From the NCBI GenBank assembly GCA_003255025.1, contig QANY01000119.1, forward strand, positions 114,424 to 178,423: a stretch of DNA of 64,000 bases, given 5' to 3'. A program made the translations under genes and the position numbers. Shown in pieces: positions 1-64,000 of this stretch (within the stretch, counting starts at the first letter, position 1; every line of letters begins with the position of its first letter). Source of the DNA: Datisca glomerata. Lineage: Eukaryota; Streptophyta; Magnoliopsida; Cucurbitales; Datiscaceae. The notes below the pieces were generated by a model that had not been told where the DNA came from, searched no databases, and saw only the letters and a program-made list of their open reading frames with translations.

Positions 1-61
1 AACTATAGAGTCTTTTGTGACATTATCACGGCAACGTCGCCTAAATTTTATTTTTTTTACA
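1..61. other. Left edge, unassigned
   Basis: The first 61 bases lie outside the recognisable duplicated segment that begins at about 62. No gene or repeat is seen. Confidence 0.4.
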
Positions 62-2148
62 CTAATTGAAAGAGGGAGAGTGATTGATAGAGTAAATACT
101 AAGCCTGAGACTTCTCACCTACTCAAATGAGATTGAAAACTACCATTCCCTTGAATCGGAAAAGGTTTCGAAGAGCGCAGAAGGTCAGTTCGGAGAGTGG
201 GGAAGGAAGAGCTGGTGGCACGTCAAACGCCTTCATGTAATGCAGCGCACAAGGAAGGGTGGCGAGTGGGAGAATAATTCATCCCCTTTCAAGAAAGGTG
301 TGGATATGGTATAGCCAAAGATTCAGTCAAATCAGAAGCAACTGGGAAAGCAAATGTCGGTGCAAAAATGGCAGTAGTGTAGCTCAAGCCAGAGCTTTTG
401 AGTTTTCCAACTAAGTTCCAGTCCGCAAAGGAGTGTGAGTCTTGAACGGAGGCATCAAAAGACGAACCATAAAGATGCAACTCCAGTTTCAATCGTAGAG
501 TCGACCAAAACAGAAGTTTTAGGCGAGATAAACAATGATAGAAAACACTTAACTTTTCTTTCTCAAACACAAGGAAGTAGGCAAAGAAAATCTTAATTTA
601 ATATTTTGATTTGATTTAAATATTAAATATTAATTGTTATAAATATAAAATATTAATTTGATACATTTTTATGAGAGAGATTGATTTGATTCTAGAGAGA
701 AATATATATTTAGTTTGATGAAGAGAGAGTGAATGATAGAGAGAGATTTAAGAGAGAAATACTCAACTTAGAGAGAGAGTGATTGATGGAGTGAGAGATG
801 TAAATATTCATTTATTATTTTATACTTATTTACCTTTTACATTAATTTTAAGAGAGAGATTGAGAGAATAATTAATAGAGAGTGTATGATATTTAAATGA
901 TAAAAAATTGAAAATATATTATTTTTAAATTATAAACATTCAAAATTCTATATGAAAGGCATTTATGGTATTTAAATTATAAAAATCTTGAAATAAAAAT
1001 AGAATTCACAAAAATATTGTTATAAAATTTTGATAAAAATCAATAAAGTAGTACAACTATATTATTTGTCTAAAAATCAGTAAAATAAATGTTAGTTCTT
1101 GTGTTGTTGTCTTAAACAAAGACAAGCTAGTAGAGCTCAATGTAAAATCAGTCCTGTACTGTTGGATTTGGATCACCTACTAGGTGACCCAAATAGCATG
1201 TTCGGTCGATTGGACCATTGAATTAAGAAGCAACTTGCCACAATGACTTATTAAGAAGATAAGAAAATTAAAATAGTTTTTTTATAAAGCGGAATGAATT
1301 AAGAGAAAAACCATCATCCAGTCAATATGTACGTCTTCACACTTATTTAATTTATAGTGATCAATTTTATTTCGATTACCGTTTCAATTTTTTTAAAAAT
1401 GAAATGTTTCAGAAAAATTTCAGATATATAAAAAATTATTATAAATAATTTAATAAATAAATAGTAATACATACATAAAATTCTCATTAAAAACTTTTTT
1501 ATAGTAAAAACTCATACCTTATTCCAATCATTTTAACTTATTTAGTGTAATTTTTCACATGAAAAAGTAACTAAACAATATACAAATCACCAGATTAATA
1601 AAAAAAATTATTCATTAAATCTAAAAACAATCACTCATTTATTTAAATTTATAAATAAATAATCACCACATTTAATCTAAACAAGTTACCTATTCTAAAA
1701 AAAAAATTATGAAAAAAAATTAAAAAATTGTAGTTGAACAAAATTACTAGTTGTATTCCAAGGTGGTCGAACGTTGGTGGGAAAGTGTAATTCCAAAGCT
1801 TTGGCCAAACGAACTGCAACACTTCTTTTTAAAGTATAGCTTTTCCTAATATTTCTACGAGTTTTATAAATCCTATTGCAGCATAATTACCATTTCACCC
1901 ATTCTGGACGAAAATTGGCATATTCCAGCCGGAATTGACCGAATTTGAGGGCGAAATTTTACCACCCTATGTCCCATTCCGTTTTCATCTCAGAACTGAA
2001 ATATTTTGAACATTCTGGCCGGAACGGAACGGAATTAACTATTATGATTTAACAATAGATATTAATTTAAATTAATATTAACGTTGAAATATATACATAA
2101 CTTATTTGTAAAAATAGTCAACTTTCTAGCTCAAACTTAAAAAATATC
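62..2148. repeat. Segmental duplication copy A, left flank
   Basis: From about 62 the sequence matches 14116 onward in the same orientation, with substitutions and small indels. It contains no convincing gene; the short antisense frame at 289-570 is not conserved in copy B. Copy A has an extra segment (about 1354-2046) that copy B lacks. The flank is interrupted at 2148/2149 by the minus-strand retroelement and resumes at 12146. Confidence 0.85.
1354..2046. other. About 690-bp segment present only in duplication copy A
   Basis: Copy A and copy B run in parallel up to about 1353 and again from about 2047. The intervening sequence has no counterpart between about 15438 and 15455. It is AT-rich and noncoding. 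Its right end holds a short block with repeated CCGGAA words. It could be a small insertion in A or a deletion in B; no clear target duplication is visible. Confidence 0.55.
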
Positions 2149-4158
2149 TATCGCAACGTGTCTGCGACGATTGAAAAAAATCAGTTTTGAAGAAAAGAAA
2201 TTTAGAGTCGCTACCAATCATTTTAGTGTGTGATTGGTCACCCAGTTTTAAAATAAAAATTTTGGTCTATTAAAACTCAAAATTGGTTCGGGAGTCATTT
2301 ATGTGTGAGAAAGTATTAACACCCCACAATACCCATTGTTAATATGGATACCAAATTTAATCAAATGTCATCCAAATTATATTTAAAAACTAGATTAAAG
2401 AAATTCATTTTGGAATGTCCCAGTTGGCACATTTTACGTCATAAAAATGAACAAAAGAATCACTTTTAATGGGTGGTACAAAGACCATTGAAAAATTATT
2501 TTTATTTTTTTATATATTATTTTTAAAATCAAAGCATTGTTGGAGTTGTTCTCGGTCTTTCAAAAATAACTCCCCACCTCAGTAATTCAAGAAATTTGGT
2601 ATCCCAAAAATTTCAAAGTCCATCATAGTGATTTTCTTTAGTGAAAAAAACTACATAATGGAGTTAACCAAATTTAGATTTAATTGTTAAGTTTGTGATC
2701 TATACATATATAAATATCAACCCTAATGATAAGGGAATGAGAGAAGACTAACATTATAACATGACAAGATGAGAGAGCTATATAAATAAAGATGTAAAGA
2801 AAAGATATACTAATAACTATATAAAAAATGAATAAATAAAAAGTTAAAGTCATATGTAAATTGTAGAATGACAAAGTGGAGAAAAATGTGTAAAGTAGAA
2901 AATGAATATGCTAAACATGTAAAAGATGTGAGTGATGAATATTAAAATAAACATAAATTAGAAACAAAAAAGAGAGGAAATTAAGATAAATGAAACAAAA
3001 GGGGGAAGGAGATTAGTGTACGGAGGGTGACGAACAGAGGGTGATATCACATTCCTTTTACTTTTTTTTTTTAGTTTTTTCTCATTTTATATAACATAAC
3101 TATAATTTTTTTCTATTTTAATATAATATAACTACAATATTATAAAAATTAACATTATAAATCTCAAAGTTTAAATATTTTTGGGTTTTAATATACAATT
3201 TTTTTATTTTGGACTATTTAGTTCACTATTTATCATTATTTCCTTTCTTCCTTCATTGTTAATCAAAAAGCAAAAAAATGATCATACATGGTAATTAGTT
3301 CAAACAAGTGTCACTAAAATAGTAACAAGATCTAAAAAAGAAAAGATTTGTGATAACATTAAAAAATGCTCAAAGCTTAAATATTTGCATACTCTTTATA
3401 TAGATGTTTAACTCTTTATTTTATGCATTTAAATGCATGAGAAATTATCATAGGGAATTTTTGCAACAAATGTACGCTTTCAACACATTAAATGGTTGAT
3501 TCACATTGAGTTAGTTTTGCACCCCTCAAAAGCTTTATCATCATCCATATTGATTGAGTTGATGACAAAGATATCACATTATCAAATTTATAGGAAAATC
3601 ATCAATGCATTAAAATAAAACTCAAGATTAAGAGTAAAAAATAAAGAAGGAGGAACAAATCATATAAACTACATGAGTATGTAGGAGAAAGGATAAAGAA
3701 CAATGAACAATATATCTTATTAGTAGAAGTGTAAGAAATTTAGACTACATTAAGAAAAATAATGAGAGAAGATGAATATAAATGTAAACTCTATTTTCCT
3801 CTCTCTAAGAAAATCTCTCTTATTTTTCACACACACTCTCTAAAAAGTTCACCCTCCTTCTCTCAAAAGCCTCTCTTCTTCCTCAGTGAAAAAGTCCCTC
3901 TCAAAGTGAAGACCCCCCTCCCTATTTATAGGTAAAATTAGAGTTTCATTTTTTTCTTTTAGTCCTTATGCTCCCTTTTTTATTTTTTAGTCCTTGAACT
4001 TTTTTTTTATATTTTTAGTCCCTAGTCTATTTATCTATTTTAGATATTGGGCTTTTTCTGTTTTCAAAAAATCGCACATTGTCTCAGACTCGTAAATAGG
4101 CTAATAAACAAAATGTGTATATTTAAATTATTGAACCGGACAAAATATGATATCTACA
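2149..4158 (-). repeat. 3' LTR of the Ogre-like element (left copy)
   Basis: Matches 10083-12145 along its length with visible substitutions and small indels. On the plus strand it begins with TA where the right copy has TG, and ends GATATCTACA. The end next to the internal region abuts the purine tract, which marks it as the 3' LTR of a minus-strand element. Confidence 0.88.
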
Positions 4159-4175
4159 GCTGCCCCCGTTGTTCA
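4159..4175 (-). promoter_or_regulatory. Polypurine tract of the Ogre-like element
   Basis: On the minus strand the sequence reads GAACAACGGGGGCAGC directly before the LTR start TGTAGATATC. A G-rich purine run at this place is the usual plus-strand primer of LTR retrotransposons. Confidence 0.7.
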
Positions 4176-4339
4176 CGTTTCTAAACATAGAAGGTGTACA
4201 AATGTTAGATACGTATTTTGATCGGCATGACAAAACACTATATGGAATAGGAGAATAGAAACCTCGACTGATTCGGGCTCTATGAAACGAAGGAATTATG
4301 AAATGGACCTCGATAGACACAGGCTTCGACCTCGACTCA

Positions 4340-5310
4340 ATTCAGGTTTGATTTTACCACATTTATTGAAATGGACCAAGCGCTGACACCGGGTTACGAC
4401 CACGAAAAAGTCAGGTTTGATTTAACCAAAGATATTTGAAAGGGAAATGGAACTGGAACAGGCTTCAACCTCAACTCAATTCGGGTTCGATTTAACCGGA
4501 TATTTTGAAATGGACAAGGCACTGACATCGAGTTTCGACCACGACAAAGTCAGGTTTGATTTAACCAAAGATATTTGAAAGGGAAACAGACCTAAACAGG
4601 CTTCGACCTCGACTTAATTCAGATTCGATTTAGCCAGATATTTTGAAATGGACAAGGCGTTGACACCGGGCTTCGATCGTGAAAAAGTCAGGTTCGGTTT
4701 AACCAAAGATATTTGAAAGAGAAACGAACCTGGAACAGACTTCAACCTCGACTCAATTCGGGTTCCATTTAACCGGATATTTTGAAATGGACCAAGCGCG
4801 ACAAAGTCGGGTTCGATTTAACCAAAGATATTTAAAAGGGAAACAAACCTGGAACAGGCTTCAACTTCAACTCAATTCGGGTTCGATTTAACCAGATATA
4901 TGAAATGGACTAGGCGCTGACACCGGACTTCGACCACGACAAAGTCGGGTTCGATTTAACCAAAGATATTTGAAAGGGAAACGGACCTGGAACAAGCTTC
5001 GACTTCGACTCAATTCGAGTTTGATTTAATCGGATATTTTTAAATGGACTGGGCGCTAACACCGGGCTTCGACCGTGACAAAGTTGAGTTTGATTTAACC
5101 AAAGATATTTGAAAGGGAAACGAACCTAGAACAGGCTTCGACCTCGACTCAATTTAGGTTCCATTTAACCGGATATTTTGAAATGGACCAGGCGCTGACA
5201 CTGGGTTTTGATCGTGAAAGTCGGGTTCGATTTAACCAAATATGTTTGAAACAGAAACGGACCTGGAACAGTATTCAACCTCGACTCAATTCAGGTTCGA
5301 GTTAACCGGA
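4340..5310. repeat. 138-bp tandem array (about 7 copies) in the element's 3' untranslated region
   Basis: The word AAAGATATTT and its variants recur at 4428, 4567, 4705, 4824, 4962, 5101 and 5238, giving steps of 139, 138, 119, 138, 139 and 137 bases. Each unit is itself two related halves of about 69 bp: both contain a version of GGGTTCGATTTAACC, followed by either AAAGATATTTGAAAG or GGATATTTTGAAATG. The array lies between the gag relic and the 3' LTR, where Tat-lineage elements are known to carry satellite-like repeats. Confidence 0.9.
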
Positions 5311-7459
5311 TTAATAGATGTTGAAGTTATGTAAGTCTCATATAAATACAAAAGTTAGATTAATGCAAACTTTAAATGTGAAATTTCATGCGTGCATTTT
5401 GAAAGAATATCACTAAATAATTCATGCACTTGAATTGTATCAAAACAACTAATGTGATGCATGTCTATGCATTGCAAGATGTTGATTTTGAATGCATGCT
5501 ATGCATGATTATGAACATTTAGAAGAAAATTATTTGAATATTTTTTAAAGTTGACTAACATGTCCTTTGATTTTAAATGGATGCTCTTGATGGTTTGAAA
5601 CCGAAGCAACTAGTATGATGCATGTTTATGAAATTCTCGACTTATATTAGAAGTGGGATGATCATGATAGTTGTAACAATATGCATGATCGTGAGCATTT
5701 AAGAGAATCTTATGATGATTTTTTTAGATGGGTCATTATAGTCACCCTCGTCATTCTTTTGAATAGTCATTTGGACTAGGATCATGGATCGACATGAGAT
5801 ATTGAGCGTATGATAGAGAAAATGGTGTGCCATTTGTACTGGATCATGCCCGAGTATTTAGCTTTTTGTCATTGGTAGAAAAACAAATGATTTCCCCTTT
5901 ATTCATTTGATTCTCTTCGCTTGTATGATCATATTGTTTTGTAGCTACATTCCCCTTCTTGTTCATGACGTCTTTTCAGATAACTTCAAACCCTCTTATA
6001 TATACATGTTGATTGTCCCACCTCTTTTATTTGACCAATGATACCCTTTCAAGTTTTCACCATGCCCCCAAACTCCTTTTGTGCCAAAAGTCATGCTCTT
6101 AAGTAATTTCATGAGTAATTTGCAATGTCATTTACATGCTCTAGATGTTGGAGGAAAGAAATGAATAAAGTAAGAATGATAGAGTGAATATTGTGAATAA
6201 AGGTTTTTTATTGACAAAAAAGCTGATAAACAAGGATTTGAAGAGATTATGAGAAAATAAATTGTGGAATAAGATTTTCCCAGTTTCAAAATGACTCTTT
6301 TGAGAATTAAAGCATTTCACATACTGCTTTTCTCACTCATAGTGATCATCATTTCCTTCTTTTCCTTTTCCTTTTTTCTTCTTTTTCTTCTTTTGAGAGG
6401 TGATGTCTTGCTCATAACATATATATATATATTGAGGTATTAACTTATTTAAAATCATACTCTTATTGTAGATAGATCTTCTTAGTCGGGAGAGGACTTT
6501 CATTTGAGTTGTAATGTAGGCTAGGATTTTTAGGCTGCCAAAAGAAAGGATATCAAAGGCTCAAAACTCATCTAAAAAGGATATGTCTAAACCAATGATC
6601 TATTGAGAATTTTGTCAAGTAAAGACTTCCCTAGTGTGGGTTTTGACATTTTCTCATGAGAAACCAAAATTGGATAGTTGTACATGAACTTTTTGCAACA
6701 AATTATCCCCGTATGGGAAAATGAATTTAAAATTTTTGTTGAACAAATTTCCCCTAAAGTAAGAGGACAATCTAAAAAAATCACAAGCCTTACTTGGCTT
6801 TGACCTTTTTTTGCATTTGTTATATTTTTTGTTGATTTTTTTTGCCTGTCTTTTTCTTTTGCGCCAGTTTGAGAAATTTTTCATCTTTTGAGACATGTAT
6901 TGATAAAAATAATAATTTCCCTAGTGTAGGGAATGATCATTGGTTGGGTGTCATGAAATGAAGATTCTTTTTAGGCTCAATTGGGCTTGCAATGGATAAA
7001 AGTGTTTGAGATCGCAGAAAGAATCCATCTCCATCATTTCTAATCAGAAGTAAATTCAACAAGAACATGACCTCAGATAAGGATAACACCTTTTTGTAAT
7101 GTCTTTATTCACCGGAGAGAAGACAATTTTCACTTTTATTTGTCTCTTCAATGAAAATAAGATTGTCAAAGCTATATTTGATACTGTTTATATGTTTATT
7201 CTCAAAATCATTATTCCTAATATGGGTTGGTTTGTTGGGTGAAAGGAAAGAAATGAGAGAGATGCAAGAGTATGACATCAATGAATGAAGAACTGAAAAT
7301 GCATTTATTAACTTTGAAATGAGCAGAAATGCAAATAGGATAAAAAACTAGAATTGAAAGTAGAAGATGACTAAAAATAGACGAAACACGATAAGAAGAT
7401 ATATGATAAAAGTTTATCAGATATCGGGTAGAGATTTGAGGAATTTGACATTAGCTCGT
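5311..7459. other. Internal noncoding part of the Ogre-like element
   Basis: About 2.1 kb without a recognisable domain on either strand. Reverse transcriptase, integrase and protease motifs were looked for and not seen. Two overlapping minus-strand open frames at 6587-6896 are short, lysine-rich and unrecognised. Confidence 0.6.
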
Positions 7460-9000
7460 CACTCTTGAAAGTCCCTAATAAGCAATGGCAATTCGATGAT
7501 ACCTCAATTATTGAACTTATAGTCAGGACAATAATGATATGTGAAAACATCGATATATTGCAACCATTAAAACATTCACTATATCAAGTTGTTCCATTAT
7601 CACATGAAGACATACGTTCCACGAAATTTGCCATGGCATTCCTATGCCCTGGTGGAGAGTTGGGGCTAGTTATTAGTTGTCATCAACTTTCTTGAAGTTT
7701 AGCGAACCAACTTTGATTAACATATAAACTCTAGCTTCCAACATTGTGTAATTTTTATTTGAATGTCCCGTTGCCCCTGCATGATAATCACATCGAGTAG
7801 TTGGATTGTACCATCTAAGATATGGTGGCTGGAGAGGCTCGTAAAGGACCGACACCAACTGGTTATTCGATATTAATTGTGGTGATAAATCTATATAGGA
7901 CATCAGAATTGGTTGTATTAGATGAACTATTGGTTATTCCTATTTTCCCTCTGAGGCTGGTCGATTCGACCAACATTTTGCTAGTGAGTTGGTGGTCTTA
8001 GATAAGACCTTGGGTTATTTTAAAATGTTGGTTGTTGGGAATGATAATTGCATGACACTTAGGGGGTATTCGCCACACATGATGTCACAGATTTGGGTCA
8101 TTCAATATACTTTAAAAGGCATGATCCAACGTTCACAGCTTGTGATGGGTACCCAAAATTGATCGTCTGTACCCCTTCTTCTTTTCATTTCGATGACAAC
8201 CCATTTTCTGTAGAGGATGCTTATGACATAGCTCATGGAGTTCTACCATTTTTTATCCCACATTCTATTCTTTCACTGATGACTATAATATTAGAAAAGT
8301 CACTTGAAGTATTTCCAATCATTCTATCATGAAGATCTGAAGGTATTGATGAACATTCTAGCTATTTTTTACAAGGCTAAAAAATGCGGATCAACAACTT
8401 ATCATCATGCTTACATGTAGTCATTTTTCTGCAATACACAATAATGTGGCGCCTCAGACATGAACTGTCATCATACCTTTCAAACTCGTGAAGTTTAAAT
8501 TTATGAGGGATGGTTATATCTAGGACCAGACATAATTGGGTGGCATCAATGGTACTGTATGCATATGTTCCTTCAATAGCACACAACCTCTCTTCTATAA
8601 AATCCAACTTATCACTCATCAATGGAAATTTTGATTGTGGTCAGGTGCTGCTGTTGGGGAGCCGTACCCAAATTTTCTTGAATGTATCAATTCTTGGGGA
8701 CTTGGAAACATGTAGTGCTACACGTTTATTGGTATTGATGGAGCATGGACGTGGGCTGTCTGATGATATCAATAGAATGGAGTGAATCCAGGAGGGTAAA
8801 GTAGAGTATCGACGTTGATCTCGTGGTGATGGAGCCCTTTTGCGGATTTTCAAGACATGTTTTTCCTTTGTTGGTGGCGAGAAATTGTAGGACTCTGGCC
8901 ATTTGTTCTTTCAACTCCCAAATTTCTTATTTCATTATCTTTTGTGATTGTTTTTTCTTGTTCATCTATGATTCTAACTTAAGATTATGCCCTTTAAGGA
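7460..9000 (-). pseudogene. Retrotransposon gag relic (Ogre/Tat type)
   Basis: Three minus-strand blocks in gag order can be read. At about 8914-8850 there is an N-terminal helix-like block containing KEQMARVLQFLATNKGKT. At 8622-8377 there is a capsid-like block containing IPHKFKLHEFERY and YCRKMTTCKHDDKLL. At 7903-7673 there is a nucleocapsid-like block containing WYNPTTRCDYHAGATGHS. The last block is the C-x2-H-x4-GH zinc-knuckle variant typical of these gags, but its final Cys is replaced by Tyr (NKNY). Frame changes separate the blocks and two stop codons follow the knuckle, so this is not a working gene. The plus-strand frames at 7465-7695 and 8510-8785 are its shadows. Confidence 0.82.
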
Positions 9001-10060
9001 TAATGGAGGCGCACCCAATAAGTTTTCTTTTTCTCTTTCATTTTTATTCTTTTTTTAACGAAAAAAAGAAAACTACATTAGCATATGCATGGGGAAAAGA
9101 AAGAAACTATAATGCATGAAGGAATTAAAGAAATGTCAATGCATGAAAGAGTAAATAAATCCTATAAAATAATGAAGCAAATGATGAATCTATGATGCAT
9201 TTACTAAAGTTAAACTTATAATGCACAAAAGATATAATGAAAATTCTGATACATGAAATGAAAAATTATATACAAATCATGAGTTTAGAAAAAATGTTGA
9301 TGGATGGTGTTCATGAAAATTCTAAAAGATCGAGGGAAATAAGATTCGTCCCAAAAAATTTATTGTACTTGTATGCCAAAATAATAGCAATAGTAATCAA
9401 CGATGAATGTAACAATGAAGACGATACATTTATGGTGGTGATAATGATGATGATAATGATGAGGATGATAATGAGTATGATGATGACCATGATGATGATG
9501 ACATGATGATGACCATGATGAATGATGATATCTCGATTTAAAAAAATTGAAAATAAATTATGGCAAATATCAAGTGCCACATAAATGTTCAACATGAAAC
9601 AATTGGGAGACCCTAGAATTTGGTTTTGATTGCTCATTATGGGAGGCTTTAAGGTTGTCTAGATATGTGTAATTAGGGTCTAAAACTCTTAAAAGGCTCC
9701 CAGGCTATCCACATTATTATCCAAATAGAGTAACAGAGGCCCCAAACGGTATCCCAAAAGGATTGACCTGAGTGAGAACTTTCATGAGCCTGCACGGGAA
9801 CCTCAATTCTACGAAGGCATTGCACTACTCATTCTCTCTAATCCTAAAAAGAAAACTCGGGTATATGACTAGTGTATGTGTGTGAATTAGAAATTATGTA
9901 AAAAAAATATACATCATAAAAACAAACTACATACAACTATGAGCACGAATAAGAAAAATAATGAATCAAATACACAAACAAAGAGCGGCACAAAAAGGAT
10001 AGCATATGATAGAATTTTAGCTTGATTCTCTATCGATCTAAAAATGGTTAGATCGATTGC
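9001..10060. other. 5' untranslated leader of the Ogre-like element
   Basis: About 1 kb between the gag start and the primer-binding site on the minus strand. It is AT-rich and holds a GAT-type microsatellite; no gene is seen. Confidence 0.6.
9430..9530. repeat. GAT/ATG microsatellite
   Basis: About 100 bases of GATGAT, GATAAT and GACCAT triplets. It produces spurious low-complexity frames on both strands (Met-rich on plus, Ile/His-rich on minus). Confidence 0.85.
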
Positions 10061-10079
10061 GTCCCCAGTGGAGTCGCCA
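10061..10079 (-). promoter_or_regulatory. Primer-binding site of the Ogre-like element
   Basis: The minus strand reads TGGCGACTCCACTGGGGAC starting three bases inside the right LTR. It begins with TGG, complementary to a tRNA CCA end. It looks like the tRNA-Arg type site known from Ogre elements. The tRNA identity was not checked by alignment. Confidence 0.75.
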
Positions 10080-10082
10080 AGC

Positions 10083-12145
10083 TGTCGCAACGTGCCTGCG
10101 ATGCAGAGCGGCGATCGAAAAAATCATGTTTGAAGAAAATAAATTTGAAGTCGCCACCAATCATTTTAGGGTGTGATTGGTCACCCAATTTTAAAATAAA
10201 AGTTTTAGTCTATAAAAACTCAAAGTTGGTTCGGGAGTTATTTGTGTGTGGGAAGGTATTAGCACCTCACAAGACCCATTGTTAAAATAGTTACCAAATT
10301 TAATCAAATGTTATCCAAATTATATTTAAAAATAAGATTAAAGAAATTCATTTTTGAATGTTCTATTTAGTACATTTTGCATCATAAAAATGAACAAAAT
10401 AAACAACCTTTAATAGGTGGTACAAATACCATTGAAAAATTATTTATTTTTTTTTATATATTTTTAAAATCAAAGCATTAGTGGAGTTATTCTTAGTATC
10501 TCAAAAATAATTCCTCACTTCACTAGTTTGAGAAATTTAGTATCCCAAAAATTCCAAAGTCCGTCATAGTGATTTTCTTTAGTGAAAAAAACTAAATAAT
10601 AGAGTTAACCAAATTTAAATTTAATTGTTAAGGTTGTGATCCATACATATATAAATATTAACCCTAATGATAAGGGAATGAGAGAAGAATCACATTATAA
10701 ACATGACAATATGAGAGTGCTACATAGATAAAGATGTAAAGAAAAGATATACTAATAACTATATAAAAAATAAATAGATGAAAAGTTAGAGTCATACGTA
10801 AATTGTAGAATCACAAAGTAGAGAAGAATGTGTAAAGTAGAAAATGAAAATGCCAAAAATGTAAAAGATGTGAGTGGTGAATATTAAAATAAACATATAT
10901 TAGAAAAAAAGAGTGAGGAAATTAAGATAAAATGAAAAAAAACAATACAAAACAAAAAAACGAAACAAAAGGGGGAGAGGGATTAGTGTACAGAGGGTGA
11001 TGAACTGAGGGTGATATCACCATCCTTTTACTTTTTTATTTTTATTTGTAGTTTAATTTCTCATTTTTATATAATATAACTATAAATAATTTTTTTTATT
11101 TTAATATAATATAACTAGAATATTATAAATAAATTAATATTAAAAATGTCAAAGTATAAATAATTTTGGGTTTTAATATATAATTTTATTATTTTTGACT
11201 ACTTAGTTCACTAATTATCATTATTTTCTTTCTTCCTTGATTGTTAATCAAATAGCAAAGACATGATCATATGTAGTAATTAGTTCAAACAAGTGTCACT
11301 AAAGTAGCAACAAGATCTAAAAAAGAAAAGACTTGTGAGAACATTAAAAAATTTTCAAAGCTTAAATATTTACATAATTTTTATATAGATGTTTAACTCT
11401 TTATTATATGCATTTTTATGTATGAGAAATTATCATAGAGAATTTTTGTAATAAATGTACGCTTTCAATCCATTAAATAGTTGATTCACATTGAGTTAAT
11501 TTTACACCCCTCAAAAGCTTTATCATCATCCTCATTGATTGAGTTGATGACAAAAATATCTTATTATCAAATTTGTAGGAAAATCATCAATGCATTAAAA
11601 TAAAACTCAAGATTAAGAGTAAAAACTAAAGAAGAAGGAAAAAAGCATATAAACTACATGGGTATGAAGGAGAAATGATGAATAACAATGAACAATATAT
11701 CTTATCAGTAGATGTGCAAGAAATTTAGACTACATTACGAAAAAGAATGAGAGAAGATAAATAGAAATGTAAACTCTATTTCTCTCTCTTTAAGAAAATC
11801 TCTCGTATTTCTCACACACACTCTCTAAAAAGATCACTCTCCTTCTCTCAAAAGCATCTCTTCTTCCACACTCCAAAAGTCACTCTTCAAGTGAAGACCC
11901 CCCCTCCCTATTTCTAGGCAAAATTAGGATTTCACTTTTTTTCTTTTAGTCCTTATGCTCCCTTTTTTATTTTTAATCCTTGAACTTTTTTCTTGTATTT
12001 TTAGTCCCTAGTCTATTTATCTATTTTAGATATTGGGCTTTTTTTTGTTTTAAAAAAATCACACATTATCTTAGACTAGTAAATAGACTAATAAACAAAA
12101 TGTGTATATTTAAATAATTGGACCGGACAAAATACGATATCTACC
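10083..12145 (-). repeat. 5' LTR of the Ogre-like element (right copy)
   Basis: Direct repeat of 2149-4158. It starts TGTCGCAACG on the plus strand and ends GATATCTACC, where the terminal A is mutated to C. Its inner end abuts the primer-binding site, so it is the 5' LTR on the minus strand. Confidence 0.88.
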
Positions 12146-12377
12146 ATGTCTGAAAAGCTTTTTTATTGCAAAAATGGTCAACATATATTTACATTTGTGT
12201 AATTTTGGTAAATAAATATTTACTTTGGCCATTTCCTGCCACTTTTGTAAAACAAAAAGTTTTATGGCTATTTTTGCAGTTTGAACTGAAAAGTTAGTTT
12301 TTTCAGTCATTTTTTGTAAAAACTATGTTACATCTAAAATAAAAGTGAAATAGTAGTAATAATAGCTTGTTTATAAT
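12146..12377. repeat. Duplication copy A, flank resumed after the insertion
   Basis: Starts with the target duplication ATGTC and then matches 15554-15783 of copy B closely. It ends with ATAAT, the target site of the next LTR element. Confidence 0.85.
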
Positions 12378-13477
12378 TGTTATACCTATTTTTAGGGTAT
12401 GTACAAAAGACTTTTGAGGGCATGTTAATGCGGCTAAGACCTTTCGTACTGTTAAACAAGTGTTTAACTGTCACAGGGATTATCAACCCACTGCCTTGGT
12501 TTCTAGATGAACTTGCTTAAGCCACAGGTAAGCTTATCAACCCCGGGGCCTAGACCTCGGGAAAGCTTACCCACCCCGGGACTTAGGCCTCGAGGAAGCT
12601 CACCCACCTCGGGGCCTAAGCCTCGGGGAAGTTCACCCACCCCGAGGCCTTGGCCTCGTGAAAGCTCGTCAACCCTGGGGCCTAGCGCTTCGGGGGAGAC
12701 TGTCCACCTTAGGGCCTAGCTCTTCAGGGGAGTTCACCATCCCCGGGGACAAGCGTCTCAGGACCTTCGAGGGTTGCAGATGGCGTTTGTGTGAATCAAC
12801 TTATATTTTTACTAAGTCCTAATAGAAAGAGGTTCCTTCTTGGAGAAGGACTTAAGGGCAGGGAATCTCCCGCCTCAGTTAAAATAAGGCACCTAGGCCT
12901 AGGTAGAAGCTTGCAGGTGTCATCATATATATTTAATACATTTAGGAAATTCAAAGATGGGGGTATGAGAAAAAGCATGAAGCCCACTACCCAATGAGTC
13001 AATCAACCAGTGCTCGGTAGGGTGTCATCATAATCATTTAATATGACGGTCCAATAGAGGTCGAGGAAGTACATTGTGAGATACGAGGATCGATTGTCCT
13101 AACACCCGAGATGATCATATGTTACCTCGTACCCCACCAAGCCAATTAGAGAAGCCTGAAGCCAGGGGCTGGTTTGAGGAGGCACCTCATTGGAGGAGAG
13201 GTCTGATAACATATGATGACCAACCCAACCTTAAGGTCAGCTTCCCACTATAAATTCCCTGGTAAATGCACTTTAAGAGGTACACAACAACTTTCAGCTA
13301 CCTTTCTACTTTGCTTTCTTTCATCCCTTACTGACTTAGGCTTTGGAGGGGTATAAAGGAGACCACCCCCTTCTTCTTTGGTCTCCTACTTTACCTTCCC
13401 TCATTGTAGGTGTGGAGTGAAAAGTGGAGCTCATACATTGTTGGCCTGATCTCATCCCTGACATTTAACCATCAACA
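12378..13477 (+). repeat. LTR of gag-only Ty3/gypsy element, duplication copy A
   Basis: Begins TGTTATACC and ends CATCAACA, preceded by ATAAT and followed by a primer-binding site. Matches the LTRs at 15784-16832 and 19717-21592. It contains a GC-rich 30-33 bp minisatellite (about 12530-12700) based on CCCCGGGGCCTAGGCCTCGG. Confidence 0.85.
12530..12700. repeat. GC-rich LTR minisatellite, copy A
   Basis: About five units of roughly 30-33 bp built on GGGGCCTAGGCCTCGGGGAA alternating with CTCACCCACC. It produces a proline/arginine-rich frame (12507-12719) that is not a gene. Confidence 0.85.
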
Positions 13478-13478
13478 A

Positions 13479-13496
13479 TTAGCGCCATCTGTGGGA
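13479..13496 (+). promoter_or_regulatory. Primer-binding site, copy A
   Basis: TTAGCGCCATCTGTGGGA directly after the LTR. It is a mutated form of the TTGGCGCCGTCTGTGGGA site common in plant Ty3/gypsy elements. Confidence 0.7.
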
Positions 13497-13549
13497 ATGA
13501 AATGGTAAGCATACATTGTCTCGTAGTTTCCACTAGAAGAGTTAAGAAA

Positions 13550-14085
13550 TGAGTCGGAGATCCAATAGGAACAATGAAATTTAACCAGGGGCCTACTCCT
13601 TCATGAGAGGCCTCGGAAGTGACACCCTCCGTGTCCGAGCTAAGGAGGTCCCCTACTCAGCTGAGGCCCAGCTTCATCATGCAGGACCTCCATTCCTAGA
13701 AGATATCATGCGTGTTGATGATACCCCCACAATTCAGAATGTCGTTCATCACACCATACGATGGCACTAGGGCACCTAATTAACACTTGGAGACATCAGG
13801 ACATGGATGTAGCTTCAAGGTATCCCATTGGCTATCATGTGTAAAGCATTCCCGCTTTCATCCTCAGCTCGCGCTTGGTATCGTTAGCTAAAACCAGACT
13901 CTATCTCATCATTCAGTGAATTCAGAAAAACGTTCATCCACCAATTTCTAGGAGGAGGAGACCAAATGAAGCTTGCCACTCATCTACTATGAAAGACGGT
14001 GTCCTAAAAGTAACACCCGCCGATCAATGGTCAGCATCGTTTATGGTTGAGACTAGGACGGTGTCATCAGATTTAATACGAGAAA
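13550..14085 (+). pseudogene. Truncated gag relic, duplication copy A
   Basis: Starts like the copy-B gag at 16904 and includes the capsid motif MCKAFPLSSSARAWYR followed by SISSFSEFRKTFIHQFLGG, recognisable as the Retrotrans_gag domain. It has in-frame stops and frameshifts. At about 14088 it breaks off and joins the start of duplication copy B. Confidence 0.8.
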
Positions 14086-14109
14086 ATATTAATTGAATAT
14101 TTTTAGGAG

Positions 14110-15783
14110 AGAGATACAGTAATTGAAAGAGAGAGAGTGATTGATAGAGTAAATACTAAGCCTGAGACTTCTCACCTACTCAAACGAGATTGAAAACTAC
14201 CATTCCCTTGAATCGAAAAAGGTTTTGAATAGCGCATAAGGTCAGTTTAGAGGGTGTGGAAGGAAGAGCTGGTGCGGCGCGTCAAAATCCCTCATGTAAT
14301 GCAACGCACAAGGAAGGGTGGCGAGTGGGAGAATAATTCCTCCCCTTTCAAAAGAGGTGTGGATATGGTATAACCAAAAGATTCAGTCAAATCAGAAGCA
14401 ACTGGGCACGCAAATGCCGATGTGAAAAGGGCCATAGCGTAGCTCTAGCCAGAGCTTTTGAGTGTTCCAACTAAGTTCCAGTAGGCCAAGGAGTGTGAGT
14501 CTTGAAAGGAGGCATCAAAAGCTGAACCATAAAGACGCAACACCACTTAATGTTTCAAACGTAGAGTCGACCAAAACAGAAGCCTTAGACGAGATAGAGA
14601 ATGAAAGAAAGCATTGAACTTTTTTTTCTCAAATACAAGGAAGTAGGCATAGAAAATCTTAATTTAATATTTTGATTTGATTTAAATACTAAATATTAAT
14701 TGATATAAATATAAAATATTAATTTGATACATTTTTTGTGAGAGAGGTATTATTTTGATTCAAGAGAGAGGAATATATATTTAATTTGATAAAGAGAGAG
14801 TGAATGATAAAGAGAGATTTGAGAGAGAAATATTCGACTTAGAGAGAGTGATTGATGGAGTGAAATATGTAAATATACATTTTTATTTTGAACTTAGTTA
14901 CCTTTGTATTAATTTTAAGAGAGAGATTGAGAGAGAATAATTGATAGAGAGTGTATGATATTTAAATGATAAAAAATAAAAATATATTAGATTTAAATTA
15001 TAAACATTCAAATTTGCATATGAAGGGTATTTAAGGTATTTAAATTATAAAAATCTTGAAATAAAAATAGATTTAATAAAAATCTAATGTTATAAAAAAT
15101 TTGATAAAAATCTAATATGGTAGTACAACTATATTATTTGTCTAATAATCACTAAAATAAATGTTAGTTCTTGCGTAGTTGTCTTAAACGAAGACAAGCT
15201 ATTAGAGCTCAATGTAAAATCAGTCCCGTACCGTTGGATTTGGACCACCTCCTTGGTGACCCAAATAGCATGTTCGGTTGATTGGACCATTGAATTAAAA
15301 AGCAACTTGCCATAATGACTTAGTAAGAAGATAAGAAAATTAAAATAGTTTTTTTTGATAAAGTGGAATGAACTAAGAAAAAAAACATCATTTAATAAAT
15401 ATTAGTCAATATGTATGTGTTTCACACCTATTTAATTAATTATAAAATATATATATTAATTTAAATTAATATTGACGTTGAAATAGATACATAACATATT
15501 TAAAAATTAGAGATAACTGTAAAAATGATTAACTTTCTATTTCAAACTGTAAAAATGTCTTAAAAGCTTTTTATTATAAAAATGGTAGAAATATATTTAC
15601 ATCTGTGTAAATTTGGTAAATAAATATTTACTTTGGTCATTTTCTGCCACTTTTGTAAACAAAAAGCTTTCTGACCATTTTTACAGTTTGAACTGAAAAA
15701 TTAGTTTTTCTGTCATTTTCTATAAAAATTAGTTTACATCTAAACTAAAAGTGAAATAGTAATAATAATAACTTGTTTATAAT
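14110..15783. repeat. Segmental duplication copy B, left flank with preserved empty site
   Basis: Matches 62-2148 joined directly to 12146-12377. The insertion point of the Ogre-like element corresponds to the uninterrupted words AAAAATGTCTTAAAAGC at about 15549-15565. There is no gene; the segment is AT-rich with GAGA tracts. It ends with ATAAT, the target site of the following element. Confidence 0.87.
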
Positions 15784-16832
15784 TGTTATACCCATTTTTT
15801 AGGCACGTGCAAAAGACCTTTAAGGGCACGTTAATGAGGCTAAGAACTTTCGTACTCTTAAACAAGTGTATGCGTGTCACAGAGATTATCAACCCCAAGG
15901 CATAAGCCTCGGGGAAGCTTATCAACCCCGGGGCCTAGACCTTAGGGAAACTCACCCACCTCGAGGCCTAGGCCTCAGGAAATCTCATAACCCCTAGGGC
16001 CTTGGCCTTGGGGAAGCTCACCCTCCTCGTGGCGTAGCGCTTCGGGGGAGACCGCCCACCATAGGGCCTAGCTCTTCGGGGGAGTTCCCCCTCCCCAGGG
16101 TAAGCGTCCCGGGACCCTCGAGGGTTGCAGATGGTGCTCGTGTGAATCAACTTATATTTTGACTAAGTCCCAACATAAAGCAGTTCCTTCTTGGAGAAGG
16201 ACTTAAGGGTAGGCAATCTCCCGTCTTAGTTCAAATAAGGCACTTGGGCCAAGGTAGAAGCTTGCAAGTGTCATCATATATATTTAATACAATGAGTTAG
16301 TCAATTTAGAGATGGGGGTATGAGAAAAAGCGCGAAACCCACTACCCAATGAGTTAGTCATCATGCGCACAATAGGGTATCATCATAAACATTTGATATG
16401 ATGATCTAATAGAAGTCGAGAAAGTACATTGTGGGATACGAGGACATGCTGTCCTGACACACGAGGTGATACTCTACTACCTCGTACCCCACCAAGCCAA
16501 TCAAAGAAGCCTGAATTCAGGAGTTGATTCATGGAGGCACCTCATTGGAGGAGATGTCTGCTAATGTATGAAGACCGGCCCAACCTTAAGAATAACTTCT
16601 CAATATAAATGCCCTGGTAAATGCACTTTAAGAGGTACGGAAAAACTTCCAACAACATCTCTACTTTGCTCTCTTTCATCCGTTACTGGCTTAAGGTTCG
16701 GAGGGGTAAAAAGGAGACCACCCCCTTCTTCCTTGGTCTCCTATTTTACCTTCCTCCATTGCATGTGTGGAGTGAGAAGTGGAGCACATACATTGTTAGC
16801 CTGATCTCATCCTCGAGATTTAGCCATCAACA
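15784..16832 (+). repeat. 5' LTR of the plus-strand gag-only element
   Basis: 1049 bp, starting TGTTATACCC and ending CATCAACA. It includes a short run of the GC-rich minisatellite at about 15890-16050. Confidence 0.87.
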
Positions 16833-16833
16833 A

Positions 16834-16851
16834 TTGGCATCGTCTATGGGA
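16834..16851 (+). promoter_or_regulatory. Primer-binding site
   Basis: TTGGCATCGTCTATGGGA immediately after the 5' LTR. It differs by a few C-to-T/G-to-A type changes from the usual TTGGCGCCGTCTGTGGGA. Confidence 0.72.
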
Positions 16852-16903
16852 ATGAAAAGGTAAGCATACCTTGTCTCGTAGTTTCCACAAGAAGAGTTAA
16901 GAA

Positions 16904-17704
16904 ATGAGTCAGAGATCCAATAGAAAAATGAGATCTAGTCAGGGGCATACTCCTTCAAGAGAGGCCTCGGAAGTGCCACCCTCCGTGTCTGAGCTAAGGA
17001 GGTCCCCTACTCGGCTGAGGCCCAGCTTCATCATGCAGGACCGCTATTCACAGAAGCGATCATGCGTGCTGATGATGCCCTAACAATTTAGAATGCCATT
17101 CATCATACCATATGATGGCACTAGGGACCCTAATGAACACTTGGAGGCATTCAAGACACGAATGTAGCTTCAAGGTATCCCAGAGGCTATCATGTGTAAA
17201 GCATTCCCGCTTACGCTTTCTTCCTCAGCTCGCGCTTGGTATCATCAGCTAAAACTAGGCTCTATCTCATCATTCAGTGAGCTTAGCAAAATGTTCATCC
17301 ACCAATTTCTAGGAGGAAAGGAACAAAAGAAGCCTGCCACTTATCTACTTTGAAAGGCGGTGTCCCAAAAGTAACATCCGCGGTTCCTTGGTCGGCATTA
17401 TTTATGGTTGAGACTAGGACGGTGTCATCATGTTTAATACGAGAACATACGCGACTATGTCATCAGGTTTAACACAGAGGCCCTAAAAGAAGAGAGGTAC
17501 ATCGATGGCATAGCCCTTACAGCGACGATGGATGGGCTAAGTGAGAAGAGGCTACTATGATCCCTGACAAAGAAGACACCCACAAGCTTCACCGAGCTTC
17601 TTACCCGCGCTCAGAAGTATATGAGTGTGTCTGAGCTCTTAAGCTCACGATATGGAGACCGAGCTAAGGACAAGCCAAGGGAAAGGAAGAAAGACCACAA
17701 CTAA
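16904..17704 (+). pseudogene. Retrotransposon gag relic (Retrotrans_gag domain)
   Basis: A single reading frame of 267 codons runs from an ATG at 16904 to TAA at 17702 but contains six internal stops (for example after ..VLMMP, after ..KTRM and after ..PATYLL). The order of motifs is that of plant Ty3/gypsy gag: IPYDGTRDPNEHLEAF, then MCKAFPLTLSSSARAWYHQL, then SISSFSELSKMFIHQFLGGK, then DYVIRFNTEALKEERY, then SFTELLTRAQKYMSVSELLS. Most stops are TGA, TAA or TAG at sites one transition from a sense codon, which would fit methylation-driven decay. No zinc knuckle follows before the final stop. The frame is otherwise intact, so the decay is almost wholly by point mutation. Confidence 0.85.
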
Positions 17705-18239
17705 GCTTTATGATCTACCCACTTTAGATGACTACTTACTTTGAAAGGTAGGTGGTGACCAGAAGGATAATGACCCTCAGGCTGAATCTTGAATATGTCA
17801 TAGGGGCAGCCCTAGGCTCAACCTTGCATTGGTCACATGGGAGGACGCCAAGGCCCAATATTACTTATGTGAAATGAAGTAACTTATTTCTCATCATTGC
17901 CAAAGTCATCCAAGGAAACCCCAAACTTGTCTTTTGATGTCATCCGAGGCATGTTGACGCTCATTTATAGAAGTCACCGATGTGCCTAAGCTCATTCTCC
18001 AAATCCTATATTCAGTTTGACCCACCAAAAATTTGTCTGCATCAAACTATGGGCCCACTAGTAGAGTGGCCACCACAAAACAATATCTTTTAGATGAACT
18101 TAAAATAAAAATAGTATGATAAGAGTAAAATGTGAAAACATACCGCCAAATCATTATGAGAAAGACAACATTATCTGCTTATCAGAGGTGAGCCCAAGCT
18201 CACAATCACCTAAGGCACATTAAGTGACCTGAAGCTCAA
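17705..18239. other. Internal noncoding segment after gag
   Basis: About 0.5 kb with no recognisable domain. Protease or reverse transcriptase would be expected here in a full element and is not seen. Confidence 0.55.
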
Positions 18240-19110
18240 CTTCACCGAAGTCACCATGGTAAACTAAGCTCATCCTCATTGAATCCATCTAAGGAGACCC
18301 TAAGCGTAGCCTCAATTAAGCTACCTAAGGTGACCCCAGGATCATCATCACCGGTGACCCCAAGCTCAGCCTCACATAAGCAACCTTATGTGATCAAAGG
18401 CTCATGTTCGCTTATGACCACAAGGCTAATGCTTGCGGGTGACCCCATGCTCATTTTCACTGGTAAGGTTGGGGTCATTTCTGATGACTTAGGAGAATTT
18501 GAGCTTGGTGTTACCTCAGATGGCTTTTGAATGTTGACCTTCGAGATAACCTCAAGTGAATTAGATAAGAGTAAGTTTGGGGTCACCTGGAGTTAGTTAG
18601 GTGAGGGTGTGCCCATGGTCTTCTAGAATGACTTAGCTATACTTTGGGTTAGCTATAATGACTTCATCGAGATTATATTTCGGGTCATCGTAAATGACTT
18701 GGGTGAGGGTGACTTTGGGGTCACCTTAAATGACTTAGTCAGGTTGAGCTTTGGGTCACTTAAGGTGGTTTATGTAGGGATGAGCTTAAGGACGCCAAGA
18801 AGATGGGCCTCAGGTCACCTAAGATGGCCTAGGTGAGGGTGATCTGGGGTCACCGACATGGGTAGGCCTCAAGTCACATAAGGTGGCTTATGTTGGGGTC
18901 ACAAAAAAGGATAGGCCTCAGGTGATATAAGGTGGCTTATGTGAGGGTCATCTTAGGGTCACCAACAAGGATATTCCTCAAGTCACATAAGATGACTTAT
19001 GTAAGGCTGATATGGGGTCATAAGTGAAGATAGGCCTCATGTCACTTAAGATGGCTTAGGTGAGGCTAATATGGGGCCTTAGGTCACCTATGATGGCTTA
19101 GGTGAGGCTA
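18240..19110. repeat. Degenerate 49-60 bp tandem array in the 3' untranslated region
   Basis: Words such as ATAAGGTGGCTTATG, TAGGCCTCAGGTCAC and GGGGTCACC alternate through the segment. Anchor positions 18878, 18927, 18987 and 19046 give steps of 49, 60 and 59. Copies in the first third appear more diverged and partly inverted in sense (GGTGACCCCAAGCTCA). Confidence 0.75.
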
Positions 19111-19114
19111 CACT

Positions 19115-19490
19115 AAGTGGCACCTTAGTGGTTCACCTTAGCTGTAACCTAGCAGCTCTACTTACTTTGGGTTATTCGACACCCAATCAAAGTGAACTCA
19201 AAGTATGGACCTTGACCAAACCCCATAACAATTGGAGGAAGTGGCACCTTAGTGATTCACCTCGGCTGTTACCTAGTATCCCTACTTACTATGGGCTCTT
19301 CGACACCCAGTTGAAGTGAACTCAGAGTATGGAACTCAGTCTAACCCCACGACAATCAACGAAAGTCGTACCCTAGCGATTCGCTTCAACTGCATCCTAG
19401 CAACCCTATTTACTTCAAGCTCTTTGAGACCCCATCGAAGTGGACTCAAAGCATGGAGATCTGCTACAACCCAACAACAACTCTACTTAC
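19115..19490. repeat. 124-bp tandem repeat, three copies
   Basis: GTGGCACCTTAGTGGTTCACC at about 19117 recurs at about 19241 and, diverged, at about 19366, with parallel sequence throughout each unit (CTACTTACT..., CGACACCCA..., GTGAACTCAAAG...). It is a second, unrelated array directly after the 49-60 bp array. Confidence 0.85.
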
Positions 19491-19700
19491 TTCATGTTAT
19501 TCAACACAAATTAAAAATGATTGTGTATTCAGCTTTAAACTCGAGCTCCAACTATGTCTCATACAAAATAGAAGACCCTATGAAAAACTCTTGCTAAAAA
19601 AGATGAGAATAAACTCGTTGAATCTCACAATTAGAAAAAGGAGAATTAACACAAATTTGCTCATGACAACTTTCAAAGTTTTCAGCACGCTTCATACTCA

Positions 19701-19716
19701 GAAGCTGGGGGGCAAC
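19701..19716 (+). promoter_or_regulatory. Polypurine tract
   Basis: GAAGCTGGGGGGCAAC directly before the LTR start TGTTATATCC. Confidence 0.8.
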
Positions 19717-19876
19717 TGTTATATCCATTTTCAGGCACGTACAAAAGACCTTTAAGGGCACTTTAATGTGACTAAAACATTTCATACTCTTGAACAAGTG
19801 TTTGAGCGTTGTAGAGATTATCAACCCCGAGGCGTAGAAGCTTACCAACCCCGGGGCCTAGACCTCGGGGAAGCAA

Positions 19877-20592
19877 CCCATCAATTAATTAAATTTTAAT
19901 TTTCAAAAAATTAAAATTGATAGCTAACTTTAAAAATTCAAAATTTAAAAGATAAAAAATAGGATTAGGGTTTTTGCGAAGCATAGCATGGATAGGGCGA
20001 CAGGGTATCAGGGCAATCCCACCAACACCACCAACTGCCCGGCCACCATCGCTAGTGGCGGACGACGGACCACGGGTGTGTACGACTTCTCAAGATTCGT
20101 GTGGCTTCTCAGGATTCATGCGATGAGATGATCATAATGCGTTCGTGATGGATTTACATGAAATTTAACGATACAACTCTTACAAAATTAAATTACATAA
20201 AATCCTATACCACAATTTCGATCTACATCAATTTTAAAATTGAAAAATAACACCTAAAGTCAATCGATCAGTATCCATTCATAAAACATATTCAAACATA
20301 CTTTGAATCTACCATACAAAATTATATGTCAATATCATCATATTCATCCATACATACTTTTAGATTCAAAAAATGCATATTCTAAAAATCATCGGCTCTG
20401 ATACCAATTGTTGAATCAGATTTTAGATTTTGATGAAAAATTAATGAACTGTGACAAGTTCATGGGCAGAATTTCAAAAAATTTCATGCAAGCATTTAAT
20501 CAAATTAAACACAAAATTAATCAATGAACATGCATAGTCATATAAACGAATCGAGAAAAGATTGAAACAATTTATATCTTTTCAATTAATAT
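19877..20592 (-). mobile_element. Ty1/copia-like fragment inserted in the 3' LTR
   Basis: On the minus strand TGGTATCAGAG (20406 to 20396), the classic initiator-Met-tRNA primer-binding site, follows an LTR-like end ...CTGATTCAACA (20419 to 20409). Sequence 20409-20592 would be the truncated 5' LTR and 19877-20395 the start of the internal region. No coding domain is seen. Target duplications could not be identified with certainty. Confidence 0.65.
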
Positions 20593-20870
20593 ACCATGGG
20601 GCCTATGCCTTGGGAAGTTCATCAACCCTGGGGCCTAGGCCTTGGGGAAGCTCATCAACCCCGAGTGCTAGGCCTCGAGGAAGCTCATCAACCCCGGGGC
20701 CTAGTCCTCGGGGAAGCTTACCCACCCCGGGGCTTAGGCCTCGAGGAAACTCATCAACTCCGTGGCCTAGGCCTCGGGGAAGCTCAACCCCGGGGCCTAT
20801 TCCTTGAGGAAGCTCACCCACCCCAGGGACTAGCGCTTCGGGGGAATTCACCCTTCCCGGGGCAAGCGTC
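20593..20870. repeat. Expanded GC-rich LTR minisatellite
   Basis: About eight units of roughly 30-33 bp (GGGGCCTAGGCCTCGGGGAA followed by GCTCATCAACCCC). Open frames on both strands here (20562-20907) are repeat artefacts rich in Gly, Pro, Leu and Arg. Confidence 0.9.
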
Positions 20871-21592
20871 CTGGGACCCACGAGGGTTGCAGACGATGCT
20901 CGTATGAATCAACTTGTGTTTTGACTAAGTCATAACAGAAAAGAGGTTCCCGTTTGAAGAAGGACTTAAGGGCGATGAATCTCCCACCTCAGTTCAAATA
21001 GAGCACCTGGGCTGACGTAGATGCTTGTAGGGTGTCCTCATATACATTTAATATACCTAGGACAATTAGAGATGAGGGTATGAGAAAAAGCATGAAGCAC
21101 ACTACCGAATGAGTCAGTCAACCTGCGCCCAGTAGAGTGTCATCATAAGCATTTAATACGGCGGTCCAATAGAGGTCGAGGAAGTACATTGTGAGATATG
21201 AGGACAGAGTGTCATAATACCCGAGGACATCATCTGTTACCTTGTACCCCATCAAGCCAATTAGAGAAGTCTGAAGCCGGGGGCTGGTTGGAGGAGTCAC
21301 CTCATTAGAGGAGAGGTCTGCTAATGTACGAATACCAGCCTAACCTTAAGGTCAACTTCCCACTATAAATACCCTGGTAAATGCACTTTAAGAGGTACGC
21401 AACAACTTCCAACTACCATTCTACTTTGCTCTCCTTCATCCCTTACTGACTTAAGCTTCAAAGGGGTAAAAATTAGACCACACCCTTCTTCCTTGGTCTC
21501 CTATTTTACCTTCCTCCATTACAAGTGTGGAGAGAGAAGTGGAGCACACACATTGTTGGCCTGATCACATCTTCGAGATTTAGCCATCAACA

Positions 21593-22329
21593 ATAATATT
21601 AAATTGTTGGTGTTATTTGAATCGTATAGAAAATAGTTCGATTTTATCAATTTGTCATATTCTTAAGAAATAATTCTATCATATTAAGAGACAGTTTTTT
21701 GTATTTAAAATATGTTAATGTCATTCTATAAATTTATGTATATGAATTTTAATGTTACTGATAACATAAATATTATAGAATATTTAATTTATAAATTTAT
21801 AATGAACAAATCATTATTGATTTATATTTAAATATTAGTTATAAAAGATCTTGAAATCAATCCAAAGATATTCACGTTTCTAATTACATAAGATTATCAA
21901 AATATTTTATTTTACTGACTATACATAAATTATTATTAGATAAAAATAAAACATTATCAACTTAATTAAATGTGAAAGGAGGTTACATACCTAATTTTGT
22001 TATATTTTAATAGACATTAAATGAAAAAAAGAAGAATAAAAAGTTTCTCCCTTTAAACCTCTTTTAATATATATATATATATAGTTGTTGAAAAAACCTA
22101 TATAATATTCACGTATTAAATAAAATGAAAAAAAACAATAATAGATGTATAGTTAGAACAATTATGAAACCCAAAAAGTAATACCTTAAATCGATAAAAA
22201 TTGCAGCAAACAAAGTCGTTGTCAATAAGTGAATTCTAAAAGTCAATCATCTAGTCGAATCTAACGAAAGGGAGTGAGTAGCAAAAAACATTTACAACCT
22301 AATTTCATTCCCTATAAATTTGCAATACC
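21593..22329. other. AT-rich intergenic stretch
   Basis: Starts with the target duplication ATAAT. It contains a TA dinucleotide run at about 22066-22083. No gene or element end was recognised. Confidence 0.6.
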
Positions 22330-22753
22330 TTAAAGTTCATAAGAGAAATATTTGAAGGCAACAATTCGATAACCCCTCATTTTCCAATGAACCTTACCAG
22401 AACAAATCAATAGGAGTTGCACAACAAAGGTTTAATTGACTTCCAGCCAAATCTTTCTTCAACAAACCAAGCATATTCAATATCATCAAAAGGTAAATAT
22501 CATATAAGTATGAACTGAGATTCAACCTTTGACATAAGATCTACAAGTTTGAAAACCACCCCCACAGCCACCATGACTTGAGACATTTAAAGATGCGCCA
22601 TCAATTTCAGCCTTGACCTGTCCTTGTAAAGGCAAATGCCAAAGAAATAGAGAAATCATAGGAGCTATAGAAGAACGACTAGTGAGGAAAAAACTTTCAA
22701 AATCAAAATATCATCAACATTATTGGACATAAAACCAATTCGTAAAATATCAG
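22330..22753 (-). pseudogene. LINE ORF2 RNase H-like (RVT_3) relic
   Basis: The minus strand from about 22620 reads QVKAEIDGASLNVSSHGGCG followed by GGFQTCRSYVKG, which fits the start of the RNase H-like domain of plant LINE ORF2 (DGA...GGCGG). Just upstream on the minus strand (22750-22640) a frame-shifted block resembling DDILILK is compatible with the linker before that domain. Stops and frameshifts are present. It ends exactly where the Copia LTR begins. Confidence 0.6.
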
Positions 22754-23070
22754 TGTGTAAGAAGATGAATAATATACTTTATTAATAATAAATAATGTAT
22801 TACATAAAAATGTACAGAATACAGAAAATTAAGGTTATACAGAAAACTAACATCGAGGCTTACAAATTACGCAATGGGCTAAAACAGTAACGCCCCTGCA
22901 GATGATGCTCATAGTCTTAGACACATGTCTTCAGGATACAACGATCTTGTGGAGACAGTAAACAACACAACAATATTATCTCTCTTGAGCGAACAAGAAA
23001 AATGTTTGTGTCTTAGATTTTTATTTTGACTGAATGAAAATTCCCTCTCCAACGATGCCCACGAAATTGC

Positions 23071-23078
23071 TTTATATA
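23071..23078 (-). promoter_or_regulatory. TATA box of the Copia LTR
   Basis: TATATAAA on the minus strand, upstream of an A-rich transcribed-looking leader. It sits immediately beside the palindromic elements at 23086-23143. Confidence 0.5.
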
Positions 23079-23085
23079 GAAGCAA

Positions 23086-23143
23086 TTGTGACTGTTTAAA
23101 CAGTCACAAAGGTTGGAGTTGTGACTGTCCAGAACAGTCACAA
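23086..23143. repeat. Paired dyads in the Copia LTR promoter
   Basis: A perfect 24-bp palindrome occupies 23086-23109 (half-site TTGTGACTGTTT). A second dyad uses the same TTGTGACTGT arm at 23119-23128 and its complement at 23134-23143, with a five-base loop. The shared arm makes two copies of one dyad element. Confidence 0.85.
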
Positions 23144-23225
23144 GTAGTAGTTGCAAAACTGCCACTATGGCGCCTCTTCAAAGGCACCTCCATGAAGACA
23201 CCTCTTGAAGATATCCGAAAACCAA

Positions 23226-23770
23226 AATAAAAAAAAAAGAACGATCTAGGCAAATCAAGCTCAAGAGACCCAAGAAATTTTTTTATCCATTCAGCTTCTT
23301 CTCCTGCTTTATCTAAAATAATGAACTCTGACTCCATAGTCGATCGAGATATGCAAATTTGTTGAGAGGATTTCCAAGACACTGCACCTCTACCAAGTGT
23401 AAAAACATATCCATTTATGGACTTTGATTCCTCAGAATCTCATATCTAATTTGCAACGCTGTAACTTTCAATTACAACAGGATACAATGTATAACATAAC
23501 TCATAGTCTAAAGTGTACCTCGAGTACCTCAGGACTCTGAGCAAAGCATTTCAGTGATAAATTCTTGGGTTACATGTATACCGACTGACTGAATAAGCAA
23601 TGTCTCGTCTCGTACAATTGGTTATATACATGAGACAACCAATTACTTGTGAGTACTCTAATTGCGAGACACTCTCTCCAACATTCTTCTTCAATGTAGA
23701 TTATCATATGGTGTTTGAGCAAATTTACATTCATGATCTCTTTAACATATTTTCTTTGTAATGAGATTGT
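23226..23770 (-). pseudogene. Copia reverse transcriptase/RNase H relic
   Basis: The minus strand contains [20 protein letters not shown] and [16 protein letters not shown], the C-terminal RNase H signature of plant Ty1/copia polyproteins. It is preceded by the frame-shifted blocks LDYELCYTLYPVVIESYS, VIGCLMYITNCTRRDIAYSV and [15 protein letters not shown] sequence. The domain is truncated soon after the EEAEW block, where LTR-like sequence begins, so an internal deletion removed the polyprotein end. Confidence 0.82.
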
Positions 23771-24110
23771 GATAATATGAGCTCGTTTTTAGTTCTCGAG
23801 ACCTTGATGCCAAGTATAATATCGCTATGCCCAAATCTTTCATGTCAAAACTTTTGGTCAACATTTTTTTGTCGACTTGATTATCGAAGAGTTAGATACG
23901 TAGACACACTTATCACACTCATTGATTTTGAATCCATTGAAAATCATAACCTTATCAAACTTCTCATGCCCAAGAGACAAGGCCCCAAGGCCTCATCAAA
24001 GTCCTTTAAACATGTTATGTCAAGACTTGGGTTTGAACTTATGAGCTCAAGGATTTACACAAAATTTTTACCACTAAGCTACTAACTAACATATGTCCAT
24101 TTACTACAAA
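23771..24110. other. Remainder of the Copia relic or unassigned
   Basis: No domain was recognised. It lies between the Copia RT/RNase H relic and the LINE zinc-binding relic, so it probably contains the unseen right boundary of the Copia insertion. Confidence 0.4.
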
Positions 24111-24490
24111 ATAAATATAACACAGTGTCCTTAGTAGATCTAAAAAAAAAGAATGCAGAAAAAAGTTTATCTTCTGCTCCTGGAAAATAAGCTTTTTACT
24201 AGCATTCAAATAGCCCAAAAATACAGCACAGACTGTAACATTCCATGAAGTTCAAACTTGAAACTCAAAAGAGCACAAAAGAAGGACTTACCATTCAATA
24301 TCGAGACTTGTTGCTTAAAAGAACTAAAGACTACCAGCTAGAGAGAAGAAGCTAGAGAGCATGAGATAAATAGATGGTCACCATTTTCCATAAAAGAACT
24401 GCAAACACTACACCGAGAAGCAATGCTGAAACACGCCCTACAAATATTGTGAAGAAGTCTCCATACCAAAAAAATTGTCATATGTAGACA
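24111..24490 (-). pseudogene. LINE ORF2 zinc-binding (zf-RVT) relic
   Basis: On the minus strand from about 24480 the frame reads VWRLLHNICRACFSIASRCS then VCSSFMENGDHLFISCSLA, matching the WRLLHN...RC..C....H.F..C pattern of the zinc-binding region after the reverse transcriptase in plant LINE ORF2. The order fits the RNase H relic at 22330-22753, with a Copia relic between them. Confidence 0.62.
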
Positions 24491-25194
24491 ACCGGTTATA
24501 AAAAAAAATCTATACTTTAAGTCGATCTAGACAGTAACTTTTTCAGCCAGCAATTTAAATCATGTCTCTTGTTTGGCCGAAAAGGATACAATTTGAATCT
24601 TCTGTATGTAGTATACTCTCCTAACATTTTCATAACTTATATAGTACTTATAATTTATGACTCAACTGGCGGGATGAATTTTGATCGGTCTTTGCTTAGA
24701 ATGTTTGAATTATTTTAGACAGTCCAAATGAGATTAAATGAAAAAATAAAAAATAAAAGTAAAAAAATTCAACCGAAATAAAATAAAATATTTGACAGTC
24801 TAAATCTACAAACTCTTAGTGTATTTGTTGTACATAATGATATGTTTAGCCTCACAGTTTTTTACAGATGTTTTAACCCACTTTAAACTCTATTCCACTA
24901 AAAAAATATTAAAAATATTTTGGTTAAAACTTTATACTGAAGATATTTTGGTTGAAAGTTTTAATTGACAATAATAAAATAATACGTCAATTTTAATGTG
25001 GGAGAAATTGATTTGTAAGAAAAAAAGTAAGACGAATAATTTGAAAACCCTGAAATTAAAGTTAAATAATATTGCAGATTAGTCCACCTAAGATAAATAA
25101 TGTGACTAAGACACATGAATTGAAAATAACAAAAATATTTCGAAAAAAAGTTATTCCGCTCTTCAAACAAATAGGCAAAACCGTCAAAATATTT
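24491..25194. other. AT-rich intergenic stretch upstream of the CXC gene
   Basis: No gene or recognisable element on either strand; the minus-strand frame at 24961-25170 has no recognisable domain. Confidence 0.6.
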
Positions 25195-25759
25195 ACATTA
25201 ATCCAGCCTTATTAGCGCACGTTTTTTTGTTTGAATGCGTATGGCCAGTTCAGATCCTGGCCGTCCATTTCGTGCTCGTACCAAGTTAGAAAATCTCCTC
25301 CAATCACACACGTTGGATAAGCTACACTTCTTTACCTCCACGTAAGAACTCCACTTTAGCGCCAATTTTATTTTATTTTCTTCTTTTATTTGCATAGGAA
25401 TCTTATAAAAAATTCATCGTGTTTCACCTTCATCGTAGGGTTACCTTTCTATCCATTCATCTATCTACACGTGTTGCTTCAAATCTATCTAGTCAGAGAC
25501 CTAATACGTGGCAGGATATTAATGAGTAGTTAAATGCTTTTCTGCTACCGTGACCATTGGAACTCTACTCCTCAGATTATTCTACTACTAGCTCTGTTTT
25601 CGTGTGCAAAGCTTTAGGAGTTCTATAATCGGACGGTCCTCTACAGGGCCATACATACTTCTATGAATTTGTACCGTACGATTAAATTGTTTACACGGAC
25701 CGTACGATTAAGACACGGGAGTAATCACACCGTCAAATATTTACAAAAATTGAAATTCA
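25195..25759 (+). promoter_or_regulatory. Probable promoter region of the CXC gene
   Basis: Motifs visible upstream of the probable leader: TTTAGCGCC at 25355-25363 (close to an E2F site), a G-box CACGTG at 25468-25473, an ABRE-like ACGTGGC at 25506-25512 and a perfect 13-bp direct repeat ACCGTACGATTAA at 25673-25685 and 25699-25711 (26 bases apart, start to start). A TATAAAA word near 25404 is too far from the GA-rich leader to be assigned. Transcription start is inferred, not seen. Confidence 0.45.
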
Positions 25760-26194
25760 AAATGTAGGGAGAGAGAGGGAGGAGAGACGAAGAAGAACAA
25801 AAGGCCCTTTTGCTCCTCTCCTTCTTCATCCCTTTCAATTCTTCTCTGTAAATTCACAGCCGCGAAAAACCCTAAACATTCTCTGTTTTGAATATTTGTT
25901 TCGCTGCCTTTTTTGTCTGTTTACGAGCTGATATCCTGGTAATTTCGCCGACGAGTCTCTGAGCTTCGGCTTAAATCTTGAGCTGCAAAAGCTATTTCTT
26001 TTTTTCTTATTTGGGTGTCGAAATTTCATTTGGAGGTTTTTAATTGGGATTTGGATCCGAAATTTCGTTAATTCGAGTTTCTTTGTGGAATTTCTTTGGG
26101 TTTTTTCGAATTAATCAGTAGATTGAGTTTATTTTATCGAAAGGCTTGAATTGTGGGCAATTTTTTTTTTTTTAAATTTTTGAATTCGAATCTG
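25760..26194 (+). other. Probable 5' untranslated region of the CXC gene
   Basis: Starts around a GAGAGAGAGGGAGGAGAGACG tract, typical of plant leaders, and runs to the ATG at 26195. It includes a T13 run at 26161-26173 shortly before the start. A leader intron cannot be excluded. Confidence 0.45.
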
Positions 26195-29100
26195 ATGGGG
26201 GGAGGAGAGACGGTCGATTCGTTTCCGGATAAGGCTCACCCGGATGGTGCAACATCAAGTGACGTCGTGCTATCAGATATTCCGGCTAAGAAGCTCGCGA
26301 GGCAGTTGGATTTCACGGGTTTGGGAAGGATTCCAGGGAGTGTGGTCTTGCCAGAACACCCGCAATCTCAGTCTCAGTCACACTCACGGTCACGGTCTCA
26401 GTCACCGGCTGTGACGGTGGCGCAGAGTCAGCCCCAGCTGCAGCCGCCGCCGCAATCACAAATGGTGGTCATGCCTGTGGTGCCGCTAGCGGCTCATTCT
26501 TCTGTGAGAATTGCGTGAGTCTCTCCGCTATGCGGTTTGCAGACGTGAAATTTTGTCTACGTCGAGGATTTACATGCTAAATTATTCTTTTTCTATGCCA
26601 AGATATGGTTTTGAAGTGTGATTTTGAGCATGGTTTGTTTTTCATTGAAAGAAAGTCCACTCTTTTGAGAAACTGTGATTTTATGGGTGATTATACTTGT
26701 TTTATTGGACAAGTTCATTTTAGTGTAATAATTGATTTTAAAAAAGTCATGTCGAGATTTTGGGATTTTAGTAGCAGCATTCCTATTCAAGGTTACATGG
26801 GCATTTTGCTTGGTAGTTCATTCATTTGTTAATCCTATGTTTATAAGGGGAGGGAGATCTTTAGTTATTAAAAATATTTCTGTTTTCTTTGGCCATACTT
26901 GGCCAAATCAGCCCATGAAGATATCGGAGAAGTATATCGGGTAATTTGCTGTTGAAAGGCGAATGGTTTACGTTTCTAATGATGGTTAAATTGGTATATT
27001 CTAAGGTCTTATGACATACTTTGTCATTACAAAGTTACTATTTAGAGGGGATTGTTGTAATTATGAAAAGTTATGAATTTTCAGCACTGTCTTTTAATTC
27101 ATTAGTTAATGCCGAAATATGTATGTCTCGTATGAAGGATAGTGGAATTTTTCCTTAACTTGGAAAGATTGCACTTGTCTTTAATTAATAAGTTTAATCT
27201 TTTTCCATAGAATCAATAACTAGTTTTCTTTTTCTTTCCTTTTTTTTCCTCCCCCCCACCCTTTTTGTGTTCAGAGAAAAAAACTTATTTTTAGTAACAA
27301 GAAGTTCTGTGGTTGTCCTGTTAACATGTTTCCCCACATTAAAATTGAGATGACTGTGTTACCCTTTGGTTTTTGTTCTTTCAACAGTTGATGAATAATG
27401 TTCATTAAGTGTTAAAGAATGAATATGGTCCACTGCTATGAATGGTTGCTCCGTTTATTGAGGATCGACTTTTGCGTGGCTGAAGTTTCTCTAGAAATAT
27501 TAGAAAATTGGTTATTTTTAAATCTTTACTCTTTTTTTGTGAATGGCACCTTTTATCAGAAAACCAGAATCACCAAAGTCAAGACCGAGACCCAATGCTG
27601 AAGCAAAAGATGGTACTCCAAAGAAGCAAAAGCAGTGCAATTGTAAACACTCAAGATGCTTAAAGTTGTAAGTTCATGATCTCCTTGTTACTGATATGAA
27701 GAAGTGTATAATAGGATTAACACGACTTCGATTTGGTATAAATACAAATATGTATTTTTCTCCTGTGCTCACCTAAGCATTATTTTGTTTGATGTCTGAC
27801 TTTTCACACACCGTAGTATAAATTTTGTAATTTGCCATAAAAATGGCTCACTTTTATATAATTTTCAGCACGTAATTGCTGACAAATATTTTACCAAACT
27901 AACTAGGCGAAAATCTTGAGCAGGTATTGCGAGTGTTTTGCATCTGGAATATACTGTGATGGTTGTAACTGCATAAACTGTTATAACAATGTTGAAAATG
28001 AAGCTGCTAGGCGAGAAGCAGTTGAAGCTACATTAGAGCGTAATCCAAATGCATTCCGACCAAAAATTGCTAGCAGTCCACATGGAGCACGAGATAATCG
28101 GGTATGAAATCTTGTGAATGACTGAAAATTTCAGCTTAATTGTTTCATTGATTGTTAGAGATTCAAACGTACGTGCAGGTCGTGCTCGAATATTTCTTTG
28201 AGACTTGTATGTGCCTTTTGGTTTGGTTCATTTGTTGCCTGGCTATCCACAAAGGGCAAATTTTATATGGCTAGTGGGAAAAACTTCTACTGCATGCTAT
28301 AATTGTTTTGAGAATTTCACATTTAAAAGCAGTGTGACTTGGTATCCTCACTATTAGTTCTCATGAGTCATGGTTTAGTTTAATTATAGTACTATTTGTG
28401 TATGTGTTGGGGGGTGGGTGCTCTTTCATCGTAAATAATTCAAAATGAAGCTTGAGATCCTAATGCTACTGTAATGACGAATGACGTAGGTGATTAGGGT
28501 AGCTTCTCATTATTACAATTTAATGATGTGTAAATATAAATGACAAACAAATGGTCTTCTTTGATTACACGTAGGAAGAGGCTGGGGAGGTTCTTCTGCT
28601 GGGAAAGCACAATAAAGGATGCCATTGCAAGAAATCAGGGTGCCTAAAGAAGTACTGCGAGTGCTTTCAAGCCAATATTCTCTGCTCTGAAAATTGTAAA
28701 TGCATGGACTGCAAGAACTTTGAGGGAAGTGAAGAGAGGCAAGCCCTGTTCCACGGAGATCATGGCAACAACATGGCTTATATTCAGCAGGCAGCTAATG
28801 CTGCCATAACTGGAGCTATTGGATCCTCTGGTTATGTATCCCCCCCGGTGTCCAAGAAAAGAAAAGGTCAGGAGCTCTTCTTTGGGGCCACGGCCAAAGA
28901 TCCATCCATTCACAGGCTGGCACAATATCAACAGGTAGATTCGATCTTGCCTACTGCTAATACAAATGGGACTAGGGCAAGATTGTCAAGATCGCGATCC
29001 GGATCATACAATCCTACGATCCAACGATCTGGATCGCATACAATAGTCGCATTTTAGTAGGATCCTGTTAGGATCACGATCCGGATCGTAGGATCTCATA

Positions 29101-31997
29101 GGATCGCGATTGTGACAACAATTTGGTCAAAAATTTCAATCAGAATTTCACATGCTTCTTTTATGGTTTGGGCATGGATGGATGAGTTGCCTTTTTGGAA
29201 ATCAATTGAGTTTCAAAATATTTAGTTGTTATCAATTTTGTAGAAATTTATGTTTCGTTCTTATATTGGTGATAATGATGTGTTTGAAAATTTTGAGAAA
29301 GAAAAAGACATGGAAATACATGAATTATGTGATGGTGATCAAAACCTCGATGGTGTTTGTGGTTCAAGGGATATGAATGATAACTCCAGTGGTTGGAGGA
29401 AGTAATGATTCTGAACGTGTTGAGGAGATTGATGATGATAACATCAATGATGGAAGAACCAATGAAGACATTCATTTTGATGATTAAAAATTATTATGTT
29501 TATTTGTCTTGAACATTTTATAGTAAACTTCTTTTTTCAAAACTTAAAAGTATGGGAACTCTACTTAATATTATGTTGTTTTAGATGACTTGGTGTTATT
29601 TTTATTTAATAGGTAGATGATTTGATGTTATATAACCGTTTCCTTCAATATATTGAAGTATCATTAGCATAAACATATTTTTTACTAATAAAATATTAAG
29701 AATTGATAGGATCTTACGATTCTCGATCCGATCCTACGATCCTCGATCCTAAGCCATTCCACCGATCCTAGACACGATCGCGATCCTGACAATCTTGGAC
29801 TAGGGTTTCCAATAGAACGCGTAAGCTGTTAGAAATACTGCTACTTCCTCAAGAATCTTTCCTTTTTTTCCTCTCTTGATAGAAGGGAATTCTTACATTT
29901 TAATCATCTCTCCATAGTGTGGTTCAACTGCGGAATCTTTGAAGTATGGAAGAAAAGCCTGCTCTTCTATTTTCTTCTAGCTGATATCTCATTTGCGTTT
30001 ACTGATAGTCTCCAGTAGTTGTACTGATTCTTAGATAGCTCTATTGATTGGAGTCTTCTGCAATTATCAGGCAAACCATATCCGTGCTTCTGGTCCCTCA
30101 TCCTTGCCATTCATCCCAGTTGCTCGAATTGGCTGCACTGCAGCATTGGCCCCTTCAAAGTTTACATACAGGTATAACTGGTTCCTAATATCTTCGTTGT
30201 CTCAATGTTCATCTGCTTTGTTTTGGAACTAATTTGATTTGTCATTGTTGAAGGTCTTTATTAGCAGATATCATCGAACCTCAGGATTTAAAAGAGCTAT
30301 GCTCAGTTTTAGTTGTTTTATCTAGTGAGGCTGCTAAGACACTCGCAGGTAATGTGTGTAATGAAGTCATGGTTTCCTTGAGAATGTTGTATTGGAGCCC
30401 TAAAATTCTCTAATTACATTGTTTTGTTGATGCTTACTTTCTTTGGATTTTTTCTTTTTCGCGATAAGTAGTTTATGCTGCACGAACATAACAATTGTAT
30501 ATTCCCCTTTTATCAGCATTGTAGAAGAACGGTTCATGGTTGTTCTCATTTCATCAATCTTGAGTTTTGTTTCACCAGTCTCTCTATCCAAATAGGATAT
30601 CGATAGGGCCCTAAGGGAGTAACAAACCTTAAGATATTAGCACGCATAATAAAAATGTCATATGTAGATGTTGACAAATGGAGAGGAGCATCAATCCTAG
30701 ACCCATGAGTTATTAATATTACCTGAGTCATTGGATTAGAAGAAAGTTGGCGAAATGAAAATCGTAAAATTGGGTCTTTTGACTAATATATATAATTTAT
30801 ATGATGTGTCCAGAAAAAAATAATACTATTGAAAGGCGAGTAGACAATCAACCAGAAACTTCCCTTGCTTCATCAACTCAAGACAGGTTGCACAGCCGAA
30901 AGGAGTCTGATGAGAAAACGATTACCAATGATTGCTCTAGCTTAAATGAGGCAGCTAAGATCAGCCCTGATGATTGCAACTCAGATGGTGCAGATGTGCC
31001 AAAAGGAAGGCCAATGTCTCCTGGAACTTTAGCTTTGATGTGTGATGAGCAAGACACAATGTTCATGGCAACTGCGTCATCCAACGGGGTAGTGGGCCAT
31101 GGCTGCACTTCATCATCACAATTGCCCTATAGGCAAGACATTTCTGAAGTCTATGCAGAGCAAGAAAGGCTTGTTTTGACAAGGTTTCGAGATTGTCTGA
31201 ACAGACTTATTACTTTTGGAGAGATCAAAGGCAAGTAGATCTCATTTTTTAATTTTAATAAGCTAGTAAACCGCGTTAAGAAGGGTTTGCAAATTCAAGT
31301 TCCACGTAGTTGGGGGCAAGATGCTCAGAAGAATTTGAAGTTCTTCACGATTATAGAGAAAAAGCTTCTTAAAATAAAGTTGGAAGTAATATTCAAAGTG
31401 AAAGTATTAGTTGCTGGTTAATGTCATTTTGTAGAATCAATCTTAATTCAATTAGAGACCTTCTCATCAAATTAATAAAGCAGGTCAAGAAGTTGACTTG
31501 AGGAAACTGAAACCAGGCTGTTATATTCTGGATGTTGACTTGAGACAATGATCTGAACTTCTTTACCTAAATAATCAATTGTCTTTCTGAATTGCTTGAT
31601 CTGAAAGTGAGTCATATGATTGCTCAGATACTTTAGTCAATTCCTCATTCCCCTGTTTTGATAAAATGGAAATCTTAATTCTTGGGATAGGCTGTTCCTG
31701 TAGAAACTAATGGTGCTATTTTATTCCCTCAATACAGAATCAGAGTGCTCTTTTTTAGCCAGAAGTGAAGTAGGGAATCCGAAAGACCAATACTGCAATG
31801 GCACTACAAAAGGCAAAATAGAAACTCCCAATGGATCCATTAGTAACGGTGTGGGGAATATCGCTATTCCACCCACAGCCAAGACATCACAGATGGTAGC
31901 TGCTACAACTGCATCTCCTACTAATGATCTGCACCCAAAAGTTTCATTCCTTTCAGAAAATGGAGATATCAAACGGATGAATGACAAAGAGGTGTAA
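26195..31997 (+). CDS. Tesmin/TSO1-like CXC-domain protein (CPP family, TCX5/TCX6-like), eight exons
   Basis: Exons: 26195-26514, 27560-27667, 27924-28101, 28575-28934, 30071-30171, 30254-30348, 30814-31230 and 31738-31997 (stop TAA). All reading phases match and give 1839 nt, 612 aa. The start is the ATG before [12 protein letters not shown]; the frame open further upstream has only a GTG over a poly-T run. Two CXC domains sit at about residues 130-165 and 215-250. Each has nine cysteines (133,135,140,145,147,154,157,159,162 and 218,220,225,230,232,239,243,245,248). They are joined by the family hinge RNPNAFRPK (182-190). Tyr144 and Tyr229 match the minor-groove tyrosines of LIN54. The N-terminal [14 protein letters not shown] (27-40) and C-terminal [18 protein letters not shown] and [19 protein letters not shown] blocks are typical of TCX5/6-like proteins. 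The expected role is nuclear, sequence-specific binding to TTYGAA-type elements, in plants within DREAM-like repressor complexes. Length is close to the Arabidopsis relatives (about 570-600 aa). Confidence 0.93.
28978..29797. mobile_element. hAT-like DNA transposon relic in intron 4 of the CXC gene
   Basis: An 820-bp insert is flanked by a perfect 8-bp duplication GACTAGGG (28970-28977 and 29798-29805). Its terminal inverted repeats begin CAAGATTGTCAAGATCGC, with one mismatch over the first 22 bases, and continue into dense GATC-type subterminal repeats on both sides. An 8-bp duplication and CA-starting ends fit the hAT superfamily. The middle (about 29170-29490) has a broken frame with an acidic tail-like stretch ([18 protein letters not shown]) that may be the remnant of a transposase end. 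It leaves the splice sites of intron 4 untouched. Confidence 0.8.
31231..31236 (+). promoter_or_regulatory. GC-type splice donor of CXC gene intron 7
   Basis: Exon 7 must end at 31230 to keep the reading frame and the protein continuity [14 protein letters not shown]. The intron then begins GCAAGT, which is the consensus of GC-AG introns, and ends ..AATACAG at 31737. Without splicing, translation would end two codons later at TAG (31236-31238). No GT donor nearby gives a family-like protein. Confidence 0.82.
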
Positions 31998-32358
31998 ATT
32001 AATCAGCACAGAAACTGGTCCAAGGTATGATACTCCTTCTCTTTAGGAGTATTCTATTGTTCTTTCTGGATTGTCCAGATTTCTGTCTCCTGTTAGTCTC
32101 AAGCCCCATTATAGAAGGATCTGATAATATATGTAGTTCACAAATTCATAAATTAGTTTTCAGGGTCAACCACAGTTCGAGCATAATGTATGTGTATTGT
32201 TGCAATAGCCTTGTAATTGTGCCAATATCGTTTTTTTCCACACGTTAATTAACCGTCATATTGCCTTGTAATTTGAAATCTAGTTTCTAGGAGTTTTGGT
32301 GTTCTACCTTCAAGTTCCTAGAGAAATAAAGAGCATTTTTATAGCTTACAAGAATAAA
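31998..32358 (+). terminator. Probable 3' untranslated region and poly(A) signals of the CXC gene
   Basis: AATAAA occurs at 32325-32330 and 32353-32358, with T-rich sequence between. A donor-like AAGGTATGA lies at about 32022-32030, so a 3'-UTR intron is possible. Confidence 0.4.
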
Positions 32359-34140
32359 GTCTTTTAGAAACAATTTACTGCAAGAATACCTTTACCAGGC
32401 ATAGGATACTACCCCACAAACTCCAAGTTCTTTCCTTTAGGGACGTTGTTTAGCTTAGAAAATTAAAGGTTTTCTTTCCTTTAACGAGACATATCTATAC
32501 TCCAAGTTGTATCTAACATTCACTACAATGTTAAAGGGTTTATTCAACACCCAATTGTAATGCAGTATAAAAGTTTTTTTGAATTCAGTTTCATTATAAA
32601 TGCATAGGTGATATGGCATCAAATGGAAAAATAGCTTTGAATTAATGTCAACTGGACATAGTCTTTCGATGGTAAGAATTTTAGAACAGAGCATACCACT
32701 AGTAAGAAACTGGAAGCCTCATGTTTGAAAATTGCTGCATGAAGTAAGATACTGTTGTAGTGCATATAGGCTGAGAATCAAAGAAAAAAGGCTTATGAGT
32801 TCAGTACATCTACACTAATAGACAAGAAATATAAGACCATTTAACAAAACCTCAGCTTTTAGAAAGATTTGCAAAATAGGAAACATATGCAACTGTCAAT
32901 AATGTTGGAAATGTAGACCAAAATAACCTTTTCATTTAGTAAAATGCCTATAAATAAGGCATTTGTAAGTATTTAAATTCAATGAATATTAAAAAATAAT
33001 TTATCAAATGTCTAAATTTATGCAAAAACTGACAACTTTTCAAAACTCCTACCCATTTACAAAAATTCTTAAAAGTTGTTCATTTACAAACCGCTGATCA
33101 AAATGCTGTTGAAGTCTCCATCTTTCTTCCATTGAAAGCAAACGCTGAATGAAACCTCATTTGAAATGTTTATCATGCCTGCAAAAAATTAACTAATCGT
33201 CAATTAACACGAACCAATGTAACTAAATGATAAATAGCCAATCATTAGTGTATAATCTATATATCATAAAGTACATTTTAAAAATTACATTACAAAAAAT
33301 TTGATACACTAATAATCAATCAGTGAGAAGCAAATAATATTAACAACTTTTGAAAAGGAATATGTAATAAAAACAGTGCATAGATAAGTTGAGATACACT
33401 AAGTAAATCAATGATTTTAAACATAAACAACAATGAATCACAAATTGCACCATATTAAATATCAATTAAAAACGGCCATCAATGATTGATTATAAATGGC
33501 TTTTAATGTTAAATTTTATTAAACTCTATATAAAGTATATAAGTGATGTACTGCAAATAAATCGTTGATAAACCATTTACGAACCAAAAATATAAAATTG
33601 CAAAATTTAACGAACCAAGAGGACAATGCACAGGAAAATCTACATATGGAAAGTGAGAATATCTTCTTTGCAAATGCAAACTACATATCATAAATCAAAC
33701 ATAAAAATATCAAGGAATGCATCAGAATAATAAAACCGAGACCGTTTTAAACCTCTGATGGCAGTCTTCTATTTTAAAATGACAACGACTAAAAAACTTT
33801 TGATTCTCAACTACTAATTTCAAACCTGAAACCTTTGCTTAATGACATACCTTTCTATAGTAAAAATCACCAATTTGGTGATTTGATTTTTAAAAATCAC
33901 CAAATCCATCTTAATGACGTACTAGTTTCAAATTTTGCGAAAAAGGTACTGAAACTTGAAAAAATTAGGAATTTAGTGTATTTTAATACTTATTTTTGTG
34001 AAATGACTTTTTTTATTTTTCATCTTGTAGGTATGGCCCAAATAATAGAATATTCTATTAGGTAGTTAATATACTTTTGTTGTTTTATTATTATACCCTC
34101 AATATAACTTTTTTGTTTCAAGTTTTTTTTTTTCTCTTCT
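32359..34140. other. Intergenic, nothing recognised
   Basis: AT-rich sequence with no recognisable domain. The only structure noticed is a short dyad at 33864-33884 (AAATCACCA, three-base centre, TGGTGATTT), with the half-site repeated at about 33894. Confidence 0.55.
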
Positions 34141-34213
34141 TCGCGGCTTCTATATAGTTTAATGGTAATCCATGCACTCTATCTATTCCCTATCAAGGTT
34201 CAAGTCTCCCCCA
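34141..34213 (+). repeat. tRNA-derived SINE-like head or decayed tRNA relic
   Basis: TAGTTTAATGGTAA fits a pol III A box and GGTTCAAGTC fits a B box, spaced as in a tRNA-derived promoter. Acceptor-stem pairing is poor, so it is not an intact tRNA. Confidence 0.45.
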
Positions 34214-34244
34214 TCTACATTTTTGAGAATTAAATCATATTAAA

Positions 34245-34410
34245 TAGGGGGAAAACGGGCGGAGCTGATTATTTAACCGAGACCGGCCTGGCTCGGACCG
34301 TCACGGGCCGGTTCAACGGTTCATTCCCAGGTCGCCCTATATTTCTGGCTCACGAACCGCCTGGAAAGTCTCGACCCGGCCCGTGAACCGGCCGGCCTGT
34401 GAACTAGGCA
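34245..34410. mobile_element. Relic of a hAT-type element end
   Basis: Begins TAGGGGGAAAACGGGCGG, close to the hAT terminal pattern, and continues into a GC-rich block with repeated GACCGGCC, GGCCGGTT and CCCGGCCC words (34275-34400), standing out sharply from AT-rich surroundings. The other end was not located. Confidence 0.45.
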
Positions 34411-35379
34411 AGGTCAATATGACATGTTAAAACTAATATGCATTATTGCAAATGTTAAGATTTTCATTGTTCCCATTACATAGATTTTTTTCCTTTAAAT
34501 TACGAAGAGAAATTGAGTTGGCTCTAGTCCAACACTTGTAATGTAAGGTGGGGTTTGGTTCAAATGAATGAAATGAAATATAAAATGTTAACGAAAATTG
34601 AGGAAATAAAGTATATAAGAAACGTGATAAGATGATCTATAGATATAATGAAAGAATGAGAAAATGTCGATTAAGAAATGGAATGAAGACAATGACGGAG
34701 CCAAGAATTTATTTAATTGAGTCACTTTCTTTTTTGATATATTTTGTAATTTACTAATAAATACACACATATATAAACTACAAAATTTCTTATATATAGT
34801 ATTAAAATTTCATATGATAAAAATTACAATTGCCCTTGACGACTTTTCATATTTTGAAATAATTGTATAATTGATTCTTTCACATGAAATTAAGAGAACG
34901 TTACATATATGATCATTATAGTTTGGATCAAGTTTTAATATCATCAATATAGTTTCATTTTTCTCAATTGTATCATCAAAGTTTGTAAAATATTTTAATG
35001 TGATTACCCATCCACATTCTATTAAAAACTTAACGATTTGTAGATGTGGCAGACACGTTTTTTACACATCTCCACCACAAAGTTGTGGGACAATACAATT
35101 TTATTTTATTCAATTTTCCTCTCCATATTTTTTTATAACCCCCACCCCCCCACACAAAAATACACATAAAATCATCCTCCATTCTATCTTTTCTTCTCCT
35201 CATTCTTCTATTTCTTCACTTCTCCCTTTTATACTTAATCATGATTACAAGGTGAAATTAGTCTTTCTCATTTCCTTTCTTCTACTTAATTCGGGTTAAG
35301 GTGAAACCATTGTCTTTCTTCCTTTTTTGTTCTTTCTTCTTAATTTGGGTTTTTGACATTATTTTGAATTTTTGAAAAT
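34411..35379. other. Intergenic, nothing recognised
   Basis: AT-rich, with a pyrimidine-rich part at 35080-35300. No gene supported; the frame at 35000-35299 is low-complexity. Confidence 0.5.
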
Positions 35380-35575
35380 TTCCGGAGTTCTCGTTATGGG
35401 TCTCATTATTTGTGGAATTTTCTTGATATCTCATTATGAGTCTCATTATTTATGAAATTTTCTGGCTTTCTCATTATCGGCATTATTTGTGAAATTTTTT
35501 AGATTTCTTATTATGGGTCTCATTATTTGTGAAATTTTTCAGATTTCTCATTACAGATTCTTATTATTTTTTCTT
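35380..35575. repeat. About 40-bp tandem repeat, four to five copies
   Basis: TCTCATTATTTGTG and variants recur at about 35401, 35441, 35479 and 35519, each followed by GAAATTTT and a TTTCTCATTA word. Confidence 0.8.
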
Positions 35576-35706
35576 TAAATTTCATGAAACTTAATTGGAT
35601 GAATTCAAAAGGTACATCAAGATGTCTTGTAGGAGTCGATCAAGTTTGAAACCCCCAATCCAAAGAAACTACTCCTCTCGAAACCCTAAACTAGATTTTC
35701 AAAAGC

Positions 35707-35845
35707 CACTACAACAAATATGGGTTTTAGCCTCCAAATTAAATTCGTCGCTAAAACAAGTCTTTAGCGACCATATATTTTGTTGGTCGCTAAAGATTGC
35801 CTGCTGCCATGATTATTTGGCTCGTCGCAGTAAGCTTCACCCTGG
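35707..35845. mobile_element. CACTA (En/Spm-like) terminus
   Basis: CACTACAACAAATATGGGTT at 35707 is the plant CACTA terminal sequence. It is followed by inverted subterminal words TTTAGCGACCA and TGGTCGCTAAA (about 35762-35802). Only one end is present, and it stops just before the composite array starts. Confidence 0.7.
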
Positions 35846-35892
35846 GAAAAAAAATTGGTTGCGTGCGTGAAAATTTTGGAGCTTTTACCGGC

Positions 35893-36174
35893 GATTTTTA
35901 TTCACTTTAGGTATGTCCTTCATTGGAGCCTTGCTTGCAGCATTGAATTGAAATCATGCCCAAATACTTTGCAAGTCTTACACCTCAATGGTAAACCCAT
36001 ATACTACAATTCTATTTTGGCTTTATCAATCCCATAATTTGTAAGGTCAACCTCAATATACTCTCGAAGTTCAAGATCCATGTTTATATCAATACACACC
36101 TTTATAAAGGACAACCTAAGGGCACTAGCAGTTATAGCATTAGAATAAATAGGCGTACCTAATATGCAACTGAG
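35893..36174 (-). pseudogene. LINE ORF1 fragment, array copy 1
   Basis: Matches the central part of the ORF1 copy at 40990-41280 (DUF4283 end and zinc-knuckle start) with stops. It marks the left edge of the composite array. Confidence 0.65.
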
Positions 36175-36449
36175 AATGTTAATACCTTAATATCAATGAG
36201 ATATTCAATGATTTTGGCAGCTAGTATGGATAAATCCCCTATCATATACTTTATCTTAATTAGCTTTGTTCTACTGCTATAGCTTCTCAGTAGCATTAAC
36301 CTTAGCTCTAAACACAATGAACTATCGTCCTTGCGATTACCAATCTCTACTATAATTAATTTATCTCTAAGCATAATTTTTAGATTATAGATTGATTTCT
36401 TAAGTTACAGCCAAATGGTTTACAAGGTAAACTCATAATGCTATATAGA
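36175..36449. repeat. M spacer, copy 1
   Basis: Runs from GATATTCAATGATTTTGGCAG through AAATCCCC to GCTATATAGACCC, where the CCCTAAA array begins. The short antisense frame 36159-36374 is repeated in other spacers only as fragments and is not a gene. Confidence 0.75.
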
Positions 36450-36655
36450 CCCTAAACCCTAAACCTTGAACCCTAAAACCCAAAACCCTAAAAGTCCTAA
36501 AACCCTAAAACCCTAAACCCTAAAATCCCCAAATCCTAATCCCTAACCTCTAAACCCTAAACCCTTAATCCTAAACCTAAACGTTATAAACCTAAAACCC
36601 TAAACACTAATCTCTAAACCCTAAATCCTGAACCCTAAACCCTAAACCCTAAAAG
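36450..36655. repeat. Degenerate CCCTAAA array T1
   Basis: About 200 bp of CCCTAAA units with frequent insertions of A, C and AAT. Confidence 0.95.
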
Positions 36656-36688
36656 GCTAACCAAGAGACTCTTTCCTCTTGGTTAGCC
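36655..36688. repeat. Stem-loop at the CCCTAAA/LINE junction
   Basis: Perfect 13-bp arms: GGCTAACCAAGAG at 36655-36667 and its complement at 36676-36688, with an 8-base loop. Decayed versions lie at the same junction at about 37699, 39692 and 43955. Confidence 0.8.
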
Positions 36689-36955
36689 TATTGAAATGCG
36701 TGAATTTCAAGCTTTTCAGTGGGAGGCAAATAAGGATCGAGTTCAACAATATGGTCATCCTCCTCTTCTAAGTTCTCTGGAAGGCATGTAGGAGCTTCAT
36801 TGTGATGATCACTAGGCTCATCCTCTCTACCTTTCTTGGAGACCTGAACCCATTCTTGTTTCCTCTTCTCCACTTTAGGTATGCCTTTCATTTGAGCCTT
36901 ACTTGAAACATTGAATTGAAATCATGCCCAAATACTTTGCAAGTCTTACACCTCA
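36689..36955 (-). pseudogene. LINE ORF1 C-terminal fragment, array copy 2
   Basis: Minus-strand frame (GIPKVEKRKQEWVQVSKKGR, then an acidic stretch) shared by all ORF1 copies of the array. It breaks off after about 270 bp into spacer N. Confidence 0.7.
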
Positions 36956-37384
36956 TTGGTAAATTAGTGATTGTCGATCTCCATATGGACTAGTGTGAAT
37001 ATGCAATATGTTAAACCAAATTGGGCAGTAATAATAATGATGAAATAATATAGTTAAAAGTAACTTGAGATTAAGTTGACTGATAAAGTCGTATAAGATA
37101 ACACTTACAGAGTAGCAAACTAACTTTAAATCAATGAGATATTCCATGTTGTAGCTAGTATGGATAAATCCCCTATCAATTACTTTATCTTTATCAGATT
37201 TGTTCTACCACTATAACATCTAAGTGGCATTAACATTAGCTCTAAATCACAATGACATGTCGTACTTGCGATTACCAATCTCAACATTAATTAACTTATG
37301 GCTATGCATAATTTTAGATTATAGATCAATTTCTTATATTCCAGACAAAGGGTTTACAAGGTGAGCTCACATGTCTATGCTACA
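36956..37384. repeat. N and M spacers, copy 2
   Basis: N (TGATTGTCGATCTCCATATG...) followed by M, ending CTATGCTACATATA directly before CCCTAAA. Confidence 0.75.
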
Positions 37385-37698
37385 TATACCCTAAACCCTA
37401 AACCCTGAACCCAAAATCTTAAACCCTAAACCCTAAACCATAAACCATAAAAATCCTAAAACTTTAAACCCTAAACCACAAAACCCTAAACCCTAAATCC
37501 TAAACCTAAAACCCTAAAAACCTAACCCCTAAACCCTAAAACCCTAAATCCTAAATCCTAAACCCAAAACCTTAACCCTGAACCATAAATCCTAAATATA
37601 AACTCTAAAATCCTAAAACTCTAAAACCTTAAACCCTAAAAATCTAAGACCCCAAACCCTGAACCCTAAACCCTAAATCCTAAATCCACAAACCCTAA
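37385..37698. repeat. Degenerate CCCTAAA array T2
   Basis: About 310 bp of CCCTAAA-derived units. Confidence 0.95.
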
Positions 37699-38879
37699 AA
37701 GGATAACCAAAAGACTCTTTCTTCATGGTTAGCCTCTTGATTGCCTGAATTTAAGGCTTTAGAGTGGGAGGCAAAGAAGGATCAAGCTCAACAATATGGT
37801 CATCCTCCTCTTCTAAGTTCTTTGGAAGGCATCTAGGTGCTTCATTGTGATGATCACTAGGCTCATCCTTTCTACCTTTCTTGGAGACCTGAACCCATTC
37901 TTGTTTTCTCTTCTCTACTTTAGGTATGCCCTTCATTTGAGCCTTCCTTGAAACATTGAATTGAAATCATGCCCAAATAATTTACAAGTCTTACACCTCA
38001 TTGGTAAACCTAGATACTACAATTCTATTTTAGCTTCATCAATCCCATAATCTGTAAGGTCAACCTCAATATACTTTGGAAGTTTAGGATCCATGTTTAT
38101 CTCAATACATAACTTTGCAAAGAACATCTTAATGGCACTAGCAGTCATAACATTAGCATAAATAGGTGTACATGATATGCAACATAGGCTTTTAATACAC
38201 TTTTGTGTCTAAAGGATGACAAGGATATTCCACGACTTCACCCAGATTGGAATAGTATTCAATTCTTCCTTTGAAAGCTTCATAGTAGGTGACCACTTTT
38301 TAAGAATGATAGATTCTTCCTCTTAATATTGAAACTTGAAAGAGAAAAATCCATTTTCATTCTCAGCCACTCTGTTCAAACCTCTCTTTCCCCATAGACG
38401 AATGACAACATCTATCACTAGGTTGAATGCAGTATTTCACCCCTGAAAGTGACTCGGTGTTCTCAAATTTTTTAATTCCCTCCTTCACCACAACATCATG
38501 TATCCTGTATTTACACTTTGATCTTTCGTGATATTTTCATCGAGACTTAGAAGGCTCTATTTATCCTGCAGAAGGAGAAAATGGAATGCAAGTTGCATCT
38601 TTCTAAACTAGGTTCTCGAGGTTTCCCATAATGGAAATGTACACATAATTTTCTAAAATATTCTCAGCAACCATTTTTGGGTTTTTAGATTGGAAAAAAG
38701 GGATTCCTTTCCCCCTCAATATCATAGTAGAAACCTGCGATAACATGTGAGGATTCCTTTAAGCTCAAAGAATAAAGATATTTGTTGCCTTTTGCACAGT
38801 CTTCAACAACTTCCAAAATGGGAATGAAAATAATATGGTTTACGTGTAAACCTCTATTCTTAGGAGGTGTTGTGTAATT
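37699..38879 (-). pseudogene. LINE ORF1 relic, array copy 3 (longest)
   Basis: From right to left it holds the ORF1 N-terminal part, the DUF4283-like domain (block similar to NGFFSFKFQ and KEELN-type sequence), the knuckle region and the lysine/acidic tail (37751-37936). Many stops and frameshifts are present. In plants DUF4283 with a CCHC-type knuckle is the usual ORF1 of L1-clade LINEs, an RNA-binding protein. Confidence 0.7.
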
Positions 38880-39344
38880 TCTGTATATGCTAGTGCACGT
38901 GTCGTTAACAAGTAATAAATTAGTGAGTGTCGATCTCCATAGGGACTACTATAAATATGCAATATGTTAAACCAAATTGGGCAGTAATAATAATGATGAA
39001 ATAATATAGTTAAAACTAACTTGAGATTAAGTTGACTGATAAGGTAGTATAAGATAACACTTGCAGAGTAGCAAACTAAATTTAAATAAATGAGATATTC
39101 CATGTTTTTGGCAGCTAGTATGGATAAATCCCCTATTAATTACTGTCTTTATCAGATTTGTTCTACCGCTATAACATCTAAGTAGCATTAACATTAGCTC
39201 TAAATCACAATGACATGTCGTACTTGCGATTACCAATCTCAACCTTAGTTGACTTATGGCTATGGATATTTTTAGATTATAGATCGATTTCTTATGTTCC
39301 AGACAAAGGGTTTACAAGGTGAGCTCATATATCTATGCTAGATA
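38880..39344. repeat. X, N and M spacers, copy 3
   Basis: Starts GTATATGCTAGTGCACGTGTC (X), then N and M, and ends at the CCCTAAA array. The antisense frames at 38840-39242 are spacer artefacts. Confidence 0.75.
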
Positions 39345-39692
39345 GACTCTAAACCCTAAACCCTGAACCCAAAATCTTAAACCCTAAACCCTAAACCATA
39401 AAAATCCTAAAACACTAAACCCTAAACTATAAAAACCCTAAACCCTAAATCCTAAAAACCCTAAAAATCTGAAACCTTAAACCCTAAAAACCTAACCCCT
39501 AAACCCTAAAACCCTAAATCCTAAGCCCTAAACCCAAAACCTTAACCCTGAACCATAAATCTTAAATATAAACTCTAAAACCCTAAAACCCTAAAACTCT
39601 AAAACCTTAAATTCAAAAAATCTAAGACCCGAAATCCTAAGACCCCAAATCCTAAACCCTAAACCCTAAATCCTAAATCCACGAAACCCTAA
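39345..39692. repeat. Degenerate CCCTAAA array T3
   Basis: About 350 bp of CCCTAAA-derived units. Confidence 0.95.
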
Positions 39693-39965
39693 AAGGCTAA
39701 ACAAGAGACTATTTCTTCGTGGTTAAACTCTTGACTGCTTGAATTTAAGGCTTTACAGTTGGAGGCAAAGAAGGATCAAGCTCAACAATATGTTCATCCT
39801 CCTCTTCTAAGTTCTCTGGAAGGCATCTAGGAGCTTCATTGTGATGATCACTAGGCTCATCCTCTCTACCTTTCTTGGAGACCTGAACCCATTCTTGTTT
39901 TCTCTTATCCACTTTAGGTATGCCCTTCATTTGAGCCTTCCTTGAAACATTGAAATGAAATCCAA
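39693..39965 (-). pseudogene. LINE ORF1 C-terminal fragment, array copy 4
   Basis: Repeats the acidic tail block (ending KEWVQVSKK-type sequence). It is interrupted at about 39965 by the 3' end of the next LINE copy. Confidence 0.7.
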
Positions 39966-41511
39966 TAATGTTATTTTTTTGTTGAAAGGGTAAATTTCAT
40001 AAATAAAAAAACACTACACAATTCTAGGGGCGTACACTAGGAAATACAAAGCCAAAAGAAAAACATAAAAGACACAACTAGTAAAAAAGCTTGAGCCATT
40101 TAAGTATGATAGAATCAATTAGAATAATAACCTTGACAGTTTTAATGTAGATTGCCATAATCTTTATCTACCAGGAGATGAGTTTAGAGCATAAACAAGG
40201 GTGCAAACAAATTCGAAACTAGGAGATAATCTTAGAACAATATAATGTATGAATGAATCTGAAGAAGAGACTACAATAATATAAAAAACATTTGGATCAT
40301 AAGCAACCCAAATTCTGCCTGAAGGATTTGAAAAAAAATTATGCAACAATCTTCAAGAAGGAAAGACACTATTTGTGTGGTACTGAAAATAGTTGAACTT
40401 AACCCTTGTTTCCACTAAAGCACAAAGGCCAACATTAAACAACCTACATAAACTCCTCACTTCTAAATGCTTCCTAGGCTTGTTAAAGCCTCTAACATTC
40501 CAAGCTACAATATTCATAAAATATTCATAGGTGAGGGCGTGGAAGGTCCACCACACTTCCAAGACTTCTAGCCTTAACTTTGGCAATCATCTACCTTTTC
40601 CTTTGTCTTTGCCTTGTAGTGAACTGAATGGATGAATGAGAAAGAGAAAGAGAACCCTCCTTCTAAGTTTTATCCTGGATATCTTCATGAAATTTCTATA
40701 GAACTTGAGGTTAAGAAGAGACTATTTCCTCTTGGTTAGCCTCTTGAACTACCTGAATTTCAAGCTTTTTAGCGGGAGGCAAAGAAGCATCAAGCTTAAC
40801 AATATAGTCATCCTCCTCTTCCAAGTTATCTGGATTGCATATGGGAGCTTCATTGTGATGATCACTAGGCTCAACCTCTTTGTCTTTCTTGGAGACCTGA
40901 ACCCATTCTTCTTCACTATAGGTATGTCCTTCATTTAAGCCTTCCTTGCAACATTGAATTGGTAGTCAAGCCCAAATACTTTACAAGTCCTACACCTCAT
41001 TGGTAAACCCATATGCTAATTCAATTTTGGCTTCATCAATCCCAAAATCTGCAAGGTCAACCTTAATATACTCTGCAAGTTCAGGATCCATGTTTATCCC
41101 AATACACATCATTGCAAAGGAAAGCTTATGGGCACCAACAGTCGCTGCATCATCACAAATAGGCGTACCTAATATGCAGTAGAGACTATTTATACATTTT
41201 TCTGTACAAAGGATGGCAGGGACATTCCACAACTTCACCCACATTGGAATAGTATTCAATTCTTCCTTCGAAAACTTCATAGTAGGTGACCACTCTTTAA
41301 GATCCTATTATGCACCAGGGGCCACCTTTAATGATAGACTTTTCCTCTTGAGATTGAAACTTAAAAAAATATCTATTTTCATTCTCAGCCACTCTATTAT
41401 AACCTTTCTTTCCCCACAGATGAAAGGCAGGTTTTCTCACCAAAAAATGACCCACTATGGTGTTCTCCTATTTTTGAATGCCCTCCTTCACCACATATTC
41501 TCAGTAAACTA
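39966..41511 (-). mobile_element. Deleted LINE copy: ORF1, endonuclease start and 3' end
   Basis: Read on the minus strand. ORF1 (41511-40715) has the cleanest DUF4283 block: KEELNTIPMWVKLWNVPAIL and VGAHKLSFAMMCIGINM. ORF2 start (40590-40150) reads NIVAWNVRGFNKPRKHLEVR and VGLCALVETRVK, the N-terminal part of the LINE endonuclease with its Asn and Glu motif positions. It is followed by a LINE-type 3' end (CCTAGTGTACGCCCCTAG... and A-rich ..CAACAAAAAAATAAC, 40060-39966). Reverse transcriptase is deleted. No coding potential remains. Confidence 0.78.
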
Positions 41512-41787
41512 ACTTAATATGGTTAGCAAACTAACTTATTATCATTGAGATATTCAATGGTTTTCACAACTAGTATGGATAAATCACCTATTAATTCTTT
41601 TACCTTAATCAACTTTGTTATACAGTCATAACATCTCAGTAGCATTAACCTTAGCTCTAAACCCTAATGAACGAACTTACGATTACCACTTAACTAACTT
41701 ATGTCTAAGCATAATTTCATATTATAGATTGATTGCTTATGTTCTAGCCAAAGGGTTTACAAGGTGAGCTCATATATCTATGCTACA
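41512..41787. repeat. Partial N and M spacers, copy 4
   Basis: N is shortened to its last part. M ends CTATGCTACATATA at the CCCTAAA array. Confidence 0.75.
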
Positions 41788-42330
41788 TATACCCTAAACC
41801 CTAAACGCTAAAAACCCCAAAACCCTAACACCCTAAAACCTAAAACCCGAAACCGAAACCCTAAAAATCCTAAACACTAAAACCCTAAAAACCCTAAACA
41901 CCTAATCCTAAATCCTAAGCCATAAAACCCTAAACCCTAAACCCTAAAAACCTAAACCTAAATACCCTAAACCCTAAACTTTAAAACACTAAAGCCTAAA
42001 AACCTAAACCCTAAACCATAAACCCTAAAACCTAAACCCTAAACCCTAAACAACCCTAAACCCAAAACACTAAAAATCCTAAACCCTAAAATCCAAACCA
42101 CTAAAACTCTATATCCTAAAAGCCTAAACCCTAAACCCTAAACCCTCAAACCATAAACCCTAAAACCCTAAACCCCAAATCCTAAAAAAATAAATCCTAA
42201 AATCGAAAACACTAAACCCTACCCTATACCCTAAACCCTAAACTCTAAACCGTAAACATAAACCCTAAAACCCTAAACCCATAAACCCTAAACCCTAAAA
42301 ATTCTAAATCCTAAACCTTAAACCCTAAGT
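41788..42330. repeat. Degenerate CCCTAAA array T4 (longest)
   Basis: About 540 bp of CCCTAAA-derived units. Confidence 0.95.
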
Positions 42331-42865
42331 TCAAAGAAGAAAAATCTATTCTTAGGGGGTGTTGTATGATTTGTGTATACACTAGTGCGTATATCGTTGA
42401 CAAGTAATAAAGTAGTAAGTGAGTGTTGATCTCCACGGGGACTAGTATGAATATGTCCTAAATATATTGAACAAAAGATGATTTAACTTGCAAATAGGGT
42501 AATAATAATAATGATGAATCAATATGGTTAAAACTAACTTGAGATTAAGTTAACTAATAAAGTAGTATGACATAATATTTGCAAAGTAGCACACTTACTT
42601 TATATCAATGCTATATTCAATGGTTTTGGCGGTTAGTATGTATAAATCTCCTATCAATTACTTTATCTTAATCGACTTTATTCTACTGCTATAGCATCTC
42701 AGTAGCATTAACCTTAGCTCTGAATCATAATGAACTATCATCCTTGTGATTACCAATCTCAACCTTAATTAACTTATATCTATGCATAATTTCAAATTAT
42801 AGATTGATTTCTTGAGTTCCAGCCAAAGCGTTTACATGGTGAGCTCACATGTCTATGTTGTATGA
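42331..42865. repeat. X, N and M spacers, copy 5
   Basis: Full spacer set directly after T4, with no ORF1 fragment between. M ends CTATGTTGTAT and is cut by the next block. Confidence 0.75.
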
Positions 42866-43869
42866 ATTATGTCCATAAAGTAGGGTGTAATAACTATTTA
42901 TGAGTATTGAGTTATTTCTCAGACATTTTATATTACTGATTTTAATGAATGAATGAAAAATTTTCTATTAATTTTAGTGTGTTTATAATTTACTCAAGTC
43001 TTGGAACTATTGTCTAAGTAAAAAGAGTAAAGACTGAGGGGTCTTCCAAATAAACTTTTATGAAATAGTTTAAAATGTTATTCACAGTTTTAGGATCGAC
43101 TGGACAATTGAGTCCGATTACGACTGTTAGGTTGAACTAAAAGATGCTGGTCTTGAGTCATGGGTGTGGTGACTCTAACGATTGACCTAAACATGTTGAA
43201 TAGAACAATAACAAATTAGTTTGAAATAAAGCTGTTTATCTAGCTCTAAATCTAACTGTTACACCTTATGGGTATTTTCGTAGTTACCTTAATCCTGAGA
43301 TGAATATGAAACTTGACCTAGTTAGTTACGATATTTGATACGTCAAATGAGTGAGTTTGAATTTCTGGACAATACCCCGGCTGTTAGAATCGTGATTCAA
43401 CTAGGTTGGAGTTGCGTGATTCACAGATATAGAAATTCGTGGTTAGATTGTAAAATGCAACAATATCACCTTATACTTTATTGATGAGTGTGTGAATAAA
43501 TTAAGTTGGCCAAGTACTCAATGAAATGTATCATTGAATAAGACAAGGGGAATCGTACGAGGTAATTTACTATTATATTTTTTTATCCACAGTCAATAAA
43601 AGAGTTAAGGAAATGATAACAAGAAGTGTAAAATGGTAATTTTATATTATACTCTTGTTACTGATATTCACGAAGGGTAATATGTTAAAATATTTCGTGG
43701 ACCATGAAATAAAAGTGTTTATTTACACTAACAGAAAATGTAGCGCGCATGATTCGAGAGTTGATTCGGCATCAAACCTATAGTGGAGTCGTATGATGTC
43801 AAAATTTAATAGGTCGGGAATTTATAGAGATTAATTCATCAAGTATTTGAATCCTTTCTCTCTTTCTCT
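42866..43869. other. About 1-kb block between M and CCCTAAA
   Basis: Unrelated to the other modules and seen once. It lies exactly at the M/CCCTAAA junction and ends in CTTTCTCTCTTTCTCTC. No domain or LTR ends were identified. Confidence 0.6.
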
Positions 43870-43955
43870 CTAAACCCTAAACCCTAAAATACTAAACCAA
43901 ACACGAAACCCTAAGGCCTAAAACTCTAAACCTTAAAACCCTAAACCCTAAAAGG
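43870..43955. repeat. Short CCCTAAA array T5
   Basis: About 85 bp of degenerate CCCTAAA units between the 1-kb block and ORF1. Confidence 0.9.
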
Positions 43956-44934
43956 CTAACCAATAGACTCTTTCCAATTCGTTAGCCTCTTGAACTGCCT
44001 AAATTTCAAGCTTTTTAGTGGGAGGAAAAAAAGATCAAGCTCAACAATATGGTCATCCTCTTCTACCAAGTTCTCTGGAAGGAAAATGGGAGCCTCATTG
44101 TGATGATCACTATGCTTAACCTCTCTAGCTTTCTTGGAGACCTGAACCCATTCCTGTTTTCTCTTGTCCACTTTAGGTATGTCCTTAATTTGAGCCTTCC
44201 TTGTAGCATTGAATTGAAACATGCCCAAATACTTTGCAAGTCTTCTATCTCACCGGTAAACCCAGATACTACAATTCTATTTTGGCTTCATAAATCACAT
44301 AATCTGTAAGGTCAACCTCAATATACTCTAGAAGTTCATGATCCATATGTATCTCAATACACACCTTTGTAAAAGACATCTTAAGGGCACCAGCAGTCAC
44401 AACAATAACGCAAATAGGTGTACCTAATATGCAACAGAGACTGTTAATACCTTTTTGTGTCCAATTGAAATAGTATTCAATTCTTCCTTGAAAAGCTTCA
44501 TAGTAGGTGACCATTCTTTAAGAATGAGTGGCGACCTTTAATTGAATTTTACTCTTGAGATTGAAACTTGAAAAAGAAAATTCAATTTTCATTCTCAGCC
44601 ACTCTGTTCAAACCTCTCTTTCCCCATAGACGAAATGCAACATCTCTCACTAGGTTGAAGGCAAATTTTCTCTCTTAAAAATGATCCACTATGGTGTTCT
44701 CCCATTTTTGAATGCCCTCCTTCACCACATCATCATGTATCCTGCATTCAGCAGCCAATTTTGGGTTTTAGATGATGAGGGTAAAGAAGGGAATTCCTCT
44801 TCCCCCTCAATTTAACCAAAGAAAACCGCGACAGGATGTGAGTTTTCCTCTAAGCTAAAAAAAGATCTTCCTTGTCTTATGCAGAGTCTTCAACACCTTC
44901 CCAAACGAGAATGGAAAAAATAAGATTTACATCT
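43956..44934 (-). pseudogene. LINE ORF1 relic, array copy 6
   Basis: Same order as copy 3. The C-terminal frame (44228-43956) includes IPKVDKRKQEWVQVSKKARE. The DUF4283 part (44514-44269) includes GALKMSFTKVCIEIHMDHEL. Stops and indels are present. Confidence 0.72.
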
Positions 44935-45284
44935 AAACCTCTATTCTCAAGGGGTGTTATATGATTTGTGTATCGTTAACAAGCAATAAAGTAGTAAGTG
45001 AGTTTTGATCTCCACGGAGATTGGTGTAAATATGTAATATATTGAACTTAAGTCGATTTAACTTGCAAATAGGGCGGTAATAATAATGATGGATCAATAT
45101 GGTTAAAACTAACTTGAGATTAAGATGACTAATAAAGTTGTATGAGATAACACTTGCAGAGTAGCAAACTAAATTAATATCAATGAGATGTCCAATGGTT
45201 TTGGCAGCTAGTACTAACAAATCCCCCATCGATTTCTTAAGTTCCAGGCAAAGGTCAACAAGGTCAGCCCATATGTCTGTGTTA
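44935..45284. repeat. N and shortened M spacers, copy 6
   Basis: N is nearly full. M has lost its middle and retains only its first words and its end at CCCTAAA. Confidence 0.7.
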
Positions 45285-45672
45285 CATATACCCTAAATCC
45301 TAAAACCCTAAACCCTAAAAACCCTAAAACCCTAAATCCTAAACTCTAAACCCTAAACATTTAACACTAAATCCTAAACCCTATAAAATCTAAACCCTAA
45401 AAAACCTAAACCCTAATCCCTATACCCTAAACATCTAAACCCTAAAATCCTAAACCCAAAACCCAAAATCCTAAACACTAAAACCCTAGACCCTCCCTAA
45501 AACCTAAACGCTAAACCCTAAAACCCTAAAATCCTAAACCCAAAACACTAAACCCTAAACCTTAAAACCCTAACCCTAAAGCCTGAAACCCTAAACCCTA
45601 AACCTTAAACCCTAAACTCTAAACCCTAAACCCTAAACCCTAAAAACCAAAAATCTTAAACCCTAAACCTTA
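45285..45672. repeat. Degenerate CCCTAAA array T6
   Basis: About 390 bp of CCCTAAA-derived units. Confidence 0.95.
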
Positions 45673-45867
45673 ATCAGCGTTTGTTATACTACCATAGCAT
45701 CTCAATAGCATTAACCTTAGCACTAAAGCACAATGACTATCATCCTTACGATTACAAATCTCAACCGTAATTAACCTATGTCTAAGAATAATTTCAAATT
45801 ATAGATTGATTTCTTAATTTTGAGCCAAAGGGTTTACAAGGTGATCTCATTTGTCTATGCTGCATAT
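45673..45867. repeat. M spacer, copy 7
   Basis: M alone, ending CTATGCTGCATATACCC. Two CCCTAAA units follow. Confidence 0.75.
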
Positions 45868-45880
45868 ACCCTAAACCCTA

Positions 45881-45935
<55 letters not shown>

Positions 45936-45938
45936 CCA
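45868..45938. repeat. CCCTAAA units running into a CT microsatellite
   Basis: Two CCCTAAA units (45868-45882) pass directly into about 55 bp of CT repeat. In the other array copies the same junction continues into CCCTAAA. Confidence 0.85.
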
Positions 45939-46034
45939 AGAAAGATTGATTGAATTTTAAAAAAATTGGAGCGTGAAGTGCAATTAGATCTTGGGGGGTG
46001 TCGAGATTAATATTACCAGTTTAAATAATTAGAG

Positions 46035-46562
46035 TAATTTATGACTTTTTTGTAAAGACTTTTAGTAAAGATTTAGATAAAACAAGAAATTGATATACCG
46101 TCTCTTGTGTCTTATGTTATCCCTTCTTAGATTATCCATTTTTATCCATTTTTTGTTTGCTGTTCAAGAATTCTTGTTTAGGCAGTTCATACCATCTATA
46201 CATGATGTTTTGATCTAAGATTTCAATTCTTCCATGTTTTAGCAGTAGTATATTGTTCCATGGAGCGAAGGACCAAAATAAGGAATGGGAAACCATAGCT
46301 GATTAATAGGGATTAAGTGGAACCAAATTGAATGGGTGGTAGAGTCATTATTTTCTACCTTAGCTCAATGGAACAGTATACTACTGCTAAAACATGGAAG
46401 AATTGTTAGATGAAAACATTACATATGAATGGTATGAATTGACTAAACAAGAATTATTGAACATCGAAAAAAATGGATATTCTAAGAAAGGATAACATAA
46501 GATATAAATGACATTATATCAAAATCTTAACCAAAAATCTTTACGAAAAAAATCATAAATTA
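46035..46562. repeat. Foldback: 200-230 bp inverted repeat with about 90-100 bp loop
   Basis: The left arm (about 46035-46265) and right arm (about 46360-46562) are reverse complements with mismatches. Examples are CCATGTTTTAGCAGTAGTAT (46231 region) against ATACTACTGCTAAAACATGG (46384 region). The outer ends TAATTTATGAC and its complement also pair. No coding sequence is present. It resembles a foldback/MITE-type element or a hairpin RNA source. Confidence 0.82.
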
Positions 46563-46644
46563 ACTTATGTCTAACCATAATTTCAAATTATAGATTGATT
46601 TCTTAAATTCTAACCAAAGGGTGATCTCATATGTCTATGCTACA
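46563..46644. repeat. M spacer end, copy 8
   Basis: The last about 80 bp of M directly follows the foldback and ends CTATGCTACATATACC before CCCTAAA. Confidence 0.75.
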
Positions 46645-46938
46645 TATACCTTAAAAACCTAACCCCTAAAACCCTAAAACCCTAAACCATAAAACCTAAA
46701 ACTCTAGACCCTAAAACCCTAAACCCTAGACTCTTAAAACTCTAACCCTAAAACCCTAAACGCTAAAACCCAAAACCCTAAACCCTAAACTCTAAATCCT
46801 AAGCCCTAAACCCTAAAAACCCAAAACTCAAAACCCAAAACCTTAAACCCTAAACCCTAAAAACCCTAAAATCCTAAAACCCTAAATCCTAAACTTTAAA
46901 TCTTGAACCCTAAGCCCTAAACTATAAACCCTAAAACC
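46645..46938. repeat. Degenerate CCCTAAA array T8
   Basis: About 290 bp of CCCTAAA-derived units. Confidence 0.95.
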
Positions 46939-48240
46939 CAGAGTTGGAGAATGATAAGAATGTCCAGGGCTGGAAAAAAAAACACAAGAATCCCTAAGCA
47001 TGTCCAACCAGGGAGCATTAACCAAGACTCTATCAATCTTGGACATTATGGTGCCCTGGCCTGGATAATGATTCCACCAAGTAAGAAGCAGGCCAGTGAA
47101 TCTAAGATCTAAAACTTCAATATCAGCAATACACTCAGTAATGTACCTCATACCTTCATCCAAACCCATAGAACCACCAACTTGCTCATTGGGATGTAAA
47201 GTTTCATTGAAATCTCCCAAGAAAGCCTAAGGAGGCTAGAAAGCAAAAGGAGGCTAGTGGAAAACAATATTGATCTCTCTAAACATCTTCCATCATCTTG
47301 ATCTCCCAGGAACTGAGTTTAGAGTACAAAAAAAGGTGCAAACAAAGTTCGCACTAAGAGACAATATGTGAACCATACAATGTATGAATTGATCTGAAGA
47401 AGTGACCACAATAATATAAAAAACATTTGGATCATAAGCAATCGTAATTCTGCCTGAAGGATCTGAAGAATAATTATGCAACAACCTCCAAGAAGGAAAG
47501 ACACTATTTGTGATGTGCTGAAAATGCTTAACCAAAGCACAAAGACTAGCATTACACTCCTAACTTCTGAATGCTTCCTAGGCTTATTAAATCCTCTAAC
47601 ATTCTTAGCCACAATATTCATAAAATAGTTATAGGTTAGGGCTTGGAAGGCCCACAACACTTCCAGGACTTCTAGCTTTAACTTTGGCACACATCATCCT
47701 TTTCCTTTGTCTTTGCCTTGCGCTAAGTTGAAAGGATGAAGGAGAAAGAGAAAGAGAACCCTCCTTCTGAATTTCATCCTGGATCTATTCATGTATAATC
47801 TCTAGAACTTATGGTTAAGAAGAGATATTTTCTTTTGGTTACCCTCTTGAACTATTTGAATTTCAAGTTTTTTTATTGAGAGTCAAAGAAGGATTAAGCT
47901 CAATAATATGCTCATCATCCTCTTCCAAGTTATCTAGAAGGCATATGGGAGCTTCATTGTGATGATCACTAGGCTCAACCTTAGGTATGTCCTTGAATTG
48001 AGCCTTCCTTGTAGCATTGAATTGGTAGTCATGCCTAAATACTTTGCAAGTCTTACACCTCATTGGTAAACCCAAACACTACAATTCTATTTTGGCTTCA
48101 TCAAACCCATAATATGTAAGCTCAAGCTCAATATACTCTACAAGTTTGGATCCATGTTTATTTCAACAAACACCTTTGCAAAGGACATCAAAAGGGCACC
48201 AGTCGTCAGTGCATCATATAAATAGGTGTACCTAATATGA
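46939..48240 (-). mobile_element. Deleted LINE copy: ORF1 and endonuclease domain
   Basis: On the minus strand ORF1 tail (48240-47815) is followed by the endonuclease start near 47610 (NIVAKNVRGFNKPRKHSEVR). After a gap comes the later endonuclease block at 47220-46940: MGDFNETLHPNEQVGGSMG and LTWWNHYPGQG, the GDFN motif of apurinic-type LINE endonucleases. It then runs straight into CCCTAAA array T8. The other end stops at the CT array. Confidence 0.75.
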
Positions 48241-48440
48241 AATATCCTTCTTCCTCCCTCTTTCTCACTCTCTTCCCTCTCTCTCTCCTTCTCTCTCACC
48301 CTCTCTCCCTCTCTCTCTCTTATCTCTTATCCCCCCTCTCTCTCTCCCTCTCACACTCTCTCTTCTCTCTCTCCCGCTCTATCTCTCACTCTCTCTCACT
48401 CTCTCTCACACTCTCCATCTCTCTCACCCTCTTTCCCCTA

Positions 48441-48493
<53 letters not shown>

Positions 48494-48767
48494 GCTCTCT
48501 TTCTCTTTTCTCCCCCATTCCCTATTTCTGCCTCTCTCTTCAATCTCTCTCCCTCACTCGCTCTCTCTCCCCCTCTATCCCTCTATCTCTCCCTCTCTCT
48601 CTCTCGCTTGCTCACTCTCTCACTCCCTCTCTCGCACACTCTTCCTCTCCCTCTCTTTTACTTTCTCTCTCTCCCTCTCTCTCACTCTCTCTCTCCCTCT
48701 CTCTCACTCTCTCTCTGTCTCACACTCACTCTTTCTCCCTTTATCACACTCACTCTTTCTCCCTTTA

Positions 48768-48799
<32 letters not shown>

Positions 48800-49000
48800 N
48801 NNNNNNNNNNNNNNNNNNNNNNNNNNNNNNNNNNNNNNNNNNNNNNNNNNNNNNNNNNNNNNNNNNNNNNNNNNNNNNNNNNNNNNNNNNNNNNNNNNNN
48901 NNNNNNNNNNNNNNNNNNNNNNNNNNNNNNNNNNNNNNNNNNNNNNNNNNNNNNNNNNNNNNNNNNNNNNNNNNNNNNNNNNNNNNNNNNNNNNNNNNNN
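48800..49000. other. Assembly gap
   Basis: About 200 N, entered from a CACACA tract on the left and leaving into CT repeat on the right. The true length is unknown. Confidence 0.98.
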
Positions 49001-50578
49001 CTCTCTCCCACTCACTCTCCCCCTCTCGCTCTCTCATTCTCTCACTCTCCCCCCTCTCACCCTCTCATGCTCTATCACTCTTCCACCCTCTCTCTCGCTC
49101 TCTCTCACTCTCTCCCCTACTCTCCCCCCTCTCTCACCTTCTCTTCCACGCCCTTTCTCTCTCTCCTTCTCTCTCCCCCTTTCACTCTCTCTCACTTATT
49201 CCATCTCTCTCTCTTACTCACTCCATCTCTCTCTCTCTCTCTCTCTCCCCCTCTCTCGCCATCTTTCCGCTGCTCTCTTTCTATCTCTCTTTCTTGCAAT
49301 CTTCTCCACCATCTTTCTATCTCTCCCTCTCTCTTTTATCTCTCTCTCCCTCTCTCACTCTCTCTCTCTTTCAATGTGTGTGTCTCTCTCTCTTTCTATC
49401 TCTCTGTCGGTCTCTCCCTCTCGATCACACAATCTCTTCCCCTCTCTCTTCCTCTCTCTCCTCTCTCTCTGGCTTTCTCACTCACTAAATCCTCCATTTC
49501 ACACTCTTCCCCTCCCTTTTGCTCTCTTTTAACCTCTATGTCTCTCTATCTCTCTCCGTCCTCTCTCCCCCCTCTCGCACTGTCTCAACCTCACTCTCAC
49601 TCCCTCTATCATGTGCTCTCTCTTTCGCTCCCTCTCACGCTCTCTCACGCTCTATCCCTCTCTTTTCCTCTTTCTTACTCTCTCTCACTCTTTCACTCTC
49701 TCCCTCTCTCTCGCCTCTCTTCCCCGCTCTCTCTCACTCTCTTCTCCCCCATCTCTCTCTTTCTCTCTCTATCTCCCACTCTCTCACTCTCTTTGGCTCT
49801 TTCAATGTCAATCTCTCTCTATCTCTCACTCTCCCCTCTCTCTCTTTCCCCCTCTTGGTCTCTTCCTCTCGCTCTCTCTCTATCCCCCCATCTTGCTCTC
49901 TCTCTCTGTCCCCCCATCTTGCTCTCTCTCTCTCTCCCTCTCACTCTCTCTCATTTTTTATCTCACACACTCTCTCCCTTTCTCTTTCCCCCGCTCACTC
50001 TCTATTCCTCTCTCTTTCCCCCCCTCTCTCTAAATATGTCTCTCTCTCTCTTTCTCTCTCGTTGTCTCCCCCTGCTCTCACTTACCCCCCGCCCGTTCTC
50101 TCTCTCTCCCCTCTGTCACCCACTCTCTTTGTCACTCACTCAGTCTCTCTTTCACTATCTCTCTCCCTCTATCTCTCTATGTGTCTCTCTCTCACTCCCT
50201 CTCTCTCCCCTACTCGCCCTCTTCCTCTCCCCCTCTCACACTCTCTCCCTCTCTCTCTCTTTCCCCCGCTCTCTCTCCCTCTCTCCCTCTCAATTTAACT
50301 CTCGCTCTCTCTCCTCCTCTCACTCACCCTTTCTCTCCCTCTCACTCTCTCCCATATTTTATCTCACTTTCTCTCCCTCCCTCGCTATACCCCTCTCTCC
50401 CGCACTCTCTCTCTATCTCAAATTTTCTCTCCCCTCTCGCTCACTCTTTCTCTCCATCTCACTCTCCCTCATTTTTTATCTCGCTCTCTTTCTCTGTCTC
50501 TCTCTCCTCTCACTCCCTTCTCTCTTTCCATTCTCTCTCTATCTTTCTCTCTCTCTCCCCCTTTGTGTCACCCAGTTG

Positions 50579-50611
<33 letters not shown>

Positions 50612-51300
50612 GTTCACCCTCTCACTCACTCTGTCCCTCTCCCTCCCTCTTTCCCACCCTCTCTCTACATTCCCCTCTCTATCTCTCTCTCTCTTACTCC
50701 CACTCTCTCCCCTTCTCTCCCTCTCTCTATCCCCGTTCTCTCTCTCTCGCTCGCTCGCTCTCTCTCTCGCTTGCTCACTTTCTCTCCCTCCCTCCTCACC
50801 CTCTCTCCCTCTATCTTATCTCACTCTTTCCCTCCCCCCGCTCTCTATCTCTCCCTCTCTCTCCCCCTCCCTCTCTTTCCCCGCTCTCTCTCCCCCTTTC
50901 ACTCTCTCTCGCTCTCTCTCTCTTTCTCTCTCTCTCTCGCTCTCTCTCTCTTTCTCTCTCTCTCCATCTTTCTTCCTCTCTATCTCCTCCTTCTCTCCCT
51001 CCCATTCTCTCTCTCTCTCTGTCTGTCTCTCTCACTCCCTCTCCTCACCTCTCACTCTCTCTCACGCTATCTCCCCCGCTATCTCTCTCACTTTCTCTTT
51101 CTATCTCTCTCTCTCTCCTTTTCTCTTCCTCTCTTCCTCTCCTTCTCTCTATCTCTCTCTCTCCCTTTCTCTCCCCCTCCTCTCTCTATCTCTCTCTTTC
51201 ACTCTCTTACTCCCTCTCTCTCTCACCTTCTCGCTCTCTATCTCTTCCTCTCTCACTCTCTATCTCTTGCACCCTACCCGCTCTCTCCCCCTCTATCTTC

Positions 51301-51623
51301 TGAAGGAATCAATGCAGCAGAAAATACACAATCTTGAATTATTCGAGAAACAACCTAATCAAAGGATTAGGAAAAAATACCTCTTGATGCGTGATGATTG
51401 AAAATTGAACCTCATAGTCTTCCTAGTTATTCCTCGAACTGTCAAACAAAATCACGAGTTGGTGAGAACTCGAAGAACACCAAAACGAAAAAATGACTCA
51501 TGTCTTTTTCTTCTTTAACAAACCAAAAACTTCAACCATAGCATATTAGTTATGAAAAACACTATGCCTCAAAAAACCAAGAAGAAGACGAGCGAGTTTT
51601 ATATATATATATAAACTGCTAAT
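51301..51623. other. Non-repetitive island inside the CT array
   Basis: About 320 bp of ordinary AT-rich sequence, ending with a TA run (51600-51613). No domain was recognised. It interrupts an otherwise continuous array. Confidence 0.85.
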
Positions 51624-52045
51624 ATCTATCTCACTCGCTCCCCCTCTGTCCCCCTCACTTCACACACTCTCTCTATCTTACTCAAACTCTCTCTTCTCTC
51701 CCTCACACACACACTCTCTCCCCCCTCTCTCTTTCTCTCTATCTCTCTCTCTCACTCTCTTGTTCTATCTCTCTAATTCTCTTTCTTTTCCTCTCTCTCC
51801 CTCTCCCCTCTCTCTTTCTCGCTCGTTATCTCCTTCTCTCTCTCACTCTCTCTCTCTTTCTCGCTTTCTCTCTATGTCTTTCTTTCTCACCCTCTCTCCC
51901 TCATTCTCTCCGTATCTTTCTCTCTCTCTCATCCCCTCTCTCGCTCTCTCGTTCTCCCCCCTCTCTTTCTCTCACACTCTCTCTCGTATGTCTCTTTCTC
52001 ACTCTCTCTCATCCCCTCTCTCGCTCTCTTGTTCTCCCCTACCCA

Positions 52046-52082
<37 letters not shown>

Positions 52083-52528
52083 CTCGCTCTCTCTCACTAT
52101 GTCTCTCTATCTCCTTATCTGTCTCTCTCCCACTCCCTGTCACTTTCACACTCTCTTTCTCTCACTTCCACTCTCCATCTCCCTCTCCCTTTCACTTTGT
52201 CGCTCTCTCTCTATGTCTTTCTTTCTCACCCTCTCTCCCTCTCTCTTCGTATCTCTCTCTCTCACTCTCTCTCTCGTCTATCTCTCCCTTTCTCTCTCCC
52301 TCTCCCCCCCTCTCTCGGTGTCTCCCTCTCTCTTTTTCTCTCTCTCTCTCTCTCACTCACTCTCTCTATGACTTTCTTTCTCTCCCACTCTCCCTCCCTC
52401 TCTCCCTATCTCACTCTCTCGTGCTCTCTCTATCTCGCTCGCTCCCCCTCTGTCCCCCTCACTTTCACACACACACTCTCTCTCTTACTCAAACTCTCTC
52501 TTCTCTCCCTCACACACACTCTCTCTCC

Positions 52529-52565
<37 letters not shown>

Positions 52566-52762
52566 TCTGTTTCTCGCTCGTTATCTCCTTCTCTCTCTCA
52601 CTCTCTCTCTCTTTCTTTCTCACCCTATCTCCCTCATTCTCTCCGTATCTTTCTCTCTCACTCACTCTCTCTCTCGTCTGTCTCTCCCTCACACTCTCTC
52701 ATCCCCTCTCTCGCTCTCTCGTTCTCCCCCCTCTCTTTCTCTCACACTCTCTCTCGTTCTCT
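51624..52762. repeat. Higher-order duplication within the CT array (about 0.8-kb offset)
   Basis: The succession CTCGCTCCCCCTCTGTCCCC, then ACTCAAACTCTCTC, CTCGCTCGTTATCTCC, CATTCTCTCCGTATCTTTC and CGTTCTCCCCCCTCTC appears from about 51634 to 52000. It appears again in the same order from about 52434 to 52762. Confidence 0.8.
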
Positions 52763-53662
52763 ATCTCTCTCTCGGTCTCTCTCCCTCTCTCTCCCTATCT
52801 CTCTCTCACTCTCTCTCATCCGTCTCTCCGCCACTCTCTTTGTCGCTCTCACTCTCTGCCTCTTTCACTCCCTTGCTATCTCTCTCTCTCTCTTTATCTT
52901 ACTCGCACCCCCTCTCTCGTTATCTCTTTGTCTCCATCTCTCTCTATCTTTCGCTCTATCTATCTTTCTCGCTCTCTCTCTGTCTATGCATTTCTCTCTC
53001 TCTATATATATATGTCACTCTATCTCCTTATCTCTCTCTCCCTCCCTCTTGCTCTATCTCTAAGTTTCTCTCTCCCTCTCTCTCCCTCTCACTTTCTCTC
53101 TCTCTCTCTCTCTCTCTCCCATTCACTTTTTCACTCTCTCTCCCTCCCTCTCCCTCTCTTTCTCTCCCTTCCTCCCTCTCTTTGTCTCGCTCGCTATCTC
53201 CCTCTCTCTCTCCCCTCTCTCTGTCTCGCCCATTCTCCATCTCCCTCCCCCTTTCACTTTGCCGCTCTCTCTCTTTCTCGCTCTCTCTCTCCTTCCCTCC
53301 CTCTCTCTGTGTCGCTCGTAATCTCCCCCTCTCTCTCCCCTCTGTCTCTTTGTCTCGCTTACTCCCCCTCTCGCCCTCTATCTCGCTAACTCACCATCTC
53401 AATTTGTCTCTCTCTGTCTATGTCACTCCCTCTCTCTCGCTAGGTCTCTTTCTCTTTAGCACTCTCTATGTGTGTTTCTCTCTCTCTCTCACTCTCTCTC
53501 TCTCATTCGCTCTCACTCTCTCTATCTCTCTCTTCCTCTGTAGCAAGTTGCCTCTCACTCTCCCCCCCTCTATCTCTCGGTCTCTCTCCCACTCTCATTC
53601 TCACAAAAACACACACACATTCTATATATGTCCCTCTCTCTCCTTATCTCTCTCTCTCCTTA

Positions 53663-53699
<37 letters not shown>

Positions 53700-54161
53700 C
53701 TATCTCCTTATCTCTCTCCCCCTCCCTCTCGCTCTCACACTCTCCCGTCCCTCTCTCTAAGTTTCTCTCTCCCTCTCTCCCTTTCCCTCTCACTTTCACT
53801 CTCCTTCTCTCTCCCATTCACTTATTCACTCTCTCATTCTCTCTCTCTCTCCCTCCCTCCCTCTCTCTGTCTCGCTCGCTGCCCCCTCTCGATCTCTCTC
53901 TGGCCCTCTCGCTCTAGCTCGTTCTCTATCTCTCTCTCGGTCTCTCTCCCTCTCTCTCCCTATCTCTCTCTCACTCTCTCTCATCCGTCTCTCCGCCACT
54001 CTCTTTGTCTCTCTCACTCTCTCTGCCTCTTTCACTCCCTTGCTATCTCTCTCTCTCTCTTTATCTTACTCGCACCCCATCTCTCGTTATCTCTTTGTCT
54101 CCATCTCTCTCTCTCTCTCGCTCTATCTATCTTTCTCGCTCTCTCTCTCTGTCTACGCATT

Positions 54162-54200
<39 letters not shown>

Positions 54201-55166
54201 GTCACTATATCTCCTTATCTCTCTCCCTCCCTCTTGCTCTCTCTCTAAGTTTCTCTCTCCCTCTCTCTCTCTCCCATTCACTTTTTCGCTCTCTCTCCCT
54301 CCCTCTCCCTCTCTTTCTCTCCCTTCTTCCCTCTCCCCGTCTCGCTCACTATCTCCCTCTCTCTCTCCCCTCTCTCTCTGCCTCAGTCACTCCCCTCTCA
54401 CTCTCTATATCGCTCGCTCCCCCTCTCACTCTCTCTCTATGTCACTCTCTCTCGCTATCTCTCTCACCCTGTCTTTCTTTCTCACCCTCTTTCCCTCTCT
54501 CCCTCTCCCTCTCTCTCTCACTCTCACTTTTCTGTCTCTCCCTCACTCTCTCTCTCATCCCCTCTCTCTCTCATTCGCTCCCTCTCTCTGTCTCTCTCTC
54601 TATCTATCTCTCACGACCTCTCTTTCTGTGATTGTATCTCACTCTCTATGTCTTTCTTTCTCACCCTCTCTCCCCCTCTCTCTCCCACACTCTCTCACTC
54701 TCTCTCTCACTCTCTCTCGTTTGTTTCTCCCTCACTCTCTCTCTCATCCCCTCTCTCACTCTCTCTCTCTCATCCCCTCTCTCACTCTCTCGTTCGCTCC
54801 CTCTCTCTCTATCTCTCTGGCCCTCTCTTTTTGCGATTGTATCTCTCTTTATGTCTCTCTATCTCCTTCTCTCTCTCTCTCTCTCGCTCGCTCCCTCTCG
54901 CTCTCACACACACACACTTTGTCTCTCTCTCTCTCCCTTTCACCATCTCCCTCTCTCTTTCACTTTGTCTCTCTCTCTCTCGCTCTCTCTCTCCTTCCCT
55001 CCCTCCCCTCTATCTCGCTCGCAATCTCCCTCTCTCTATCCCCTCTGTCTCTTTGTCATGCTTACTTCCCCTCTCGCCCTCTATCTCGCTCACTCCCCCT
55101 ATCACTTAGTCTCTCTCTCTCTCTATGTCACTCCCTCTCTCTCACTAGGTCTCTTTCTCTCTATCA

Positions 55167-55206
<40 letters not shown>

Positions 55207-56712
55207 AGCAAGTTGTCTCTCTCTCTCCTTTCTCTCTCTCTTTCTCTCGGTCTCCCTCCATGTCACTCTCTCCTTCTCACATAAATACACACATACTCTC
55301 TTTATGTATCTCTCTCTATGTATCTCTCTCTCTTTCACTTTCACTCTCTCTCCCTCCATGTCACTCTCACTCACTCTCTCTCTCTCTCTATCTCTCCCAT
55401 TTTCTCTGGCTTTCTCTCTTTATCTCATTCTCTATGTCCCTCTCTGTCTCTCTCTCCCTCTCTCTCTACCTCTCTCTCTCACTCACTCTCTAATCTGTGT
55501 CTCCCCCATTCTCTTTGTCTCTCTCACTCTCTCTTTGTCTCTTTCACTCCCTCGTTATCTCTCTCTCTCTCTTTATCTCACTCGCACCCCCTCTCTCGTT
55601 GTCTCGATGTCTGCCTCTCTCACTTTCTCTCTCTTTCGCTCTCTATCTTTCTCGCTCTCTCTCTCTGTCCATGTATTTCTCTCTCTCTATCTCTCTCTCT
55701 ATATATATATATATATATGTCTCTCTATCTCCTTATCTCTCTCTCCCTTCCTCTCGCTCTTACACTCTCTCGCTCTCTCTCTAAGTTTCTCTCTCGCTCT
55801 CTCTCTCTGAGTTTCTCTCTCTCCCTATCTCTCTCTCCCTTTCGCTTAGTCACTCTCACACACACACACACACTCTTTCTCTCCCTCTCACTTTCACTCT
55901 CCCTCTCTCTCTCTCCCATTCACTTTTACAATCTCTCTCTTTCTAGCACTCTCTCTCTCCCCCTCTCTCTCCCTCTCTTTCTCTCCCTCCCTCCCTCTCA
56001 TTGTCTCGCTCACTATCTCCCTCTCTTTCTCCCCTCTCTCTGTCTCGCTCACTCCCCCTCTTTCTCTGTATCTCGCTCGCCCCCCTCTCACACTCTCTCC
56101 CTATGTCTCTCTCTCTCTCTCGTTAGCTCTCTTTCTCTATCACCCTCTCCCTCTCTATCTTTCTATCTCTCACACTATCTCTCCCTCTCTCTCTGTAAGT
56201 GGTCTCTCACTCACTTTTCCCCTCTCTTGCTCTCTCTCTGTCACTTTCACTCTCGCTCCCTCCATGTCACTCTCACTCACTCTCTCTCTCTTCCCCCTTT
56301 CTCTCTCTCTATCCCTCCTTCTCTCTCTCTTGCTCACTCACCCCACTCTCTCCCTCTCCCTCTCGGTCTCCCTCTCTCTCTATATCTCCCATTCTCTCTG
56401 GCTCTCTCTCTAGCTCATTCTCTATCTCCCTCTAGCTCATTCTCTCTCTCCCTCTCTCTCTCCCTCTCTCTCTCTCTCCCTCACTCTTTTTGTCTCTCTC
56501 ACTCTCCCTTTGTCTCTTTCATTCCATTGCTATCTCTCTCTCTCTCTCTCTCTCTCTCTTTATCTCACTCGCACCCCCTCTCTCGTTGTCTCCCCCTCTC
56601 TCTTTCTCTCTCTTTCGCTCTCTATCTTTCTCGCTCTCTCTCTCTCTGTCCATGTATTTCTCTCTCTTTCTCTCTCTCTCTATCTCTCTCTCTCTCTATA
56701 TATATATATATG
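52745..56712. repeat. Higher-order repeat units with TATATA tracts in the CT array
   Basis: The block CATCCGTCTCTCCGCCACTC ... CTCGCACCCC ... CTATCTTTCTCGCTC ... TATATATATA ... TATCTCCTTATCTC occurs from about 52745 and again from about 53925 (offset about 1.17 kb). Related, partly diverged versions occur from about 55500 and 56490. TA tracts lie at about 52067, 53003, 53678, 54178, 55700 and 56697. Confidence 0.78.
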
Positions 56713-57360
56713 TCTCTCTATCTCCTTATCTTTCTCTCCCTCCCTCTCGCTCTTACACTCTCTCACTCTCTCTCTCTCCATTTCTCTCTCCCTCTCTCTC
56801 CCCCTTTTACGTAGTCACTCACACACACACACACACTCTCTCCCCCTCTCATTTTCACTCTCCCTCTCTCTCCCTCCCTCCCTCTCGCTCTTACACTCTC
56901 TCACTCTCTCTTTGCTTCTCTCATTCCCTCACTCCCTCTATATCCCTCTCTCTATCTCAGTCGCTCCCCGTTCTTTCTCCCTCTCACTCTCACTCACTTT
57001 GTCTCTATTCCTCCCTCTCTCGCTATCCCTCTCTCTAGCTCTCTCTCTCGCTCTCTCTCTCTTTCCCTTGCTCTCTTCTTATCTCACTCTCTCTCATGCT
57101 CTCTCTATCCCTCTCTCTCACTCAATGTCACTCGCTCTCCCTCTCTCTGTCCCTCTCACTCTCACACACACACACACACTCTCTCTCACTCTTCCTCTCT
57201 CTCTCCCTCTCTTTCTCCCTCTCTCTCTTTCTCTCTCTTCTGTTATCTCCCTCTCTCTCCCTATCACTCTCACTCTCTCTCTATCCCACACTCTCTCCCT
57301 ATCTCACTCAGTCCCCCCCTCTCTCTCTCCCTCTCACTCACACACTCACTTTCTCTCTCT

Positions 57361-57460
57361 CACTCTCCCTCTCTCTTCTCTCTCACTCTCACTCTCACTG
57401 TCTCTCTCTCACTCTCCCTCTCTCTTCTCTCTCACTCTCACTCTCACTGTCTCTCTCCCT
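57361..57460. repeat. Local tandem duplication in the CT array
   Basis: A unit of about 54-57 bp ending CTCACTCTCACTCTCACTGT is present twice in a row. Confidence 0.75.
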
Positions 57461-60400
57461 CTTTCTCTCTCATTTTCTCTCTATCTCTCTCTCTCACTCC
57501 CTCTCTCGTCTCTCTCTCTCTCCCTCTCCTCTCCTCTCTCTCACTCTCTCTCTATCTCTCTCTCACTCTCCCTCTCTCTCCCTGTCTCTCCCTCGCCCTC
57601 TCTCTCCCTCTCCCTCTCTCTCGTTATCTCCCCCTCTCTCTTTCTCTCTCACTCACTCTCACGCCCTCTCTCTCGCTCTCTCTTTCTCTATCTCTCTATC
57701 TTTCACTCTTTCTCTCCCTCCTTATCATTCTCACTCTCTCTATCCGTCTGTCTCACCCTTACTCTCTCTTTCTCCCTTACTATCTCTCTCTTTCTCTCTC
57801 CCCTTCTCTCTTAATCTCAATCTCGCTTGCACCCCCTCTCTCGCTCTGTCGTTCACTTGCTATCTCTCTCTTTCTCTCTGTCTCTGTCTCTCGCTCTCTC
57901 TCTGTCTATAGATTTCTCTCTCTGTCTCTCCTTTTGTCTATGTATCTCTCTCTATGTCTCCCTCTCTCCTCTGTCTCTCCCTCTCTCGCTAGCCCTGTCT
58001 CTCCCTCTCCCCCTCTCCCTCTCTCTCACTAGCTCTCTCGCTCTCGCTCTCTCTTTATCTCACACACTCTCTCTCTTTATCCCTCTCTCTCTGTACCTCA
58101 CTCGCTCCCCCCTCTCTCCCTCTCATTTTCACACTCGCTCTCTCCCTCTCTCACTCACCCTCTCACTTCTTTCTCACTCTCACTCTCTCCCTCTTTCTCT
58201 CATTTTCTCTCTTTCTCTCTCTCCCTCTCATTCTCACCCTCTCTCCTTATCTCCCCCTCTCTTTCTCTCTCTCACTCTCTCGCTCTCTATCTCTCACCCT
58301 CGCTCTCGCTCTCTCTGGTTCTCAACCAATATCTTTCTCCCTTCCTGTCACTCTCACCCTCTCTCTCTCGCTCTCTCTCGCTCTCTCTTGCTCTCTATCA
58401 CCCTCTCTCTCTCCCACACACTCTCGCTCTCTTTCACTCTCCCCCACTCTCTCCCTCTCTCATCTCTCTCTCACTCACTCTCCCCCCTCTCTTTCTTTCA
58501 TTTTCTCCCTCTCTCTCTTTCTCTTTCTCTCACTTTCTCTCCCTCTCTCCCTCTATCTCTCACTCTCTCACTCCCTTTATCTCTCACTCTCTCACTCCCT
58601 CACACTTTCACTCTCTCTCCCTCTATCTCTCTCACTCTCTCACTCCCTCACACTTTCACTCTCTCTCCCTCTATCTCTCTCACTCTCACTCTCTCTCGCT
58701 CTCTCTCTCTCCCTCTCTTGCTCTCTCACCCCCCTCTCTCTCTATCCTTCTCTTTCATTACCTCGCTCGCTCCCCCCTCTCTCTCTCCCTCTCCCTCTCT
58801 CTCTCTCTCCCTCTTTATATCTCCCTCTCTCGCTAGCCCTCTCTAGCTTATTCTCTATCTCTCTTTCTCACTCTCTCTCTTTCTCGCTAGCTCTTTCTCT
58901 CCCCCCGCTCTCTCTATTGCTCTCTATCTTCGTTCCTTGCTCTCTCTTTATCTCTCTCTCTCTCTCGTGCTCTTTCTCTCTATCCCTATCTCTTTGTCTC
59001 TATCTTGCACGTTCCCCCTCTCTCACTCCCTCTCCCTTTCACTCTCTCTCTCACTCTCCCTCTCTCTCCCCCTCTCACACACATTCTCACCCCCTCTCTC
59101 CCCCTCTCACACACACTCTCTCACCCCCTCTCTCCCCCCTCTCTATCTGTCTCTCTATCTCACTCTCTCGCTCTCACTCTCTATTGTTCTCTCTCTCCCA
59201 TTGCCTCACTCTATCTCTCTGATTATCTCCCTCTCTTTCTTTCTTTCTCTCACTCTCTCTTTCACTTTCTCTCCCTCCCTGTCGCACTCACTCTGTCTCT
59301 CTCTCACTCTCCCACTCTCTCTCACTCTCTCCCTCTCTCTATCCCTACCTCGCTCACTCCTCCTTCTCACTCCCCCTCTCCCTATCACTCTCTCTCCCTC
59401 TTTATCTCTCCCTCTCTCGCTAGCCCTCTCTCTAGCTTGTTATCTATCTATCTCTCTCTCATTAGCTCTTTCTCTCCCCTGATTTTTCTCTCTATCGATC
59501 TCTCTATCTCCCTTCCTCGCTTTCCCTTTATCTCACTCTCTCTCGTGCCCTCTCTCTCTCAATTCCTATCTCACTCTCTATCTCGCTCGCTCCCCTCTCT
59601 CTCCCTCTCACTTTTACACTCGCTCTCACTCTCTCTCTTTCAATCCCCCTCTCTCTTTATCTCATTTTCTCCCCCTCTCTCCCTCTAACTCTCTCACATT
59701 CTCTCTCTCTATCTCTCCCTCTTTCGCTAGCCCTCACACTCTCTCTTTCTCTATCTCTCCCTCTCTCTCCGGCCCACTCCCTCTCTCTTCTCTCTCTCTC
59801 TCTCTTTCTCATTTTCTCCCCTCTCTCACATTCCCTCTCTCTATCCCTCTCTGTCTTTATCTCTCTTGCTCCTCCTCTCTCCCTCTGACTATCTCACTCT
59901 CTCTCTCCCTCTCTCGCTAGCCCTAACACTCTCCCTTTTTCTATATCTCCCTCTCTCTCTCACTCTCCCTCTCTCTCTCACTCTCCCTCTCTCTTCTCTC
60001 TCTCACACTCTCTCTCTCACTCTCTCTCACTATCTTTCGCTCCCACTCTTGCTAGCCCTCACACTCACTCTTTCTCTATCTCTCCCTCTCTCACTGGCCC
60101 TCTCCCTCTCTCTCTCACTCTCCCTCTCTCTTCTCTCTCTCACACACTCTCTCTCTTTCTCGTTTTCTCCCCACTCTCACATTTGCTCTCTCTATCCCTC
60201 TCTCTTAATCTCTCTTGCTCTCCAACTCTCTCTTTCTCTCTCTTTCTCTCTATCTCTCACTCTCTCGCTGGCCCTCACACTCTCTCTTTCTCTATCTCTC
60301 CCTCTCTCGGTGGCCCTCTTCCTCTCTCTCTCTCTATCACCCTCCATCTCTCTTGTCTCTCTCACACACACACACACTCTCTCTCTTTCTCGTTTTCTCC

Positions 60401-61075
60401 CCTCTCTCACTTTCACTCTCTCTCAATCTTATGCTCTTTCTCTCTTGCCCTCGCTCACTCTCTCTCTTTCTCTCTCTCCCTCTCTCTCTCGCTCTCTCCC
60501 TCTCTCTCTCGCTCTCCCTCTCTCTCGCATTATCTCCCTTTCTCGCTCTCTCTCTCTTTCACTCTATCGCTCTCTATCTCCCTCTCCCTCTCTCCCCCAG
60601 TCTCTCGTTCTCTCCCACTTTCACTCTCTCTCTCTTTGATTCTCTCCCTCCTTCTCTCTCTCTCACTCTCTCCCTATCTCTCACTCTATCTATCCTTCTC
60701 TTTCTCTACCTCGCGCGCTCCCCCTCTCTCTCATACTCTCTCTCCCTCTCCCTCTCACACTCTCTCTCCTTCTTTATCTGTCCCTCTCTCGCTAGCCCTC
60801 TCTCTCTCCAACTTGTTCTCTATCCCTCTCTCTCTCGCTAGCTCTTTCTCCCCCCTCTGTATCTATCGGTCTCTCTATCTCCGTTCCTCCCTTTCTATTT
60901 ATCTCTCTCTCTCGCTAGCCCCCAATTTCACACACACACACACTCTTTCTCTCTCCCTCACACATACTTTCTCTCTCCCCCACTCTCTTTCTCTCTTTCT
61001 CTCTCTCTCCCTCTCTCTATATTTCTCCCTCTCTCTCTCCCCTCCCTCACTATCTCTCACTCATTATCTCCCTCT

Positions 61076-61230
61076 CTCTATTTCTCTCACTCTCTCACTC
61101 TCTCACTCTCTTGCTCACACTCTCTCTCCCTCTCTATCTCCATCTCTATCTATTTCTCTCACTCTCTCACTCTCTCACTCTCTTGCTCACACTCTCTCTC
61201 CCTCTCTATCTCCATCTCTATCTATGCCTT
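61076..61230. repeat. About 80-bp local tandem duplication in the CT array
   Basis: The stretch TCTTGCTCACACTCTCTCTC ... CTATCTCCATCTCTATCTAT is present twice, second copy starting at about 61150. Confidence 0.78.
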
Positions 61231-62408
61231 TCTTTCTCTCCCTCTCTCTCCCTCTCTCTCTCTCAGTTTCTCTCTCTCAGTTTCTCTCTCTCGTCCGTCT
61301 CCCCCTTACTCTCTCTCACTCTTTCTCTGTCTCTCTGTCTCTCGCTCCCTTTCCATCTCTATCTCTCTCACTCTGTCTCTCTCTTTATCTAGCTCACACA
61401 TCCTCTCTCGCTATCTCATTCTCCCCTCTCTCTATTTCCCTATCTCTTTCTCTCTCTCTTTCTCTCTCACTCTCTCTATCTCTCTTGCTTTCTCTCTCTG
61501 CTCTCCATCTCCTTATCTCTCTCCCTCCCATTCGCTTTCTCTCTCTCTCTCTCACTTTCAGTCTCCCTCTCGCTATTTCTCTCGGTTTGTCGATCTCTTT
61601 CACTCTCACTTTCTCTCTCTCCCTTTCTCTCTCTCTCCATTTCACTTAGTCGCTTTCTCTCTCACACACACAGACACACACACACAGACACACACACACA
61701 CACACTCTTTCTCTCACACACTTTCACTCTCTCTCTCCGTTTTACTTTGTCGAACTTTCTCTTTCTCGCTGTCTCTCCCTCTCCCTCTCCCTCTCTCTCT
61801 CCCTCCCTCTCTCTGTATCGCTCGCTATCTCCCTCTCTCTCCCCTCTCTCTCGGTCTCGTTCGCTCCCTCTCTCGCCCTCTACCTCACTCACTCCCCCTC
61901 TCACACACACCCTCTCTATCCCCCCTCTCTCTATCCCACTCGCTCCCCCTTTCTCTCTCTCCTTCTCACTCCCACACTCTCTCTATCCACCTCTCTTTCT
62001 ATATAACTCGCTCCACCTTCCTCGCTCTATGCCTTAACGCGCACACTCTCAATCTCTCTTTCTTTCTATCACGCTATCTCTCACTCTCTCTTTCACTCTG
62101 GCAAATTCTCTCTCTCTCTCTCGCTATCATTCTCTCCCTCTTTCTCTCTATCTTGCACACACTCTCTCACTCTCTCTCTATCCCCCCCTCTCTATACCAC
62201 TCACTTCCCCCCTCTCTCTCCTTCTCACACTCATACTCTCTCTATTTTCCTCCCTCTCTCTCTCTCTATCTCGCTCGCTCCCTCTCCCTCACTCTTTCCT
62301 TTCACGCACAAAGACTCCCTCTCCTTCTTTGTCATTCTCTCTCTCTCACGCTAGCTCTCTCTCTCTCTAACACTCTCTCACTCTTTCTCTCTCTTACTCT
62401 CTCACTCA

Positions 62409-62443
<35 letters not shown>

Positions 62444-64000
62444 GCTTTCTCTCCCTCTCTCTCTCACTTAAACACACATTCTCTCTCTATGTATCTCTCT
62501 CACCCTCTATTTCCCTCTCTCTCCCTCAGTCTCGCTCTCACTCTATCTCTCTCACTCTCTCACTCTCTCTCTCCCTATCTCTCTATCTCGCTCGATACCC
62601 CCACTCTCTCCCTCTCCCTCTTCATCTCTCTCTTTCTCTCTCTATCTATCTCTCCCTCTCTCGTTAGCCCCCTCTCTAGCTCGTTCTCTATCTCTCTCGC
62701 TAGCTCTTTCTCTCCCCCCGCTCTCTCTATCCCTCTCTATCTCCCGCCCTCGCTCTCTCTTTATCTCACTCTCTCTCGTGCTCTCTCTCTATCCTTATCT
62801 CTCTCTTTATCTCACACACACACTATCTCGCTGTCTCTATCTCACTCCTTCCCCCCTCTCTCTCCCTTTCCCTTTATCGATGTCTCTCTTTCTCGCTCTC
62901 TTTCTCTCTCACCCTCTCTCTCCCACTCTTTCCCCCTCTCTCTTTCTCTCCCTCCCTCTCTCCCTCTCTCTTCCACTCTATCTCGCTCGCTCCCACTCTC
63001 TCTCTCTTTCAATCTCTCTCCCTCTCTCCCTCTCTCTCGCTCTCTCTCGCCCTCTCACTCTCTCTCTCCTTTGCTATCTCTTTCTCTCTCTATCCCTCTC
63101 TCTGTCTCGCTTGCTCCCCCTCTCTACCACTCACTCTCACTTTATCTCTCTCTATCTCTCCCTCTCTTGTTAGCCCTCTCACTCTCTCTCTCTCTATCCC
63201 GCTCGCTCCCACCTCTCTCTCTCTCTCCCGCTCGCTCCTGCCTCTCTCTCTCTCTCCTTCTCACTTTCACACTATATCTATCCTCCTCTCTTTACCTCGC
63301 TCGCTCCCCCTCCCTCACTCTTTCCTTTCACGCACACGCACACTCTCTATCTCTCTATGTCACTCTTTCTGACGCTAGCTATCTTTCTCTTTATCACTCT
63401 CTCTCTCTCTCCCTCTCTCACTCTTTCTCCCCTCTCTATCTCTCTTTCTCTCTGGTAAGTTGTCTCTCACTCACTCTCCCCTCTCTCTCTCTCGCTCTCT
63501 CCCTCTCACACAAACACACATTCTCTCTCTATGTTTCTCTCTCTATGTATCTCTCTGTCACTTTCTCTTACTCTCTCACACTCTCTCTCTCCCTCTGTCT
63601 CTCTATCCCTCTTTCTCTCTATCTCGCTCACTCCCCCTCTCTGTCCCTCTCCCTCTCGGTCTCTCACTTTCTCTTTCTCTCTCACTCTCTCTCTCTCTCT
63701 TTCTCTCTGGCAAGTTGTCTCTCACACTCTCTCCCCTATCTCTGTCTTTCTCTTACTCTATCTCCCTTTCTCCCTTTCTCCCTCTCATACAAACACACAC
63801 ACACACACACTCTCTCTATGTATCTCTCTCTATCTATCTATCTCTCTCTCCCCCTCCATGTCGCTCTCACTTTGTCTCTCTTTCGCTCTCTTTCAAACAC
63901 ACACACACTCTCTCTCTATCCCTCTCTCTATCTCACTCTCCCTCTCTCTCTCTCTATTTCTATCTCTCCCTCTCTCCCTAGCCCTGTCCCTAGCTCGTTC

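What the first reader, a model, noticed from the sequence alone, without database searches (positions are those of the whole stretch)
35893..48240. Composite LINE ORF1 / telomere-motif repeat unit amplified about seven times
A LINE ORF1 fragment, spacer modules and a degenerate CCCTAAA array recur in the same order and orientation over 12 kb. Interstitial CCCTAAA arrays and LINE relics are each common, but a regular alternation of both is not what random LINE insertion gives. Either one LINE-plus-telomere unit was amplified by unequal exchange, or a LINE lineage repeatedly joined TTTAGGG repeats. Seen: module order, orientation, motif content. Inferred: mechanism.
Basis: partly seen in the sequence, partly recalled or inferred. 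Interest (0 to 1): 0.75.

Follow-up and report, generated by a model that had tools for sequence, protein, structure and literature searches.

The report
Dead LINE fused to telomere-motif satellite
In a plant genome, a broken-off copy of a jumping gene became welded to a stretch of chromosome-end-like repeats, and the welded unit was then copied hundreds of times as a satellite DNA; the window holds one old patch of about seven such units.

Summary
Window 35894-48245 is a head-to-tail array of about seven units on the - strand: T (degenerate TTTAGGG), M (spacer, about 500 bp), 5'-truncated L1-type LINE, then T again. It belongs to a genome-wide family: the T-M junction occurs at 407 places and a LINE-relic-to-T junction at 502 places in the window's 678-Mb assembly, control 0 for each. 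Two sister LINEs away from the arrays show that M is not LINE sequence and that the LINE in the units starts, truncated, at one point. An in-frame TAG in ORF1 is shared by 44 of 55 copies. LINE copies with reverse transcriptase at 83% identity or more were found at 4 loci, all on array-bearing contigs (40 of 463 candidates scored). So one dead LINE-M-T fusion was most likely amplified as DNA; a mobile LINE did not join telomere repeats again and again. LINE-to-T joins arose at about four LINE positions, each then copied; how (deletion, or telomere capture at breaks) is open. T arrays have mostly lost register and one window unit looks recombinant across T. An assembly artefact is unlikely.

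The parts
35894..36188 (-). L1: LINE ORF1 fragment, leftmost unit, cut at 35894
   Evidence: 82-87% identical to L5, L3, L6, L7 in local alignments
36183..36445 (-). M1: spacer M (partial)
   Evidence: 82-84% to M2-M5; more distant from M2/M3 than its neighbour L2 is from L3/L4
36446..36655 (-). T1: degenerate TTTAGGG array
   Evidence: shared T-M junction at 36445/36446
36656..36963 (-). L2: LINE ORF1 fragment ending at junction a
36960..37384 (-). M2: spacer M
   Evidence: 94% to M3
37385..37700 (-). T2: degenerate TTTAGGG array
   Evidence: in register with T3, z 15.1 against unit shuffles
37701..38511 (-). L3: LINE ORF1 region ending at junction a
   Evidence: shared TAG stop
38512..38866 (-). 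X3: N-terminal ORF1 part of the LINE (the last 12-19 nt of M as drawn belong to it)
   Evidence: homologous to two sister LINEs from one point on
38853..39342 (-). M3: spacer M
39343..39694 (-). T3: degenerate TTTAGGG array
39695..39962 (-). L4: LINE ORF1 fragment ending at junction a
   Evidence: 93% to L3; p-distance 0.042 to a copy on contig C159
39963..40154 (-). E: tail resembling a plant LINE 3' end, with a run of seven A
   Evidence: sequence; the LINE-3'-end assignment is recalled, not tested; in the DNA held its only strong match is the same locus
40155..41496 (-). L5: LINE ORF1 (40716-41496) and start of ORF2 (40155-40715)
   Evidence: DUF4283 E 9.5e-13 at 40993-41304; ORF2 start read by eye
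41524..41787 (-). M4: spacer M (partial)
41788..42329 (-). T4: degenerate TTTAGGG array, the longest
42330..42344 (-). LINE relic (X part) between M5 and T4: junction c
   Evidence: same join at 502 places genome-wide; homology to LINE ORF1
42345..42863 (-). M5: spacer M, full
42864..43869 (.). 1-kb segment between M5 and T5; also near composite units in L038 (79%) and L039 (84%)
   Evidence: identity unresolved, perhaps an inserted mobile element
43870..43953 (-). T5: short degenerate TTTAGGG array
43954..44748 (-). L6: LINE ORF1 ending at junction a
44749..44939 (-). X6: N-terminal ORF1 part of the LINE
44940..45286 (-). M6: spacer M with internal deletion
45287..45676 (-). T6: degenerate TTTAGGG array
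45677..45865 (-). M7: spacer M, cut and joined to T6
45866..45883 (-). T8: two-repeat remnant of a T array, beside (TC)n 45884-45935
46035..46562 (.). foldback (palindromic) insertion beside M8
   Evidence: matches its own reverse complement, 71% over 569 columns
46558..46644 (-). M8: spacer M, cut by the foldback insertion
46645..46940 (-). T7: degenerate TTTAGGG array
46941..48245 (-). L7: LINE ORF1 (47820-48245) and ORF2 endonuclease part (46941-47819, by eye), ending at junction b'
   Evidence: same join in L038

Best explanation
The region is a decayed local array of a composite satellite DNA. A 5'-truncated, dead L1-type LINE came to lie directly after spacer M, itself preceded by a telomere-like array T, giving a unit T-M-LINE (the fixed junctions are shown; the order of the founding events is inferred). 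T sequence was later joined to the LINE at about four positions: in the N-terminal ORF1 part (c), at the end of ORF1 (a) and at two points in the endonuclease region (b, b'). Each join is found at several loci, so it was copied (shown). Repeats of different length therefore share one start (T-M) and differ in where the LINE stops. The units spread head to tail and to many contigs as DNA, not by retrotransposition (inferred from shared lesions and from not finding the LINE elsewhere). T acted as a stretch where units recombine (inferred from one mosaic unit and loss of register). The spread was a burst; copies have since drifted to about 17% divergence without local homogenisation. No function is indicated.
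For: T-M junction: 407 places with up to 3 mismatches, reversed control 0; junction c 502, control 0; junction b 3, control 0. In 20 fetched 10-kb stretches plus the window the BLAST module hits of each locus all point one way (0 opposite); T precedes M in 46 of 50 testable cases, X precedes a complete LINE-ORF1 start in 39 of 42, T follows a LINE ORF1 end in 42 of 60 (19 of the 20 stretches were chosen for ORF1 matches). Two sister LINEs (C587; C453 at 4.0 Mb) match 5 of 5 tested units from the same point on (within 5 bases) and before it match each other, not M. TAG inside ORF1 in 44 of 55 copies, none with GAG (duplicate query row removed). LINE-bearing and LINE-poor M separate on the tree with 2 label changes against a shuffled mean of 11.8, 0 of 500 shuffles as low. 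Reverse-transcriptase matches at 83% or more at 4 loci, all on array contigs. Window block L3-T2-M2 against L4-T3-M3: K2P 0.070 and 0.064, T2/T3 z 15.1. Mosaic: L2 against L3 differ at 24 of 307 sites, M1 against M2 at 43 of 258, Fisher p 0.0016; control pair p 0.75. Two loci about 218 kb apart on C574 carry an insertion that starts and ends at the same places in M (ends read, not aligned in full).
Against: The tree test does not reject M1+M2+M3 as one clade (p-AU 0.24); the junction-a LINE pieces L2, L3, L4, L6 are not a clade on the tree, though not rejected as one (p-AU 0.31). One LINE-poor M (L020) falls among LINE-bearing ones, and the tree is unrooted. 20 of 21 T pairs show weak or no shared order (z -0.8 to 4.0), so common descent of every T array is not proven by T itself. 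A lone unit M-X-LINE without T, ending at junction a in unrelated sequence, exists on C723 (L047); mobility of such a unit was not excluded. The long copy L040 is not followed by T in the stretch held. The founder's LINE 3' end and target-site duplications were not found. Within-contig copies are no closer than between-contig ones, so local unequal exchange alone is not enough. Genome searches score 40 of 110 to 1362 candidates, so LINE copies elsewhere may have been missed.
Confidence: 0.8

Rival explanations
1. Telomere-targeted retrotransposition: the LINE carries T-M as its own 5' end and inserts into telomere-like arrays, building head-to-tail arrays as MoTeR elements do in the blast fungus.
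For: Constant 5' start (T-M) with variable 3' ends; head-to-tail array with telomere-like tracts between units, as described for MoTeR (PMC7367193, Introduction). A lone unit outside an array exists (L047).
Against: M is absent from two sister LINEs, whose own 5' region is different and shared between them. The LINE is 5'-truncated and most copies carry a common stop. No poly(A) run is seen at junctions a, b, b', c (by eye). Copies with reverse transcriptase are few and lie on array contigs.
Confidence: 0.06
2. Break-and-heal cycles: chromosome ends broke inside the LINE, telomeric repeats were added to the broken 3' end, and the end then copied a T-M-LINE unit from elsewhere through T homology; arrays are fossil chromosome ends or healed breaks.
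For: The LINE-T joins have the strand order that telomerase addition would give (LINE sense 3' end followed by TTTAGGG), and b, b' and c lie at short T-like overlaps such as TTGAG, CTG, CTTAG (by eye, not tested against chance). There are several distinct joins but one T-M junction.
Against: Deletion between a LINE and the next T in a tandem array gives the same strand order and overlaps. Joins are few (four types) and mostly inherited. Chromosomal position of the arrays is unknown; array orientation differs between contig starts (C59 and C608).
Confidence: 0.2
3. Independent LINE insertions into pre-existing telomere-like arrays, with no common unit.
For: LINE pieces differ in length and interior deletions.
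Against: Junctions at the same positions across contigs, shared TAG, fixed truncation point.
Confidence: 0.01
4. Assembly artefact.
For: Long repeats and a CT-rich tract with a gap lie next to it.
Against: Window copies differ by 6-23%, the gap is outside the array, and the same order recurs on seven other contigs.
Confidence: 0.02

Closest known systems
Interstitial telomeric-like repeats of seed plants (review PMC8621592; 12 passages seen) and clustered, degenerate ITS interspersed with other repeats (review PMC9498494; 12 passages seen)
   Same: Degenerate telomere-motif arrays inside chromosomes, in clusters, mixed with other repeats, with satellite-like amplification proposed.
   Different: Here T is a fixed part of a unit with spacer M and a LINE fragment, with the same joins at hundreds of places. 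No such LINE unit was described in the passages seen.
MoTeR telomeric retrotransposons of Magnaporthe (PMC7367193, abstract and Introduction read)
   Same: Non-LTR elements head to tail, separated by telomere repeats; a shorter form (MoTeR2) shares the 5' part and end; telomere-like sequence at one end of the element.
   Different: MoTeR1 codes for a reverse transcriptase with a restriction-like endonuclease and is thought to target telomeres; here the LINE is L1-type, dead and truncated, and M is foreign to it.
Plant L1-type LINEs with a DUF4283 ORF1
   Same: An ORF1 piece matches DUF4283; ORF2 endonuclease and reverse transcriptase pieces recognised by eye.
   Different: No copy examined in the arrays looks able to move; the arrays behave as tandem DNA.
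Yeast Y' elements with internal TG tracts (recalled)
   Same: Subtelomeric unit amplified head to tail through telomere-like tracts.
   Different: Recalled only; no Y'-like gene was looked for here, and the chromosome position of the arrays is unknown.

Membership tests
Satellite DNA (tandem head-to-tail units) | units in one orientation in tandem at several loci | tested here: met
   0 opposite module hits in 20 fetched stretches plus the window, each taken in its own orientation; C608 array over about 57 kb with interruptions
Satellite DNA (tandem head-to-tail units) | ongoing homogenisation within an array | tested here: not met
   mean p-distance for LINE pieces 0.178 within and 0.168 between contigs; nearest neighbour on the same contig 11 of 62 (M: 0.159, 0.162, 11 of 39)
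Interstitial telomeric-like repeats | tandem telomere motif away from the chromosome end | tested here: inconclusive
   motif met, flanked on both sides by other sequence in a 282-kb contig; chromosome position unknown
L1-type plant LINE | ORF1 with DUF4283 and ORF2 with endonuclease and reverse transcriptase | tested here: inconclusive
   DUF4283 E 9.5e-13; the ORF2 pieces tried gave no Pfam match and were assigned by eye; reverse transcriptase read by eye in L040 and L043
Telomere-specific LINE (MoTeR, TRAS, SART) | telomere-like sequence is part of the mobile element | tested here: not met
   T-M absent upstream of two sister LINEs
Telomere-specific LINE (MoTeR, TRAS, SART) | element able to transpose into telomere repeats | not testable with these tools
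   shared stop and truncation speak against it; no mobility assay possible

The most novel reading that the evidence does not exclude
The LINE-to-T joins are scars of repeated chromosome breakage: ends broken inside one LINE were capped with telomeric repeats and then extended by copying T-M-LINE units through telomere-motif homology, so that a dead LINE drove a Y'-like or MoTeR-like amplification of chromosome ends without any retrotransposition, and its short LINE-poor form grew into a major satellite of the genome.
Probability: 0.18. Interest if true: 0.7.

Novelty: new variant of a known kind. Interest (0 to 1): 0.5.

Why it matters
It shows a satellite in the making with its steps still legible: a single dead transposon copy fused to a spacer and a telomere-motif array, discrete joins that create units of different length, and a short form that became common (junction c at 502 places against b at 3; a was not counted genome-wide). 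It gives a way to test whether telomere-like tracts inside chromosomes promote amplification, and it warns that a FISH signal with a telomere probe in such a plant may come from composite satellite and not from fused chromosome ends.

Tried and rejected
Rejected: M as the LINE's own 5' leader (it looked so from the arrays alone, because M and X nearly always precede ORF1; two sister LINEs showed otherwise). Rejected: a T-M satellite first and the LINE later as a separate passenger, because the LINE-poor T-M units examined carry LINE pieces at junction c. The 22-nt tail alone reaches its score in 1 of 1000 shuffles of the sister LINE, so this rests also on its close match to the X pieces of the units, read by eye. 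Tried without gain: homologues of the ORF1 piece (none); paper searches for a plant unit of LINE plus telomere repeat (no such unit in the titles and abstract starts listed; 3 papers opened); the anchored-end test of T arrays, whose shuffles move the common end motif and so favour the M side.

Dates were not computed beyond divergence; about 17% between copies would mean very roughly 7-14 million years at substitution rates that I recall for plants.

The count of junction a in the genome did not complete. In the DNA held (26 loci records and the window) it has 40 matches with up to 5 mismatches, reversed control 0. In that call T-M has 78 (control 1), c 25, b 5 and b' 2 (controls 0); some loci overlap slightly, so one T-M site counts twice, at least four c matches fall inside X, where the homologous parent sequence lies, and two of the b matches lie in the T-rich C59 stretch and are not in the stricter genome search.
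Full report
What is there. The finding describes a LINE ORF1 fragment, spacers and a degenerate CCCTAAA array recurring over 12 kb. This is so. Of 121 CCCTAAA words in the 64-kb window, 116 fall between 36450 and 46929; TTTAGGG on the same strand occurs 3 times, none of them in the array. Self-comparison gives one set of modules, all on the - strand. Read in LINE sense, from high to low coordinates: L7 48245-46941, T7 46940-46645, M8 46644-46558, a foldback insertion, T8 45883-45866, M7 45865-45677, T6 45676-45287, M6 and X6 45286-44749, L6 44748-43954, T5 43953-43870, a 1-kb segment, M5 42863-42345, T4 42329-41788, M4 41787-41524, L5 41496-40155, a tail 40154-39963, L4 39962-39695, T3 39694-39343, M3 and X3 39342-38512, L3 38511-37701, T2 37700-37385, M2 37384-36960, L2 36963-36656, T1 36655-36446, M1 36445-36183, L1 36188-35894. 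That is seven LINE pieces, seven T arrays of 84 to 542 bp plus an 18-bp remnant, and eight M pieces. Perfect TTTAGGG covers 33-43% of each T array. One of ten translated pieces matches a Pfam family above its cut-off: DUF4283, E 9.5e-13; a second matches it weakly, E 0.032; the other eight match nothing. ORF2 pieces were recognised by eye.

Shared junctions in the window. T meets M at the same place in seven of eight cases; at the eighth, T5, a 1-kb segment lies between. LINE meets T at one position (junction a, end of ORF1) in four units and at another (b', endonuclease part) in one; M meets T through a short LINE relic (junction c) in one and by a cut seen only here (M7/T6) in one. K2P distances: M2-M3 0.064 and L3-L4 0.070; T2 and T3 keep their order of variants (z 15.1 against unit shuffles); so L3-T2-M2 and L4-T3-M3 are a duplicated block. 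The other 20 of 21 T pairs keep little order (z -0.8 to 4.0). L2 is close to L3 and L4 (0.083, 0.092) while M1, beyond T1, is 0.188 and 0.197 from M2 and M3; the difference is significant (p 0.0016 and 0.004) and the control pair shows none (p 0.75). This fits an exchange inside T1, though the tree of M does not reject M1 with M2 and M3 as a clade (p-AU 0.24). On the LINE tree L1, L2, L3, L4 and L6 group against L5 and L7 (support 90/93); the four junction-a pieces alone are not a clade there but are not rejected as one (p-AU 0.31).

The genome. The window lies in a 678-Mb assembly of 1358 contigs at C14:114424-178423. A translated piece of a gene at 28.6 kb is most like TSO1-like CXC proteins, best match 88% over 75% of the query in Hibiscus syriacus (120 of 311 listed, most without a name); the plant is not named. 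ORF1 matches cluster on C608, C1001, C574, C453, C159, C358 and C14, with one each on C948 and C723 (40 of 110 candidates scored). M has 1362 first-look candidates, 40 scored, with many of the listed matches on C744, C608 and C237 (with a shorter M 1200 candidates). Junction T-M: 407 places, control 0. Junction c: 502, control 0. Junction b: 3, control 0. Junction a: not answered. I fetched 20 stretches of 10 kb, 19 of them chosen because they hold ORF1 matches and one (C59) for its telomere motifs, so their module content is not a random sample. In them and the window the BLAST module matches of each locus share one orientation; T precedes 46 of 50 testable M starts, X precedes 39 of 42 complete ORF1 starts, T follows 42 of 60 ORF1 ends, M is followed by X in 39 and by T in 13 of 55. 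The first 10 kb of C59 hold T, M and short X pieces without ORF1. L047 on C723 is a lone M-X-ORF1 unit without T: it starts inside M after an ATCT/CT tract and stops at junction a in unrelated sequence.

What is LINE and what is not. A reverse-transcriptase piece of a longer copy (L040) finds 4 loci at 83% identity or more, all on contigs that hold arrays, then two loci at 73-79% (C587; C453 at 4.0 Mb), then matches at 64-72% and one 82-base piece at 76% (40 of 463 candidates scored). I fetched 1.2 kb of the 5' part of each of the two. Five of five tested units match both from the same point on (within 5 bases), 12 to 19 nt before the end of M as I had drawn it, through X into ORF1. Before that point the two sister LINEs match each other (82%) and not M. 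So X is LINE, M is not, and the LINE in the units is cut at its 5' end, as LINE insertions often are (general knowledge). The tail at junction c matches the sister LINE over 18 of 22 bases (1 of 1000 shuffles as good), and lies where X has its counterpart: the LINE-poor T-M units also descend from the fusion.

Dead before spreading. An in-frame TAG between the DUF4283 part and a zinc-knuckle-like motif of ORF1 (motif by eye) is present in 44 of 55 copies; the other 11 have other codons, none GAG, the codon that I would expect from plant LINEs (recalled). The longer copies L040 and L043 carry it too. M of LINE-bearing and LINE-poor units separate on an unrooted tree with two label changes, one LINE-poor M (L020) lying among the others. 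LINE pieces differ by 0.178 within and 0.168 between contigs, M by 0.159 and 0.162: a burst followed by drift, not continuing homogenisation. Two loci about 218 kb apart on C574 carry an insertion bounded at the same places in M (ends read, not aligned in full), which suggests copying of larger blocks.

Mechanism. Shown: common junctions, common stop, fixed truncation, one block duplication in the window. Inferred: amplification at the DNA level, with T as an exchange site. Open: how T came to follow the LINE at four positions. At b, b' and c the LINE has a few T-like bases at the join (by eye), as expected both for deletion by short homology in a tandem array and for addition of telomeric repeats to a broken end. 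I prefer deletion, with break-and-heal at about one in five.

Comparison. Degenerate interstitial telomere repeats in clusters with other repeats are known in plants (passages of PMC8621592 and PMC9498494). MoTeR elements of the blast fungus form head-to-tail arrays separated by telomere repeats and carry telomere-like sequence at one end (PMC7367193, Introduction). The present case works like neither: the LINE is dead and L1-type and M is foreign to it. In the searches made (titles and abstract starts seen) I found no plant satellite whose unit joins a LINE ORF1 to a telomere-motif array; most subscription papers are not held. Verdict: a new variant of a known kind, well supported as a common-descent satellite, moderate interest.

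Noticed in passing
48246-63976: About 15 kb of degenerate CT-rich sequence directly beside the composite array, with a 201-N gap at 48800-49000 and a non-CT island near 51300-51640. CT or ATCT tracts also border composite units in L038, L042 and L047 and T8 at 45884-45935.
   Followed up: partly
46035-46562: Foldback element that matches its own reverse complement (71% over 569 columns), sitting in an M module.
   Followed up: partly
42864-43869: 1-kb segment, also found near composite units in L038 (79%) and L039 (84%, other relative orientation); perhaps a solo LTR or other mobile element.
   Followed up: partly
39963-40154: Tail like a plant LINE 3' end with a short A run, between two LINE ORF1 pieces; no other strong match in the DNA held.
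   Followed up: partly
L006 (G000:C24:860318-860576): Perfect interstitial array of about 37 CCCTAAA repeats in the interior of a 1.9-Mb contig, unlike the degenerate T arrays; perhaps a recent insertion.
   Followed up: no
G000:C59:3013-77149: Telomere-motif hits change strand between about 48 and 59 kb, so arrays may also meet in opposite orientation.
   Followed up: no
L039 3079 and L041 6902: Similar insertion (begins TGTTGGAAT) at the same base of M in two loci about 218 kb apart on C574.
   Followed up: partly
L047 2827-4522 (G000:C723): Lone M-X-ORF1 unit without T, starting inside M after an ATCT/CT tract and stopping at junction a in unrelated sequence.
   Followed up: partly
26150-31235: Gene of the tesmin/TSO1-like CXC family on the + strand, about 4.7 kb from the array (family from the piece at 28575-29054; extent by open frames only).
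   Followed up: partly
4316-5311; 12540-12694; 15888-16037; 20598-20843: Other tandem repeats: a 139-bp unit, and a 33-bp GC-rich unit recurring at three places.
   Followed up: no
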